Shown here piece after piece: positions 1-43,394 of a DNA stretch of 43,394 bases (its first letter is position 1; every line of letters starts with the position of its first letter). The notes beneath the pieces are model-generated. The model had not been told where the DNA came from. It saw only the letters and a list, made by a program, of their open reading frames with translations, and searched no databases. This DNA comes from a virus. The stretch spans positions 1 to 43,394 of the IMG/VR virus record IMGVR_UViG_3300035703_002461. One strand, written 5' to 3'. The position numbers were made by a program, and so were the translations under genes.

Positions 1-128
1 CCGCGGGGAAGGTGAAGCAAGCCTGCGCCCGACTCAGCGTGACGCGCCCGTCCTCCATGGGCTGCCGCAGCAGCTCCAGCACGTCCCGCCGAAATTCCGG
101 CAGCTCATCGAGCAACAGCACGCCCATG
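1..128 (-). pseudogene. comM: Host comM (YifB) gene fragment cut by the prophage
   Basis: On the minus strand this reads in frame as [19 protein letters not shown] and then [15 protein letters not shown], the Walker B region and following segment typical of ComM/YifB Mg-chelatase-like AAA+ proteins. ComM is a branch-migration helicase used in natural transformation. The frame enters from the left edge of the window and runs into a terminator hairpin and phage sequence at about 118-140, so the N-terminal part of the gene (Walker A side) is missing here. The simplest reading is that the phage integrated inside comM close to the Walker B codons. The 'DM' codons just before GVLLL are probably phage-derived. 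Identification of the family is firm; the exact host/phage boundary is not. Confidence 0.8.
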
Positions 129-141
129 TCACAAACAAAGA
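111..141. other. Left attachment half-site (attL candidate)
   Basis: Read on the minus strand from 140, the bases TTTGTTTGTGA, then CAT, then GGGCGT match the right end of the element read on the plus strand from 43366 (TTTGTTTGTGA, GAA, GGGCGT). Large serine integrases use attP sites made of imperfect inverted half-sites, so an inverted match between the two prophage ends is what attL and attR should show. The host comM fragment lies immediately to the left. The crossover dinucleotide cannot be placed from this sequence. Confidence 0.55.
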
Positions 142-164
142 GCCCCGCCGGGTGGGCGGGGCTC
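132..164 (-). terminator. Terminator at the left prophage end
   Basis: A perfect 10-bp stem GAGCCCCGCC / GGCGGGGCTC (140-149 and 155-164) with loop GGGTG is followed on the minus strand by TTTGTTTGTG. It lies just after the stop of the DUF932 gene at 177 and would stop leftward phage transcription before it enters comM. The T-rich tract is the same sequence as the att arm. The 21-nt core of this hairpin is repeated exactly at 5450-5470. Confidence 0.8.
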
Positions 165-176
165 CAGGGCGCCGGG

Positions 177-1175
177 TCAGCGGGCGGCCAGCTGGATCGC
201 GTTGCGGTAGGCCCTGGCCTTGGTGGCGTGCCCGTCGCCCGACAGGAGCACGTTCGCCACGCGGCCGTCGTCCGAGCGGTAGCCGGTTTCGTGGTCGATC
301 AGCTCGGTCACGGCGTTGTACGCGCCCCAGGCCGTGCCCCGGCTCAGCTCGGCGCCCCGGCCCGACTCGTACAGGTCCAGCACCTTGTTCAGCCGCCGGG
401 ACAGGGACTCGACCGTCTCCACGTCGTCGCGCACCGCGTCCTCCTCCGAGAGCTCCACCGGGGTGGCCCACTCGCGCAGGGTGCGGCGGAAGTAGGTGAG
501 GGCCTGGGCGTCCGTCAGGTTCGTGGCGGCCATCGCGTTGAACGCCTCGCCCAGCTCGGCGGTCAGCTTGTTCACCAGGCCCAGCTGCTCGCTGGCGTCG
601 CGCACCCGCTCCACCACCCCGGCGGTGTGCCGAATGTTGAGCGAGCCGCCCACCAGGGCCTGGCCCAGGGTGTTGCGGCACACCACCCGGATGGGCGTCA
701 GCTTGATCTGCACCGCCTGGGTGCCGTCGTGGCGGTTGGTCACGAGCAGGTAGCCCTTCACGGGGTCCTCGATGCCGCCCGGCCGCCGCACCACGATCTC
801 GCCGGGGAGCTTGGCGAGCGCCCACACGGCGCGGCCACCCCACAGCGACCCGGCCGTCTCCCACACGCCCTCCGAGGCGGCCACCAGGGGCTCCACGATG
901 GCGAAGGCGTCGCGGTTCTGGAGCGGGCTGTACCCGAGGCCCACGGTGCCGAGCACCCGGCGGTCGGTGTCGCGCACCACCGCCCGGCGGTCGGGCACGG
1001 GGAGCAGGGTGCCGTCGGGCATCTTGGCCTGGACCTCGTGCAGCTCGACGCTCCAGTCGAGCCCGGCGGCCACGATGGCCTCGGCGGTGGTGAGGCGACC
1101 GGGGAGGATGGTGCCCAGGCCGTGCCAGGGGCGCTGGTTGGAGCCGCTGAACATCGTCTCGACTTCGTGGGACAT
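177..1175 (-). CDS. DUF932 phage/plasmid-like protein
   Basis: This 332-aa protein matches the DUF932 (phage/plasmid-like TIGR03299) pattern: an early MSHEVETMF segment, 'PWHGLG', a central '[20 protein letters not shown]' followed by 'VCRNTL', and a helical C-terminal half. The molecular function of the family is not established; members are common on phages and plasmids. The start chosen is ATG 1175, preceded by an AAGGAGAACA ribosome site. It is the last gene of the leftmost operon (2999 to 177), which has its own operator-bearing promoter near 3040-3072, so it is probably controlled with the lysogeny switch rather than with late genes. A strong terminator follows directly. Confidence 0.8.
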
Positions 1176-1255
1176 GGGGGTGTTCTCCTTGTGGGGCCTG
1201 GGGTGGGGAGCGCGGGTCGCCGGAAGGCCTGGCCCGGCGGCGCTCGACAGGGGGT

Positions 1256-1408
1256 CTAGGTGACGGCCTGGAGGGCGGCGTCCAGCGCCTCGGGGGTCCA
1301 GGTGTCGAACGGGCCGACGTGCTGCCACAGCCAGGTGGTGAGGCGGTCCCGCTGGGCGGGTGGGATCGCGCCCAGGGTGGAGGCGACGGCGTGGTACTCG
1401 GGGGTCAT
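1256..1408 (-). CDS. Small hypothetical protein (50 aa)
   Basis: This short frame begins MTPEYHAVASTLG and ends ALDAALQAVT before a TAG stop. It is preceded by the AAGGAGAACCCCG ribosome site that recurs in this operon upstream of several genes (for example before 2281 and 2999). It fills the gap between the DUF932 gene and the 90-aa gene upstream. The sequence contains a WLWQHVGPFDTW segment rich in tryptophan, with no motif I recognise. It is probably a real small gene because of the ribosome site and spacing, but no function can be given. Confidence 0.6.
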   Translation of the reverse strand: MTPEYHAVASTLGAIPPAQRDRLTTWLWQHVGPFDTWTPEALDAALQAVT

Positions 1409-1425
1409 CGGGGTTCTCCTTGTGG

Positions 1426-1698
1426 CTACCAGGGGCGGGGGGTGGGGCTGACCGGCTCGCCGGTCTCGGGGTTGCGGAGGTAGGGCCAGACGTCGTGGCG
1501 CAGGGTGCGGAGCAGGTCGCCCACCGTGCCGCCGTACAGGATCGAGCCGACGTCACCGTGGAGCCAGTCCGGGGGGAGCCACCGGAGGTCGAGGTCGGCG
1601 CCCCAGACGTCTCCGTCGTGGCCCTCCCGCGTCACCTCCCCGATGAAGGGGAGGGCGCGCAGCTCGGCCAGGGTGCGGGGGGGGCGGTGGGTGCTCAC
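1426..1698 (-). CDS. Hypothetical protein (90 aa)
   Basis: The protein begins MSTHRPPRTLAELRALPFIG and continues with aromatic-rich segments (WLPPDWLHGDVG, VWPYLRNPETG). It sits between the small zinc-motif gene (1710-1913) and the 50-aa gene, all on the same strand, with short spacers that indicate one transcript. An AGGAGATACACCCGTG stretch precedes the start, so the first codon is GTG. I see no signal peptide, membrane span or known domain. It is supported only by its position and by the ribosome site. Confidence 0.6.
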   Translation of the reverse strand: MSTHRPPRTLAELRALPFIGEVTREGHDGDVWGADLDLRWLPPDWLHGDVGSILYGGTVGDLLRTLRHDVWPYLRNPETGEPVSPTPRPW

Positions 1699-1709
1699 GG
1701 GTGTATCTC

Positions 1710-1913
1710 CTAGAACAGCAGTTCTTCACCGGGCGCCGGGGGCTTCACGCCGACGCGCCTCATCGGGGGCGGGGCCTTCGTGGGCTTCACCACGACCGGC
1801 GGGTGCGACCCGGTGCCGTGGCAGCGGTAGCACATCCCGCAATCCCGGCGGTAGGGCACGCGCCCGGTGCCTCGGCATCGCAGGCACTTCACCGCCTCGC
1901 GCTCGGCGGCCAT
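1710..1913 (-). CDS. Small zinc-motif protein with CxxCxGTG repeats
   Basis: The 67-aa product contains CLRCRGTG near residues 9-16 and a second CGMCYRCHGTG block, the CxxCxGxG zinc-binding pattern known from the DnaJ central domain. There is no J domain, so it is not a chaperone of the DnaJ type. The C-terminal half is proline- and lysine-rich. Its ATG overlaps the stop of the upstream gene in a TGATG arrangement, which supports translation. Two more short proteins with CxTCDGSG or CPRCDGSG motifs occur in the replication region (37103-37568). Such mini zinc proteins are frequent in phages and of unknown role. Confidence 0.7.
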   Translation of the reverse strand: MAAEREAVKCLRCRGTGRVPYRRDCGMCYRCHGTGSHPPVVVKPTKAPPPMRRVGVKPPAPGEELLF

Positions 1914-2281
1914 CACGCGGCCGCCTCGAACTCGGCCAGGACGCGGCGCCCGCGCTCGGTGATCTCCCACGTCGGGGTCGGCACCCACAGGTGGCGCATC
2001 ACCAGGCCCTCGGCCTGGAGGACGTGCAGGGCGGGGCTCAGCGTGTCGTTGAGCCAGTCGGTGCTGGGGCTGAAGTCGCCGTCGCCGTCGTCCTCCAGGC
2101 CCTCGGGGAGCGCCCCGAACAGGGGGGAGGTGGCGACCACCGCCTCGACCTCGGGGCGGGGGGTCCGCAGGGGGCGGTGGGCGCCCACCAGGAGGTAGGC
2201 CAGGTCGAGGCGGCGCAGCAGGCCGCTGTGGAGGGCGATGGCGCGGAGGACGGCGTGCTCGGTGCGGTTGATGGCGATCAT
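1913..2281 (-). CDS. Hypothetical protein, winged-helix-like C terminus
   Basis: This 122-aa protein starts MIAINRTEHAVLRAIALHSG and ends with a segment resembling a winged-helix recognition region (LSPALHVLQAEGLVMRHLWV, then WEITERGRRVLAEFE). The pattern 'L..L...GLV......W.IT..GR..L' is common in small phage wHTH proteins, so DNA binding is possible but not shown. The start ATG 2281 follows a GCAGGAGAACCCCC ribosome site. It is the second gene of the operon that begins at 2999. Confidence 0.55.
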   Translation of the reverse strand: MIAINRTEHAVLRAIALHSGLLRRLDLAYLLVGAHRPLRTPRPEVEAVVATSPLFGALPEGLEDDGDGDFSPSTDWLNDTLSPALHVLQAEGLVMRHLWVPTPTWEITERGRRVLAEFEAAA

Positions 2282-2327
2282 GGGGGTTCTCCTGCTCGGG
2301 GTGGGGGTGGGGTGGGGGTGGCGGCCC

Positions 2328-2999
2328 TTAGGCCGCCTGGCGAACGCAGCCCTGGCCGCGCCCGGCGCCGCGCTGGGCGTTGTCGCCCTCGGCCGACGTC
2401 TCCATCGCGTGGCCCGTCTCGATCCACTTGCGGAAGGCCAGGACCAGGGTGTTGCGCTCGGCGCCCGTGCCGTCCTTGAAGTAGACGCGGCCCTTGCGGA
2501 CGTCGAGGATGTGCCGGCAGGCCTCGGCGCAGGGCTTGCCCCGCAGCACGCCCTCCCAGACCTGCCCGGCCTCCAGCTTGTACGCCTGGGGGTAGTGCCA
2601 CTTGGCCTCGCCCTCGGCCTTCACGCGGGGCTCCTTGGTGGCCTTGGCGGGCGCCGGGGTGGGCAGCACGTCCAGGGCGGGCAGCAGGCGCACCAGCAGG
2701 TTCGCGATGGGCGCCAGGTGCTTCGCCGCGTTGTACGCCCGGATCTCGGAGGTGCGGTTGCGGATCAGGAGCTTGCGGAGCCGGGCGGCGGCCTCCACCG
2801 CGAGGTCGCGGGTGGCGGTGGCCGTCTCGGTCGCCTCGGCGTCCAGGGTCGCGGTCGCCAGGGCCTCGGTGATCGCGTCCTCGATGCGGCCCAGCGAGGC
2901 CGCCAGGTCGGCCAGCGCGACCGAGGAGAAGTTCGTCAGCTCGACGTGGGCCGTCAGGAGGGCCAGCTCGGTGCGGAAGGTGGTGGCGGTGGCGGTCAT
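2328..2999 (-). CDS. Hypothetical protein, first gene of leftmost operon (223 aa)
   Basis: The N-terminal 90 residues are alanine-rich and probably helical; the middle holds a proline/lysine linker (PTPAPAKATKEPRVKAEGE). The C-terminal part contains WEGVLRGKPCAEACRHI and VRKGRVYFKDGTGAERNTL, which looks like a small folded domain that I do not recognise. The start ATG 2999 has an AAGGAGAACCCC ribosome site. It lies directly downstream of the operator-overlapped promoter at 3044-3072, so its expression is likely governed by the phage repressor. No function is assigned. Confidence 0.65.
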   Translation of the reverse strand: MTATATTFRTELALLTAHVELTNFSSVALADLAASLGRIEDAITEALATATLDAEATETATATRDLAVEAAARLRKLLIRNRTSEIRAYNAAKHLAPIANLLVRLLPALDVLPTPAPAKATKEPRVKAEGEAKWHYPQAYKLEAGQVWEGVLRGKPCAEACRHILDVRKGRVYFKDGTGAERNTLVLAFRKWIETGHAMETSAEGDNAQRGAGRGQGCVRQAA

Positions 3000-3037
3000 C
3001 GGGGTTCTCCTTGCGGGTGGGGTGGGGGTGCCTTGTG

Positions 3038-3072
3038 TGATTAATAGTAATCAAAACTGATTAGGTCGGCAA
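3038..3072 (-). promoter_or_regulatory. Leftward promoter with repressor half-sites
   Basis: On the minus strand TTGCCG (3067-3072) and TACTAT (3044-3049) are separated by exactly 17 bases, a plausible sigma-70-type promoter for the 2999-177 operon. Overlapping it is the inverted repeat TGATTA-ATAG-TAATCA (3038-3053) and a further TGATTA at 3058-3063. The same half-site occurs in the immunity region (40746-40760). This patch is conspicuously AT-rich against its surroundings. Repression by the prophage regulator is inferred. Confidence 0.55.
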
Positions 3073-3093
3073 GCCCGAACGGCAAGGAGGCGG

Positions 3094-3133
3094 AAAAAAA
3101 AACGGGCCGGACCCCGAAAGCGGGGACCGGCCC
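3094..3133 (-). terminator. Strong intrinsic terminator ending the late operon
   Basis: A 13-bp stem (GGGCCGGACCCCG at 3104-3116 against CGGGGACCGGCCC at 3121-3133, one A-A mismatch, loop AAAG) is followed on the minus strand by nine T residues (3094-3102). This is the best terminator in the window. It follows the metallophosphoesterase gene and separates late transcription from the leftmost operon promoter. Confidence 0.9.
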
Positions 3134-3154
3134 TGGTTTGCGGGCGAGGGTGGG

Positions 3155-4348
3155 TTAACGGGCGCCCCATGCGGAGCGCGGTTCGGCCTTGGGCCTGGGC
3201 GGCGCCTCGTAGTCGGCCGGGCGCCAGGCGTCGGGTGGGAGCATCACGTCCTCCAGCAAGAAGCGATCCACCTGGCCCGTGCGGCTCAGCGTGAACTCGC
3301 AGAACAGCGCCCCGGCCATATTCGCGAGGCGCTTGGCCCGCATAAACGGGGTGGAGGCGCAGGCAGAGGGGGCGAGCACGTACCGGGCGCCCTGGGGGCC
3401 GCGCATCAGGTTGAACTTGTGATAATGCCCGGTCAGGTGGCAGATCCGGGGCGACCGCTCCTGCCCGATGGCCAGGTGCTCGGCCGTTTTCTGGTCCTTG
3501 TAGCTCAGGGCGTAGCTGGCCCCGTCGCCGGGGTGGAACAGCCGGATGCCCTCGGGGTGGCCGTCAGGCCCCGCCACCCAGCCCGAGATCGGGCCGATGT
3601 TGCGGAAGGCACCGCCCGCCCGCTCCTCGATCATTCGGCACACGTCCAGCCCGGCCTGCTTGAACCAGCTGCCGTCGTGGTTTCCGCCGATGCCCAGGAT
3701 GGGCACCGTGCTCTCGCGGTAGATCGAGGCCGTGAAGTCGGCCTGATCGTCCACGCGGGTCAGCAACAGCTCGTGCTCGAAGCCCTTGTGCATCGCGGGC
3801 GGCCCGTCCACGTGGTCGCCCACGTGCAGCACCACCGAGCAGCCCCGCCGGGCGGCCTCCACCAGCACCTCGCGCACCCACCAGGGCTGCGCCTGGCGCC
3901 CGCCGAAGTGGGTGTCGGATATGACGGCGAAGCGGTGGACGGCGCGGGTGGGGTCGAACACGCCCTCCACCGCCGCCTCGTTCACCCGGCTCTCGGGCGC
4001 CCGCTCCAGTCGGACCCGCCCGGCCACCAGGGCGAAGGCGAACCCCCGCCGCTCCAGCTCGGCCAGCGCCCCCTCGGGGTAGTCGGCCAGGCGCCCCACG
4101 GGGACGCCCTCCTTGGCCTGGCCCAGCAGCTCGGCCAGCGCGTCCGTGGGGTCGTCCGCGTCGTCTAGGTCCAGCGTCTGCACCTCCACCGCCTCGGCGG
4201 CGGCCGGGTGGCCCCACGGGGTGGACACCCCGCGCACGGCCTGGATGACGCGGGCCACGTGGTAGGGGGACAGCCCGGTGGCCTCGGCGATGCGTTTGCG
4301 GCCCCAGCCCTGGCGGGCCAGGTGCTCGGCGTGGGCGCGGGCGTCCAT
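3155..4348 (-). CDS. Calcineurin-like metallophosphoesterase with N-terminal HTH
   Basis: The 397-aa protein carries the dimetal phosphoesterase motifs in order: SDTHFG (D-x-H, about residue 143), HVGDHVDG (GDxxD), GIGGNHDGS (GNHD) and LTGHYHK (GHxH). It would hydrolyse a phosphomonoester or phosphodiester; the substrate cannot be read from sequence. The first 40 residues (WGRKRIAEATGLSPYHVARV) look like a helix-turn-helix, so it may act on DNA, as Mre11/SbcD- or YfcE-like phage enzymes do. It is the last gene before the late terminator, directly after the holin gene (stop/start overlap at 4348). The role in the phage cycle is unknown. Confidence 0.85.
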   Translation of the reverse strand: MDARAHAEHLARQGWGRKRIAEATGLSPYHVARVIQAVRGVSTPWGHPAAAEAVEVQTLDLDDADDPTDALAELLGQAKEGVPVGRLADYPEGALAELERRGFAFALVAGRVRLERAPESRVNEAAVEGVFDPTRAVHRFAVISDTHFGGRQAQPWWVREVLVEAARRGCSVVLHVGDHVDGPPAMHKGFEHELLLTRVDDQADFTASIYRESTVPILGIGGNHDGSWFKQAGLDVCRMIEERAGGAFRNIGPISGWVAGPDGHPEGIRLFHPGDGASYALSYKDQKTAEHLAIGQERSPRICHLTGHYHKFNLMRGPQGARYVLAPSACASTPFMRAKRLANMAGALFCEFTLSRTGQVDRFLLEDVMLPPDAWRPADYEAPPRPKAEPRSAWGAR

Positions 4349-4692
4349 CAGGCACCCCCCGAGGGGAACAGGCGGGCGCGCACGATCTCGACGTCCGAGC
4401 GCACGCGCTGGAGCGTCACGGCCGCCGCGTCGCCCTCGATGCCTTGCTCCGCGAGCCAGTCCTGCATTTCATCGATGGCGATCCCGAGCTTGGCTTGGCC
4501 GGGCAGGTCCATCCCCAGGGCCTCGGCCTTGTGGACGGCCCACTCGACGGCGGCCAGGTAGTCAGCCGTGGCCTCGGCGGCCTCGTGCGCCTGCGGGCTC
4601 GACTTGATCATCAGGGAGAGGCCCCAGGCGGCGACGGCCGCGCCCACGGCGGCGGTCCAGGGTGAGGCGAGGATCTGGAAGATGGTGTCCAT
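4348..4692 (-). CDS. LLH-family holin
   Basis: The 114-aa product has one clear hydrophobic segment near its N terminus (WTAAVGAAVAAWGLSLMI, about residues 12-29) followed by a charged helical tail. This is the layout of the phage holin LLH family (Pfam holin_6_1), found next to lysins in phages of Gram-positive bacteria. Holins form membrane lesions that time lysis and release the endolysin. The gene is adjacent to the M15 endolysin, which supports the call. The topology call is firm; the family assignment comes from layout and context only. Confidence 0.65.
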   Translation of the reverse strand: MDTIFQILASPWTAAVGAAVAAWGLSLMIKSSPQAHEAAEATADYLAAVEWAVHKAEALGMDLPGQAKLGIAIDEMQDWLAEQGIEGDAAAVTLQRVRSDVEIVRARLFPSGGA

Positions 4693-4701
4693 ACGTGGCT
4701 C

Positions 4702-5100
4702 CTATCGTTCGTCCCATCGCGCTGGGCCGGTGGTGCGGGTGTCTACGTGGGTGAAGCCGGGGTAGATGCCGATGCCGCCCCGGTGGAGGGCGGGCACCCG
4801 CTCGGCCAGCGCCGCCACCTGGGCGGGTGTCAGGCGCTTGGAGGTGAGGTCAACCGCCGTGCCCTGGGTGTGCTGACTGTTGGGCACGCCGCCGACCGCC
4901 TGGTTGTGAGCCGGGCAGCGGTAGGCCGAGGTGACGTGGAGCGGGGAGCCCGCCAGGGCCCGCAGCTGCTCCAGGGCCGGGGCGAGCACCAGCAGGCGGC
5001 GCCGTACCGAGAGGGGGATCGGGCCGCAGAGCCCGCAGCGGCACCCCAGCTCGGCCCAGGTGAAGTGGGGCGAGGCGTGGGTGGTGTTGGGGTATTCCAT
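4702..5100 (-). CDS. M15 family peptidase endolysin
   Basis: This 132-aa protein holds the Peptidase_M15A (D-Ala-D-Ala carboxypeptidase/L-Ala-D-Glu endopeptidase type) signature: TSAYRCPAHN, SQHTQGTAVDL with H77 and D84, and FTHVDTR with H118 as the third zinc ligand. It should cleave peptidoglycan stem peptides during lysis. It consists of the catalytic domain alone, with no separate wall-binding domain and no signal peptide, so holin-dependent release fits. Three cysteines cluster near residues 20-25. It lies between an XhlA-like gene and the LLH holin. Confidence 0.85.
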   Translation of the reverse strand: MEYPNTTHASPHFTWAELGCRCGLCGPIPLSVRRRLLVLAPALEQLRALAGSPLHVTSAYRCPAHNQAVGGVPNSQHTQGTAVDLTSKRLTPAQVAALAERVPALHRGGIGIYPGFTHVDTRTTGPARWDER

Positions 5101-5109
5101 CGGGACCTC

Positions 5110-5430
5110 CTACTTGGGGGTGGGGCCGAGGCCCGTGAGGGCGGCCACGGCCTGGGCGAGCGCGGAGCCGGTGGCGCCGAGGCCCAGGGCCACCGCCCTG
5201 GCCCGGCTCTCGGCGGCCTCCAGCGCGGCGAGCTTGCGCCCCTGCTCGGCCACCTGGGTCTTGAGGTGCGTCAGCTCCGCGTGGATGCCGGGGCGGCTCC
5301 CGTTGACCGGGCCGGTGATGGCCTCGGACAGGTCGCACAGGGTGTCCCCCTGGCGGATCTGCTCCGACTCCATCCGGTCGAGGCGGGCGAGGATGAGCGC
5401 GAGCGCCTGGGCGACTTCATCGGGTGGCAT
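5110..5430 (-). CDS. Coiled-coil protein with C-terminal hydrophobic segment (XhlA-like)
   Basis: The 106-aa protein has an N-terminal heptad-rich region (ALALILARLDRMESEQI; LTHLKTQVAEQGRKLAALEA) and a C-terminal glycine/alanine-rich hydrophobic stretch (ALGLGATGSALAQAVAALTG). Coiled coil followed by a terminal membrane segment is the layout of XhlA-type lysis accessory proteins. Position directly upstream of the endolysin and holin agrees. The hydrophobic stretch is weak as a membrane helix, so a tail-associated protein is an alternative. Confidence 0.5.
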   Translation of the reverse strand: MPPDEVAQALALILARLDRMESEQIRQGDTLCDLSEAITGPVNGSRPGIHAELTHLKTQVAEQGRKLAALEAAESRARAVALGLGATGSALAQAVAALTGLGPTPK

Positions 5431-5449
5431 CGGGGCCTCCTAACACGAA

Positions 5450-5470
5450 GCCCCGCCGGGTGGGCGGGGC
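5450..5470 (-). terminator. Hairpin terminator before the lysis genes
   Basis: A perfect 8-bp stem GCCCCGCC / GGCGGGGC with loop GGGTG is followed on the minus strand by TTCGTGTT. The 21 bases are identical to the core of the terminator at 142-162. The T tract is poor, so partial read-through into the lysis cassette is likely. Confidence 0.6.
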
Positions 5471-5497
5471 GGGTGGCGGGCGCGGGGTGGGGTGGCG

Positions 5498-5830
5498 TTA
5501 CTGGATGAACACGGCGGGCAGGGTGGTCACCACCGCGCCCTCGCGGTCGCACAGCAGCACGGACCCGTCGGGGGCGAGGTTGAGGGTGTTGCCGGCGGGG
5601 ACCTCGCGGTGGCTTGCTGGCAGCGTGCGCGTGGCGTCCTCGGGATCGGGGCGCTCGGGTACGTCCTCGACGCGTTCCATCGCGTTGATCCACGCCGAGA
5701 CGGCCCTCAGGCCGTCGGGCAGCAGCGACACCTGGTACTCGGGCATCGTGGCCGACCAGTCGATCCCATCCTGGGGCGTGTTGCCCGAGGGCATCACCTG
5801 GCCGGTGGTGCGGTGCTTGATCACGTACAT
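5498..5830 (-). CDS. Hypothetical tail-end protein (110 aa)
   Basis: The start is ATG 5830 with a GGAGGCTCCT ribosome site. The sequence begins MYVIKHRTTGQVMPSGN, has an aromatic/polar middle (ATMPEYQVSLLPDGLRAVSAW), and ends with beta-rich VLLCDREGAVVTTLPAVFIQ. It follows the fibre genes and precedes the lysis genes, where siphophages often encode fibre chaperones or small tail accessories. No motif is recognised and no function is claimed. Confidence 0.6.
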   Translation of the reverse strand: MYVIKHRTTGQVMPSGNTPQDGIDWSATMPEYQVSLLPDGLRAVSAWINAMERVEDVPERPDPEDATRTLPASHREVPAGNTLNLAPDGSVLLCDREGAVVTTLPAVFIQ

Positions 5831-5840
5831 AGGAGCCTCC

Positions 5841-6518
5841 TTACCATTCCAACAGGCAGTAGCCGTTGCCGCCGCTTCCGCCCGCGGACGCGTAAGTGCC
5901 GCCCGCTCCGCCCGCACCACCAGTTCCCAGCGTGATGGTTAGGGTGGTGATTCCAGCTACCGATAACGGGAAGCGTTGGTAGAGCTGCCCACCTCCACCA
6001 CCGCCACCGTTTGTATAGGCGGTCTCACTGCGGCCTGTTCCTCCTCCGCCACCACCTGCGCGCCCGGCGGCCCCTTGGCTGCTGCCCAGCCCGCCACCTC
6101 CCCCGGCGCCGAACGAGCCTCCACCGCCGCCGCCAAGTGTTCCGTTGCTGGTCCCGCCGACAACCCCACCCCCACATCCTCCAGAAACCGCGGTGCCGGC
6201 TACGCCAGCACCTGATCCGCCACTGGGGAAAAATCCAGGGCCGCCCGATGTGCCACCTGATCCACCGGCCGCACCACCGGCCCCGCCTCCGAGCCCGCCG
6301 CTGCCGCCGCTAGCCGTCATCAAGGTTGTTGCGCCGTTCGCGATGGTAGAGCTTCCACCGCTTGACGCACTGTTGTAGTTTCCACCCGCCCCACCCCCAC
6401 CAGCCCCTGCCAGCGTCACCCATATCACCGTGACGCCAGACGGGACGGTAAACGAGTTGGCCCCGGTGGCCGTGAACTCCCGAGCGTTTTGAAAGTAATT
6501 CGTGCCGTTTAGTATCAT
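5841..6518 (-). CDS. Glycine-rich tail fibre/tip protein
   Basis: The 225-aa protein has a beta-rich N terminus (FTATGANSFTVPSGVTVIWV) followed by about 130 residues dominated by glycine runs (for example LGGGGGGSFGAGGGGGLG), and ends with GNGYCLLEW. Glycine-rich domains of this kind occur in phage receptor-binding proteins, where polyglycine-II bundles hold host-recognition loops. The VTVIWVTLAGAGGGG motif is common at the head of such domains in tail fibres. ATG 6518 is chosen; an in-frame GTG lies one codon earlier. GC content falls somewhat here, and the region may be variable between relatives. Confidence 0.7.
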   Translation of the reverse strand: MILNGTNYFQNAREFTATGANSFTVPSGVTVIWVTLAGAGGGGAGGNYNSASSGGSSTIANGATTLMTASGGSGGLGGGAGGAAGGSGGTSGGPGFFPSGGSGAGVAGTAVSGGCGGGVVGGTSNGTLGGGGGGSFGAGGGGGLGSSQGAAGRAGGGGGGTGRSETAYTNGGGGGGGQLYQRFPLSVAGITTLTITLGTGGAGGAGGTYASAGGSGGNGYCLLEW

Positions 6519-6527
6519 CACGCCTCC

Positions 6528-6905
6528 TCAGGCCACGATGTTCCACTGCGTGCCGTTGTAGACGAACCGGACGCAGGCGTAGGGCGACTGGATGTAGATG
6601 GCGGCCTCACCGTCGATGGTGCCGGTGGCGGGCTGCACCGCGATGGGGAACTGGTGGGAGCGGCCCGCGCCGCACTTCACGGTGAACCGCGCCCCGGTGT
6701 AGGGCGAGGACGGGGCCGTAACGGTGAACGCGGCCTGGCTCGACAGGTTGACGATCACAATGTCGCCGTCGGCGGCGGTGTAGGTCGTCCCCGTGGTGCG
6801 GACCGCGATCTGCTCGTACAGCTCGGCGATGTCGGCCACCAGGGCGTTGTGGCCGCTGGCGGTGATGTTGGTCTGGTTGGCGACGGTGGTGCTGGTTTGT
6901 GGCAT
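6528..6905 (-). CDS. Tail fibre-associated protein (125 aa)
   Basis: The sequence MPQTSTTVANQTNITASGHN then ELYEQIAVRTTG, followed by repeated beta-strand-like segments (DGDIVIVNLSSQAAFTVTAP; ARFTVKCGAGRSHQFPIAV; YACVRFVYNGTQWNIVA) resembles short phage fibre or fibre-attachment proteins. The final 'FVYNGTQWNIV' is typical of the C termini of many tail fibre proteins. It is encoded between the 192-aa tail protein and the glycine-rich fibre and probably forms part of the tail-tip adhesion device. Confidence 0.6.
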   Translation of the reverse strand: MPQTSTTVANQTNITASGHNALVADIAELYEQIAVRTTGTTYTAADGDIVIVNLSSQAAFTVTAPSSPYTGARFTVKCGAGRSHQFPIAVQPATGTIDGEAAIYIQSPYACVRFVYNGTQWNIVA

Positions 6906-6915
6906 CGCGCCCTCC

Positions 6916-7494
6916 TTAGTTCACGGTCAGGTCGTACTGGCCGCTCAGGGTCTTGGTGGCGTCCTTGGCGAAGGTGCTCAGGAAGCGCCCGATTAGCTTT
7001 CCAGATGGCACGGTGGTCGTGGCCCCGCCGCCCATAATGCCCCACTCCTGCAGGGGGTTGACTGCGTTGGCGACGCTCGTCCCGTAAAACCAGAAGACGG
7101 TGGCCTTGCTGGTGCTCACCTTGATCACCTCGGTGGGCGCGGCGCGGTACGCCTCTAAGACCAGCGCGGTAAGCCCGGTATTAGTGGCGTCGGGTGAGGT
7201 CCCCGCAGCCACCGCCGTCACCCGCAGGCTCATCGGCGTGCCGGTGTTGGTCACCTGGTCGATGATCGACTCTTTCGGGGCCAGGACGATGGTGTTGCGG
7301 CCCAGCTGCTCGTGGAAGTGGTGGGACAGGCCCAGGGGGCAGACCCCGTGGCGGTGCTCGAGCTCCAGGCAGTCGGGCGGGGCGGCGGGTCGGGCGTTGT
7401 GGGTGCGGGTGAGCTCGCGCCCGAAGTCGATGGACACCAGGCGGAACTCGCCGGACAGCGCGAAGGCGCCCGGCGGGTGGTTGAGCAGGTTCAT
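6916..7494 (-). CDS. Tail tip / structural protein (192 aa)
   Basis: The protein begins MNLLNHPPGAFALSGEFRLV and is mainly polar with predicted beta structure; it includes HGVCPLGLSHHFHEQLGR and a threonine/alanine-rich C-terminal half. It lies immediately downstream of the large tail hub gene with a short spacer containing GGAGGCACG, so it is likely a virion component of the distal tail. I recognise no domain. Confidence 0.5.
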   Translation of the reverse strand: MNLLNHPPGAFALSGEFRLVSIDFGRELTRTHNARPAAPPDCLELEHRHGVCPLGLSHHFHEQLGRNTIVLAPKESIIDQVTNTGTPMSLRVTAVAAGTSPDATNTGLTALVLEAYRAAPTEVIKVSTSKATVFWFYGTSVANAVNPLQEWGIMGGGATTTVPSGKLIGRFLSTFAKDATKTLSGQYDLTVN

Positions 7495-7503
7495 CGTGCC
7501 TCC

Positions 7504-9702
7504 TCAGGCGAACGTGGCGAGGCCGAATTGGGCCGTGCCGAACTGGTAGGGGGGCAGGGGGCCGCTGGCGACGCTGCCCAGGTCGGTGACGTCGAAGGCG
7601 TCGCCCGTGCCCGTCGCCTGGGGGCCGGTGAGGGTCACGAGGTCGGTGAACGACAGGGTGTCGCCCTCCCACACCAGCTCCTCCAGCGGGCTGTTCTCGT
7701 CCTCGGCGTCCTCGGCGCGGGCGCCCAGGCGCAGCAGCTCCAGCAGGTAGTCGGCTCCGCCCTTGAGGCGCGAGGTGGCGACCACCTGGGCCTCAAACGT
7801 GGAGCCGCCCAGGCTGCGGGTGGTGACGGACTGGATCAGGAACGTGTCGGCCAGGTCGTAGCCCGAGGCCGCCGCCGTGAGGTTGACGGCCAGGAGCTGC
7901 CCGGCCCGCAGGCCGGTGGCGGTGGTGGAGAACCCGATCGTGACCAGGGGGTTCGCCCACTGGTCCAGCTCCTGGGTGGCGCGGGCCAGCGCCAGCTCCC
8001 GGCTGGTGAGGTTCTTGTCCTCGATGTAGTGGGAATAGACGCCCTCCAGGTCGGAGGGCACCAGCGGGTCGGCCTCGATGGCGGCCAGAGCGTCGATGCT
8101 GGCCTGGTCGCGCACCTCCAGCAGGATCGGCAGGCCGACGGTGTAGGTGATGACCACGGCCGCCGCGCTCGCGGGCACGGTGTCGGCAAAGAAGGCCAGC
8201 ACGGGCACGTCCCCGGCCTGGGTGCCGATGAGGGCGTCGCAGCCGCTATCCTCGTCCACGCCCAGCAGGCCCACCTTCTTAGACACGCCGCCCACCGTCA
8301 GGACCACGCCGTAAAGCGGGTCATACGCCCGCAAGCGCCGCACGCGGCCGTTGAAGGTGTGGTTGAAGATGGCGGCCACCGTGACGTTCGCCGTGGTGCC
8401 GGTGGCGGTGTCGAGCAGCGTCACCCACCGCGAAGCCCGCCAGGCCACCCGCTGCTCCTCGGGCAGGGCCAGGTTGCCCGTGCTGTCCTTGTTGACCTCG
8501 ATGGTGGCGCCCGCCGCCTTGAGCGTGATGCGGACGCGGAAGGTGGCACCCGCTGTGATGGTCTCCGTGGTAGTTCCCTGCACCACGCCCCCGATCGAGG
8601 GGGCGAGGGTGGCGCCGTTGATGTAGACCCCGTACAGCTCGCCCGCGAGGGCCGACTGGCTGGCCGGGTTCCACAGCCCCACGCGGCCCTGCCCGGCGGT
8701 GGTAGTGGCGTAAACCTCCCACTCGAAACGGCGCCCGGCGCTGCGGGCCAGGGTGGTGGCGGCCATCAGGCGCACGGCGCCCCAGGTGGAGTTGCCTCCG
8801 AGCACCTGGAGCCACCCGGACTGGCTCACGGTGCTGCCCTGTTGGATGGTGGTGATCAGGTAGCCGTCGGCGCTCCCGTGCCCGGCGGGCGGGCTCGGGT
8901 TGCTCACGTCGGCCTGCACCCACTCGGCGCCCAGGCCCCCGGTGAAGTCCGAGCGGAAGACCTCGTACTGCTGGGTGCCGTAGGGCAGGCCCGAGAGGCG
9001 GAAGGTGCTGGTGAGGGCGTCGCCCGTGAAGCGGTCGGTGGTGGAGGTGGGGGACGGGTAGCGGTCGCCCCGAATGATGACGCGGTTGCGGAGCTGGTCG
9101 CGGTTGACCTCGACGGACAGCCCCGAGAAGTTGGCCGAGGTGTCGGTGAGGGCGAACGGGGCCAGGGTGGCGCCCGGCGCCCCCCAGGTGACCACCCGGT
9201 CGGGCGTAATGTCCCACACGTAGCCCGTGAGGGCCGAGAGGCGATCCAGCACGTCCGTCAGGTGGCTGTCGCGCTTGAACCGGATCGAGCCGATGAAGCG
9301 GCCGGTGGTGTCAACCTGGCTGGTGTCGAACTCCGGGGCGTACTTGGCGAACAGGGCCTTGATCACCTGGCCCGCCGTGAGCTGGTACAGTCGGTCGTTC
9401 ATCACCGCCCGGTTCACCCGCGCCCGCCAGTCGGAGCACACACACCGCACGCCGGGGCTCAGGAAGCCACGGGGCACGGCCGGGCGGGAGGTGAGCACGC
9501 CGCCGAACAGCCGCGAGGTGTCGGGCAGGGTGAACAGCACCTCGGCGCCCATCGCCGGGGTGGTGAGGACGGCCCCGCCCGCCCCACGGGGGGCCAGCGA
9601 GAACTCCAGGGCGTCGGGCTCGGACCCCAGCGTGCTGGTGTGAACGAGCGATCCCTTGTCGAGCCAGGCGTCGTAACTGACGCCGCCGATGGTGAGTGGC
9701 AT
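7504..9702 (-). CDS. Tail hub / tip protein (732 aa)
   Basis: This large protein follows the tape measure gene, the usual place for the distal tail or baseplate hub protein (Tal/gp27-like). The N-terminal 200 residues (LTIGGVSYDAWL ... CVCSDWRARVNRAVMND) have the pattern of hub domains that thread the tail tube; the middle part is beta-rich and may carry a carbohydrate-binding-like insertion (SGWLQVLGGNSTWGAVRL). The C-terminal part (ELALARATQELDQWANPLVTI) also resembles hub proteins. No catalytic motif was seen. Exact fold assignment needs structure prediction. Confidence 0.65.
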   Translation of the reverse strand: MPLTIGGVSYDAWLDKGSLVHTSTLGSEPDALEFSLAPRGAGGAVLTTPAMGAEVLFTLPDTSRLFGGVLTSRPAVPRGFLSPGVRCVCSDWRARVNRAVMNDRLYQLTAGQVIKALFAKYAPEFDTSQVDTTGRFIGSIRFKRDSHLTDVLDRLSALTGYVWDITPDRVVTWGAPGATLAPFALTDTSANFSGLSVEVNRDQLRNRVIIRGDRYPSPTSTTDRFTGDALTSTFRLSGLPYGTQQYEVFRSDFTGGLGAEWVQADVSNPSPPAGHGSADGYLITTIQQGSTVSQSGWLQVLGGNSTWGAVRLMAATTLARSAGRRFEWEVYATTTAGQGRVGLWNPASQSALAGELYGVYINGATLAPSIGGVVQGTTTETITAGATFRVRITLKAAGATIEVNKDSTGNLALPEEQRVAWRASRWVTLLDTATGTTANVTVAAIFNHTFNGRVRRLRAYDPLYGVVLTVGGVSKKVGLLGVDEDSGCDALIGTQAGDVPVLAFFADTVPASAAAVVITYTVGLPILLEVRDQASIDALAAIEADPLVPSDLEGVYSHYIEDKNLTSRELALARATQELDQWANPLVTIGFSTTATGLRAGQLLAVNLTAAASGYDLADTFLIQSVTTRSLGGSTFEAQVVATSRLKGGADYLLELLRLGARAEDAEDENSPLEELVWEGDTLSFTDLVTLTGPQATGTGDAFDVTDLGSVASGPLPPYQFGTAQFGLATFA

Positions 9703-9714
9703 CGTGCCTCCTGG

Positions 9715-12700
9715 TTAAACGCGGAAGCCCGGCCCCGCCCTCCGCAGGCGTTGGTTCAGGGCCTCCCAGGCCGCCCGCCCGGCCTCCAGGCCCGCAGCGC
9801 GGGGGTCCTGGCCGGGGGTCGTGTGGATTGTGATGCCGACCTGGCCCACGGTGACGCCGCCGCCCCCGCCCCCGGCGGTGATCAGGGACCACAGCCGGGC
9901 CTGTTGCGAGGCCGAGAGCACCATTTCCCCGCCCAGCACCGTGGCGGGCTGCTCGCCCCGGCCGGGGACGATGCCCCCGGTGTGGTAGCTGTTCCAGCGC
10001 GTGCCGTCCCAGACGACCTTCGTCTTGCCGCCGTCGCCCACGTTGCCCCGCACGGTGCCCGCCGCGAGCGACCCGCCGCCCGAGCCGCCCGTGGAGCCAC
10101 CCGAGGAGCCACCCCCCGAGGATCGGGGGGCGCCCGAGGTGGCGGCCCGCAGGTCGCGCTGGCGTTGCACCTCGGCCGTTAGGTCCTTCTCCACCCCCAG
10201 CGTCAGGCGCAGCAGGTCGGCCTGCTTCGCCAGCTCGGCCTGCTCCCGCTGGAGCGCGGCCACCCGTTCGTTTGCCAGGTTGGTGGTGCGGGCCTTGGCG
10301 TCCTCGTACTGCTGCACCTCGACCTCGCGGGCGGTCTGGAGGTCGCCCAGCTGCTCGGTCAGGGCCGTGCGCCGCTCCTGGGCGTCATCCTGCACGCGGG
10401 CGATCCGGGCCGCCTTGTCCTGGGCCTCGGAGCGCTGGCGCTGGGCGATCCCCTCGTTCAGGATCGCCTGGACCTGCTCGGCCTCGTCCCGCGCCAGGTC
10501 GGCGATCTGCTTGCGGAGGTCCGTCTCCTGCTTCAACAGGTCGTTCAGGCGCTGCTGGTGCTCGGTGCGAAGCTCAGCCAGGTCGGCCGCCAGGCGGGCC
10601 TGGAAGCTGATTCGCTCGCCCCGGTTGTTCCGCGCCCCACCCGCCAGCTCGTCCTCCAGCGCGATCAGCTTGTCGAGCGTGTCGGCGTAGGTGTCCAGGT
10701 CGCGCTGCACGTCCTCGGGCACCGACTGGTTGATCACCAGCCCGTACTTCTGGCCGGTCAGGGGTGCGTTCGTCCGGGCCTCCTCGAGGGCCTTGGCTGC
10801 CGCTGCGTCCTGCTCGGTCCGCATGGCCCCGATCCCGCCGCTGTTGAGGCGGCGCTCGGTCTCCCGCTTGACCGCGTCCCAGAAGCGTGACTGGTTCAGG
10901 GCTCGACCCTGCGTCCCATTTGCGAACGTGATGCTGTCCACTAGCGACTGGCCGTCGTACTGTCCAGCGGCCATCAGCTCGTCCTCGACCTGCTTCTGAA
11001 GCTCGGCCCAGAGCTTTCCGTCACGGTCTGCACGCTCCTGGGCCTGGAGGGCCATCAGGTCGTTGGGGTCCTTGGTGCGCCCGTACCGAAGCCTGAGAGC
11101 CTCCGTCGTCGCCTGCTGCTGCTTCTCGGCGTAGGCTGCTGCGGCCTTCTCGGCCTTGCCCCACTCGCTGGCGATGTACCCGATGGCGTTTGCAACCAGG
11201 GTCAGGCCGATGGCGAGCAGGTTCCCCTGCTGCAAGGCCTCGGTCAGGCCAGCGGCAAGGCCCTCCGCGCCACCGCCGGCCTTGTTGAACTTGTCGCCGA
11301 TGCCTTGCAGGACCACCATCACCCGCTTGAGCTGGTCCTCGTTCCCCGCCAGGTCACGGATGAAGTTCGCAATCCGCTCCCACGACGGGTCGAGCGACAG
11401 GGCCACCACCTGGGCCTGGAACGCCCTGAACGCCTGGGTGTTCCGCTTCGCGATCTCCTCGGCGTCCAGCTCGCGCTCGGCGTCGGCGATGGCCTTGGCC
11501 GCCGTGAGCGCCACCTGGGCGGCCTCCCGGCGCCGCTGCGCCTCCACCTGGTGCGCCTTGCCCTTCGCCGCGATGGCGTCGGCCTGGCGCACCTCGGCCG
11601 CGTGCTGCTCGTCGGCCTTGGTGATGGCCGTCTGGTACGTGGCCTCCAGCGCGGCCCGCTCCCGCTCGATCAAGGGCAGGCGCTGGAGGGCGAGGGCCTG
11701 GAGCCGCTGGGCCGTGGCCTCCCGCACGCGGGCCAGGTTGGCCTCGTGCTCGGTCTGGGCGCGGGTCTGGGCCGCCAGCTCCTCCCCCTGCTTCTTGCGG
11801 GCGATGGCCAGGCGGTCCTCCACCTGTTGCCGCTGCTTCGCCGCCGCCTCGGCCAGGCCGGGCGCCATTTCGGTGGCCTTGAGCCGGTCGCGGAACGCCT
11901 CCAGCAGCTTGATCTCGCCCGCCACGCCGCCCTCGTACAGGCGGTCGTTCAGGTTGATCGCCCGCTCGTAGGTGGCCGTCAGGCGCTCCAGCTCCCGGTT
12001 CACCAGGGACGGGTCCACCGCCGGGTTGGCGGCCGAACCCGCCCGGCCAGCGCCCCGCGCCCGCGTGCGGGTGGGCACCGACACCACGGCCCCACGGGAG
12101 TCGGCCCGAGGCGCCAGGGCAGGGGCGGCCTTGGGGGCCACCTCGCTGGCGTTGGGGCGCCCGCCGCCGGGCATCAGCGCCCGTGCCTCGGCGTTGGCCG
12201 CCGAGAGGGCCTGCTTGGCGCCCTGGAGCTGGGCGCGGAGGTCCTTCACCTCGGCCTCGTACCGCCGCGTGGCGTCGCTCGCCGGGGTGGGGGTGCGGCC
12301 GGTGGGGTCGTAGAACCGTTCGCGGTCGCGGGTGCGGGCCTCGGCCAGGCGTTGCTCGGCCTCGCGCAGGTCCAGTTCGATGGTGGTGGCCTCCCCGGCG
12401 CGTTGCCCGGCCACGGCGATGGCGGCCTCTCGGGCCTGGCGTTCACGGATCGTGGCGAGCCGGATCTGCTCGCGCACGGCGGCGTTGTGGGCGAGCACCA
12501 TTTCGCGGTCGAAGGCGGTGGCCTTGCCGGCGGTGTTAAAGGCGCTGGCGACGCCGGGGATCAGGCCGCTCAGTTGCTCGGTGATCGCGGCCATCCGGGC
12601 CTTCTCGGCGGCCGTCTTGGCGACCTTGAGCTGGAGCCGGTCGTACTCGGCCACCAGGGCGTCCACCTGGGCCTGGTGCGCCCTGTGAGCGGCGGCGGTG

Positions 12701-14028
12701 TTGGCGCTGGCGTCCCCGGCGTTCTTGAACGCCACGGTCGCGGCCCCGGCGGCCAGGCCGATGGCGCCCAGCACCGCCAGCACGGGCGCCAGCTCCAGGC
12801 TCAGGGCGGCCACACCCACGGCGAGCGCCCGCACGGCCAGGCCGGTGGCGGCCAGGGCGGCGGTGGCCCCGGTGGTGGCGAGGGCGGCGGCCGTCAGGCC
12901 CGTGGCGAGGTCTTGCACGGGCTTCGGCGCCTTGCCGATCTCGTCGGCGAACCCGCTCACGCCCTGGGCGGCGGCCTTCACCGCCGGGGCGAAGCCACCA
13001 CCGAACTGGATCGCCAGCGTCTCGATGGAGCCCCCCAGCTGCTCCAGGGCGGGGCCGAGCCCCTGGTTCATCACGTCGGCCATCTGTTGGGCCACGCCGG
13101 TCACGTCCCGGTACTTGCCCAGCAGGGTGTCGTAGTCCTGGGCCGAGGTCCGCACCAGGGCCAGCAGGCCGCTCATCGCCTCGGTGCCTGCCACTTGGGC
13201 GAAGGTAGCCGCACGCTGGGTGTCCGTCATCTTGGACGTGGCCGTGCGGAGGTCCCCCAGGATGGCGTCGAACGCCCGCATCTTCCCCTGGGTGTCCTGC
13301 ACGCTGATCCCGAGCTTGGACAGCGCCTCGGCGGCCTCCTTGGGCGGATCGGCCAGGCGGGTGAGCACCGCCCGCATCGTGGTGCCCGCCTGCTCGCCCT
13401 TGATCATCTGGTTGCCCATGATCGCGAGGGCCGCCGCCATCCCCTCCAGGGACTGATTGGTGCCCGCCGCCACCGGGGCGATGTACTTCATCGAGAGCTG
13501 GAGGTCGCCGAAGCCGACGGCGCTCAGGTTGGCGGTCTGGGCCAGCACGTCGGCCACCCGGCCCGCCTGGTCGGCCGCCAGGCCGAACCCGCGCAGGGTG
13601 CCACCCGCCAGCTCGGCCGCCTGGGCAATCGAGGTGCCCCCCGCCGCCGCAGCGGCCAGCACGCCGGGCAGCGCCCGGATCGTCTCGCCCGCCGTGAACC
13701 CGGCCTTGCTTAGCTCGGCCATCCCCTCGGCGGCCTGCTTGGCGCTGAACTTGGTCTTGGCCCCGAGGTCGAGCGCCACCGCCCGCATCGCCTCCAGCTC
13801 CTGCGTGGTGGCGCCGCTCACGGCCTGGATCTCGTTCATCACGCGCTCGAAGTCGGCGAACGCCTTGAGGGTGCCGCCCACGGCCAGGGAGAGGCCAGTG
13901 AAGGCCGCCGAGGCCGGGCCGATGGCCCGTTCGGCCACCTTGCCCGTCGCCTCCAGATCCGTCTTCACCTGTCCGAGCGCCCGGCGCAGCCCGTCGAGGT
14001 TCGCGCCGATCAGAATGTCGATCTTCAT
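9715..14028 (-). CDS. Tail tape measure protein (1437 aa)
   Basis: The longest gene of the window encodes a TP901-type tape measure protein. Residues about 60-330 carry the family's pattern (FERVMNEIQAVSGATTQELEAM; AKTKFSAKQAAEGMAELSKAGF; 'TRLADPPKEAAEALSKLGI'). Hydrophobic segments lie near residues 375-432 and again around 950. Long charged helices (AREAAIAVAGQRAGE; ARVREATAQRLQALALQR) suggest coiled coil. Tape measure length sets tail length; at about 0.15 nm per residue a tail of roughly 200 nm is expected, a non-contractile siphovirus since no sheath gene is present. Its ATG follows the frameshifted chaperone gene by only a few bases. Confidence 0.93.
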   Translation of the reverse strand: MKIDILIGANLDGLRRALGQVKTDLEATGKVAERAIGPASAAFTGLSLAVGGTLKAFADFERVMNEIQAVSGATTQELEAMRAVALDLGAKTKFSAKQAAEGMAELSKAGFTAGETIRALPGVLAAAAAGGTSIAQAAELAGGTLRGFGLAADQAGRVADVLAQTANLSAVGFGDLQLSMKYIAPVAAGTNQSLEGMAAALAIMGNQMIKGEQAGTTMRAVLTRLADPPKEAAEALSKLGISVQDTQGKMRAFDAILGDLRTATSKMTDTQRAATFAQVAGTEAMSGLLALVRTSAQDYDTLLGKYRDVTGVAQQMADVMNQGLGPALEQLGGSIETLAIQFGGGFAPAVKAAAQGVSGFADEIGKAPKPVQDLATGLTAAALATTGATAALAATGLAVRALAVGVAALSLELAPVLAVLGAIGLAAGAATVAFKNAGDASANTAAAHRAHQAQVDALVAEYDRLQLKVAKTAAEKARMAAITEQLSGLIPGVASAFNTAGKATAFDREMVLAHNAAVREQIRLATIRERQAREAAIAVAGQRAGEATTIELDLREAEQRLAEARTRDRERFYDPTGRTPTPASDATRRYEAEVKDLRAQLQGAKQALSAANAEARALMPGGGRPNASEVAPKAAPALAPRADSRGAVVSVPTRTRARGAGRAGSAANPAVDPSLVNRELERLTATYERAINLNDRLYEGGVAGEIKLLEAFRDRLKATEMAPGLAEAAAKQRQQVEDRLAIARKKQGEELAAQTRAQTEHEANLARVREATAQRLQALALQRLPLIERERAALEATYQTAITKADEQHAAEVRQADAIAAKGKAHQVEAQRRREAAQVALTAAKAIADAERELDAEEIAKRNTQAFRAFQAQVVALSLDPSWERIANFIRDLAGNEDQLKRVMVVLQGIGDKFNKAGGGAEGLAAGLTEALQQGNLLAIGLTLVANAIGYIASEWGKAEKAAAAYAEKQQQATTEALRLRYGRTKDPNDLMALQAQERADRDGKLWAELQKQVEDELMAAGQYDGQSLVDSITFANGTQGRALNQSRFWDAVKRETERRLNSGGIGAMRTEQDAAAAKALEEARTNAPLTGQKYGLVINQSVPEDVQRDLDTYADTLDKLIALEDELAGGARNNRGERISFQARLAADLAELRTEHQQRLNDLLKQETDLRKQIADLARDEAEQVQAILNEGIAQRQRSEAQDKAARIARVQDDAQERRTALTEQLGDLQTAREVEVQQYEDAKARTTNLANERVAALQREQAELAKQADLLRLTLGVEKDLTAEVQRQRDLRAATSGAPRSSGGGSSGGSTGGSGGGSLAAGTVRGNVGDGGKTKVVWDGTRWNSYHTGGIVPGRGEQPATVLGGEMVLSASQQARLWSLITAGGGGGGVTVGQVGITIHTTPGQDPRAAGLEAGRAAWEALNQRLRRAGPGFRV

Positions 14029-14037
14029 CGGGCCTCC

Positions 14038-14690
14038 TCAGCCAAACAGCCGCGCCAGGTCGTCGGCGGGCATCGCCGTCCCATCGACGGCGGAGGTGTC
14101 ATCAGGGGTGGGCACGTGGTTGGCCCAGAACTCGCAATCGGCCAGCACCAGCAGGGCCGCGCTGGAGTAATGCCGCACGATGGCGGCCGGGTGCTCCCCC
14201 GTCGCCTTCCACGCCCAGGCAATCAGGCCGAGGCGCTGGACGTGGGGGGGAGGTGAAACGCGCTCGCCAGCCGCTCCAGCAGGCCGCTGGCGATCAAGAG
14301 CTTTCCCAGCAGGGTCACCTGGTCGTGCAGCTCCAGCTGCCCACCCACCAGGACCAGCAGCTGGCTGGTCGTGACCTTGCTTGCGCGATCGCACAGCCAG
14401 GCGTGAGCGGCCTCCACCGGGGTGCCGTCGTAGTCGGCGAGGATCAGGGCGGCCAGCTCCACCAGCTCGGTCTGGGCGTGGGTGAACACCTCGGCGAGGG
14501 TCTGGCCGGGGAACTGCTGCACCAGGTCGAGGATGGCGCGGGTGACGGCCTGCTCGGTGGCGATGGCGACGTACTGGCGCGTCAGGGTGCGGGTGCCGAC
14601 CTGGAAGCTCTCGCCCTCGGCGGGAAAGAAGGCCAGGCGGGTCAGGTGCTCGATGGCCTCGGGGGCGAGGTCGGGGGTGTCTGGGGTCAT
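14038..14690 (-). CDS. Tail assembly chaperone, long form made by -1 frameshift
   Basis: The first frame (start 14690) would pass through a slippery C CCC CCC at 14250-14244 and shift -1 into the frame that reads HVQRLGLIAWAWKATGEH and ends DDLARLFG at 14038. The result is 149 residues of the short form plus 68 from the second frame, 217 aa in all. The downstream frame has no start and ribosome site of its own. This G/GT arrangement directly before the tape measure gene is nearly universal in long-tailed phages, where the two forms chaperone the tape measure protein during tail assembly. Confidence 0.85.
14223..14690 (-). CDS. Tail assembly chaperone, short form (gpG-like)
   Basis: The 155-aa protein reads MTPDTPDLAPEAIEHLTRLA and contains alpha-helical segments (AVTRAILDLVQQFPGQTLAEV; TTSQLLVLVGGQLELHDQVT, shown in part). 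It terminates at TGA 14225-14223 just past the slippery heptamer when no frameshift occurs. Position between tail tube and tape measure genes identifies it as the gpG-type chaperone; primary sequence in this family is poorly conserved. Confidence 0.8.
   Translation of the reverse strand: MTPDTPDLAPEAIEHLTRLAFFPAEGESFQVGTRTLTRQYVAIATEQAVTRAILDLVQQFPGQTLAEVFTHAQTELVELAALILADYDGTPVEAAHAWLCDRASKVTTSQLLVLVGGQLELHDQVTLLGKLLIASGLLERLASAFHLPPTSSASA
14244..14250 (-). promoter_or_regulatory. Programmed -1 frameshift heptamer C CCC CCC
   Basis: Seven cytosines on the minus strand are positioned exactly as X XXY YYZ in the frame of the gene starting at 14690 (the first C is the third base of codon CTC; the next two codons are CCC CCC). 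The zero frame stops 19 bases beyond, and the -1 frame stays open to 14038. The arrangement fits the G/GT chaperone system. Confidence 0.85.
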
Positions 14691-14713
14691 CCAGGGCTCC
14701 TAAAGACGCAGCA

Positions 14714-14739
14714 CGGCGCCCGGCCGAAGCCAGGCGCCG
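14714..14739 (-). terminator. Hairpin after the tail tube gene
   Basis: On the minus strand CGGCGCC-T-GGC pairs with GCC-G-GGCGCCG around a TTCG tetraloop: an 11-bp stem with one T-G wobble. The bases after it are TGCTGCGTCTTT, so termination would be partial. Placed just after the abundantly needed tail tube gene, it may lower downstream expression or protect the mRNA 3' end. Confidence 0.6.
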
Positions 14740-14751
14740 CACGGGTGGGGA

Positions 14752-15510
14752 TCAGACGTCGAGGATCTGGGCGACGTTCACGCCCGTGGCGAGGGACGAG
14801 TCGGGCAGGCACGACACGTTGCACTCGGTGACGGACGGGTCGGTCTTGGAGGCCACCATCGCGGCCGTGCCCGAGCAGACGCCCCGGTGGAGCAGGACGT
14901 ACCGCTTCTTGCCCGCAGGGCCGGGCAGGATCGCGAGGAAGCGGTTCTCGGGCGCCGCGCCCGCCGCCGCCTGGCCGATATCGAGGGCAGCCGCGCCCCC
15001 GGCCGGGATGGTGAGGCCCGCCGCCACGGCGAACTGCTGGAGGCTGGACTCGGCCAGGGGGAACATCGCCATCGCCTTGCGCGATTGCAGGATCGAGGCC
15101 ACCGGGTCGAGGCTCTGGTCGATCTCGATCTCGGTTGTCTGCACATCGATCTGGAACTGGATGTTGCCCCGCGTGGCGCCCAGGTCGTGGTACAGGATGA
15201 TCAGGTTGGCCGCCGCCGCCGGGGCCACCGCGAAGGCAGGGGACACGGTGACGTTGAAGTCGCTGCCCGAGGCCGCGATGGACGTGATGCGGGGCGACGT
15301 GGACGCCTCGGTGGGCGTGTTGGCCGGGGTGGCGCCCGCCGCCGCGAGAATATCGCCGACGCGGATCTTGGCCGCCTCGGTGGCCGTGACGGTGAACGTG
15401 GTGGTGGTCGGGGTGCTCCCCGTCTTCACGGTGACGGTGTTGCGGGTGGAGCGCGGCGCGTACAGGCACTCGCCCGCGCCGACCGCGATCTTGGTGGTGT
15501 CGAAGCCCAT
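14752..15510 (-). CDS. Major tail tube protein
   Basis: The 252-aa protein (ATG 15510, GGAGGTTTCTCAC upstream) begins MGFDTTKIAVGAGECLYAP, the start style of many siphophage tail tube proteins, and has beta-rich segments, including FNVTVSPAFAVAPAAAANLI, and a region QFQIDVQTTEIEIDQSLDPV. It lies between the tail terminator and the tail chaperone genes, the standard place for the tube subunit. The bracketing hairpins at 14714-14739 and 15535-15554 suggest its mRNA level is set separately from its neighbours. Confidence 0.75.
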   Translation of the reverse strand: MGFDTTKIAVGAGECLYAPRSTRNTVTVKTGSTPTTTTFTVTATEAAKIRVGDILAAAGATPANTPTEASTSPRITSIAASGSDFNVTVSPAFAVAPAAAANLIILYHDLGATRGNIQFQIDVQTTEIEIDQSLDPVASILQSRKAMAMFPLAESSLQQFAVAAGLTIPAGGAAALDIGQAAAGAAPENRFLAILPGPAGKKRYVLLHRGVCSGTAAMVASKTDPSVTECNVSCLPDSSLATGVNVAQILDV

Positions 15511-15534
15511 GTGAGAAACCTCCAAAGCAGGGCG

Positions 15535-15554
15535 GCCCCCGGCTCAGCGGGGGC
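15535..15554 (-). terminator. Weak hairpin before the tail tube gene
   Basis: GCCCCC (15535-15540) and GGGGGC (15549-15554) form a short perfect stem, followed on the minus strand by CTGCTTTGGAGG, which includes the ribosome site of the tail tube gene. It may be an attenuator or an mRNA 5' stabiliser; evidence is limited to the stem. Confidence 0.35.
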
Positions 15555-15577
15555 GAGGGTGGGGGAACGGGGTGCGG

Positions 15578-16024
15578 TTAGACGCCGCGTGAGAGGGTGA
15601 GCGTCCGGGCGAGGTGGATCACGCCCGGCGCGGGGTCGGGGACCGCCACCCACATCGGCTCCAGGGCCGAGAGGGCGGCGTGCCCCACAAGTTGAGGCGG
15701 GGTGGTGGTGTGGTCGAACACCTGGAGGCGCGGCGCCGTGCCCGACTCCAAGAACCCCATCCCGTCATCCAGCCCCGCCGCCCGTTCGAGCGCGAGGGCC
15801 ACCTGACGGTCGGCGGTGAAGATCGAGAGCTGCACCAGGCCCAGCGGGTCGCCCGGCGTGGGCGTCTCCACCCCGTGCTCCAGCCACACCACCCGCAGGC
15901 AGGCGGCAGGCTCGACCTCGGGCGGCGTGGCCCGGTCGATCTGGAGGGGCACGCCCGGCGCCACCTGGGCCCACAGCTCGGCCACGGCGTCGTTGAAGCT
16001 CGCGTACACCAGAAGCGGTCGCAT
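15578..16024 (-). CDS. Tail terminator protein
   Basis: The 148-aa product starts MRPLLVYASFNDAVAELWAQ and includes ACLRVVWLEHGVETPTPGDP and LVQLSIFTADRQVALALERA. The 'vqvsiwa/ft' segment with the preceding acidic loop is characteristic of tail terminator (gpU/gp17-like) proteins, which cap the tail tube and join it to the head. Its start overlaps the stop of the neck protein gene. Position upstream of the tail tube gene supports the assignment. Confidence 0.6.
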   Translation of the reverse strand: MRPLLVYASFNDAVAELWAQVAPGVPLQIDRATPPEVEPAACLRVVWLEHGVETPTPGDPLGLVQLSIFTADRQVALALERAAGLDDGMGFLESGTAPRLQVFDHTTTPPQLVGHAALSALEPMWVAVPDPAPGVIHLARTLTLSRGV

Positions 16025-16473
16025 CAGGCCTCCCGCGCCCGGCGGCGCTTAATGGCTTGCTGTTGGGCGGCGGTGAGCACCGGGTCGCCCTCGATGACGG
16101 GCTGGACCGGCGAGCCCACGGGGGGCCGGGCCACCCAGGCGCCTTTTGCCCGCCCGGTGTCCACCGGGGTGTGGGTCGCCACGTCGCGGGCGATGGCGAG
16201 GGTGCCGGTGGAGACGCCGGCCGTGACGGCCCGCAGCACGTCGTCGGGGATCACGGTGAGGGCGTGCCGCACCTCGCCCGCCAGCAGGTCGCGCAGGGTG
16301 TCCTGGCGCCCCCGCAGCCACCCGGCCGGGAGCTGGGCGCTGTGCCCGTACTCCATCAGGCGCAGGATGTAGGCCAGGTTGTTTGACACGGTGCCCCGGA
16401 TCGCCGTGGGGAGCTTGGCCCCGGCCTGGAGCATCGCCTGGAGCTGGGCGTCCAGGGCCACATCGACCTGCAT
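16024..16473 (-). CDS. Neck / tail completion protein (HK97 gp10-like)
   Basis: This 149-aa protein contains DVATHTPVDTGRAKGAW, the 'PVDTGxLrxs' signature of the HK97-gp10-like (minor tail/head-tail joining) family. The start ATG 16473 overlaps the upstream stop as TGATG. The C terminus is basic (AAQQQAIKRRRAREA). Proteins of this family join the head connector and tail. Confidence 0.75.
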   Translation of the reverse strand: MQVDVALDAQLQAMLQAGAKLPTAIRGTVSNNLAYILRLMEYGHSAQLPAGWLRGRQDTLRDLLAGEVRHALTVIPDDVLRAVTAGVSTGTLAIARDVATHTPVDTGRAKGAWVARPPVGSPVQPVIEGDPVLTAAQQQAIKRRRAREA

Positions 16474-16871
16474 CACGCCCGCGCCCTCGTCACCACGACC
16501 TCCCAGAACAGGGGGCCGCGCCGGGTGTAGCCGTCTGCCACGGTGTACCGCACGCCGTCGAGCAGGAAGTGGGAGGCGCCCGCCAGGGTGGCGGCCGAGA
16601 GGGAGGCGCGGGGGATCTTGAGCGTGGCGTCCCCCACCCGGCGGTCGGAGCGCCACACTTCCCGGATCGTCACCAGGGGGCGGGGGGAGAGGGTGACGCT
16701 GGTGGTGGTCGTGGTGCCGGGCGCCCCGTGGGCGGGGTTGGCCCCGGTGCGGGTCACCGTCACCAGCTGCACCTCGACCTCGGCCCACACCAGCCCGGCG
16801 TCCTGGAGGTCGGCCTGGGTGTCGGCGAGGAGCTGGGCGATCTCGGCCCGCAGCGCGTCGTCGTACCCCAT
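16473..16871 (-). CDS. Head closure-like protein (132 aa)
   Basis: The chosen start is ATG 16871, coupled to the upstream stop as TGATG; an in-frame start 14 codons earlier lacks a ribosome site. The protein reads MGYDDALRAEIAQLLADTQA, then beta-rich segments with FLLDGVRYTVADGYTRRGPL. Position between the small connector gene and the gp10-like gene corresponds to the head closure (stopper) slot. The family is inferred from order and size only. Confidence 0.5.
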   Translation of the reverse strand: MGYDDALRAEIAQLLADTQADLQDAGLVWAEVEVQLVTVTRTGANPAHGAPGTTTTTSVTLSPRPLVTIREVWRSDRRVGDATLKIPRASLSAATLAGASHFLLDGVRYTVADGYTRRGPLFWEVVVTRARA

Positions 16872-17149
16872 CACGCCCTCCCGATGGTCACGGTGTAGGG
16901 GCCGTCGGACCACCCGAGCAGGGCGTACACCCGTTGCCGCAGCAGGGAGCGCTGGTCATCGGGGTCCACGCTCACGCCGTCCACGTTGACCACGGCGGCC
17001 CGGAACTTCAGGGTCTCGGCCTGGGCCAGGATCGCGTCCAGCTCCGTCAGCTCGGGCGCCGTCAGGGCGTCGAGCGGCCCGGCCACCTCGGCCAGGGGGA
17101 GCGCCAGCAGGAGGCGCGTCTTGAGCTTCTGGGCATCCGTCGCGGCCAT
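16871..17149 (-). CDS. Head-tail adaptor-like protein (92 aa)
   Basis: The sequence MAATDAQKLKTRLLLALPLA with APELTELDAILAQAETLKFR and DDQRSLLRQRVYALLGWSDG is helical and typical in size for the connector (gp6/gp15-like adaptor) proteins that sit under the portal. Its start overlaps the stop of the gene at 17149-17487. Assignment rests on gene order and secondary structure. Confidence 0.45.
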   Translation of the reverse strand: MAATDAQKLKTRLLLALPLAEVAGPLDALTAPELTELDAILAQAETLKFRAAVVNVDGVSVDPDDQRSLLRQRVYALLGWSDGPYTVTIGRA

Positions 17150-17487
17150 CAGGCACCTCCCTTGCGGGTCTTGCGTTTCGGCCCTTCTGGGGTCGGTTGC
17201 GCGGGGGCTGCTGCGGCCCCGGTCGGTGTGTCACCGGGCGGTTCCTCCACCTGGGCCGACAGGGCGGCCAGGGCGTCGAGCGTCAGGCCGTGCGGGTGGT
17301 CCCGCAGCAGGAACGGCCCCTCCTGGCGGGCCGCCTCCGCGTCGAGCATCGACGGGGTGCGGTCGGCCGGGTCGGGGGGCAGCTCCCACAGGAGGCGGAA
17401 CCCGTCGGCCAGCTTCTCGGGGACGAGGTAGCCGGGAACGAGGACCGCGTGCGCCCCGTGGGGCGCGAGGAGCATCGAGTCTTGCAT
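17149..17487 (-). CDS. Hypothetical structural-region protein (112 aa)
   Basis: It starts MQDSMLLAPHGAHAVLVPGY after a GGAGGCGCT ribosome site and ends with an alanine/proline linker and a basic tail (EGPKRKTRKGGA). Small proteins with this composition often follow the coat gene in siphophages. No domain is recognised. It may be a head decoration or connector-related protein. Confidence 0.5.
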   Translation of the reverse strand: MQDSMLLAPHGAHAVLVPGYLVPEKLADGFRLLWELPPDPADRTPSMLDAEAARQEGPFLLRDHPHGLTLDALAALSAQVEEPPGDTPTGAAAAPAQPTPEGPKRKTRKGGA

Positions 17488-17504
17488 AGCGCCTCCAAAG
17501 GGCA

Positions 17505-17533
17505 CCCGCCCCGGCCACGGGAGCCGAGGCGGG
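17505..17533 (-). terminator. Hairpin after the major capsid gene
   Basis: An 11-bp stem (CCCGCCCCGGC 17505-17515 against GCCGAGGCGGG 17523-17533, one wobble, 7-base loop) lies just past the coat gene stop and is followed on the minus strand by TGCCCTTTGG. A partial terminator here would keep coat protein mRNA in excess over connector mRNA, a common device in phages. Confidence 0.6.
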
Positions 17534-17545
17534 CAGGGCTACCGA

Positions 17546-18424
17546 TCAGGTGAGGATCTTGACGGCCAGGTTGGCGTCCAGCGTCTTCACCCCGTACAGC
17601 ACGTCGATGGAAACGATGTGCTTCTTCTTGGAAATGTCGTAGCCGACCATCGAGCGCAGGCCGATGCCCTTGTGGGAGACGACGGCCGAGTTCACCGCCG
17701 CCGTCTGCGGGGCGATCAGGGGGCGCGTCACCAGGGCGAAGGCGTTGCGGTGGAACAGCAGGTTGTACGTGCTGTTGGGCGTGCCCGCCACCACCGGGAC
17801 GTTCTGGTCCATGTAGTGGTCGATGCCGAAGATGCGGCCCAGGCTGGCCTCGCGGAGCGTGGTGCCCTGGTCGCCCACCTTCTCGGCCGACACGAAGTCC
17901 GCGACGCCCAGCAGCGCCCGCTCGTCCTTGGTGGACCACACGGCGCGGCGGTTGTTCATCGGCGCCTTGGCGTCGTTCAGCGCCTTGCGGGCGTCGAGGA
18001 CGAGATCCTTGGTGGCGCTGGTGCCCGCCGTGCCGACCGAGGCCGACACGTCGGCGTACAGGCCGAGAATGTCCTTGTCGATCTGCTGCGCCAGGGCCTC
18101 CATCGCGGGGCTGACGAACAGCTCCACCAGGTCGCCCATCGCGAGCGTCAGATCCTTGTCGGACAGCTCAAACGTGACTTCCTTCCACTTGTTCAGGACG
18201 ACGGCGACGTTGCTGGCCGTGGCGTCCTGCACTGTGGTGGTGGCGCCCATGTCGTTGGCCGAGAAGGTGCCGGGCTTGCGGGTGTTCACCGTGTCGCCCG
18301 CCTGGGCGGCCACGGACTCGAAGTCGCGGTGGACCAGCTGGGCCATCACGATGTTCGAGAACAGGTTCTGGAGGGACTCCTGGGCCCAGACCTCGGGGAT
18401 CAGGGCGGTGACGTTGTTCGGCAT
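17546..18424 (-). CDS. Major capsid protein, P22 coat-like
   Basis: The 292-aa protein begins MPNNVTALIPEVWAQESLQN and contains ALAQQIDKDILGLYADVSAS and a C-terminal beta-rich segment (VGYDISKKKHIVSIDVLYGV). The start 'IPEVWAQESL..L..NIVMAQLVHRDFE' followed by 'AQAGDTVNTRKPGTF' is typical of the P22 coat protein family (HK97 fold) in siphophages. It lies directly after the scaffold gene and is followed by a hairpin that may set its dosage. Confidence 0.85.
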   Translation of the reverse strand: MPNNVTALIPEVWAQESLQNLFSNIVMAQLVHRDFESVAAQAGDTVNTRKPGTFSANDMGATTTVQDATASNVAVVLNKWKEVTFELSDKDLTLAMGDLVELFVSPAMEALAQQIDKDILGLYADVSASVGTAGTSATKDLVLDARKALNDAKAPMNNRRAVWSTKDERALLGVADFVSAEKVGDQGTTLREASLGRIFGIDHYMDQNVPVVAGTPNSTYNLLFHRNAFALVTRPLIAPQTAAVNSAVVSHKGIGLRSMVGYDISKKKHIVSIDVLYGVKTLDANLAVKILT

Positions 18425-18471
18425 CGGTTGTTCGCTCCTCTAAAGCGGGGGGGGTGGGGAACCGGGTGGGG

Positions 18472-19281
18472 TCAGTCCTTGATCCGGCCTTCCGCGATGG
18501 CCTTGGCGATCTCCGCGCGGTTGGCCTGGTAGAAGGCAGGGTCGGCGAGCTGCGCCCGCGTGAACGTGGGGGCGGCGCCCCCGGTGGCAGGGCGGGAGCC
18601 GGACCCGGCACCCTCCCGATTCGCGCCCCGCACCAGGTGGGGCGCCGACTTGGCGAGTTCGGTCACCAGGGCCTCGACGGTCATCGGCTTGCCCGTCCCG
18701 TAGTCCAGGCGCACTTGGCCGGTCTGGGCGTCGATCACCTCAAGCTCCCCGGTGTCGGCCTTCACGCGCACCGCCCCGGCGAGCCGGAGGGCCGCGTCGG
18801 CCTGGTCGAAGAACTGGAGCTTGGAGGCCGCCGCCGCGATCTCGGCCCGCGCCATTCGCCCGTGCAGGGCGTCCAGCTGGGTCTTCACCGCGTCGGCCGC
18901 CCGCCGGGCCTCGGCCTCGCGCTCCTCGATGAGCCGTTGGACCTCGGTGGCGGGCACGTAGCCGTCAGGCGTCTGCCCGGCCTCGCGGGCCTGGGCCTTG
19001 AGCTTGGCGGCCAGCTCCTTGGGCGTCTTCACCCCGCCCGCCTTCAACAGCTCGGCCAGCTCCTTCGCCGAGGCGTCCTCGGGGGGCCGGGAGGTGGCGA
19101 GGGCGTTGGTGACGGCCGTCTTCACGATCTCGGCGACCGCGCCTTGCAGCTCGCTGGGGATCGAGGGCGGCGGGGGTGGGGCAGCGGGTGGGGGTGGCGG
19201 TGGGGCGGCCTGGCCGGTGGCCCCGCCCTCGGCGTCGTGCAGGATCGGCGGCATCCCGCGATCCTCAAACCTTGTGGGCAT
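18472..19281 (-). CDS. Capsid scaffolding protein
   Basis: The 269-aa product has a proline/alanine-rich N-terminal stretch (PPPPPPAAPPPPPSIP, about residues 27-42), a central charged helical region (VQRLIEEREAEARRAADAVK), and a C-terminal helix (YQANRAEIAKAIAEGRIKD). Such low-complexity plus coiled-coil proteins immediately before the coat gene are scaffolds in P22-coat-type phages. The C-terminal end is the usual coat-binding part. A later start at 19254 is also possible. Confidence 0.8.
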   Translation of the reverse strand: MPTRFEDRGMPPILHDAEGGATGQAAPPPPPPAAPPPPPSIPSELQGAVAEIVKTAVTNALATSRPPEDASAKELAELLKAGGVKTPKELAAKLKAQAREAGQTPDGYVPATEVQRLIEEREAEARRAADAVKTQLDALHGRMARAEIAAAASKLQFFDQADAALRLAGAVRVKADTGELEVIDAQTGQVRLDYGTGKPMTVEALVTELAKSAPHLVRGANREGAGSGSRPATGGAAPTFTRAQLADPAFYQANRAEIAKAIAEGRIKD

Positions 19282-19669
19282 CAGGTGGTTCCTCCTCCAT
19301 CGGGGCGTTCAGGCTGATTTGCAGCCAGGCCCGCAGCACCTCGACCGAATCGAGGCAGATTTCGTGGACGCTCCCGAGCGGGAGCAGGTAGCGCGGCCCG
19401 GCCGCCCCCGTCGCCGGGTCCAGCGGGCGGTACTCCAGGTATTCCGGCGCGGCCGTCTCGACCCAGACCGGAAAGAACCCCTTGTCGGGGTTGAGACACA
19501 GGCCCACCACGGGGCGCTCCAACAGGTGCTGAATCAGGCGGTCGGCCAGCTCGGGCGCCACGCCCCCGCCCTCCTCCTCGTCGTCGCCGTCCTCCAGCTC
19601 GACCTCGACCTCGGGCGCCGGGGCGGCCCGCCGCTTGAACCACTCCCACAGGCCCACGGGTGCCTCCAT
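19265..19669 (-). CDS. Hypothetical protein (134 aa)
   Basis: The start ATG 19669 is preceded by GGAGGAGTCG; a start six codons earlier lacks a ribosome site. The protein reads MEAPVGLWEWFKRRAAPAPE, then an acidic run (LEDGDDEEEGGG), and a more ordered C-terminal half (EICLDSVEVLRAWLQISLNA). It overlaps the start of the scaffold gene by 17 bases. Location upstream of the scaffold suggests a head-assembly role, but I recognise no family. Confidence 0.55.
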   Translation of the reverse strand: MEAPVGLWEWFKRRAAPAPEVEVELEDGDDEEEGGGVAPELADRLIQHLLERPVVGLCLNPDKGFFPVWVETAAPEYLEYRPLDPATGAAGPRYLLPLGSVHEICLDSVEVLRAWLQISLNAPMEEEPPDAHKV

Positions 19670-19766
19670 CGACTCCTCCAACGCCACACAGGGCGGCGAC
19701 CCACGTCACCACCCCGCGTCTTTCGCGCCACAAGGCCCAGCAAGGCGTATCCGGGGACGCGCCGGG

Positions 19767-19784
19767 GTACTTACACCTTCACGC
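19767..19784 (-). promoter_or_regulatory. 18-bp motif shared with 31891-31908
   Basis: The minus-strand sequence GCGTGAAGGTGTAAGTAC matches GCGTTACGGTGTAAGCAC at 31891-31908 in 15 of 18 positions. Both copies lie in gaps between minus-strand genes, 72-98 bases upstream of the next start. A promoter or activator-site role is inferred; no standard -35/-10 pair was found. The rest of the gap 19670-19820 shows nothing else convincing. Confidence 0.3.
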
Positions 19785-19820
19785 GAGCACGGCCACCCTG
19801 CTGGGCGCCGTGGTGCGTTC

Positions 19821-20141
19821 TCAGTTCACCGCGCCCTCGGGGGCGGCGGGAGGCTCGGGGAGCCAGGCCCCGCCCTCCACCACCAGGGACGTGCCGCACA
19901 GCGACCGGGCGAACTCCAGGAAGGCCACGGGATCGCGCCAGTCGGCCGGGTCGTACCACGGGCCGGTGGGGATGCCGACCTGCACCCCGGCGGCCGACAT
20001 ACCGGCGGCCTCGGCTTGCAGGTCGTCCAGCGCCACGCCCGTGGCCTCCACCACCCCGTCCGTCCAGGTGGCCCTCAGCAGGGTGCCCCGGAAGGGCAGG
20101 AGGTCGTGGCACACGCCAGAAACCGTAAAGGTGCGGGTCAT
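19821..20141 (-). CDS. Hypothetical protein (106 aa)
   Basis: It begins MTRTFTVSGVCHDLLPFRGT and has beta-rich segments (LLRATWTDGVVEATGVALDD) and a final EGGAWLPEPPAAPEGAVN. The ATG overlaps the stop of the MuF-like gene (ATGA at 20141-20138), so the two are translationally coupled. If the C-terminal metallopeptidase domain of the upstream protein is toxic, a coupled small partner is worth testing as an immunity or regulatory protein; nothing in the sequence shows this directly. Confidence 0.6.
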   Translation of the reverse strand: MTRTFTVSGVCHDLLPFRGTLLRATWTDGVVEATGVALDDLQAEAAGMSAAGVQVGIPTGPWYDPADWRDPVAFLEFARSLCGTSLVVEGGAWLPEPPAAPEGAVN

Positions 20142-21949
20142 AGCGTCACCAGCGTGCCGAGCACGAAGTCGATCAGGTCGGGGTCGTTGTCGATCCCGTG
20201 CTGCCCCAGAAACACGCACTCGACGCCCATCGTGAACACCTCGTAGAACTCGCCGCCGTAGTCCTTGCCGATGTACGTGTGGGTGAACTGGTCCTTGCGG
20301 GTTAGCTCGGTGCGGCGGTGACCAGGACCCAGCCACTCCAGAGCCTCGCCCTGGGTGCGGCGCTCGTACCACTCCCGCTCCAGGCGGCTCAGGTTGGGCA
20401 CCACGGCTTCCATCCGGTGGCCGAGTTCGTGAATACAGGTGCTCAGGCGCTCCACCTCGTTCGCTCCCGACGTCTTGATCACGCTGGTGTTAGGGTTGTA
20501 ACGGCCACGGCTGGTTAATCCAGCCCGCATCGGCGCAGCCTGATTAGAGCGCGTCTGCCACTCGTCCGGGTAGCACTCAAACGCACGCTGAAAGGCGGGC
20601 ATCACGGCCTGCTCCGTGCGCGGGGCGGTCTGCATTGCCTGGCGACCCAGGGGGCGCACCTGGGCGATCACGGACTTTACCAGCTCCAGCCGGTCCGTGT
20701 GCTGCTGCCGCATCGCCTCGTGCCGCAGCTTCGCCCCTTCCTCGCGGGTGATTGTGCCCGCGTCGATTTTCCGGTGAACATCGAACCGCCTTTTGCTGTA
20801 CTTTGCTTCCACCTCAGGCATCCGGCGCTCCAGCTCGGCCCGCACCTGGGCGCCAAAGACCCGCACCTGGGCCTCGGTGACGGTGTTGCGATCCACGCCC
20901 TGGAGCTTGGTCTGGAGGGCGAGCGCCCACGGCTCGGCCACGGGCGCCCCCGCCTGGGCGGCCGGGCGGGGTGGCGCCACGGGGGCGACGGGGAGGGCCG
21001 GGCGCAGCGGGCGCGGATCGCGCACGCGGTTCGACCTGGCGGCCGACACGGCGTCGCCCACGGTGGGCTCGGCCTTGCGGCGGGGGTTCTTGGCCGTCCC
21101 CACGGCCTCGCTGGCGATCTGCTGGCGGCTGGTGGCCTCCCACCGCTCGGAGTAGGGCACCACGCGGGATCGGCAGTTGGGGTGGGCGGGCGGGTACAGC
21201 CCCTTCCACCCGTCCAGGGCGGTGAACAGCTGGCCCGTCTCGGCCACCTTGAGGTGCAGGCCCCGGCAGCGCCGGGAGGTGCGGAGGTCGAGGTGGGCCG
21301 ACCATTGTTTCTTGAGGCCCATTTCGGGGAACTCCATCGCCACCTGGTCGATCACCGAGTGGTGGCCCACGTTCATCGCGTGGTTGATCTCCGTGCGGGC
21401 GATCCGCTCGGCCTTCCACCGCTCGCCCCCCATCGCCCGCTGGAGGCGCCGGGCGGCCTGGGCCGTGCCCTCGCCCTGGATCACGGCCTGGGCCAGCGCG
21501 GTGCTCACCACCGTTTGCACCTCGCCCCGAAACTTGCTGATCAGCAGGCTGGGGGCGTCGGCGATCGCGGCGGCGGCCTCGGCGGGCACGATGGGCTGGA
21601 TGGCGGTGATCAGCTCGGCCACCCGCGAGTCGCCCAGCCGGGCCTCCAGGTCCGCGATCTCGTCACGCCCCTGGGTGGCCCCGCGCTCCACCGCCTCGCG
21701 CACGGCCTGGCGCAGGTTGTCCCCCTGGGTGGCCTCCAGGGCGGTCAGCACCGCGTCGATCTGCTGCCGCATCAGCGCCAGGCGGGTGGCGCCGAACGTG
21801 TCGCCAGACCCCTGGGCCTCCAGCAGCAGCAGCCGCTGGGTGAGTTCGGCCTGGGCCTGGCGGTAGGGCTCGACCAGCCGGGCCACCGCCCGGTTCTCCA
21901 GCCGCAACAGCTCCTCCAGGTGCCGCCTGATCATCGGGGACAGCGGCAT
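20138..21949 (-). CDS. MuF-like minor head protein fused to a zincin-like metallopeptidase domain
   Basis: The 603-aa protein has two parts. Residues about 1-280 resemble the Mu F/SPP1 gp7 minor head protein, with RIARTEINHAMNVGHHSVID and the hallmark YPPAHPNCRSRVVPY near residue 255. After a proline/alanine-rich linker (PLRPALPVAPVAPPRPAAQA) and charged helices comes a C-terminal domain with CIHELGHRME (HExxH at about 507-511) and a downstream YGGEFYEVFTMGVECVF that can supply the third zinc ligand (Glu). MuF fusions to toxin or enzyme domains are known in temperate phages and may be carried in the virion. Whether this domain is a peptidase delivered to the host, or matures head proteins, is unknown. 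Confidence 0.8.
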   Translation of the reverse strand: MPLSPMIRRHLEELLRLENRAVARLVEPYRQAQAELTQRLLLLEAQGSGDTFGATRLALMRQQIDAVLTALEATQGDNLRQAVREAVERGATQGRDEIADLEARLGDSRVAELITAIQPIVPAEAAAAIADAPSLLISKFRGEVQTVVSTALAQAVIQGEGTAQAARRLQRAMGGERWKAERIARTEINHAMNVGHHSVIDQVAMEFPEMGLKKQWSAHLDLRTSRRCRGLHLKVAETGQLFTALDGWKGLYPPAHPNCRSRVVPYSERWEATSRQQIASEAVGTAKNPRRKAEPTVGDAVSAARSNRVRDPRPLRPALPVAPVAPPRPAAQAGAPVAEPWALALQTKLQGVDRNTVTEAQVRVFGAQVRAELERRMPEVEAKYSKRRFDVHRKIDAGTITREEGAKLRHEAMRQQHTDRLELVKSVIAQVRPLGRQAMQTAPRTEQAVMPAFQRAFECYPDEWQTRSNQAAPMRAGLTSRGRYNPNTSVIKTSGANEVERLSTCIHELGHRMEAVVPNLSRLEREWYERRTQGEALEWLGPGHRRTELTRKDQFTHTYIGKDYGGEFYEVFTMGVECVFLGQHGIDNDPDLIDFVLGTLVTL

Positions 21950-21958
21950 CACGCCTCC

Positions 21959-23602
21959 TTACAGCTCCAGGTCGTCCAGCGGGTCGATCCCCACCTCGGC
22001 GAGCCGGGCGGCCCGCTCCGCGTCCAGGGCCTGGCGCACGGTGGCGGGGTCCTGCCCCATCGCCGCCGCCATCCGATCCACCGCCGAGGCCTGCGGGACG
22101 AGCCCGGCGGCCGTGGCGGTGGTGAGGGTGCCCGCGAGCGCCCCGAGGTGGTGGGCCGACACCTGGGTGGTGATCTCGGCGAGCACCTGGGCCCGCCGTT
22201 CCTCCTCCAGATCGGGGAGCACCTTGGACACCAGCCGCTCCAGGTACTCGGCCCAGAAGGTGGGGCCGAGGCCCGGCACCTGGGTGAGCTTCACCGCCTC
22301 GGCCAGGTCGTCGGCCAGGGCCGACACGTCGAACTTGTCGGGGTACACCACCAGGCTGTCCAGCGCCTCGCGCTCGGGGATCGGCGTGCCCGTCCACAGA
22401 CACACCAGCTCGATCAGCTGACGCTCGGCCCGCTCCAGGTTGCGGGCCTTGCCCACCAGGGCCGCGTTTAACTTTTCAAAGTCATACGCCCGCCCCGTGG
22501 CGGTTTCCGCCCCCTGGCGCTGGCGCCCGCCCTCCGAGTCGAGCACGGCGTCCTCGAACACCTCGCGCCGCTGCTGGGCGATCAGGTCGAGCACCAGCCG
22601 CGCCTGATCGGCGTCGGGCGACAGGTACATGGGCGGGTGCTGGGCGTCGTCGTTGAACAGGAACACCCGGCGGGTGCCCATCTCGATCATCGCCCGGCGC
22701 TTGCCGTCCTCGTCCCGCCCCGCCGAGGCGAGGAGGCCCTTGTGGGGGATCGCGAGCTGGCTGAACGTCTGGTCACAAATGATGGCGTCCAGGCGGCTCT
22801 CGTTGTTCGCGATGGCCCGGTCCTTGTACGCGATCTCCTCCAGTAGCGCCACGCCCCGGTATCGGTCCGGGCCGTCCTCGTGGGACACCTGAACCACCGG
22901 CACCCGCCCGAGCCCGTGGGGCGTCGGAGGCGTCACCAGGCGAAGCCCGCCCTCGGCCTCGGGGTCCACCTGGTACAGCGACCAGTCCTCGCGGGTCCAC
23001 AGCCGGATCCGCGTCACCGCCGCGCCCGTGGCCGTGAGCGGGTCCGCGTCGTCGCGCCCGCGCTCCTCGATGGCGATCCACGTAAACGCCCCGTCCTCGT
23101 CCAGGCCGAAATCAAGCACCTGTGTGGGCATCACCACGTAGGCATAAGGCCGCAGCCCCAGCGTCTGCTCGTCGGCCACGCTCAGCGGCACGCCCTGGAG
23201 CCCCTGGGGGCGGCCGGGGCGATCCACCACCACGAAGACCGGCGACACGGCGCCAGACCAGTCGGACACCAGGCGCATCAGGTCCTCGATGGAGCGGCCC
23301 TCCTTGTCGGCGTCCGTCCACCACGCCTTCACCGCCTCGGGCGCCCCGCTGCGGTCGCGCACGGCGGGCACCTTAAACAGGTGGCTGGTGTAGGTCTTCA
23401 CCACCCGCCGCGACAGGTTCTGCCGGTAGGCGCGGGCCTGGCGGTCCTTAAACTCGGCCTCGCCCTCCTTGTAGAACCGGAAGATGTGGCGCTGCGTCCA
23501 GGTGGGGCCGCCCAGGTAGGCGTCGATCAAGAAGCGCCAGTGGTCGGCCACCTCCCAGCCGGGGTGGCGCCGGGCGAGCAGCGGGTGGGTCTCGGTCGGC
23601 AT
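21959..23602 (-). CDS. Portal protein
   Basis: The 547-aa protein begins MPTETHPLLARRHPGWEVAD and contains RAYRQNLSRRVVKTYTSHLF, EIAYKDRAIANNESRLDAII and a long helical C terminus (QVSAHHLGALAGTLTTATAA). The layout resembles DUF4055/SPP1-like portal proteins, which form the dodecameric DNA entry ring at one capsid vertex. ATG 23602 has a GAGGCCCG ribosome site nine bases from the TerL stop. Its neighbours TerL and MuF are in the standard order. Confidence 0.85.
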   Translation of the reverse strand: MPTETHPLLARRHPGWEVADHWRFLIDAYLGGPTWTQRHIFRFYKEGEAEFKDRQARAYRQNLSRRVVKTYTSHLFKVPAVRDRSGAPEAVKAWWTDADKEGRSIEDLMRLVSDWSGAVSPVFVVVDRPGRPQGLQGVPLSVADEQTLGLRPYAYVVMPTQVLDFGLDEDGAFTWIAIEERGRDDADPLTATGAAVTRIRLWTREDWSLYQVDPEAEGGLRLVTPPTPHGLGRVPVVQVSHEDGPDRYRGVALLEEIAYKDRAIANNESRLDAIICDQTFSQLAIPHKGLLASAGRDEDGKRRAMIEMGTRRVFLFNDDAQHPPMYLSPDADQARLVLDLIAQQRREVFEDAVLDSEGGRQRQGAETATGRAYDFEKLNAALVGKARNLERAERQLIELVCLWTGTPIPEREALDSLVVYPDKFDVSALADDLAEAVKLTQVPGLGPTFWAEYLERLVSKVLPDLEEERRAQVLAEITTQVSAHHLGALAGTLTTATAAGLVPQASAVDRMAAAMGQDPATVRQALDAERAARLAEVGIDPLDDLEL

Positions 23603-23610
23603 CGGGCCTC

Positions 23611-25068
23611 CTAGTAGCTCACGCCGAGGTAATCGAACGTGGTGTCGGTGTCGAAGCGGTGCAGGGCCTGGGTGAGCGCGTCCACCTGGTCGTCGTGCGC
23701 CCCACGGGGGAAGGCCGAGGCCTCCTCCAGCAGGTCGCCCACCCAGGGGGCCAGCTCGGGGTCGGGCAGCCACACGTTGCCCGCCTCGATGGCGGGGGAA
23801 ACGGCGGCCACGCGGGCCTCCTTGGACCCGGCCGGGTTCACGGGGATCAGGCCGGGGATCTCCCGGCCCAGGGCCGAGATCACCGCCGGGCCGTTCGCCT
23901 TGTCCTCCACCAGGATCGCCCCGGCCTGGGGCCACTTGGCCCGCATCGCCCGGATCGCCTGGACGGTGGAGGAGAAGTCGAGCCGGTCGCGCACCTGGTC
24001 GAGCAGGTAGCGGTCGGCGCCCCGGCGCCCCCACACCTGGCCCACCACGTAGTCGGACGACGCGGCGGCCTTGAAGGAGAGATCCCAGGACTGGAGGATC
24101 GTGTCGAACTGCGCCAGGCTGGGGGCCTCGCGGTAGAAGCGCCACCAGGCCCGCCGGATCAGGTTGCCCTCCACGCGGGAGGGCCGCTGCTGGTACAGGG
24201 CCGCCCAGGCCCGCGAGCCGACGGCGCCCCGGATGCGCTCCAGGCGCTCGACGCTGAACCGTTCGGGGTGAAGTGCCTCGCCCACCGCCCGGTGGGGCTC
24301 GGGCTCCTCGGCGATGGCCGGGTATCGGATCACGCGCCAGCGATCCCCGCCTGCCGCCTCGGCGGCCAGCAGGCGCCCCGCCAGGTCGTCCTCGTGCCAC
24401 CGGGTCATCACCAGCAGCACCCCGCCGCCGGGCATCAGGCGCGTATACGCCGTGTGGGTGTACCACTCCCACACCGCCTCCCGGTACGTGGCCGAGGCCG
24501 CCTGGGCCGCGTCCTTCACCGGGTCGTCAATCACCAGCACGTGGGCGCCCGAGCCCGTGAGGGCCGAGCCGATGCCCACGGCCTTGAAGCTGCCGCCCAG
24601 CGTGGTTTCCCACTCCTGGACGGCGGTGCGGGCCGCGTCGAGCACCAGGTCGGGGAAGCGCCGGGTGGCGGTGCGGCTGCGGGCGATGGATCGCGCCCGG
24701 CGGGAGAACTTGGTGGAGAGGTCTTGCCCGTAGCTGGCGGCCACCACGTGGTGGGCGGGGTGGTGCCCCAGGTGCCACACGGGCCACCGCTCAGAGACGA
24801 GTAAGCTCTTGCCGTGCCGGGGTGGCACGAAGATCATCAATCGCGGGCTCTCCCCACGCGCCACGGCCCCCGAGAACTCCTCCAGGGCCTGCCCGAGTTC
24901 GTGGTGGAACCACCCGGCCAGGTAGCCCGGCGCCGTCTCGCGGGCGAAGTCGATGAGGCCCACCCGGTTGGCCGCCTCACTGGTATCGCCGGGCAGGCGC
25001 TCCAGGCGGGTCCTCGCCAGGCGTGTCAGCAGCGAGGGCGGCGAGAACCTTGGCAAGCTCGGCTTCAC
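23611..25068 (-). CDS. terL: Terminase large subunit
   Basis: The 485-aa protein carries the packaging ATPase and nuclease. Walker A is PPRHGKS (residues 82-88), Walker B HVLVIDDPVKD, and the RNase H-like nuclease shows SWDLSFKAAASSDYVVG, GAILVEDKANGPAVI and the late acidic motif GAHDDQVDAL. It resembles the psiM2-type terminases. The start used overlaps TerS by 92 bases; a GTG about 35 codons further in would reduce the overlap but lacks a better ribosome site. The packaging mode (cos or pac) cannot be told from sequence. Confidence 0.92.
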   Translation of the reverse strand: MKPSLPRFSPPSLLTRLARTRLERLPGDTSEAANRVGLIDFARETAPGYLAGWFHHELGQALEEFSGAVARGESPRLMIFVPPRHGKSLLVSERWPVWHLGHHPAHHVVAASYGQDLSTKFSRRARSIARSRTATRRFPDLVLDAARTAVQEWETTLGGSFKAVGIGSALTGSGAHVLVIDDPVKDAAQAASATYREAVWEWYTHTAYTRLMPGGGVLLVMTRWHEDDLAGRLLAAEAAGGDRWRVIRYPAIAEEPEPHRAVGEALHPERFSVERLERIRGAVGSRAWAALYQQRPSRVEGNLIRRAWWRFYREAPSLAQFDTILQSWDLSFKAAASSDYVVGQVWGRRGADRYLLDQVRDRLDFSSTVQAIRAMRAKWPQAGAILVEDKANGPAVISALGREIPGLIPVNPAGSKEARVAAVSPAIEAGNVWLPDPELAPWVGDLLEEASAFPRGAHDDQVDALTQALHRFDTDTTFDYLGVSY

Positions 25069-25534
25069 TCAGCGCCTCCTGGAGTCGATCCAGCACCCCC
25101 TCCAGCTCCCGCTCCACCTCGGCCCGGATGCGCCGGGCCACGCCGTAGCGGTCGGGGAACTTACGCTCCAGCCGCCAGGCCGCCGCCTGCCACTGTGGCG
25201 GGGCCAGCTGGCGCTCGCGCTGGGTCGTGCCGTCGGGGCGCGTGATGGTCACATCCCGCAGCACCTCGCCCCCGGCCGCCGCCTTGCCGATGGTCAGCAG
25301 GTCGCGAAGCTCGGCCTCGGCCGCCGCCTTTTCTACTGCGTCCGAAAACGCCGCCAGCTCGGGCGTCTTGCCCCGTGCCCCCTCGCGGAGCCAGGCGTAC
25401 AGGGTGTCTTTCGATATGCCCGCCGCAGCGGCAGCGGTTTCAAGGTAGGCCCCGGCCCGGATGAACCCGAGCAGCTTGTCGGCCATCTGCGGGCTGAACT
25501 TGGACGGGCGCCCTGGCGGCCGTTGTCGTGCCAT
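24977..25534 (-). CDS. terS: Terminase small subunit
   Basis: The 185-aa protein begins MARQRPPGRPSKFSPQMADK and holds an N-terminal helix-turn-helix (TAAAAAGISKDTLYAWLREG), the DNA recognition part of small terminases. A central oligomerisation region and the segment RKFPDRYGVARRIRAEVERE follow, typical of TerS proteins paired with this TerL type. It recognises phage DNA and regulates TerL. It sits directly downstream of the ParB-like and dpdA genes, so DNA modification and packaging genes are in one transcript. Confidence 0.85.
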   Translation of the reverse strand: MARQRPPGRPSKFSPQMADKLLGFIRAGAYLETAAAAAGISKDTLYAWLREGARGKTPELAAFSDAVEKAAAEAELRDLLTIGKAAAGGEVLRDVTITRPDGTTQRERQLAPPQWQAAAWRLERKFPDRYGVARRIRAEVERELEGVLDRLQEALSEAELAKVLAALAADTPGEDPPGAPARRYQ

Positions 25535-25551
25535 CGGGTCACCTCACGTGT

Positions 25552-26280
25552 TCACGCGCCCCCGCGTCCGGGCATCGCCAGGTATTCGGCGGCCAGGATC
25601 TCGACCACCTGGCCGAGCGCGATGGACTCCTCCTTGTGGAGCTTGCCCTCGGCCGCGTCGGTGATGAGGGCGCGGGCCTGCACCAGCAGGTCGAACGCCC
25701 CCTCGGGCATCCGTACATCAAACTTCCGCCACCGCTCGGCCTGGGGCTCGTCGGCGGGCTCGCCGGGTTCGTCGGCCCCGGCGTTGAACTGGTCCCAATC
25801 GAACTCGCCCACCTTCACCAGCTCCTCCAGCTCGGCCTCGGAGAAGGGAAGGCCCTTGCGGAGCGCGTCGAGGTCGCCGTCCTGGGCGAGGTCGGCCAGC
25901 AGCTCGCCGAGGGCGAGCGGGTCGGCCTTGCCCCGCGTCTCGTTCAGGATCACCGTCAGCTTCTTGGCCCAGGCGTCGGGCACGTCCAGCACGATGGCGG
26001 GCACCTCGGCGGCCTTTACCAGCGCCTTGAGGTCTTCGCTCACGCCGGGCGGCACCCCGTCCTCGATGAGCGAGGAGAGGACGCGGAAGCGGTGCTCCCC
26101 GTCGATGATCTGGTAGCCGTCGCCCTCGGGGGCGGGGCGCACGGTGATGGGGTCGATGAAGCCGAAGGCCAGGATGCTCTCCTTCTCGGCCTCGAACACC
26201 CGTTCGCTCATCCGGTTGGGGTTCCACGGGTTCGGCTCGATGGCCGCCACCTTCACCCGCTTGATCGTCAGTCGGTCCAA
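25552..26280 (-). CDS. ParB/sulfiredoxin-fold protein next to dpdA (possible DpdB analogue)
   Basis: The chosen start is TTG 26280, with GGAGGGGAATCAC upstream and a 13-base overlap with the dpdA end. The N-terminal domain shows the ParB boxes: IEPNPWNPNRMSE, then GFIDPITVRPAPEGDGYQII and DGEHRFRVLSSLI. The rest is helical (ADPLALGELLADLAQDGDLD) with a C-terminal helix pair. ParB/Srx-fold proteins hydrolyse nucleotides or nick DNA and often accompany phage DNA modification genes. In the bacterial dpd system DpdA needs a second protein, DpdB, which I recall as an ATPase related to this fold; the tight coupling to dpdA makes an equivalent role attractive, but this is inference. Confidence 0.8.
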   Translation of the reverse strand: MDRLTIKRVKVAAIEPNPWNPNRMSERVFEAEKESILAFGFIDPITVRPAPEGDGYQIIDGEHRFRVLSSLIEDGVPPGVSEDLKALVKAAEVPAIVLDVPDAWAKKLTVILNETRGKADPLALGELLADLAQDGDLDALRKGLPFSEAELEELVKVGEFDWDQFNAGADEPGEPADEPQAERWRKFDVRMPEGAFDLLVQARALITDAAEGKLHKEESIALGQVVEILAAEYLAMPGRGGA

Positions 26281-27221
26281 GTGATTCCCCTCCGCGCCCA
26301 CAGGGCCGTCGCGCCGCGCTCCATCGCCTGGTACTTCTGGACCTCGTGGCGCAGCGAGTAGATGTTGACCTCTCGGGCCTGGGCGTACTTGGGCAGGCTG
26401 CGCTGCGAGCCGAGGGCCGAGGTCTTGCCGAACCGCAGGCCGGAGATCCAGCTGCTGACGTCCGACGAGTAGCACGGATAGCGTTCGATGGCCCACTTCT
26501 GGGCGATGCCCAGGAGGTGTACCTTGGGCATCACGCCCCGCCGCCTGTACGCCTGTGTCACGACGGCGAAGCAGCGGTCCAGCCAGGCCCCGAGGCGTTC
26601 CCGGTCCTTGGCGTAGGGGACCAGGCCCCCGAGGGCGAAATAGTCGTACTCCAGGGCCCGCTCCACGTGCTTGAGGTCCGCCCCGTAGGTCACGATCGGG
26701 ATGACGGGGATGCCCGCCCGCTCGATCACGGCCTGGTTCTTCCAGGAGGCGTCCTGGTCCCCGATCACGTCGAGGTTGAAGAACCGCAGGAAGGCCAGCT
26801 TCTCGGACCACCGGCCCCGGAAGCCGTGGGCCCACTCGGCGTATTCCTCGGGCCGGATGAGCTTGCCCTGGGTGAACGCGGTGAACGCCCCCGAGTCGAT
26901 CAGCACGCGGGCGCGACGATCAGTCGCCGGGCCTGCCTTGTCGGCCAGGTGCCCCCAGCCCGCCGCGATGGCGCGCTCGGTGTTCTTGTACTCGTACGAC
27001 AGCAGGCTGCTCCGGTGGCCCGCCTCAGCGGACGCCACCCAGCACTCGGGAACGCCGTTGGAGTTCGCCAGGTGCAGATACATCATTTTCTCCCACGCAG
27101 ACGCGAATAGCCGCTCCGCTCCGCGGTGGGCGTAGCTGAGCAGGTGGCTGCGGTAGCCGGCCTCTACGAGGGCCGCGTACTGTCCACGGTCCCCGGAGTT
27201 ATCGACCAGGTGGAGCCACAT
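26268..27221 (-). CDS. dpdA: DpdA-type DNA guanine transglycosylase
   Basis: This 317-aa protein resembles phage DpdA enzymes, distant TGT relatives that exchange guanine in DNA for a 7-deazaguanine. Visible features are VLIDSGAFTAF (D109, matching the general-base Asp of TGT 'DSGG'), IPVIPIVTYGADLKHVERAL, DYFALGGLVPYAKD, KVHLLGIAQ, and SSDVSSW with D254 as candidate nucleophile. The TGT zinc cluster (CxCxxC..H) is absent, as in short phage DpdAs. The first 92 residues are a tandem repeat of a 46-residue unit. The start ATG overlaps the stop of the XapX gene (TGATG). Upstream queD, queE, folE and queC supply preQ0. No amidotransferase or QueF-like gene is nearby, so dPreQ0 is the simplest product. 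Confidence 0.85.
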   Translation of the reverse strand: MWLHLVDNSGDRGQYAALVEAGYRSHLLSYAHRGAERLFASAWEKMMYLHLANSNGVPECWVASAEAGHRSSLLSYEYKNTERAIAAGWGHLADKAGPATDRRARVLIDSGAFTAFTQGKLIRPEEYAEWAHGFRGRWSEKLAFLRFFNLDVIGDQDASWKNQAVIERAGIPVIPIVTYGADLKHVERALEYDYFALGGLVPYAKDRERLGAWLDRCFAVVTQAYRRRGVMPKVHLLGIAQKWAIERYPCYSSDVSSWISGLRFGKTSALGSQRSLPKYAQAREVNIYSLRHEVQKYQAMERGATALWARRGITWTD

Positions 27222-27373
27222 CAGGCCCACCCGGCCACGGTGTAGCCCAGCCACACGCCGACCACGCCCGCCACCCCGGCGAGGGTGGGGGGAGCGGGGA
27301 TCGGGAGCCCGGCCAGGCCGAACACCGCCCCCACGACCGCCCCCACCAGCAGCGACCCCGCCACGGCCATCAT
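27221..27373 (-). CDS. XapX-like small membrane protein (DUF1427)
   Basis: The 50-aa product has two hydrophobic segments (AGSLLVGAVVGAVFGLAG and LAGVAGVVGVWLGYTVAG) joined by PIPAPPT. This matches the XapX/DUF1427 pattern of two short helices around 'SPAPP'. The function of the family is not established. It is coupled at both ends: its start overlaps the queC stop (ATGA) and its stop overlaps the dpdA start (TGATG), so it is made together with the preQ0 and transglycosylase proteins. A role in the modification pathway is only suggested by this position. Confidence 0.7.
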   Translation of the reverse strand: MMAVAGSLLVGAVVGAVFGLAGLPIPAPPTLAGVAGVVGVWLGYTVAGWA

Positions 27374-28068
27374 CGGATCACCGTGTCTTCGGCCGCCGCC
27401 CGGTAGGCGATCCAGCCCCGTTCCCGCACCCGGCAGGCCGGGCACACGCCGCAGCCGTAGCCCCAGGGGTGGCGCTGGGAGCGGTCGCCCTCGTAGCACG
27501 TGTGGGACCGCTCGATCACCACGGGCAGCACCCCCAGCTCCTCGGCCAGGCCGAACGTGGCGGCCTTGCTGAGCGACAGGAGCGGCGCCACGATCTCCAC
27601 CTCGGGGAAGGCCATCCCCAGGCGCACGGCGGCCTGGAGCGCGTCGAGCGTGGTGCCCCGACAGTCGGGATACCCCGAATAATCCGCCTCGCACACCCCG
27701 GTCCAGACCTGGGTGGCGCCGACCTTCATCGCGTAGGCGGCGGCGAGGGTGAGGAACACCAGGTTGCGGCCGGGCACGAAGGAGGCGGGGAGGTCGCCGA
27801 GGCTGGCGTGCGCGGCGCCTATGTCGCCCGCCCCGCCGTCCACCAGGGCGCTGTTCCCCAGCTGGCCCAGGGCCTCCACGTCGCACACCTGGAGGGGGAT
27901 GCCCAGGTCTTGCACCACCCACTCGGCGGCCTCGCGCTCGATGGCGTGGCGCTGGCCGTAGCGGAAGTGGATCGCGCCCACCAGGGTGGACTCGCGGGCG
28001 GCGGCGTAGGCCGTCGTGATCGAGTCCTGGCCGCCGGAAAGGACGACGATGGAGCGGGGGGCGGTCAT
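27370..28068 (-). CDS. queC: QueC, 7-cyano-7-deazaguanine (preQ0) synthase
   Basis: The 232-aa protein begins with the PP-loop VVLSGGQDSITT (residues 8-19) of ATP-pyrophosphatase enzymes and has the QueC features HFRYGQRHAIERE, FVPGRNLVFL, and a C-terminal zinc site SHTCYEG ... GCGVCPACRVRERG with four cysteines. QueC converts 7-carboxy-7-deazaguanine to preQ0 with ATP and ammonia. It overlaps folE by four bases and the XapX gene by four. All catalytic elements appear intact. Confidence 0.95.
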   Translation of the reverse strand: MTAPRSIVVLSGGQDSITTAYAAARESTLVGAIHFRYGQRHAIEREAAEWVVQDLGIPLQVCDVEALGQLGNSALVDGGAGDIGAAHASLGDLPASFVPGRNLVFLTLAAAYAMKVGATQVWTGVCEADYSGYPDCRGTTLDALQAAVRLGMAFPEVEIVAPLLSLSKAATFGLAEELGVLPVVIERSHTCYEGDRSQRHPWGYGCGVCPACRVRERGWIAYRAAAEDTVIR

Positions 28069-28688
28069 CGGGAGCCTCCGAGGATCAGGGACAGGGCTTC
28101 AGCGCGGGCCTCGGGGTTGGTGGCGAACACGCCCCGGACCTCGCTGGTGGTCATCACGGACTGTTGCTTGGCGACGCCGCGCATCCGCATACACTGGTGG
28201 GCGGCCTCGAGCACCACGAACACGCCCTCGGCCCGCAGCTCGGCCGCGATGGCGTCGGCCACCTGGGCGGTCATTCGCTCCTGCACCTGGAGGCGCTTCG
28301 CGAAGGCCTCGACCAGCCGGGCCAGCTTGCTGATCCCCACCACGCGCCCGCCCGCACCCGGCAGGTAGGCCACGTGGGCCACCCCGGAGAAGGGGAGCAT
28401 GTGGTGCTCGCACAGGCTGTGGAACTCGATGCCGCGCAGGAGCACGATGCCCCCGTACCGCACCCCGGCGTCGTCGTCGTCCAGGTCGAAGGTGCGCGAG
28501 AGGATCGTGGCCGGGTCGGCCGCGTACCCCGCCGTCAGCTCGCACAGGGCCTTGATCACGCGCTTGGGCGTGTCCTCCAGCCCCTCGCGGGTGGGGTCCT
28601 CGCCGATGGCGGCGAGCAGGCCGCGCACGTGGGCGAGCACGGCGTCTCGCTCCCAGATCGGCCAGCGGGCGTCAGATCGAGGGTCCAT
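28065..28688 (-). CDS. folE: GTP cyclohydrolase I
   Basis: This 207-aa protein carries the FolE core: FHSLCEHHMLPFSGVAHVAY (Cys and His zinc ligands), GISKLARLVEAFAKRLQVQE, AAHQCMRMRGV (third zinc Cys) and a C-terminal TSEVRGVF. It opens GTP to dihydroneopterin triphosphate, the first step towards preQ0. The start chosen is ATG 28688, which gives a 17-base overlap with queE; a longer frame begins 17 codons earlier inside queE. Host FolE could do this step, so the phage copy likely raises flux for DNA modification. Confidence 0.95.
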   Translation of the reverse strand: MDPRSDARWPIWERDAVLAHVRGLLAAIGEDPTREGLEDTPKRVIKALCELTAGYAADPATILSRTFDLDDDDAGVRYGGIVLLRGIEFHSLCEHHMLPFSGVAHVAYLPGAGGRVVGISKLARLVEAFAKRLQVQERMTAQVADAIAAELRAEGVFVVLEAAHQCMRMRGVAKQQSVMTTSEVRGVFATNPEARAEALSLILGGSR

Positions 28689-29367
28689 TGTCGGGGTCGC
28701 CTCCCAGGGGGATGGCGCGTTTCTCGGCGTGCGGGTCACGCTGATCGACGCGGTAGAGCTTGTGGAGCTGGTAGCCGGCCCGGAGGCCGACCCCGGCGGT
28801 GACGGTTTGCGAGATGAAGTCGAGCAGGGCCGGGTCGTGGCGCTTGGACCACTCGGGGTGCAGCCACACGGTGGCGCCCGGCTGGCGCCCCTCGATCAGC
28901 TCCAGGGAGCGCACCAGGGACCAGGTGTCTTCCACGATCACCTTGAACTCGTTGGCCAGGCGCACGTTCTCGGGCAGCGGCGGCGTGGCGCGGGGCTTGG
29001 GCGAGAGCGTGATCCAGTCCAGGGGCGCCTCGGTGCGGATCGGGAGGTGCCCGGCGGTTTCCAGGTGGACGTTGCGCCCCAGCCGGTGGATCTCGTCCAC
29101 CAGGGGGCCGAGGTTGTACAGCGTGGGCTCGCCCCCGGTCACGATCACCGGGGCCAGGTAGGGTGCCCGGATCAGCGCCCCGACCTCGGGGGCCGTGAGC
29201 GCCCGCAGGCCGTCGGGCCGCCAGGCCGGGTGCCAGGTGCCCGCCGCGTCACACCAGGTGCAGCGCTGGTCGCAGCCCTGGAGCCGGATGAAGTAGCTGG
29301 TACGCCCGCTGTGGACGCCCTCGCCCTGGAAGGCCAGGAAGTGCTCGTTGACGACGTATCGGGTCAT
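28672..29367 (-). CDS. queE: QueE, 7-carboxy-7-deazaguanine synthase
   Basis: The 231-aa radical SAM enzyme shows NEHFLAFQGEGVHSGRTSYF, then GCDQRCTWCD (CxxxCxxC cluster motif), APVIVTGGEPTLY and a C-terminal WLHPEW. QueE rearranges 6-carboxytetrahydropterin to 7-carboxy-7-deazaguanine using SAM and a 4Fe-4S cluster. The ATG overlaps the queD stop (ATGA at 29367-29364). Length is at the compact end for the family. Confidence 0.93.
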   Translation of the reverse strand: MTRYVVNEHFLAFQGEGVHSGRTSYFIRLQGCDQRCTWCDAAGTWHPAWRPDGLRALTAPEVGALIRAPYLAPVIVTGGEPTLYNLGPLVDEIHRLGRNVHLETAGHLPIRTEAPLDWITLSPKPRATPPLPENVRLANEFKVIVEDTWSLVRSLELIEGRQPGATVWLHPEWSKRHDPALLDFISQTVTAGVGLRAGYQLHKLYRVDQRDPHAEKRAIPLGGDPDNGPSI

Positions 29368-29822
29368 CCTGCACCGCCCGGCACATAGACGGCGCTGTTG
29401 GCGCCGTGCTCGCGCACCTCCACCGACACCAGCCGCACGCGGTCCTCGCACACGCCCTCCAGCCAGGTGGTCACGAACCCGGCCACCCGCTCGGCGAACG
29501 CCTCGCAGCCCACGTGGGGCACCACCACCAGGTCCACCAGGCCCGCCGCGTGGAGCGCCCGGAACGTCTCCAGCTCGGGGTCGTCGTGGGCGACCAGCGT
29601 CTTGTGGTCGAAGGTGGCCGACAGCCAGGCCTTCACGGCCTTGAGCCCCCCGAAGTCCACCACCCAGCGCCGGTCATCCAGGCTGTCAGCCTCGAACACC
29701 AGCGTGACCGCCAGGGCGTAACCGTGGAGGTGGCGGCAATGGGAGTGGGTGGCCCGCCACTGGCGGAAGCAGGCGCTCAGGCCGAGGTCGTGGCCGAAGG
29801 TCTTGGTGCTGCGGTACGGCAT
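29364..29822 (-). CDS. queD: QueD, 6-carboxytetrahydropterin synthase
   Basis: The 152-aa T-fold protein has ATHSHCRHLHGYALAVTLVF, with the catalytic Cys four residues before the HG dipeptide, and VDFGGLKAVKAWLSATFDHK, the family's second conserved block. The usual HGH zinc motif reads HGY here, a variant I have seen in phage and proteobacterial QueD-like proteins. The last third carries VSVEVREHGANSAVYV, corresponding to the 'E..' substrate-binding strand. It is the first gene of the cassette, with a GAGGAACCCCG ribosome site. No preQ1 riboswitch was found upstream. Confidence 0.9.
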   Translation of the reverse strand: MPYRSTKTFGHDLGLSACFRQWRATHSHCRHLHGYALAVTLVFEADSLDDRRWVVDFGGLKAVKAWLSATFDHKTLVAHDDPELETFRALHAAGLVDLVVVPHVGCEAFAERVAGFVTTWLEGVCEDRVRLVSVEVREHGANSAVYVPGGAG

Positions 29823-29839
29823 CGGGGTTCCTCAAACAT

Positions 29840-29860
29840 CCGGCCCCGCGAGGGGACCGG
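29840..29860 (-). other. Short hairpin between MT-A70 and queD genes
   Basis: CCGG-CCCC and GGGG-A-CCGG pair around a GCGA tetraloop just upstream of the queD ribosome site. No T tract follows, so it is more likely an mRNA structure than a terminator. The remainder of the 29823-29931 gap holds only a short frame without a ribosome site. Confidence 0.3.
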
Positions 29861-29931
29861 CGCCCGGCCTTGCACCGGGGTGGATCGGATCACCTCCTCG
29901 GGTCGTGCCGAATAGGCGGTCGTCATCTGCT

Positions 29932-30516
29932 TCACGCGCCACGCGGGCGCAGGGTCACGGGGTTCACGGGCGCCTGGTTCCCCAGCGCGTCCCACCCCGC
30001 CACCGCCTCGCGGGCGAACACCTCGACCCTCGGCACGTCGCCGAACAGGGCCACGATGTGCTCGCGCACCTCGGCGGGCTTGCGGCTGTGGATGATGCGG
30101 CCGTCCGCGTCCCTTGGGTGCGGGGCGTGAACGACCTGGGACACGTTGCGGGCGGCGGGCGTCATTCGGCCCCGCACGCCCAGCAGCACGATCTCGGTGT
30201 TGGATCGGGTGTAGTGGCCCGGCCCGACGAAGGTGTGGCCTCGGCGGGTGGTCTTCACCCACACGAAGGCGACGGTGCGGTACTTGAACCCCCAGGCGCC
30301 CATCACCGCCAGGGCGTCGGGCAGGTTCGGCCAGGTGGCCCACAGGCACAGCGCGGCGTCCGTGTCGGCCAGCTCCCCGATGGGCAGCGCGGCGATCTCG
30401 GCGGTGGGCATCACCGGGTAGTCCCCGCGCAGCCCGCCGCCCGCGTTCGACTTCTTCCAGGTCGAGCGGGAGTGGTAGGCCCAGGGGGGATCGGCGAGGA
30501 TGATGCGGTAGGTCAC
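29932..30516 (-). CDS. MT-A70 family DNA adenine N6-methyltransferase
   Basis: The 194-aa protein begins VTYRIILADPPWAYHSRSTW, containing the DPPW catalytic motif, followed by FKYRTVAFVWVKTTRRGHTF, SNTEIVLLGVRGRM and VRVEVFAREAVAGWDALGNQ. This order is characteristic of phage MT-A70 methyltransferases, which methylate adenine in short DNA motifs. GTG 30516 is preferred because of the TTGAGG ribosome site; a TTG four codons earlier (30528) overlaps the small upstream frame. Together with the preQ0 cassette directly downstream it gives the phage two independent base modifications. Confidence 0.88.
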   Translation of the reverse strand: MTYRIILADPPWAYHSRSTWKKSNAGGGLRGDYPVMPTAEIAALPIGELADTDAALCLWATWPNLPDALAVMGAWGFKYRTVAFVWVKTTRRGHTFVGPGHYTRSNTEIVLLGVRGRMTPAARNVSQVVHAPHPRDADGRIIHSRKPAEVREHIVALFGDVPRVEVFAREAVAGWDALGNQAPVNPVTLRPRGA

Positions 30517-30524
30517 GGCGTGCC

Positions 30525-30626
30525 TCAATCAGGGGGCGGGTGAACCGAGGCACCCTCGGCCACCCCCCACACCCGTTCCGGTCCGTAGCGGTAGCGAAGC
30601 GCACGGCGGCCCAGAAAGTCGATCAA
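30525..30626 (-). CDS. Possible 33-aa peptide
   Basis: A TTG start overlaps the stop of the upstream gene (TTGA at 30626-30623) with GGAGCCTGA before it, and the frame reads MIDFLGRRALRYRYGPERVW up to a TGA that overlaps the alternative TTG start of the methyltransferase. It fills the only gap in this stretch. Support is the coupling pattern alone; the peptide may be non-functional. Confidence 0.4.
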   Translation of the reverse strand: MIDFLGRRALRYRYGPERVWGVAEGASVHPPPD

Positions 30627-30847
30627 TCAGGCTCCACGGCGTCCAGCACCACGGGCACCTCGTGGGAGACGTACTGCGAGACATAGAAGCCACGGTCGCG
30701 GCCGTCCTCGCCCACCTCCACCACGATCAGCGCCCGCACGCGGGGCGCCCGCGAGTAGGAGGTGACGCGTAGGGCGTCCAGCAGCTGGCGCACCACCTGG
30801 GCGTCCACGAAGTCGAGCCCCAGGCCGTCTAGGGCGCGGGCGCTCAC
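30623..30847 (-). CDS. Hypothetical protein (74 aa)
   Basis: The start is GTG 30847, overlapping the preceding stop as GTGA. The product reads VSARALDGLGLDFVDAQVVR and then RVRALIVVEVGEDGRDRGFY, ending VLDAVEPD. It is compact and probably alpha/beta. No family is recognised; it is one of the small genes between the nucleotide kinase-like gene and the methyltransferase. Confidence 0.55.
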   Translation of the reverse strand: MSARALDGLGLDFVDAQVVRQLLDALRVTSYSRAPRVRALIVVEVGEDGRDRGFYVSQYVSHEVPVVLDAVEPD

Positions 30848-31107
30848 TCCCACACCCCCGGCCGCCGCCGGTTGCCCTCCAGGTCGTCGGCGCTCACCCG
30901 CACCCGCCCCAGCCGGTCCTCGCGCAGGATGGCCTCCCGCACGATCTCCCGCTCGGCCGGGTTCAGGTTCTCGCACAGCCCGTAGAACGTGCCCTCGCGA
31001 TCCCACAGCCAGCGCTTCGCCCCGAGGCGGCCCCGCAGCCGACACTCCCGCCGGTAGGCGGCGAGGGCGAGGGGCATCACCTGGGCGATCAAGGCGTCAC
31101 AGGGCAT
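30844..31107 (-). CDS. Hypothetical protein (87 aa)
   Basis: It begins MPCDALIAQVMPLALAAYRR and continues with WLWDREGTFYGLCENLNPAE, then a helical EREIVREAILREDRLGRVRV. The start overlaps the end of the upstream kinase-like gene by 11 bases. No motif is recognised. The dense coupling with genes on both sides supports expression. Confidence 0.55.
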   Translation of the reverse strand: MPCDALIAQVMPLALAAYRRECRLRGRLGAKRWLWDREGTFYGLCENLNPAEREIVREAILREDRLGRVRVSADDLEGNRRRPGVWE

Positions 31108-31819
31108 CGGGCACGGTCTCCGAGTCGAGCACCAGCTCGACCAGTCGTTCAGGTGGGGCGTCGGCCGAGAGCACGAGGTCGAAGTCGATCCCGAGGTGCG
31201 CCCGCTCCGACGGGTGAAGGTGCAGGCCAGACGGACACAGGCCGTCGCGCACGACGAGCCGGTGGGCCGCCTGGTGGGCGTCACCGGCCAGGTGAACCAG
31301 GCGGAAGCCCGCCGCCCGCAGGCGTTGGGCCTCGTTGGGAAAGCGGAGGTCGTCCACCACCACTGGCCCCTCGATGGGAACCAGCCGGGCCAACAGGGCC
31401 TCCACCCAATAGTCGGGAGCGCCCCAGCCCCGCGCGGCGGGTGGGTCGCCGGTGTACAGCGCCCCCTCCATCCGTCGAACCCGGTCCCACCACAGGTCGA
31501 ACCCCTCGGCGTCGAGCCCGCGCCCCAGCACGGCGGTCACCAGCTCCGCGCAGGCCACCGCCTGGCGGCTCTTGCGGATGGCGGGATCGACCGCCAGGGC
31601 CTCGGCCACGTGGCACCACGATGGCGAGCGGGCCGCCGCCCCGAGGGCTTGCAGCGTGCCCCGGTCGGCCGCGTGGTCCAAGGTGCGCCCAAGCGTGACC
31701 GCGAGGATCGCCTTGAGCCCATCGGCGAGGGAGCGCCGCTGGTAGCCGTACCGAACGAGCGCCTTGGCGAGGGTGGTCTTACCCGAGCCGGCGAACCCGG
31801 CGATGGCGAGTGGTCGCAC
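31097..31819 (-). CDS. Deoxynucleoside monophosphate kinase-like P-loop protein
   Basis: The 240-aa protein starts VRPLAIAGFAGSGKTTLAKA with Walker A GFAGSGKT (residues 8-15). Later it has GPVVVDDLRFPNEAQRLRAA, the 'DxRfpnE' pattern seen in T4 gp1-like dNMP kinases and related phage proteins. It would phosphorylate dNMPs to dNDPs for phage DNA synthesis, consistent with nearby ThyX and NrdJ. GTG 31819 is preferred because of the GGAGGTGTGTC ribosome site. The family is clear at the P-loop level, the substrate is inferred. Confidence 0.75.
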   Translation of the reverse strand: MRPLAIAGFAGSGKTTLAKALVRYGYQRRSLADGLKAILAVTLGRTLDHAADRGTLQALGAAARSPSWCHVAEALAVDPAIRKSRQAVACAELVTAVLGRGLDAEGFDLWWDRVRRMEGALYTGDPPAARGWGAPDYWVEALLARLVPIEGPVVVDDLRFPNEAQRLRAAGFRLVHLAGDAHQAAHRLVVRDGLCPSGLHLHPSERAHLGIDFDLVLSADAPPERLVELVLDSETVPDAL

Positions 31820-31838
31820 GACACACCTCCACAGCACA

Positions 31839-31868
31839 AGGGGCCACCAGCTTGCGCCAGCGGCCCCT
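31839..31868 (-). terminator. Hairpin upstream of the kinase-like gene
   Basis: AGGGGCC (31839-31845) pairs with GGCCCCT (31862-31868) with extra inner pairing. On the minus strand it is followed by TGTGCTGTGGAGG, with no T run. It may attenuate transcription arriving from the 31948-32448 gene. Confidence 0.4.
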
Positions 31869-31890
31869 CGTTAGGGCAGGAGAACACCCC

Positions 31891-31908
31891 GTGCTTACAC
31901 CGTAACGC
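31891..31908 (-). promoter_or_regulatory. 18-bp motif shared with 19767-19784
   Basis: GCGTTACGGTGTAAGCAC on the minus strand, 15 of 18 identical to the copy upstream of the head genes. The gap 31820-31947 also holds TTGTGA 18 bases upstream of TACGGT, a weak promoter candidate. If the HTH protein encoded just upstream is a late activator, these two copies are candidate sites for it. Confidence 0.3.
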
Positions 31909-31947
31909 CGGTCACAGGACGCTCACAAGGTCGCCTGCCCGGACAAT

Positions 31948-32448
31948 TCAGCGGACAAGGTGGTACACGGGGGCTCGCGCCAGGACGAAGGAGGCGGGTT
32001 GCGGTTGCAGCTCGGCGATCACGCGCTCCAGTGCCTCGCGCAGCCAGCGGCGCACCGTCCGCTCCGTGACCCCGATCCGCTCGGCCACCACCGCCTGGGT
32101 GACACCCTTGGGCCGGTCGTAAATGAGCCAGTAAAGGGCCAGGTACAGGCAGTTCAGGTGCTCCTCGCGGGTGGTCTGCGGCTGCTCGGTGTGCCAGCCG
32201 TTCAGGATGGCGGCGATGCGCCCGTGGGGCACCTGGAGGCCGAAGGTGTTGCCGTCCATGTGCTCCACGAACGCCGCCTTGAGCTTGGGCGAGCCCAGGC
32301 AATCCACCTGCGTAAAACATCCGCCCGTTTTCTCCGTCTCCACCAGCTGGGTGCCGGTGTATGCGGGCACGAAGTCATAACCCCGAGGGAACCCACCCAT
32401 CAGGTAATCCCGCAGGGTGTCGGTGTCGATCTGGATGTGGTGCTGCAT
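31948..32448 (-). CDS. HTH protein, possible late transcription regulator
   Basis: The 166-aa protein reads MQHHIQIDTDTLRDYLMGGF and ends with a helix-turn-helix (GVTQAVVAERIGVTERTVRR, about residues 115-134) followed by WLREALERVIAELQP. The HTH resembles sigma-70 region 4 or the ArpU/RinA-type late activators of Gram-positive phages. It is encoded between the nucleotide metabolism genes and the genes leading into the late module, the usual place for such a switch. The N-terminal half contains VDCLGSPKLKAAFVEH and is not recognised. Confidence 0.6.
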   Translation of the reverse strand: MQHHIQIDTDTLRDYLMGGFPRGYDFVPAYTGTQLVETEKTGGCFTQVDCLGSPKLKAAFVEHMDGNTFGLQVPHGRIAAILNGWHTEQPQTTREEHLNCLYLALYWLIYDRPKGVTQAVVAERIGVTERTVRRWLREALERVIAELQPQPASFVLARAPVYHLVR

Positions 32449-32538
32449 CTGTAAGGGTCTCCTGCTGTTGGTGGTGATCAGGTCTGATATGTGGGTCGGT
32501 TGCTCGATGGGATTATTCCACGCGTGCTGAGTATTAAC
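32449..32538 (-). promoter_or_regulatory. AT-richer intergenic region, probable promoter
   Basis: This gap between thyX and the HTH gene is much richer in A+T than its surroundings and contains, on the minus strand, TTAATA and TAATCC 16 bases apart as a weak promoter-like pair. A GCAGGAGACC ribosome site precedes the HTH gene. A separate promoter for the HTH gene and what follows is plausible but not proven. Confidence 0.35.
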
Positions 32539-33336
32539 CTAACTCGAACACAATTTATCCAGGATCTCCCGGACGGCCACAGGGGCCTCCTCCGCCCGGC
32601 TCCCCAGCCAGGCCCCCAGGGCCGCCACCTGGCTGCGCGAAAGGCGCACGGCCCCCTGGCGGTGTTCCGCCCACGCCGCCACGCTCACCGGGGCCACACG
32701 CCGGGCGAACGCCAGCACGGCCTCGGCGTACACCCGGATCTCGGCCTGGGCGTGTGGGTGCAGCCGCAGCTCCAGGAAGCGCAGCAGGTTGTGGAGGTCG
32801 ATTTTCCAATACCACTCGGTGTAGGTGTTGAGCGGCAGCACCATCCGGGCCAGCTCGCGGGCGTGGCCGTCCGCGATCAGGGCCTCGTAGCTGGCGAAGG
32901 CGTACTCCGTGGCCTGCTCAATCGCCCCCGCCCCCGTGTCCCGGAAGGCCGGGTGCAGCTCGCCGTCGCCCACCTGGCGGTTGCGGCTCCCCTGGCCCCG
33001 CAGGGCCTCCGGTGTCGGCAGGTACGCCTCGGCGGGCACCACCGAGTAGCGGGCCGACACCTCGTTCACTGAGGCCGTCCGGTGGCGCAGCCACTGGCGG
33101 GCCACGAACAGCGGCGCCTTCACGTGCAGCTTCAGCTCCACCATCTCGAACGGGCTCGTGTGGTCGTGCCGCATCAGGTAGTCGATCAGGCGGGCATCGT
33201 CCCGCACCGTCTTCGTCCCCGCCCCGTAACTCACACGGGCGGCCTGCACCACCGCCGCGTCGCCCCCCATCGCGTCCACCAGGCGCACGAACCCCTGATC
33301 GAGCACGTCGATCCGGTCCTGGGTTGTCTCCTCCAT
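32539..33336 (-). CDS. thyX: ThyX, flavin-dependent thymidylate synthase
   Basis: The 265-aa protein has the ThyX signature RHRTASVNEVSARYS (RHRxxSxNExSxRYS), preceded by HTSPFEMVELKLHVKAPLFV and followed by YTEWYWKIDLHNLLRFLELR with the family's 'DLHNLLrFL.LR' block. It methylates dUMP to dTMP using methylenetetrahydrofolate, FAD and NADPH. It supports phage DNA synthesis along with NrdJ and the kinase-like protein. A hairpin separates it from nrdJ upstream. Confidence 0.95.
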   Translation of the reverse strand: MEETTQDRIDVLDQGFVRLVDAMGGDAAVVQAARVSYGAGTKTVRDDARLIDYLMRHDHTSPFEMVELKLHVKAPLFVARQWLRHRTASVNEVSARYSVVPAEAYLPTPEALRGQGSRNRQVGDGELHPAFRDTGAGAIEQATEYAFASYEALIADGHARELARMVLPLNTYTEWYWKIDLHNLLRFLELRLHPHAQAEIRVYAEAVLAFARRVAPVSVAAWAEHRQGAVRLSRSQVAALGAWLGSRAEEAPVAVREILDKLCSS

Positions 33337-33355
33337 CGGGATCTCCTTTCAAAGC

Positions 33356-33379
33356 GGGCGCCGGGTTGCCCCGGCGCCC
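33356..33379 (-). terminator. Hairpin between nrdJ and thyX
   Basis: A perfect 10-bp stem GGGCGCCGGG / CCCGGCGCCC with a 4-base loop lies after the nrdJ stop. On the minus strand it is followed by GCTTTGAAAGGAG, so termination is probably partial before thyX. Confidence 0.55.
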
Positions 33380-33386
33380 TTGCGCC

Positions 33387-35342
33387 TCACGCCACCGAGC
33401 AGGCCGACCAGCCGCACGACGGGCAGCTCTCGCACCCCTCGGCCGCCACCACCGGCCCGCCGCACGACGGGCACCCGCCCTCCTCCGGGGCGGCCACGGG
33501 CGCCACCGCCAGCACCTCGGCCTCCTTGGGCGCGGTGGTGGAGAGCGGCTGCCAGGCCCGGCACCCGTCGCGGTAGATCGTGATGCCCTTGCACCCCGTC
33601 TCCCACGCCAGGCGGTACGCCTCGGCCACCTCCTCGACGCTCGCCCCGTGGGCGAAGTTGATCGTCTTGGAGGTCGCCGAGTCGTTGAAGGCCTGGAACG
33701 CGGCCTGGATGCCCACGTGCTCGCCGGGGCTCACGTCGTGGGCCACGCGGAACACGGCGGCGGCCTGCACCAGGGCCTCGGGCGCCCCCTCGCCGAGCTC
33801 CCGCACGACCTCGACCAGCGAGCCGTGGCTGGCGTCCAGCGCCCCCTCCAGCGCCTCGCTCCACCCGATCGCCCCGCCCTCGCAGTAAGCGCGGAACACC
33901 GGGTCGGCCTCGATCATGTGCGTCTCGGCCTGCCAGCGGCGGAAGGCCAGGGCGAAGGCGGGCTCACACCCGCCCGAGGTTCCCGCGATGAGCGACAGGG
34001 TGCCGGTGGGGGCGATGGTGGTGGTGGTGCTGTTGCGGAGGCCGTGGGCGCCCGCCATCACCGCCAGCCAGTCGTACCGCACCTCCGGGTGGCGGTGCGG
34101 GTGCGCCTGGCGCTCGCGGCACCAGCGGGAGAAGATCGCGGTGAAGGCGTCCTCGTGCCCGGCCAGGGCGGGGAAGGCGCCCCGCTCGCGGGCCAGGTCC
34201 ACGCTGGCGTACTTGGAGTGGTAGTCGATGAAGCTCATCAGGTGCCCGGCGAGCTGCTGCGACTCGGGGGCGCCGTAGGCCACGCCCAGGCGGTACAGCA
34301 TCCGGGCGAAGCCCATCACGCCGAGGCCGATCTTGCGCGTGGCCCGCGACACCTCGCCGATCTGGGGGATGGGGTAGACGTTCGCGTCGATCACGGCGTC
34401 GAGCATCTGGGTCGCCGTCCACACCACCTCGGCCAGCCGCTCCCAATCGACCGCCGGGGCGCCCTCGCGCTCCACCACGAAGTTCTCCAGGTTGATCGAG
34501 CCCAGGTTGCAGCTCTCGTAGGGCAACAGCGGCTGCTCGCCGCACGGGTTGGTGGCCTCGTAGCCGCCCAGCCAGGGCACCGGGCAGTCCTTGTTCATCC
34601 GGTCGATAAACACCACGCCCGGCTCGCCCGAGCCCCACGCCCGTTCGATCACGCGGCGCCACACGGTGCCGGCGTCCAGGCGCCCCACCACCTGGCCGTC
34701 GTGCGGGTCCACCAGGTCGTACTCAGTGCCCGCCTCCACCGCCGCCATAAAGGCGTCGGTGATGGCCACGGACACGTTAAAGTTCGTGAGCTTAGAGAGG
34801 TCGGCCTTGTGGTCGATGAAGGCGAGAATGTCGGGGTGGTCCACCCGCAGGATGCCCATGTTGGCGCCGCGCCGCATCCCGCCTTGTTTGATCGACTCGG
34901 TGGCGGCGTTGAACACCTCCATAAAGGAGATCGGGCCACTGGAGGCGCCGCCCGTGCCCGCCACCACGGCGTTCGCACGGCGCAGGCGGGAGAAGGAGAA
35001 GCCGGTGCCGCCGCCCGTCTTGTGGATCAGCGCGGCGTGCTTGACGCTCTCGAAGATGCCCTCCAGGTCGTCCTCCACGGGCAGCACGAAGCAGGCCGAG
35101 AGCTGGCCGGTGCGGGCGCCCGCGTTGGCGAGGGTGGGGGAGTTGGGCAGGAAGTCCAGCGCGGCCATCACGCGGTGATACCGCTCGGTGTTGTGGGCGA
35201 TCACCTCGGGCGTGTGGCCGTACCGGGCGCCCGTCTCGGCCAGCAAGCAAGCAACGCGGCGGAACATCGCGTCGGGGGTCTCGCCGGGCAGCAGGTAGCG
35301 CTTCTGGAGCACCGTCAGGGCGTTGGGGGTCAGCGTGGTCAT
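33387..35342 (-). CDS. nrdJ: Class II (B12-dependent) ribonucleotide reductase
   Basis: The 651-aa protein carries the NrdJ features: FLPNSPTLANAG, GQLSACFVLPVEDDLEGIF (first active-site Cys), GGGTGFSFSRLR, TNPCGEQPLLPYESCNLGSI (radical Cys and Glu) and TTTTIAPTGTLSLIAGTSGG. The C terminus ends with a CxxC pair repeat (CPSCGG and CPSCGWSAC) used for reduction by thioredoxin-like partners. No N-terminal ATP-cone is present, so dATP inhibition may be absent. It uses adenosylcobalamin and works with or without oxygen. Its start overlaps the recU-like stop (ATGA). Confidence 0.95.
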   Translation of the reverse strand: MTTLTPNALTVLQKRYLLPGETPDAMFRRVACLLAETGARYGHTPEVIAHNTERYHRVMAALDFLPNSPTLANAGARTGQLSACFVLPVEDDLEGIFESVKHAALIHKTGGGTGFSFSRLRRANAVVAGTGGASSGPISFMEVFNAATESIKQGGMRRGANMGILRVDHPDILAFIDHKADLSKLTNFNVSVAITDAFMAAVEAGTEYDLVDPHDGQVVGRLDAGTVWRRVIERAWGSGEPGVVFIDRMNKDCPVPWLGGYEATNPCGEQPLLPYESCNLGSINLENFVVEREGAPAVDWERLAEVVWTATQMLDAVIDANVYPIPQIGEVSRATRKIGLGVMGFARMLYRLGVAYGAPESQQLAGHLMSFIDYHSKYASVDLARERGAFPALAGHEDAFTAIFSRWCRERQAHPHRHPEVRYDWLAVMAGAHGLRNSTTTTIAPTGTLSLIAGTSGGCEPAFALAFRRWQAETHMIEADPVFRAYCEGGAIGWSEALEGALDASHGSLVEVVRELGEGAPEALVQAAAVFRVAHDVSPGEHVGIQAAFQAFNDSATSKTINFAHGASVEEVAEAYRLAWETGCKGITIYRDGCRAWQPLSTTAPKEAEVLAVAPVAAPEEGGCPSCGGPVVAAEGCESCPSCGWSACSVA

Positions 35343-35896
35343 CGGGATTCCTTTCTACGATGGGGGGAGAGAATGAGGCGGTCGGCTGGGGCGGGCTCGG
35401 CCTCGTCCAGGCGGCGCAGGCCGTCCAGCAGGTCGAGCCGCTTGCCTTTCAGGTGGAACTCAGGGCACCGCTCCAGCAGCACGGGCACGGGAATCGACTT
35501 GTCCACCAGGCGGCGGTCCCACCAGGGGCGCAGCACGCTCCAGGTGAGGGCGAGGTATCGGGGGCGCTCGAGCGCGGCCAGCTCGACCAGGAAGAAGGCG
35601 ATGCCGCCGCGCTCGTGCGCCCCCCGCACGATCTCCACCTGGTGCTCTTTGAGGTTGTCGAACGGCAGACGGGTCTTGAGCTTGGAGCTTTTGGCGTCGA
35701 ACGTGACGGCACGCCCCCACCAGTCGCCCGCGAAGTCCAACCCACCGTGCCCCATCAGGCGGCCCACGGCCTGGCCGCCCGGCAAGACCCGCCCCACGAA
35801 CCGGGGCGAGGTCTGCCGGAGGCACAGGCCCCAGGCGTCGAGGCCCTTGGCGCTGTGTGCCACCAGGGCCTCCAGGCTGGAGCCACGGGCGCTCAC
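35339..35896 (-). CDS. RecU-like Holliday junction resolvase
   Basis: The 185-aa protein (GTG 35896, GTGA overlap with ssb) contains GGLDFAGDWWGRAVTFDAKS followed by LPFDNLKEHQVEIVRGAHER and GIAFFLVEL. This order, an Asp in 'D(F/Y).G' then '(F/A).(A)K' and the 'HQ' helix, is the RecU nuclease core seen in Gram-positive phages. It would resolve branched DNA before packaging. The remaining sequence diverges from cellular RecU. Confidence 0.75.
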   Translation of the reverse strand: MSARGSSLEALVAHSAKGLDAWGLCLRQTSPRFVGRVLPGGQAVGRLMGHGGLDFAGDWWGRAVTFDAKSSKLKTRLPFDNLKEHQVEIVRGAHERGGIAFFLVELAALERPRYLALTWSVLRPWWDRRLVDKSIPVPVLLERCPEFHLKGKRLDLLDGLRRLDEAEPAPADRLILSPHRRKESR

Positions 35897-36264
35897 CAGG
35901 GCATGTCCTCGTCGGACGCGCCCCCGGCCTGGGCGCCCTTGCCCGACAGGTTGGTGGCGTCGAAGGCCAGGACGACGGTCTTGCGCCGGGGCTCGCCGCT
36001 GGCCTTGTCGGTCCAGCTCTCCTCCCGGATCTCGCCCTCGACCAGGACGAGATCGCCCTTGTGGCACCACTCGGCCACCTTCTCGGCGCGCTTGCCCACC
36101 ACCTTGACCGAGTGCCAGGTGGCGACCTCGGCCTTGGCCTTGCCGTCCCAGTGGTTGGTGGCGATCCGCAGCTCGGTGATCATCGACTCGGGCGACAGCA
36201 CCTTGCACTCGGGGTCCTTGCCCAGGCGGCCGACCAGGGTCACGCGGTTGTACGTCTTGCTCAT
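35893..36264 (-). CDS. ssb: Single-stranded DNA-binding protein
   Basis: The 123-aa protein begins MSKTYNRVTLVGRLGKDPEC, the standard SSB OB-fold start, with ATWHSVKVVGKRAEKVAEWC and GDLVLVEGEIREESWTDKAS. The C-terminal tip DEDMPW matches the acidic partner-binding tail (DDDIPF type). It coats ssDNA at the phage fork. The ATG overlaps the DnaC-like stop. Confidence 0.93.
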   Translation of the reverse strand: MSKTYNRVTLVGRLGKDPECKVLSPESMITELRIATNHWDGKAKAEVATWHSVKVVGKRAEKVAEWCHKGDLVLVEGEIREESWTDKASGEPRRKTVVLAFDATNLSGKGAQAGGASDEDMPW

Positions 36265-37106
36265 GGGGTGTCCTCCGTGGTGAGCCAGGTCGCCTTCAGC
36301 GCCTGGCGGAGATCGGGGCCGGTGAAGCGAACGGGCAGGCACCGCTCCCGGATGCGGGAGAGGACGCGATGCACCATCAGCTCGGCCTCGTGGGGGGGGA
36401 GCCGGTCGCGGCCTTGCGTCAGGCAGCGGGTGTAGTGGTCGGCCAGCTCGGCCGACGACAGGTTGGTGGTGAGCAACAGGGGCGCCTTCGCCCGGTAGCG
36501 GTGATCGATCAGGTCGAAGATCTCCACCGAGGTGAACTCCGTGGCCCGCTCCAGGCCGAACTCGTCGATCACCAGCACGTCAGCGGCCCGCAGCGCGGCG
36601 AGGTACGCCGGGGCCTTGTCGAAGTCCCGCAGCCGCCGGGGCAGCTCCGGGGCCGAGCACCAGGCGACCGTCCAATCGCCCGCCTCGACCTCGTTCACCA
36701 GCGCAGCCAGCACGGCGGTCTTGCCCGTGCCCACCGGGCCGGTGAACACCAGGCCGGTTCCGTCCACCCGCCGGGCGGCGAAGGTCGCCAGGTAGCGCTC
36801 GGCCACCCGTCGCCCCTCGCGTTGCCCGGCGACGTCCCGGAGATCGGCCAGGCGAACCCCGGCGCCCTCGCGGGCCGGCAGCTGTTCGCCGTGGGTCTGC
36901 GCCCACACCTGGCGGGCCTCCCGCCGGGCCTCGTCGGCCCGCCGTTGGACGAACTCGGCTTCCTGGTGCGGGCAGGGCACCCGCACCTCCACCGTACCCA
37001 TCCCCGGCAGGTCCACCGCCGCCCGGCGCGGGCCACAGACCTCGCACACCGGCAGGGTGGGCACCCCCTCCAGCATCGCCCGGAGGGCCAGCGACAGCGC
37101 GTTCAA
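36261..37106 (-). CDS. DnaC-like helicase loader (AAA+)
   Basis: A TTG start (37106) follows GGAGGTGCCGT and overlaps the preceding stop. The 281-aa product has a cysteine pair CEVC (21-24) and PCPH (45), which could bind zinc, then the ATPase with Walker A GPVGTGKT (123-130) and Walker B VLVIDEFGLE, and APLLLTTNLSSAELADHYTR (sensor 1). This is the layout of DnaC/DnaI-type loaders that place the replicative helicase at the origin. No phage helicase gene is present, so host DnaB is the expected client. Confidence 0.85.
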   Translation of the reverse strand: MNALSLALRAMLEGVPTLPVCEVCGPRRAAVDLPGMGTVEVRVPCPHQEAEFVQRRADEARREARQVWAQTHGEQLPAREGAGVRLADLRDVAGQREGRRVAERYLATFAARRVDGTGLVFTGPVGTGKTAVLAALVNEVEAGDWTVAWCSAPELPRRLRDFDKAPAYLAALRAADVLVIDEFGLERATEFTSVEIFDLIDHRYRAKAPLLLTTNLSSAELADHYTRCLTQGRDRLPPHEAELMVHRVLSRIRERCLPVRFTGPDLRQALKATWLTTEDTP

Positions 37107-37366
37107 AACGGCACCTCCTCGCACCCCTGGGTCGCAGGGATCGGCCGGGGGCGCTTCACCAGGCGGTACTCCACCACGACGCAGGCGCACGGGGCGTCCA
37201 CCACGTCCTCGGTGTAGAACCCCTGGCCGTAGTCACCCACCGAGGTCCAACCGGCCACGGTGACGGCCCGCAGGCCCGAGCCGTCGCACGTCCGGCAGGT
37301 GGGATCGGGGTGCTCGACCGGCTCGCGCACCACCTCCAGGCCCACCGCCTGATCAGGCGCCCACAT
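37103..37366 (-). CDS. Small CxxCxGSG zinc-motif protein (87 aa)
   Basis: ATG 37366 is preferred because of GGAGGTGCCG. The protein contains CRTCDGSG near residue 24 and APCACVV near residue 60, four cysteines likely to bind one zinc. It is translationally coupled to the DnaC-like gene downstream and may be an accessory of the replication complex. The function is unknown. Confidence 0.6.
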   Translation of the reverse strand: MWAPDQAVGLEVVREPVEHPDPTCRTCDGSGLRAVTVAGWTSVGDYGQGFYTEDVVDAPCACVVVEYRLVKRPRPIPATQGCEEVPF

Positions 37367-37568
37367 CGGCACCTCCCCAGGCGAGGCCGGCAGGCGACAC
37401 CGGGCGCAGACAGGCGCACGGCTCGTAGTCGGCCACCATCCCGTCGGCGTTGCACCCGCACGCCTTGGCCCACGCGGGCGTGGCGCCGCAGCACCGGGTC
37501 AGCACCTCCTCGATGCCGCTCCCGTCGCAGCGGGGGCAGCGCGGGTCGGCCAGGTACAGGCCGCGCAT
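37353..37568 (-). CDS. Small CxxCDGSG zinc-motif protein (71 aa)
   Basis: The sequence MRGLYLADPRCPRCDGSGIE contains a CxxCxGxG motif and further cysteines (TRCCGATP, ACGCNADG, EPCACLR). The ATG overlaps the stop of the DnaD-like gene as TGATG. It overlaps the next small zinc-motif gene, to which it may be related by duplication. No function is known. Confidence 0.6.
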   Translation of the reverse strand: MRGLYLADPRCPRCDGSGIEEVLTRCCGATPAWAKACGCNADGMVADYEPCACLRPVSPAGLAWGGADVGA

Positions 37569-38527
37569 CACCACACCTCCTTCCAGGCGGCGGGCTCGCC
37601 CTGTGCCTGGGGGACGGCGGCCACCTCCACCACCTTCGCCAGGTCCTCCCCGCCCTCCAGGGCGCGGGCGATGACCCCGGCGGCGTAGTCGAGCAGCATC
37701 GAGGGCTTCGCGTTGGAGCGGGCCCGCCTCAGCGCCTCCACCAGCCAGCCCACGTAGCGGTCGGCGTCCTCGGCAAGCTCGCGGGCGGCCTCGTACACCT
37801 CGGGGCCGTTGCGGCGCCGCTGGCCCTTGCGGGAGATGATGGCGAGCACGCGGCCGGGCACGTCGCGGGGCGAGAACATCGTGCCTTGGAGCAGCGGCTG
37901 GAGCCGATCCCGGTGGGCGAGCGTGATCGTGTCGGCCTCGACCTCGCAGCCCGGCGCCTCCTCCTCCTCGACGCATGATCCCGAATTACTATTTCCGATT
38001 TCCAAGTTCCTATTTCCACTCAGGGACGGCTCGCTGATCGGATCAGGGACACGTTCCTGATCGCGACAGGGACGGCCCGCTGATTCACCCGGCGCCGCGT
38101 CGCTGCTGGGTTCAACGTCGGCTCGCTGGGTGCGGGCGGGGATCGTGGCGGCCACCTCGGCGAGCACCGAGGGACCGGAGGCCACCCGGCAGGCGCCGCA
38201 GTAGGGGGTGGGGTCGGGGAGCCTGGAGGGCAGCAGCCGGTCCACCTTCTGGTGCTTGCGCCAGTTGGGCAGGTGGTACATGGGCAGGCCGTCCACCAGG
38301 AAGAAGTGGACGATGCCCGAGCCCGCCAGCTCGGTCAGCAGCGGCTCGACCTCCACCTCGTCGGTGGGGAAGGCGAACCCGGCCAGCTCGCGGGGGTAGG
38401 CCCGGCCGCGTCCGTGGTCGTCGGCGAACGACCACAAGGCGATCAGCAGGAGCCGGGCGCCGAACGACAGCCGGGTGACCTTCTCGTCGCTCCAGAACTC
38501 GGGGCGGATCTGCCGTATACGGGGCAT
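37568..38527 (-). CDS. DnaD-like replication initiator (winged-helix) protein
   Basis: The 319-aa protein begins MPRIRQIRPEFWSDEKVTRL followed by FGARLLLIALWSFADDHGRG, the N-terminal winged helix typical of phage replisome organisers. The central part is low in order, and the C-terminal helix bundle (YVGWLVEALRRARSNAKPSM) resembles the DnaD C-terminal domain. It likely binds the iterons lying in its own gene (38021-38089) and recruits the DnaC-like loader. The ATG overlaps the Gam-like stop as TGATG. Confidence 0.75.
   Translation of the reverse strand: MPRIRQIRPEFWSDEKVTRLSFGARLLLIALWSFADDHGRGRAYPRELAGFAFPTDEVEVEPLLTELAGSGIVHFFLVDGLPMYHLPNWRKHQKVDRLLPSRLPDPTPYCGACRVASGPSVLAEVAATIPARTQRADVEPSSDAAPGESAGRPCRDQERVPDPISEPSLSGNRNLEIGNSNSGSCVEEEEAPGCEVEADTITLAHRDRLQPLLQGTMFSPRDVPGRVLAIISRKGQRRRNGPEVYEAARELAEDADRYVGWLVEALRRARSNAKPSMLLDYAAGVIARALEGGEDLAKVVEVAAVPQAQGEPAAWKEVW
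37981..38089. other. Probable replication origin: iterons and AT-rich segment
   Basis: Three direct repeats of exactly 23 bases start at 38021, 38044 and 38067, each beginning CAGGGAC and carrying CTGAT at positions 14-18. Beside them lies an AT-rich stretch (37981-38020, 15 of 40 bases G or C) with repeated TATTTCC. Since 23 is not a multiple of 3, the repeats encode different peptides, so selection acts on DNA. The layout matches lambdoid origins placed inside the initiator gene. Confidence 0.7.
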
Positions 38528-39069
38528 CACTCCACCTCCTGGGCCTTGGGAGCCCGCACGTAGAAGGCGTCGTGGTCCTCGATCAGGCTCACACCCGGCG
38601 GGATCTCACCCTCGCGCAGCACGTACTCGCGCAGCGCCTGGGCGTCGATCCGCCGCGTCACCTGCTCCACCACCGCCTCGGGCAAGGCCTCGTCGGCCCA
38701 CCGCAGCACGGCGTCCGCGTCGAGCACCTTGGGCCCACCCTTCACCCGCCGGAACGACAGCGAGCCGGCCAGCAGGTGGACCGTTCGGCTCCCGCGCCCC
38801 AGCTGGTGACCCGCCCACACCTGGAGGGGAACCAGGAAGCGGGCCGAGAAGCTCTCCTTCTCGCGCACCAGCGCGGCCCGCGTCCGCTTGTACTGGCGAT
38901 CCAGCCGGGCCAGGCGCTCCTCGTAGGTGAGCAGCTTGTCCACCACCCACTCCGCCGCCTCCTCGGAGTCCAGGCGGAAGCCCTCGGGCCACAGCGTGCC
39001 CTCGCCCTCCTGGGTGTCCTCCGGGGCCTCGCTGGCCCCGGCATCGATCGGGTCGAACGTGTTACGCAT
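38527..39069 (-). CDS. Gam-like host-nuclease inhibitor / DNA end-binding protein
   Basis: The 180-aa protein has LDSEEAAEWVVDKLLTYEER then LARLDRQYKRTRAALVREKE and GSRTVHLLAGSLSFRRVKGG, the features of Mu Gam-like proteins (coiled N-terminal helices, then 'K(T/R)..L..G.l.fR'). These are Ku-related and bind DNA ends, protecting them from RecBCD/AddAB. The neighbourhood of recombination genes supports the call. ATG 39069 is preferred over the GTG one codon earlier. Confidence 0.75.
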   Translation of the reverse strand: MRNTFDPIDAGASEAPEDTQEGEGTLWPEGFRLDSEEAAEWVVDKLLTYEERLARLDRQYKRTRAALVREKESFSARFLVPLQVWAGHQLGRGSRTVHLLAGSLSFRRVKGGPKVLDADAVLRWADEALPEAVVEQVTRRIDAQALREYVLREGEIPPGVSLIEDHDAFYVRAPKAQEVE

Positions 39070-39773
39070 CACGCCACCTCCCCGGAGGCGCCTTGCTGGG
39101 CAGCGTGGCGCTCGGAATCGCTATCCTCGCCACCCCCGTTCACCTCGAACGTGGCCACCAGCGCCCGGATCTGGCTGGCGGTCAGGTCGGGGATGGGCAG
39201 GCCGAACTGCTCGCCGGCCACCCGCTCCACCTCGGTGCGGCTCAGGTTGAGGCGCTTCTTCACGTCGTTCAGGCTGGCGATGGCGAGCCGCCGCTCCTCG
39301 TCGGGCGACACGGGCGCCCCGGCGCCCCGCCCCTTTTTGGCGCTCACCGGGGCGTCGGCCAGCTTGCCGTGGTCGTTGGTGGCGTCGCGCTCCAGCGCCT
39401 CCTGGCCGTGGAAGTCGGCGGTGGCGAACTGCGTGCCATACCCGGCCTTCGCCAGCGCCCGGCCCTCGGCCACCGTCTCGGCCTTCTCGATCCACCCGGC
39501 GGGGAATCCCCGCATCGTCTCGCTCCCCGTGGCGGTGGCGAGCAGCTGGCCCTCGGCGGTGTACACCTTCGCGATGAAGATCGCGATCCCGCGCTCCAGG
39601 TCGATCAGGTGCGGCGAGGTCTCCACCCGCCCCAGCGGGTGGTCCTGGCGGAACAGCAGGTAGCGACCCGGCACCTTGAGGTACAGCCCGCCGGGCAGGG
39701 TCATCATATGCGGGGCCACGTCCACGCCCTTGAGCACCAGGCTCTCGGGGGGTTGCGGTTGGGGGTTCCTCAT
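39069..39773 (-). CDS. Putative single-strand annealing protein (Rad52/ERF-like)
   Basis: The 234-aa protein contains LYLKVPGRYLLFRQDHPLGR, AIFIAKVYTAEGQLLATATG and GWIEKAETVAEGRALAKAGY, a pattern like the 'EKAETgAiGRALa..GyG' region of Rad52/ERF-type phage annealing proteins. After this comes a charged linker and a C-terminal DLTASQIRALVATFE helix. Neighbours encode Gam-like, SSB and RecU-like proteins, so a recombination role is likely. Family assignment is tentative. Confidence 0.5.
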   Translation of the reverse strand: MRNPQPQPPESLVLKGVDVAPHMMTLPGGLYLKVPGRYLLFRQDHPLGRVETSPHLIDLERGIAIFIAKVYTAEGQLLATATGSETMRGFPAGWIEKAETVAEGRALAKAGYGTQFATADFHGQEALERDATNDHGKLADAPVSAKKGRGAGAPVSPDEERRLAIASLNDVKKRLNLSRTEVERVAGEQFGLPIPDLTASQIRALVATFEVNGGGEDSDSERHAAQQGASGEVA

Positions 39774-40003
39774 CGTTGGTTCTCCTTGACCGCCCGTGCC
39801 CAGGTGCTATGCTGGGAAGGGCACTTCTTCACAGGGGGGCTCACACGGGACCGCTCGCGCTGGCAGGCGTGGGCGGTCCATTTTTTGGCGATCCGGCGCA
39901 GCCAGCGGCCCAGGGCCGAGGGGGCGACGGGGTACAGCTTGGCGGCGGCCCTGGCTCGCGAGTCCGCGACGACGCAGGGGAACAGCTCGGGACCGACGCG
40001 CAT
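39770..40003 (-). CDS. Hypothetical basic protein, HTH-like (77 aa)
   Basis: The frame is coupled at both ends: ATG 40003 overlaps the upstream stop as TGATG, and its stop overlaps the next ATG as ATGA. The sequence VVADSRARAAAKLYPVAPSA followed by LGRWLRRIAKKWTAHACQRE looks like a helix-turn-helix with a basic recognition helix. It could be a small DNA-binding regulator of the early operon. This is inference from composition. Confidence 0.5.
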   Translation of the reverse strand: MRVGPELFPCVVADSRARAAAKLYPVAPSALGRWLRRIAKKWTAHACQRERSRVSPPVKKCPSQHSTWARAVKENQR

Positions 40004-40359
40004 CACGCCGCCTCGGCCTCGGGGCTCACGCCCTCGACCGCCTCCAGGCCCAGCACCGTCACCAGGTTCTGACGCTGGAGCTTCATCAGCAGCGCGTTGT
40101 GGTCGCTCGAAAGCCGGGCCAGGTCGAAGCTCATGTAGTAGACCCGCGAGTGCAGGTTGGCCGCCGCAGCCATCACCTCCACCCGGCCGTCCCAGTCGGT
40201 GGGGTCGGACCGCAAGGCCACCACCTGGGCCTGCATCGCCTGCACCAGTTCGGCCAGGCCACCCACCGCCTCCTCCACCCGCGCCAGCGAGGCGCCGAAG
40301 TGGTCGAGCGCCAGCTGCCGCTCGTGGGGCTTTACGTGTTCACTCCAGTTGATCTCCAC
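40003..40359 (-). CDS. Hypothetical early protein (118 aa)
   Basis: It starts at GTG 40359 after AAGGAGAACACCC and reads MEINWSEHVKPHERQLALDH, with a long helical stretch (VEEAVGGLAELVQAMQAQVV) and VYYMSFDLARLSSDHNALLM. The composition suggests a coiled-coil dimer. It is the first sizeable gene after the Cro-like gene in the early operon. No family recognised. Confidence 0.6.
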   Translation of the reverse strand: MEINWSEHVKPHERQLALDHFGASLARVEEAVGGLAELVQAMQAQVVALRSDPTDWDGRVEVMAAAANLHSRVYYMSFDLARLSSDHNALLMKLQRQNLVTVLGLEAVEGVSPEAEAA

Positions 40360-40370
40360 GGGTGTTCTCC

Positions 40371-40454
40371 TTACGCGGCCTTGCGGGCCGGTTCGTTGCG
40401 TTGCGCCTCGGCCAGCAGCCAGCGCAACAGGTCGTCAAACGGCTGCGGGCTCAC
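40371..40454 (-). CDS. Possible 27-aa peptide
   Basis: A GTG start overlaps the Cro-like stop as GTGA (40454-40451), and the frame reads VSPQPFDDLLRWLLAEAQRN to a TAA at 40371, right before the ribosome site of the next gene. It fills the gap neatly and is probably an amphipathic helix. Evidence is limited to the coupling. Confidence 0.4.
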   Translation of the reverse strand: MSPQPFDDLLRWLLAEAQRNEPARKAA

Positions 40455-40696
40455 GCGCCCCGCCGTTCGCACAGGTCGGCCACCGCCACGGGGCGGCCCA
40501 GCAGGGTGGTCAGCAGCGCGGCCAGCCTGGAGGCCACCTCGACCCGAGGGCTCCCCTGGCCCGCCTCCCAGCGGTGGACCGTCGGCAGGCTCACCCCGAT
40601 CGCCTGGGCGATCTCTCGTTGGGTAAACCCGGCCTCCATCCGTAGCCGCTTCATCGGCGACAGCCGGACGCTGCGCCGACGCGGGTATGCGTCCAT
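40451..40696 (-). CDS. Cro-like HTH regulator
   Basis: The 81-aa protein has an XRE-type helix-turn-helix (GFTQREIAQAIGVSLPTVHR, then WEAGQGSPRVEVASRLAALL). It is the first gene of the leftward early operon, divergent from the CI-like repressor, which is the Cro position. ATG 40696 is chosen since AAAGGAGGTGAACGTG provides a full ribosome site. It probably binds the TTGATTA/TAATCAA operators in the intergenic region and favours lytic growth. Confidence 0.75.
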   Translation of the reverse strand: MDAYPRRRSVRLSPMKRLRMEAGFTQREIAQAIGVSLPTVHRWEAGQGSPRVEVASRLAALLTTLLGRPVAVADLCERRGA

Positions 40697-40725
40697 CACG
40701 TTCACCTCCTTTCGATAACCCGGTA

Positions 40726-40775
40726 CGACTTAATAATAATCGTTTTTGATTATTAATCAAGCATTGTGATCAGTA
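40726..40775. promoter_or_regulatory. Divergent immunity-region promoter and operators
   Basis: On the minus strand TTGATT (40755-40760) and TATTAT (40733-40738) are 16 bases apart, a good early promoter for the Cro-like gene. The perfect palindrome TTGATTATTAATCAA (40746-40760) overlaps its -35, and TTAATAATAATC and TGATCA add half-sites. It is the most AT-rich stretch in the window. Promoters for the rightward CI gene could not be placed with confidence. Confidence 0.65.
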
Positions 40776-40828
40776 TTTATTTATGCCGAAGGGAGGGGTA
40801 TGCTGACAGCTGGGGGTATGCCGATCCG

Positions 40829-41338
40829 ATGGAGACGCCGCTCGTTTTTCCCCAGCGGTTCACGCGGGCGCTCTTAAGCGCGGGCCTGTCGCGCTACCGC
40901 CTGGCCCAGCTTTCGGGAGTGCCCGCCGCCAACATCAGCAGCATCGAGCTGGGCAAGCGGACGCCCACCGAGGACCAGCTGGCGCGGATCGCACCGCACC
41001 TGGGCGTTGAGTTGACCGAGCTGCTGGCCTGGGCCGACTTCGACCGGCTCGGGCCAGACCGGGCGGCCGCCCTTGCCGACCGCACGGCGGGTCTGCTGGA
41101 CGAGCTGCGCGTCGGCGGGGAGGCGGAGTGGCCGTTCGCCGAGGGGCAGCACCCGCCCACGGCCCACGAGCGCTCCGTCATCCAGGAGGCCGAGGCGGCC
41201 GGGCTTACCTTCGGCCTGCTCAGCGAGCCGGGGTTCTGGAGCCAGGCGCCCGACGAGCGCCGCAACGTGTTCCGCCACCTGGAGCGGATGGTGCTGGAGG
41301 CCCGGCGCCTGACCGCCGAGGGCACGACCGGGGCCTGA
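40829..41338 (+). CDS. CI-like XRE family repressor
   Basis: The 169-aa protein has an N-terminal XRE helix-turn-helix (LSRYRLAQLSGVPAANISSI followed by ELGKRTPTEDQLARIAPHLG) and a C-terminal region without the Ser-Lys peptidase motifs of LexA/CI, so RecA-stimulated self-cleavage is not expected. It is followed at once by an ImmA/IrrE-like gene, the usual partner of such repressors. ATG 40829 has only a weak GGGGG upstream; a 25-codon frame with a better ribosome site (ATG 40800) overlaps this start and could act as a leader. Confidence 0.75.
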   Translation: METPLVFPQRFTRALLSAGLSRYRLAQLSGVPAANISSIELGKRTPTEDQLARIAPHLGVELTELLAWADFDRLGPDRAAALADRTAGLLDELRVGGEAEWPFAEGQHPPTAHERSVIQEAEAAGLTFGLLSEPGFWSQAPDERRNVFRHLERMVLEARRLTAEGTTGA

Positions 41339-41344
41339 TCGCCG

Positions 41345-41755
41345 ATGACGTCAGGGGATCTTCGCCGCGTGATGCGGCGGCACCGGGTTGTTGTCCGCTT
41401 GTCTGCTGACCTGCCCACCGCCAGCCTGGTGATGCGGGCGGGGCCGGTGGTGCTGGTGAGCTTGCACCGGCGTTTGCCGGCCACGCTGGCCCGCGAGGAG
41501 CTGGCGTACAGCCTGGGGCGCCTGGCGCTGGAGGGGCCACCTGAGCCGGGCGACTACCTGCTGCCCGAGCGCGTGAAGCGGCGGCTGTCTCGGCGGGCGA
41601 TGGTGTGGGCGCTGGCGCGGTTGATGCCCGAGGAGCTGGTGCGCCAGGCCGAGCGGGAGGAGTGGGAGCCGTGGCAGCTGGCCGAGGCCGCCGGCGTGTC
41701 GGTGGAGGCCGCCGCGCTGCGGATCGAGCTGTGGCGGCAGGGGCGCGGGGGATGA
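41345..41755 (+). CDS. ImmA/IrrE-like protein with degenerate zinc motif
   Basis: The 136-aa protein has the layout of DUF955 (ImmA/IrrE) peptidases: RVVVRLSADLPTASLVMRAG, then RRLPATLAREELAYSLGRLA where active relatives have 'LA HELGH', and a C-terminal MVWALARLMPEELVRQAERE with LAEAAGVSVEAAALRIELWR. The HExxH metal motif reads EELAYSLGR, so the catalytic His residues are missing. Active ImmA cleaves its partner repressor during induction; this copy may instead bind the CI-like protein without cutting it. It sits between the repressor and integrase genes, overlapping the integrase start. Confidence 0.65.
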   Translation: MTSGDLRRVMRRHRVVVRLSADLPTASLVMRAGPVVLVSLHRRLPATLAREELAYSLGRLALEGPPEPGDYLLPERVKRRLSRRAMVWALARLMPEELVRQAEREEWEPWQLAEAAGVSVEAAALRIELWRQGRGG

Positions 41756-43341
41756 AGCGGGCGGCCATCTACTGCCGGGTGTCCACGGCGGGCCAGGATC
41801 ACGGCCCGGCCGAGTGGGCCTCGATCCCACGCCAGCAGGCCAAGCTGGAGGAGCTGGCGGCCCGCGAGGGGTACGCCGTGGCCGAGGTGCTGACCGAGGT
41901 GTACTCGGGGGCCAAGGACGGCCGCCCCGCCTTCCAGGCGCTGCTCGCCCTGGTGGAGACGCGGGCGGTGGAGGCGGTGTTCGTGGTGGCGTTCGACCGC
42001 CTCACGCGCACGACCTCAATGGCCGAGCTGGAGCGGGTGCGCGAGGTGTTCCGCGTGGCCCGCGTGGATCTGATCACGCCCACCACCCGCTGGGCCTTCT
42101 CCCAGGCCGAGGCCGACAGCCCGGAGGGGCGCCTGACGTTCCGGCTGCTGGGCTCGGTGGCCGGGTTCGAGCGCGAGGTGATCCGGCGCCGCACCCAGGC
42201 GGGCCGGGAGGCGAAGGCGAAGGCCGGGCTGTACTACGGCCACCGCGTGCCGTTCGGCTACAAGGCGGTGTACACCCCCGAGGGCCGCAAGACGTTTGAG
42301 GTGGTGGAGGACCAGGCGGCCATCGTGCGCGAGATCTTCGCGTGGTATCTCGCCGGGCGCGGGCACGCCTGGATCGGGCGCCAGGTGCGCGACCGGGGCA
42401 TCCCCGGCGAGTGGGGCAAGCTGCGGATCGCGACCATCATCCGAAACGCCACCTATGCCGGGCTCCAGGAGTGGCGCAAGCCCCACAAGCGCCGCCGGGG
42501 GCAGGCCACCGAGGGGCACGCCATCGTGCCCAGCCTGGTGTGGCCCCCGATCGTGAGCGTGGAGACGTGGGAGCGGGCGCGGGCGATGGTGGCCGAGCGC
42601 AAGGAGCAGCCCCGGCGCCACGCCGTCCAGCGGCCCCTCTCGGGCATCCTGCGGTGCCCCAGCTGCGACCGCCCCATGCGGTCGTTCGCAAACCTCCGGG
42701 GCGGCGTGCTGCGCTGGTACTACGCCTGCCCGGATATGTCCGACGTGCTCCCCGAGCCGTGCCCCGGCCGCCGGATGCTGAACTTCGACTACGCCCACAC
42801 GTTGACGCTCGACGCGCTGCGCCAGGCGCTGCCGGGGGTGCTGGTGCGCCTGGCGGGGCGGATCGCGGAGCTACAGACCCAGCCTGCTCGGGCCGGGGCG
42901 TCCGAGGAGGTGGTGGCGCTCCAGGCCGAGCTGCTGACGCTGCGCCAGGCGAACCAGCGGATCATCCGGTTCGGGGCGACAGGCGCCATCACCGAGGCGG
43001 AAATGGTGGCCCAGCTGGGCGCCCTGCGGGCCGACACCCAGCGGTTGGAGTCCCGCCTGGCGACCCTCCAGGGCGGCCCCGTGGGCCTGGGCGATCAGAA
43101 GCAGCGCCACCTGGGCCTCCAGCATTTCCTGGCGGCCCTGGAGGGCGTCACCCCGGACCACCCCGACCTGCGGGGGCTTATGGTGGCCTCGCTGCGGGCC
43201 GTGCGGTGGTACTACCACAAGCGCCACCGCTTCTGGCTCACCCGCCTCACGCTGGTGGACGGCACCGAGGTCGAGCTGGACCCGCCCGCCGACCCCGAGG
43301 TGGCCCACCCGATCACCAAGCGCCGCAAGCGCGAGCCGTAG
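41752..43341 (+). CDS. int: Large serine recombinase (phage integrase)
   Basis: The 529-aa protein begins MKRAAIYCRVSTAGQ with the catalytic Ser at residue 11 and Arg at 9 in the resolvase domain (about 1-150, including VVAFDRLTRTTSM and GFEREVIRRRTQAGR). A recombinase domain follows (PFGYKAVYTPEGR ... IIRNATYAGL), then a zinc ribbon (CPSCDRP ... YYACPDM ... CPGRR, about 300-345) and a coiled-coil region near 370-450. These enzymes join attP and attB without host factors and need a recombination directionality factor for excision. The ATG overlaps the ImmA-like stop (ATGA). The att half-site is 23 bases past its stop. Confidence 0.95.
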   Translation: MKRAAIYCRVSTAGQDHGPAEWASIPRQQAKLEELAAREGYAVAEVLTEVYSGAKDGRPAFQALLALVETRAVEAVFVVAFDRLTRTTSMAELERVREVFRVARVDLITPTTRWAFSQAEADSPEGRLTFRLLGSVAGFEREVIRRRTQAGREAKAKAGLYYGHRVPFGYKAVYTPEGRKTFEVVEDQAAIVREIFAWYLAGRGHAWIGRQVRDRGIPGEWGKLRIATIIRNATYAGLQEWRKPHKRRRGQATEGHAIVPSLVWPPIVSVETWERARAMVAERKEQPRRHAVQRPLSGILRCPSCDRPMRSFANLRGGVLRWYYACPDMSDVLPEPCPGRRMLNFDYAHTLTLDALRQALPGVLVRLAGRIAELQTQPARAGASEEVVALQAELLTLRQANQRIIRFGATGAITEAEMVAQLGALRADTQRLESRLATLQGGPVGLGDQKQRHLGLQHFLAALEGVTPDHPDLRGLMVASLRAVRWYYHKRHRFWLTRLTLVDGTEVELDPPADPEVAHPITKRRKREP

Positions 43342-43363
43342 CCCTGGCGACCTGGGATGCCCC

Positions 43364-43394
43364 GGTTTGTTTGTGAGAAGGGCGTCTCGTTCAG
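43364..43394. other. Right attachment half-site (attR candidate)
   Basis: GGTTTGTTTGTGA, then GAAGGGCGT, matches the left end in inverted orientation (see 111-141). It lies just after the integrase stop, the standard attP position. The last bases (CTCGTTCAG) may include host comM sequence, but too little remains to read a ComM frame with confidence. Confidence 0.5.

Follow-up and report, generated by a model that had tools for sequence, protein, structure and literature searches.

A phage preQ0 and DpdA gene cassette with a duplicated DpdA N-terminal module and a recurrent ParB-fold neighbour

In phages that encode DpdA together with the four preQ0 genes and no amidotransferase, dPreQ0 has been found to replace approximately 28% of G in Rosebush and approximately 32% in CAjan, and deletion of dpdA abolished dPreQ0 in the latter (PMC6884629). 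The DNA of phage Iggy is likewise reported to carry dPreQ0, in a statement of PMC11008142 that cites a 2023 paper. In bacteria, DpdB has been described as a ParB-like ATPase required for insertion (PMC12839542), and a ParB from a cluster B mycobacteriophage had earlier been put forward as a homologue of DpdB (PMC6392294).

The stretch of DNA analysed here (the window) comprises 43394 bases, has a GC content of 71.7% and is a virus record of IMG/VR. It contains a real and complete preQ0 and DpdA cassette of a kind already known from other phages; distinctive in this case are the N-terminus of DpdA and the recurrent ParB partner. With this record, the phages with predicted dPreQ0 gain a divergent member that has 72% GC and is probably temperate.

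Gene content and surroundings of the cassette

The cassette spans 25552-29822 on the minus strand, from queD through parB, with terS and terL next to it. The order on this strand is queD, queE, folE, queC, xapX, dpdA, parB, terS, terL and portal, with neighbouring genes overlapping or abutting:

29364-29822, minus strand: queD-like gene (6-carboxytetrahydropterin synthase), HGY-type (PF01242; phrog_2389, E 5.5e-43)
28672-29367, minus strand: queE (7-carboxy-7-deazaguanine synthase), CX3CX2C intact (phrog_2076, 3e-28)
28065-28688, minus strand: folE (GTP cyclohydrolase I) (PF01227, 5e-68; TIGR00063 above cut-off)
27370-28068, minus strand: queC (preQ0 synthase) (PF06508, 2e-64; TIGR00364 above cut-off)
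27221-27373, minus strand: XapX small membrane protein, 50 aa (TIGR03510, 7e-14, above cut-off)
26268-27221, minus strand: dpdA, DNA-guanine transglycosylase (phrog_887, 8e-26; alignments; structure match)
26951-27221, minus strand: DpdA N-terminal module of ~45 aa, tandem duplication in two copies (second self-match, 43%, 1.5e-6)
25552-26280, minus strand: ParB/Srx-fold protein with DGEHR motif (ParB_N PF02195, 5e-11)
24977-25534, minus strand: terS, directly downstream of the cassette (phrog_4102, 4e-29)
23611-25068, minus strand: terL (phrog_38, 3e-123; PF17289; PF03237)

All seven genes named in the earlier note (QueD, QueE, FolE, QueC, XapX, DpdA and the ParB-fold protein) were confirmed by family matches, the strengths of which lie far beyond chance; every cassette gene has an open frame and coding-like composition. 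Inspection also bore out its statement that the catalytic motifs of FolE (SLCEHH and HQC), QueE (CX3CX2C) and QueC (SGGQDS of the PP-loop and the zinc Cys cluster) are intact; the NCBIfam QueE models matched QueE with scores below their cut-offs. Composition by codon position favoured 28688 over 28739 as the more likely start of folE. The dpdA frame starts at 27221 in a TGATG overlap with xapX, and a second ATG pair (27086/27083) has a Shine-Dalgarno-like GGGAG ahead of it; parB starts with TTG at 26280 and overlaps the dpdA stop.

The arrangement of cassette and terminase recurs and was already on record for cluster B: in Arbiter (species Rosebush) the cassette immediately precedes the terminase. 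Same-strand terL was present in 9 of 41 loci with dpdA and ParB versus 0 of 39 without ParB, many of these loci being truncated. The earlier suggestion of modification just before packaging was not upheld, since terminase adjacency alone does not show timing and the placement is known from the Rosebush group. In a Staphylococcus intermedius genome (L120, 5607-11239), dpdA, queC, queD, queE and folE lie directly before terL, and this locus is likely a prophage with the full preQ0 pathway.

The XapX protein, a putative accessory membrane protein, scored 51.1 bits against TIGR03510 (cut-off 27.8). An XapX gene occurred in 8 of the 80 DpdA loci (best 80 of 529), mostly immediately before queC, in 0 of 80 TerL-selected loci, and hardly at all in isolated phages; the number of independent XapX-DpdA cases is smaller than eight, because several of these loci look closely related. 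Exclusive occurrence in DpdA phages was rejected on account of a partial match in Geobacillus virus E3, which lies away from annotated preQ0 genes.

Near the end of the record a large serine integrase is encoded (41605-43341, plus strand; PF00239, PF07508), which implies a probably temperate phage. The earlier designation as a prophage has this integrase as its sole basis; the window itself is an IMG/VR virus record and not a placed prophage. Eleven ParB-dpdA records, most of them fragments, gave no match to this integrase family, and the record ends show no exact terminal repeat beyond 13-16 bases. Immediately upstream of the cassette lies an MT-A70 type DNA methyltransferase gene (29932-30528); the DpdA and ParB loci that were inspected gave no match to it. 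Genes of nucleotide metabolism and replication follow at 31097-37190 (dNMP kinase-like, thymidylate synthase, ribonucleotide reductase large subunit, Holliday junction resolvase, DnaC-like loader).

The ParB-fold protein and its linkage to dpdA

The model of the ParB protein (pLDDT 90) was matched best by 6sdk (ParB with CDP), besides a serine kinase and sulfiredoxin, and the DGEHR motif is conserved. A scan of IMG/VR with this protein yielded 59 relatives. By profile, dpdA was present at the locus in 19 of them, two more having a divergent DpdA of the DSGAF type, and in most of the dpdA-bearing loci the dpdA frame overlaps parB. In 23 of the 59, a QueD/PTPS-like gene is located directly 5', dpdA is undetected and a terminase lies downstream in most (phage loci L027-L031, L033-L041, L043, L045-L051 and L054); in nine of these, searched as whole records (L037, L038, L041, L045, L046, L049, L050, L051 and L054), neither QueE nor DpdA was detected. 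On the ParB family tree the dpdA/terL labels required 3 changes versus approximately 13 when the labels were shuffled.

The DpdA sequence alone retrieved no matches in the IMG/VR scan; the DpdA alignment as query gave 529, of which the best 80 were used for locus counts. Among these best 80 of 529, a ParB gene was found in 42 loci and adjoined dpdA in 35 of the 42. A loose control of TerL-selected bacterial loci, searched less sensitively with the single window ParB sequence and drawn from a different source than the DpdA loci, gave a ParB match in 1 of 80. Because 35 of the 42 ParB genes adjoin dpdA, the protein is probably no bystander but a working part of the system and a functional partner of DpdA. 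This partnership is not universal, since in many phages (CAjan, Iggy) dpdA lacks an adjoining ParB gene.

Bacterial DpdB, as inspected in an enterobacterial genome (PADLOC DpdB, 4e-162), is encoded directly after dpdA and has DGQQR; the ParB gene of the window likewise lies directly after dpdA and its product contains a DG-x-x-R motif. By this analogy a role equivalent to that of bacterial DpdB is plausible. Membership in the DpdB family itself was not supported: no DpdB match was obtained in PADLOC at E 1, and the hhalign profile comparison with the bacterial protein returned a probability of 3.6%.

Rather unlikely, if still to be taken seriously, is a ParB protein with no part in the modification and a function in partition of DNA, in regulation or in packaging. 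Its top structure matches are indeed ParB CTPases and 23 of the 59 relatives stand near a terminase with dpdA undetected; however, those same 23 have the QueD/PTPS-like gene directly 5', the overlap with dpdA recurs, and the ParB of Mufasa8 (47%) adjoins dpdA as well. The reading as a DpdA partner is therefore preferred. A bolder version, which we put forward as speculation and consider unlikely, would have the ParB/Srx protein act as a phage-specific, nucleotide-driven DpdA partner tying 7-deazaguanine insertion to terminase and packaging, with the QueD-neighboured relatives representing an undescribed pathway. If true, the phage ParB-DpdA pair would differ from the situation in 9g and CAjan, where DpdA stands alone, and the ParB relatives beside QueD-like genes, with DpdA undetected, would mark an undescribed modification pathway. 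The recurring dpdA-parB pair raises the question whether phage DpdAs of this type depend on a nucleotide-hydrolysing partner, like bacterial DpdA.

DpdA and the predicted product

The DpdA protein is divergent, as judged by its sequence: Pfam and NCBIfam gave no match, phrog_887 was recovered, and alignment revealed 26-30% identity to nine other phage DpdAs; tblastn against phage records matched 220, with 33% identity at best and all below 60%. Residues invariant between the protein and the nine phage DpdAs include D109-S-G-A-F113, D151, G198-G199, H235 and D254, and the same residues are invariant across 32 sequences. The protein has IVT where most phage DpdAs have the CFH motif, and its C-terminus is shorter than in the Queuovirinae DpdAs; both features are also found in close relatives.

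The best match of the AlphaFold model (pLDDT 82) in the viral structure library was the predicted DpdA of Mufasa8 (E 6e-14), and Foldseek against the PDB retrieved the DpdA crystal structure 7ui4 (7e-4). The PDB comparison discriminated weakly, with tryptophan synthase barrels outranking 7ui4, perhaps through a disturbing effect of the duplicated module on the model, in which residues 48-79 have low confidence; the viral library was clear. The earlier note had made its assignment depend on a structure search with the 26268-27221 protein, which stays in the TGT/DpdA superfamily because its matches are Mufasa8 DpdA and 7ui4; the conserved Asp/His and the TIM-barrel fold were found in the alignments and the model. 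At the N-terminus a module is repeated in tandem (residues 1-45 and 46-91, 43% identity between the copies), the first copy being modelled with good and the second with poor confidence. Most DpdAs have a single module; by profile, ten relatives (among L168-L180) have two to three copies, and L174 possibly contains a partial additional one. On this sequence comparison, the duplication is a feature common to close relatives.

From the genes, intact motifs, DpdA fold and ParB linkage we infer a chemistry and biological role that we hold to be very probable. FolE, QueD, QueE and QueC would convert GTP to preQ0, which the TIM-barrel transglycosylase DpdA would exchange for guanines of the phage DNA, giving dPreQ0; the ParB/Srx-fold protein would most likely supply a nucleotide-dependent step, as DpdB does for bacterial DpdA, and XapX would be accessory. 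No enzyme found in the window is predicted to process dPreQ0 further, and the modified DNA would, as suggested by related phages, resist host restriction enzymes.

The full preQ0 pathway with DpdA, stated in the earlier note, was borne out by the family matches and the DpdA structure match, and its prediction of dPreQ0 as product is supported. The absence of DpdC, QueF-like and amidotransferase genes was borne out likewise: searches of the window at E 1 revealed no QueF and no DpdC (PF03883), and QueC lacks a Gat extension, its match to phrog_1550 being confined to 147-346 of 418. ArcS had no PHROG or Pfam match among the ORFs scanned. As in phage group 2 of Hutinet 2019, the four preQ0 genes and DpdA are present, and QueF, QueF-L and Gat-QueC are not. 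Given the missing QueF and DpdC, the QueC without Gat and the dPreQ0 produced by similar gene sets, dPreQ0 in virion DNA is the best-supported prediction. A final base tailored to dADG, dG+ or dPreQ1 by an unrecognised phage or host enzyme appears improbable; several ORFs of the window have no family match and such bases occur in related phages (PMC6884629), but the searches for tailoring genes were negative and gene sets of equal composition in Rosebush and CAjan yielded dPreQ0 (PMC6884629).

The QueD is 65% identical to that of Pseudanabaena phage Pan1. The HGY noted earlier in place of HGH is present, but it is no anomaly: in the motif comparison HGY also occurs in phages Iggy, R7M, M39 and MMDA13, and HGH in CAjan, Bhz54, Mufasa8 and Arbiter. 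Since Iggy shares HGY and is reported to contain dPreQ0, the motif is a lineage trait of phage QueDs and not a defect; inactivation of QueD by HGY was rejected accordingly. A decaying, inactive cassette is highly improbable, as the DpdA duplication and the HGY motif, odd at first sight, are both found in relatives too, and all frames are open and coding-like in composition. An effect on host tRNA queuosine in place of DNA modification, as proposed for phages having preQ0 genes without DpdA (PMC6884629), is hardly credible, since one run of genes encodes both DpdA and the pathway.

Comparison with described systems

The Rosebush group (Arbiter, JN618996; order parB-dpdA-queC-queD-queE-folE-terminase) has the same gene content as the cassette of the window but a different gene order, and Arbiter has no XapX; its DpdA is approximately 30% identical and has a single N-terminal module, and its gp1 is too divergent for detection by the ParB of the window. 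Arthrobacter phage Mufasa8 resembles the window in the dpdA-parB overlap, the full preQ0 pathway, a ParB with 47% over 67% of the query, and the DpdA that is the best structure match; unlike the window, it has another gene order, a second folE-like gene and a single DpdA N-terminal module, and no XapX was found in it. The Queuovirinae (CAjan, Iggy, R7M) share FolE, QueD, QueE, QueC and DpdA with the window, and Iggy and R7M also the HGY of QueD, whereas the QueC of R7M has Gat-QueC size and the cassettes adjoin DNA polymerase genes instead of the terminase, with no ParB gene beside dpdA. The Dpd system of bacteria comprises DpdA-DpdB-DpdC together with restriction genes. It differs from the window in its DpdC and restriction genes and, in PADLOC, in a DpdB that the ParB does not match and a DpdA model matched marginally (E 0.045); common to both are DpdA and, from the gene directly following dpdA, a protein with DG-x-x-R.
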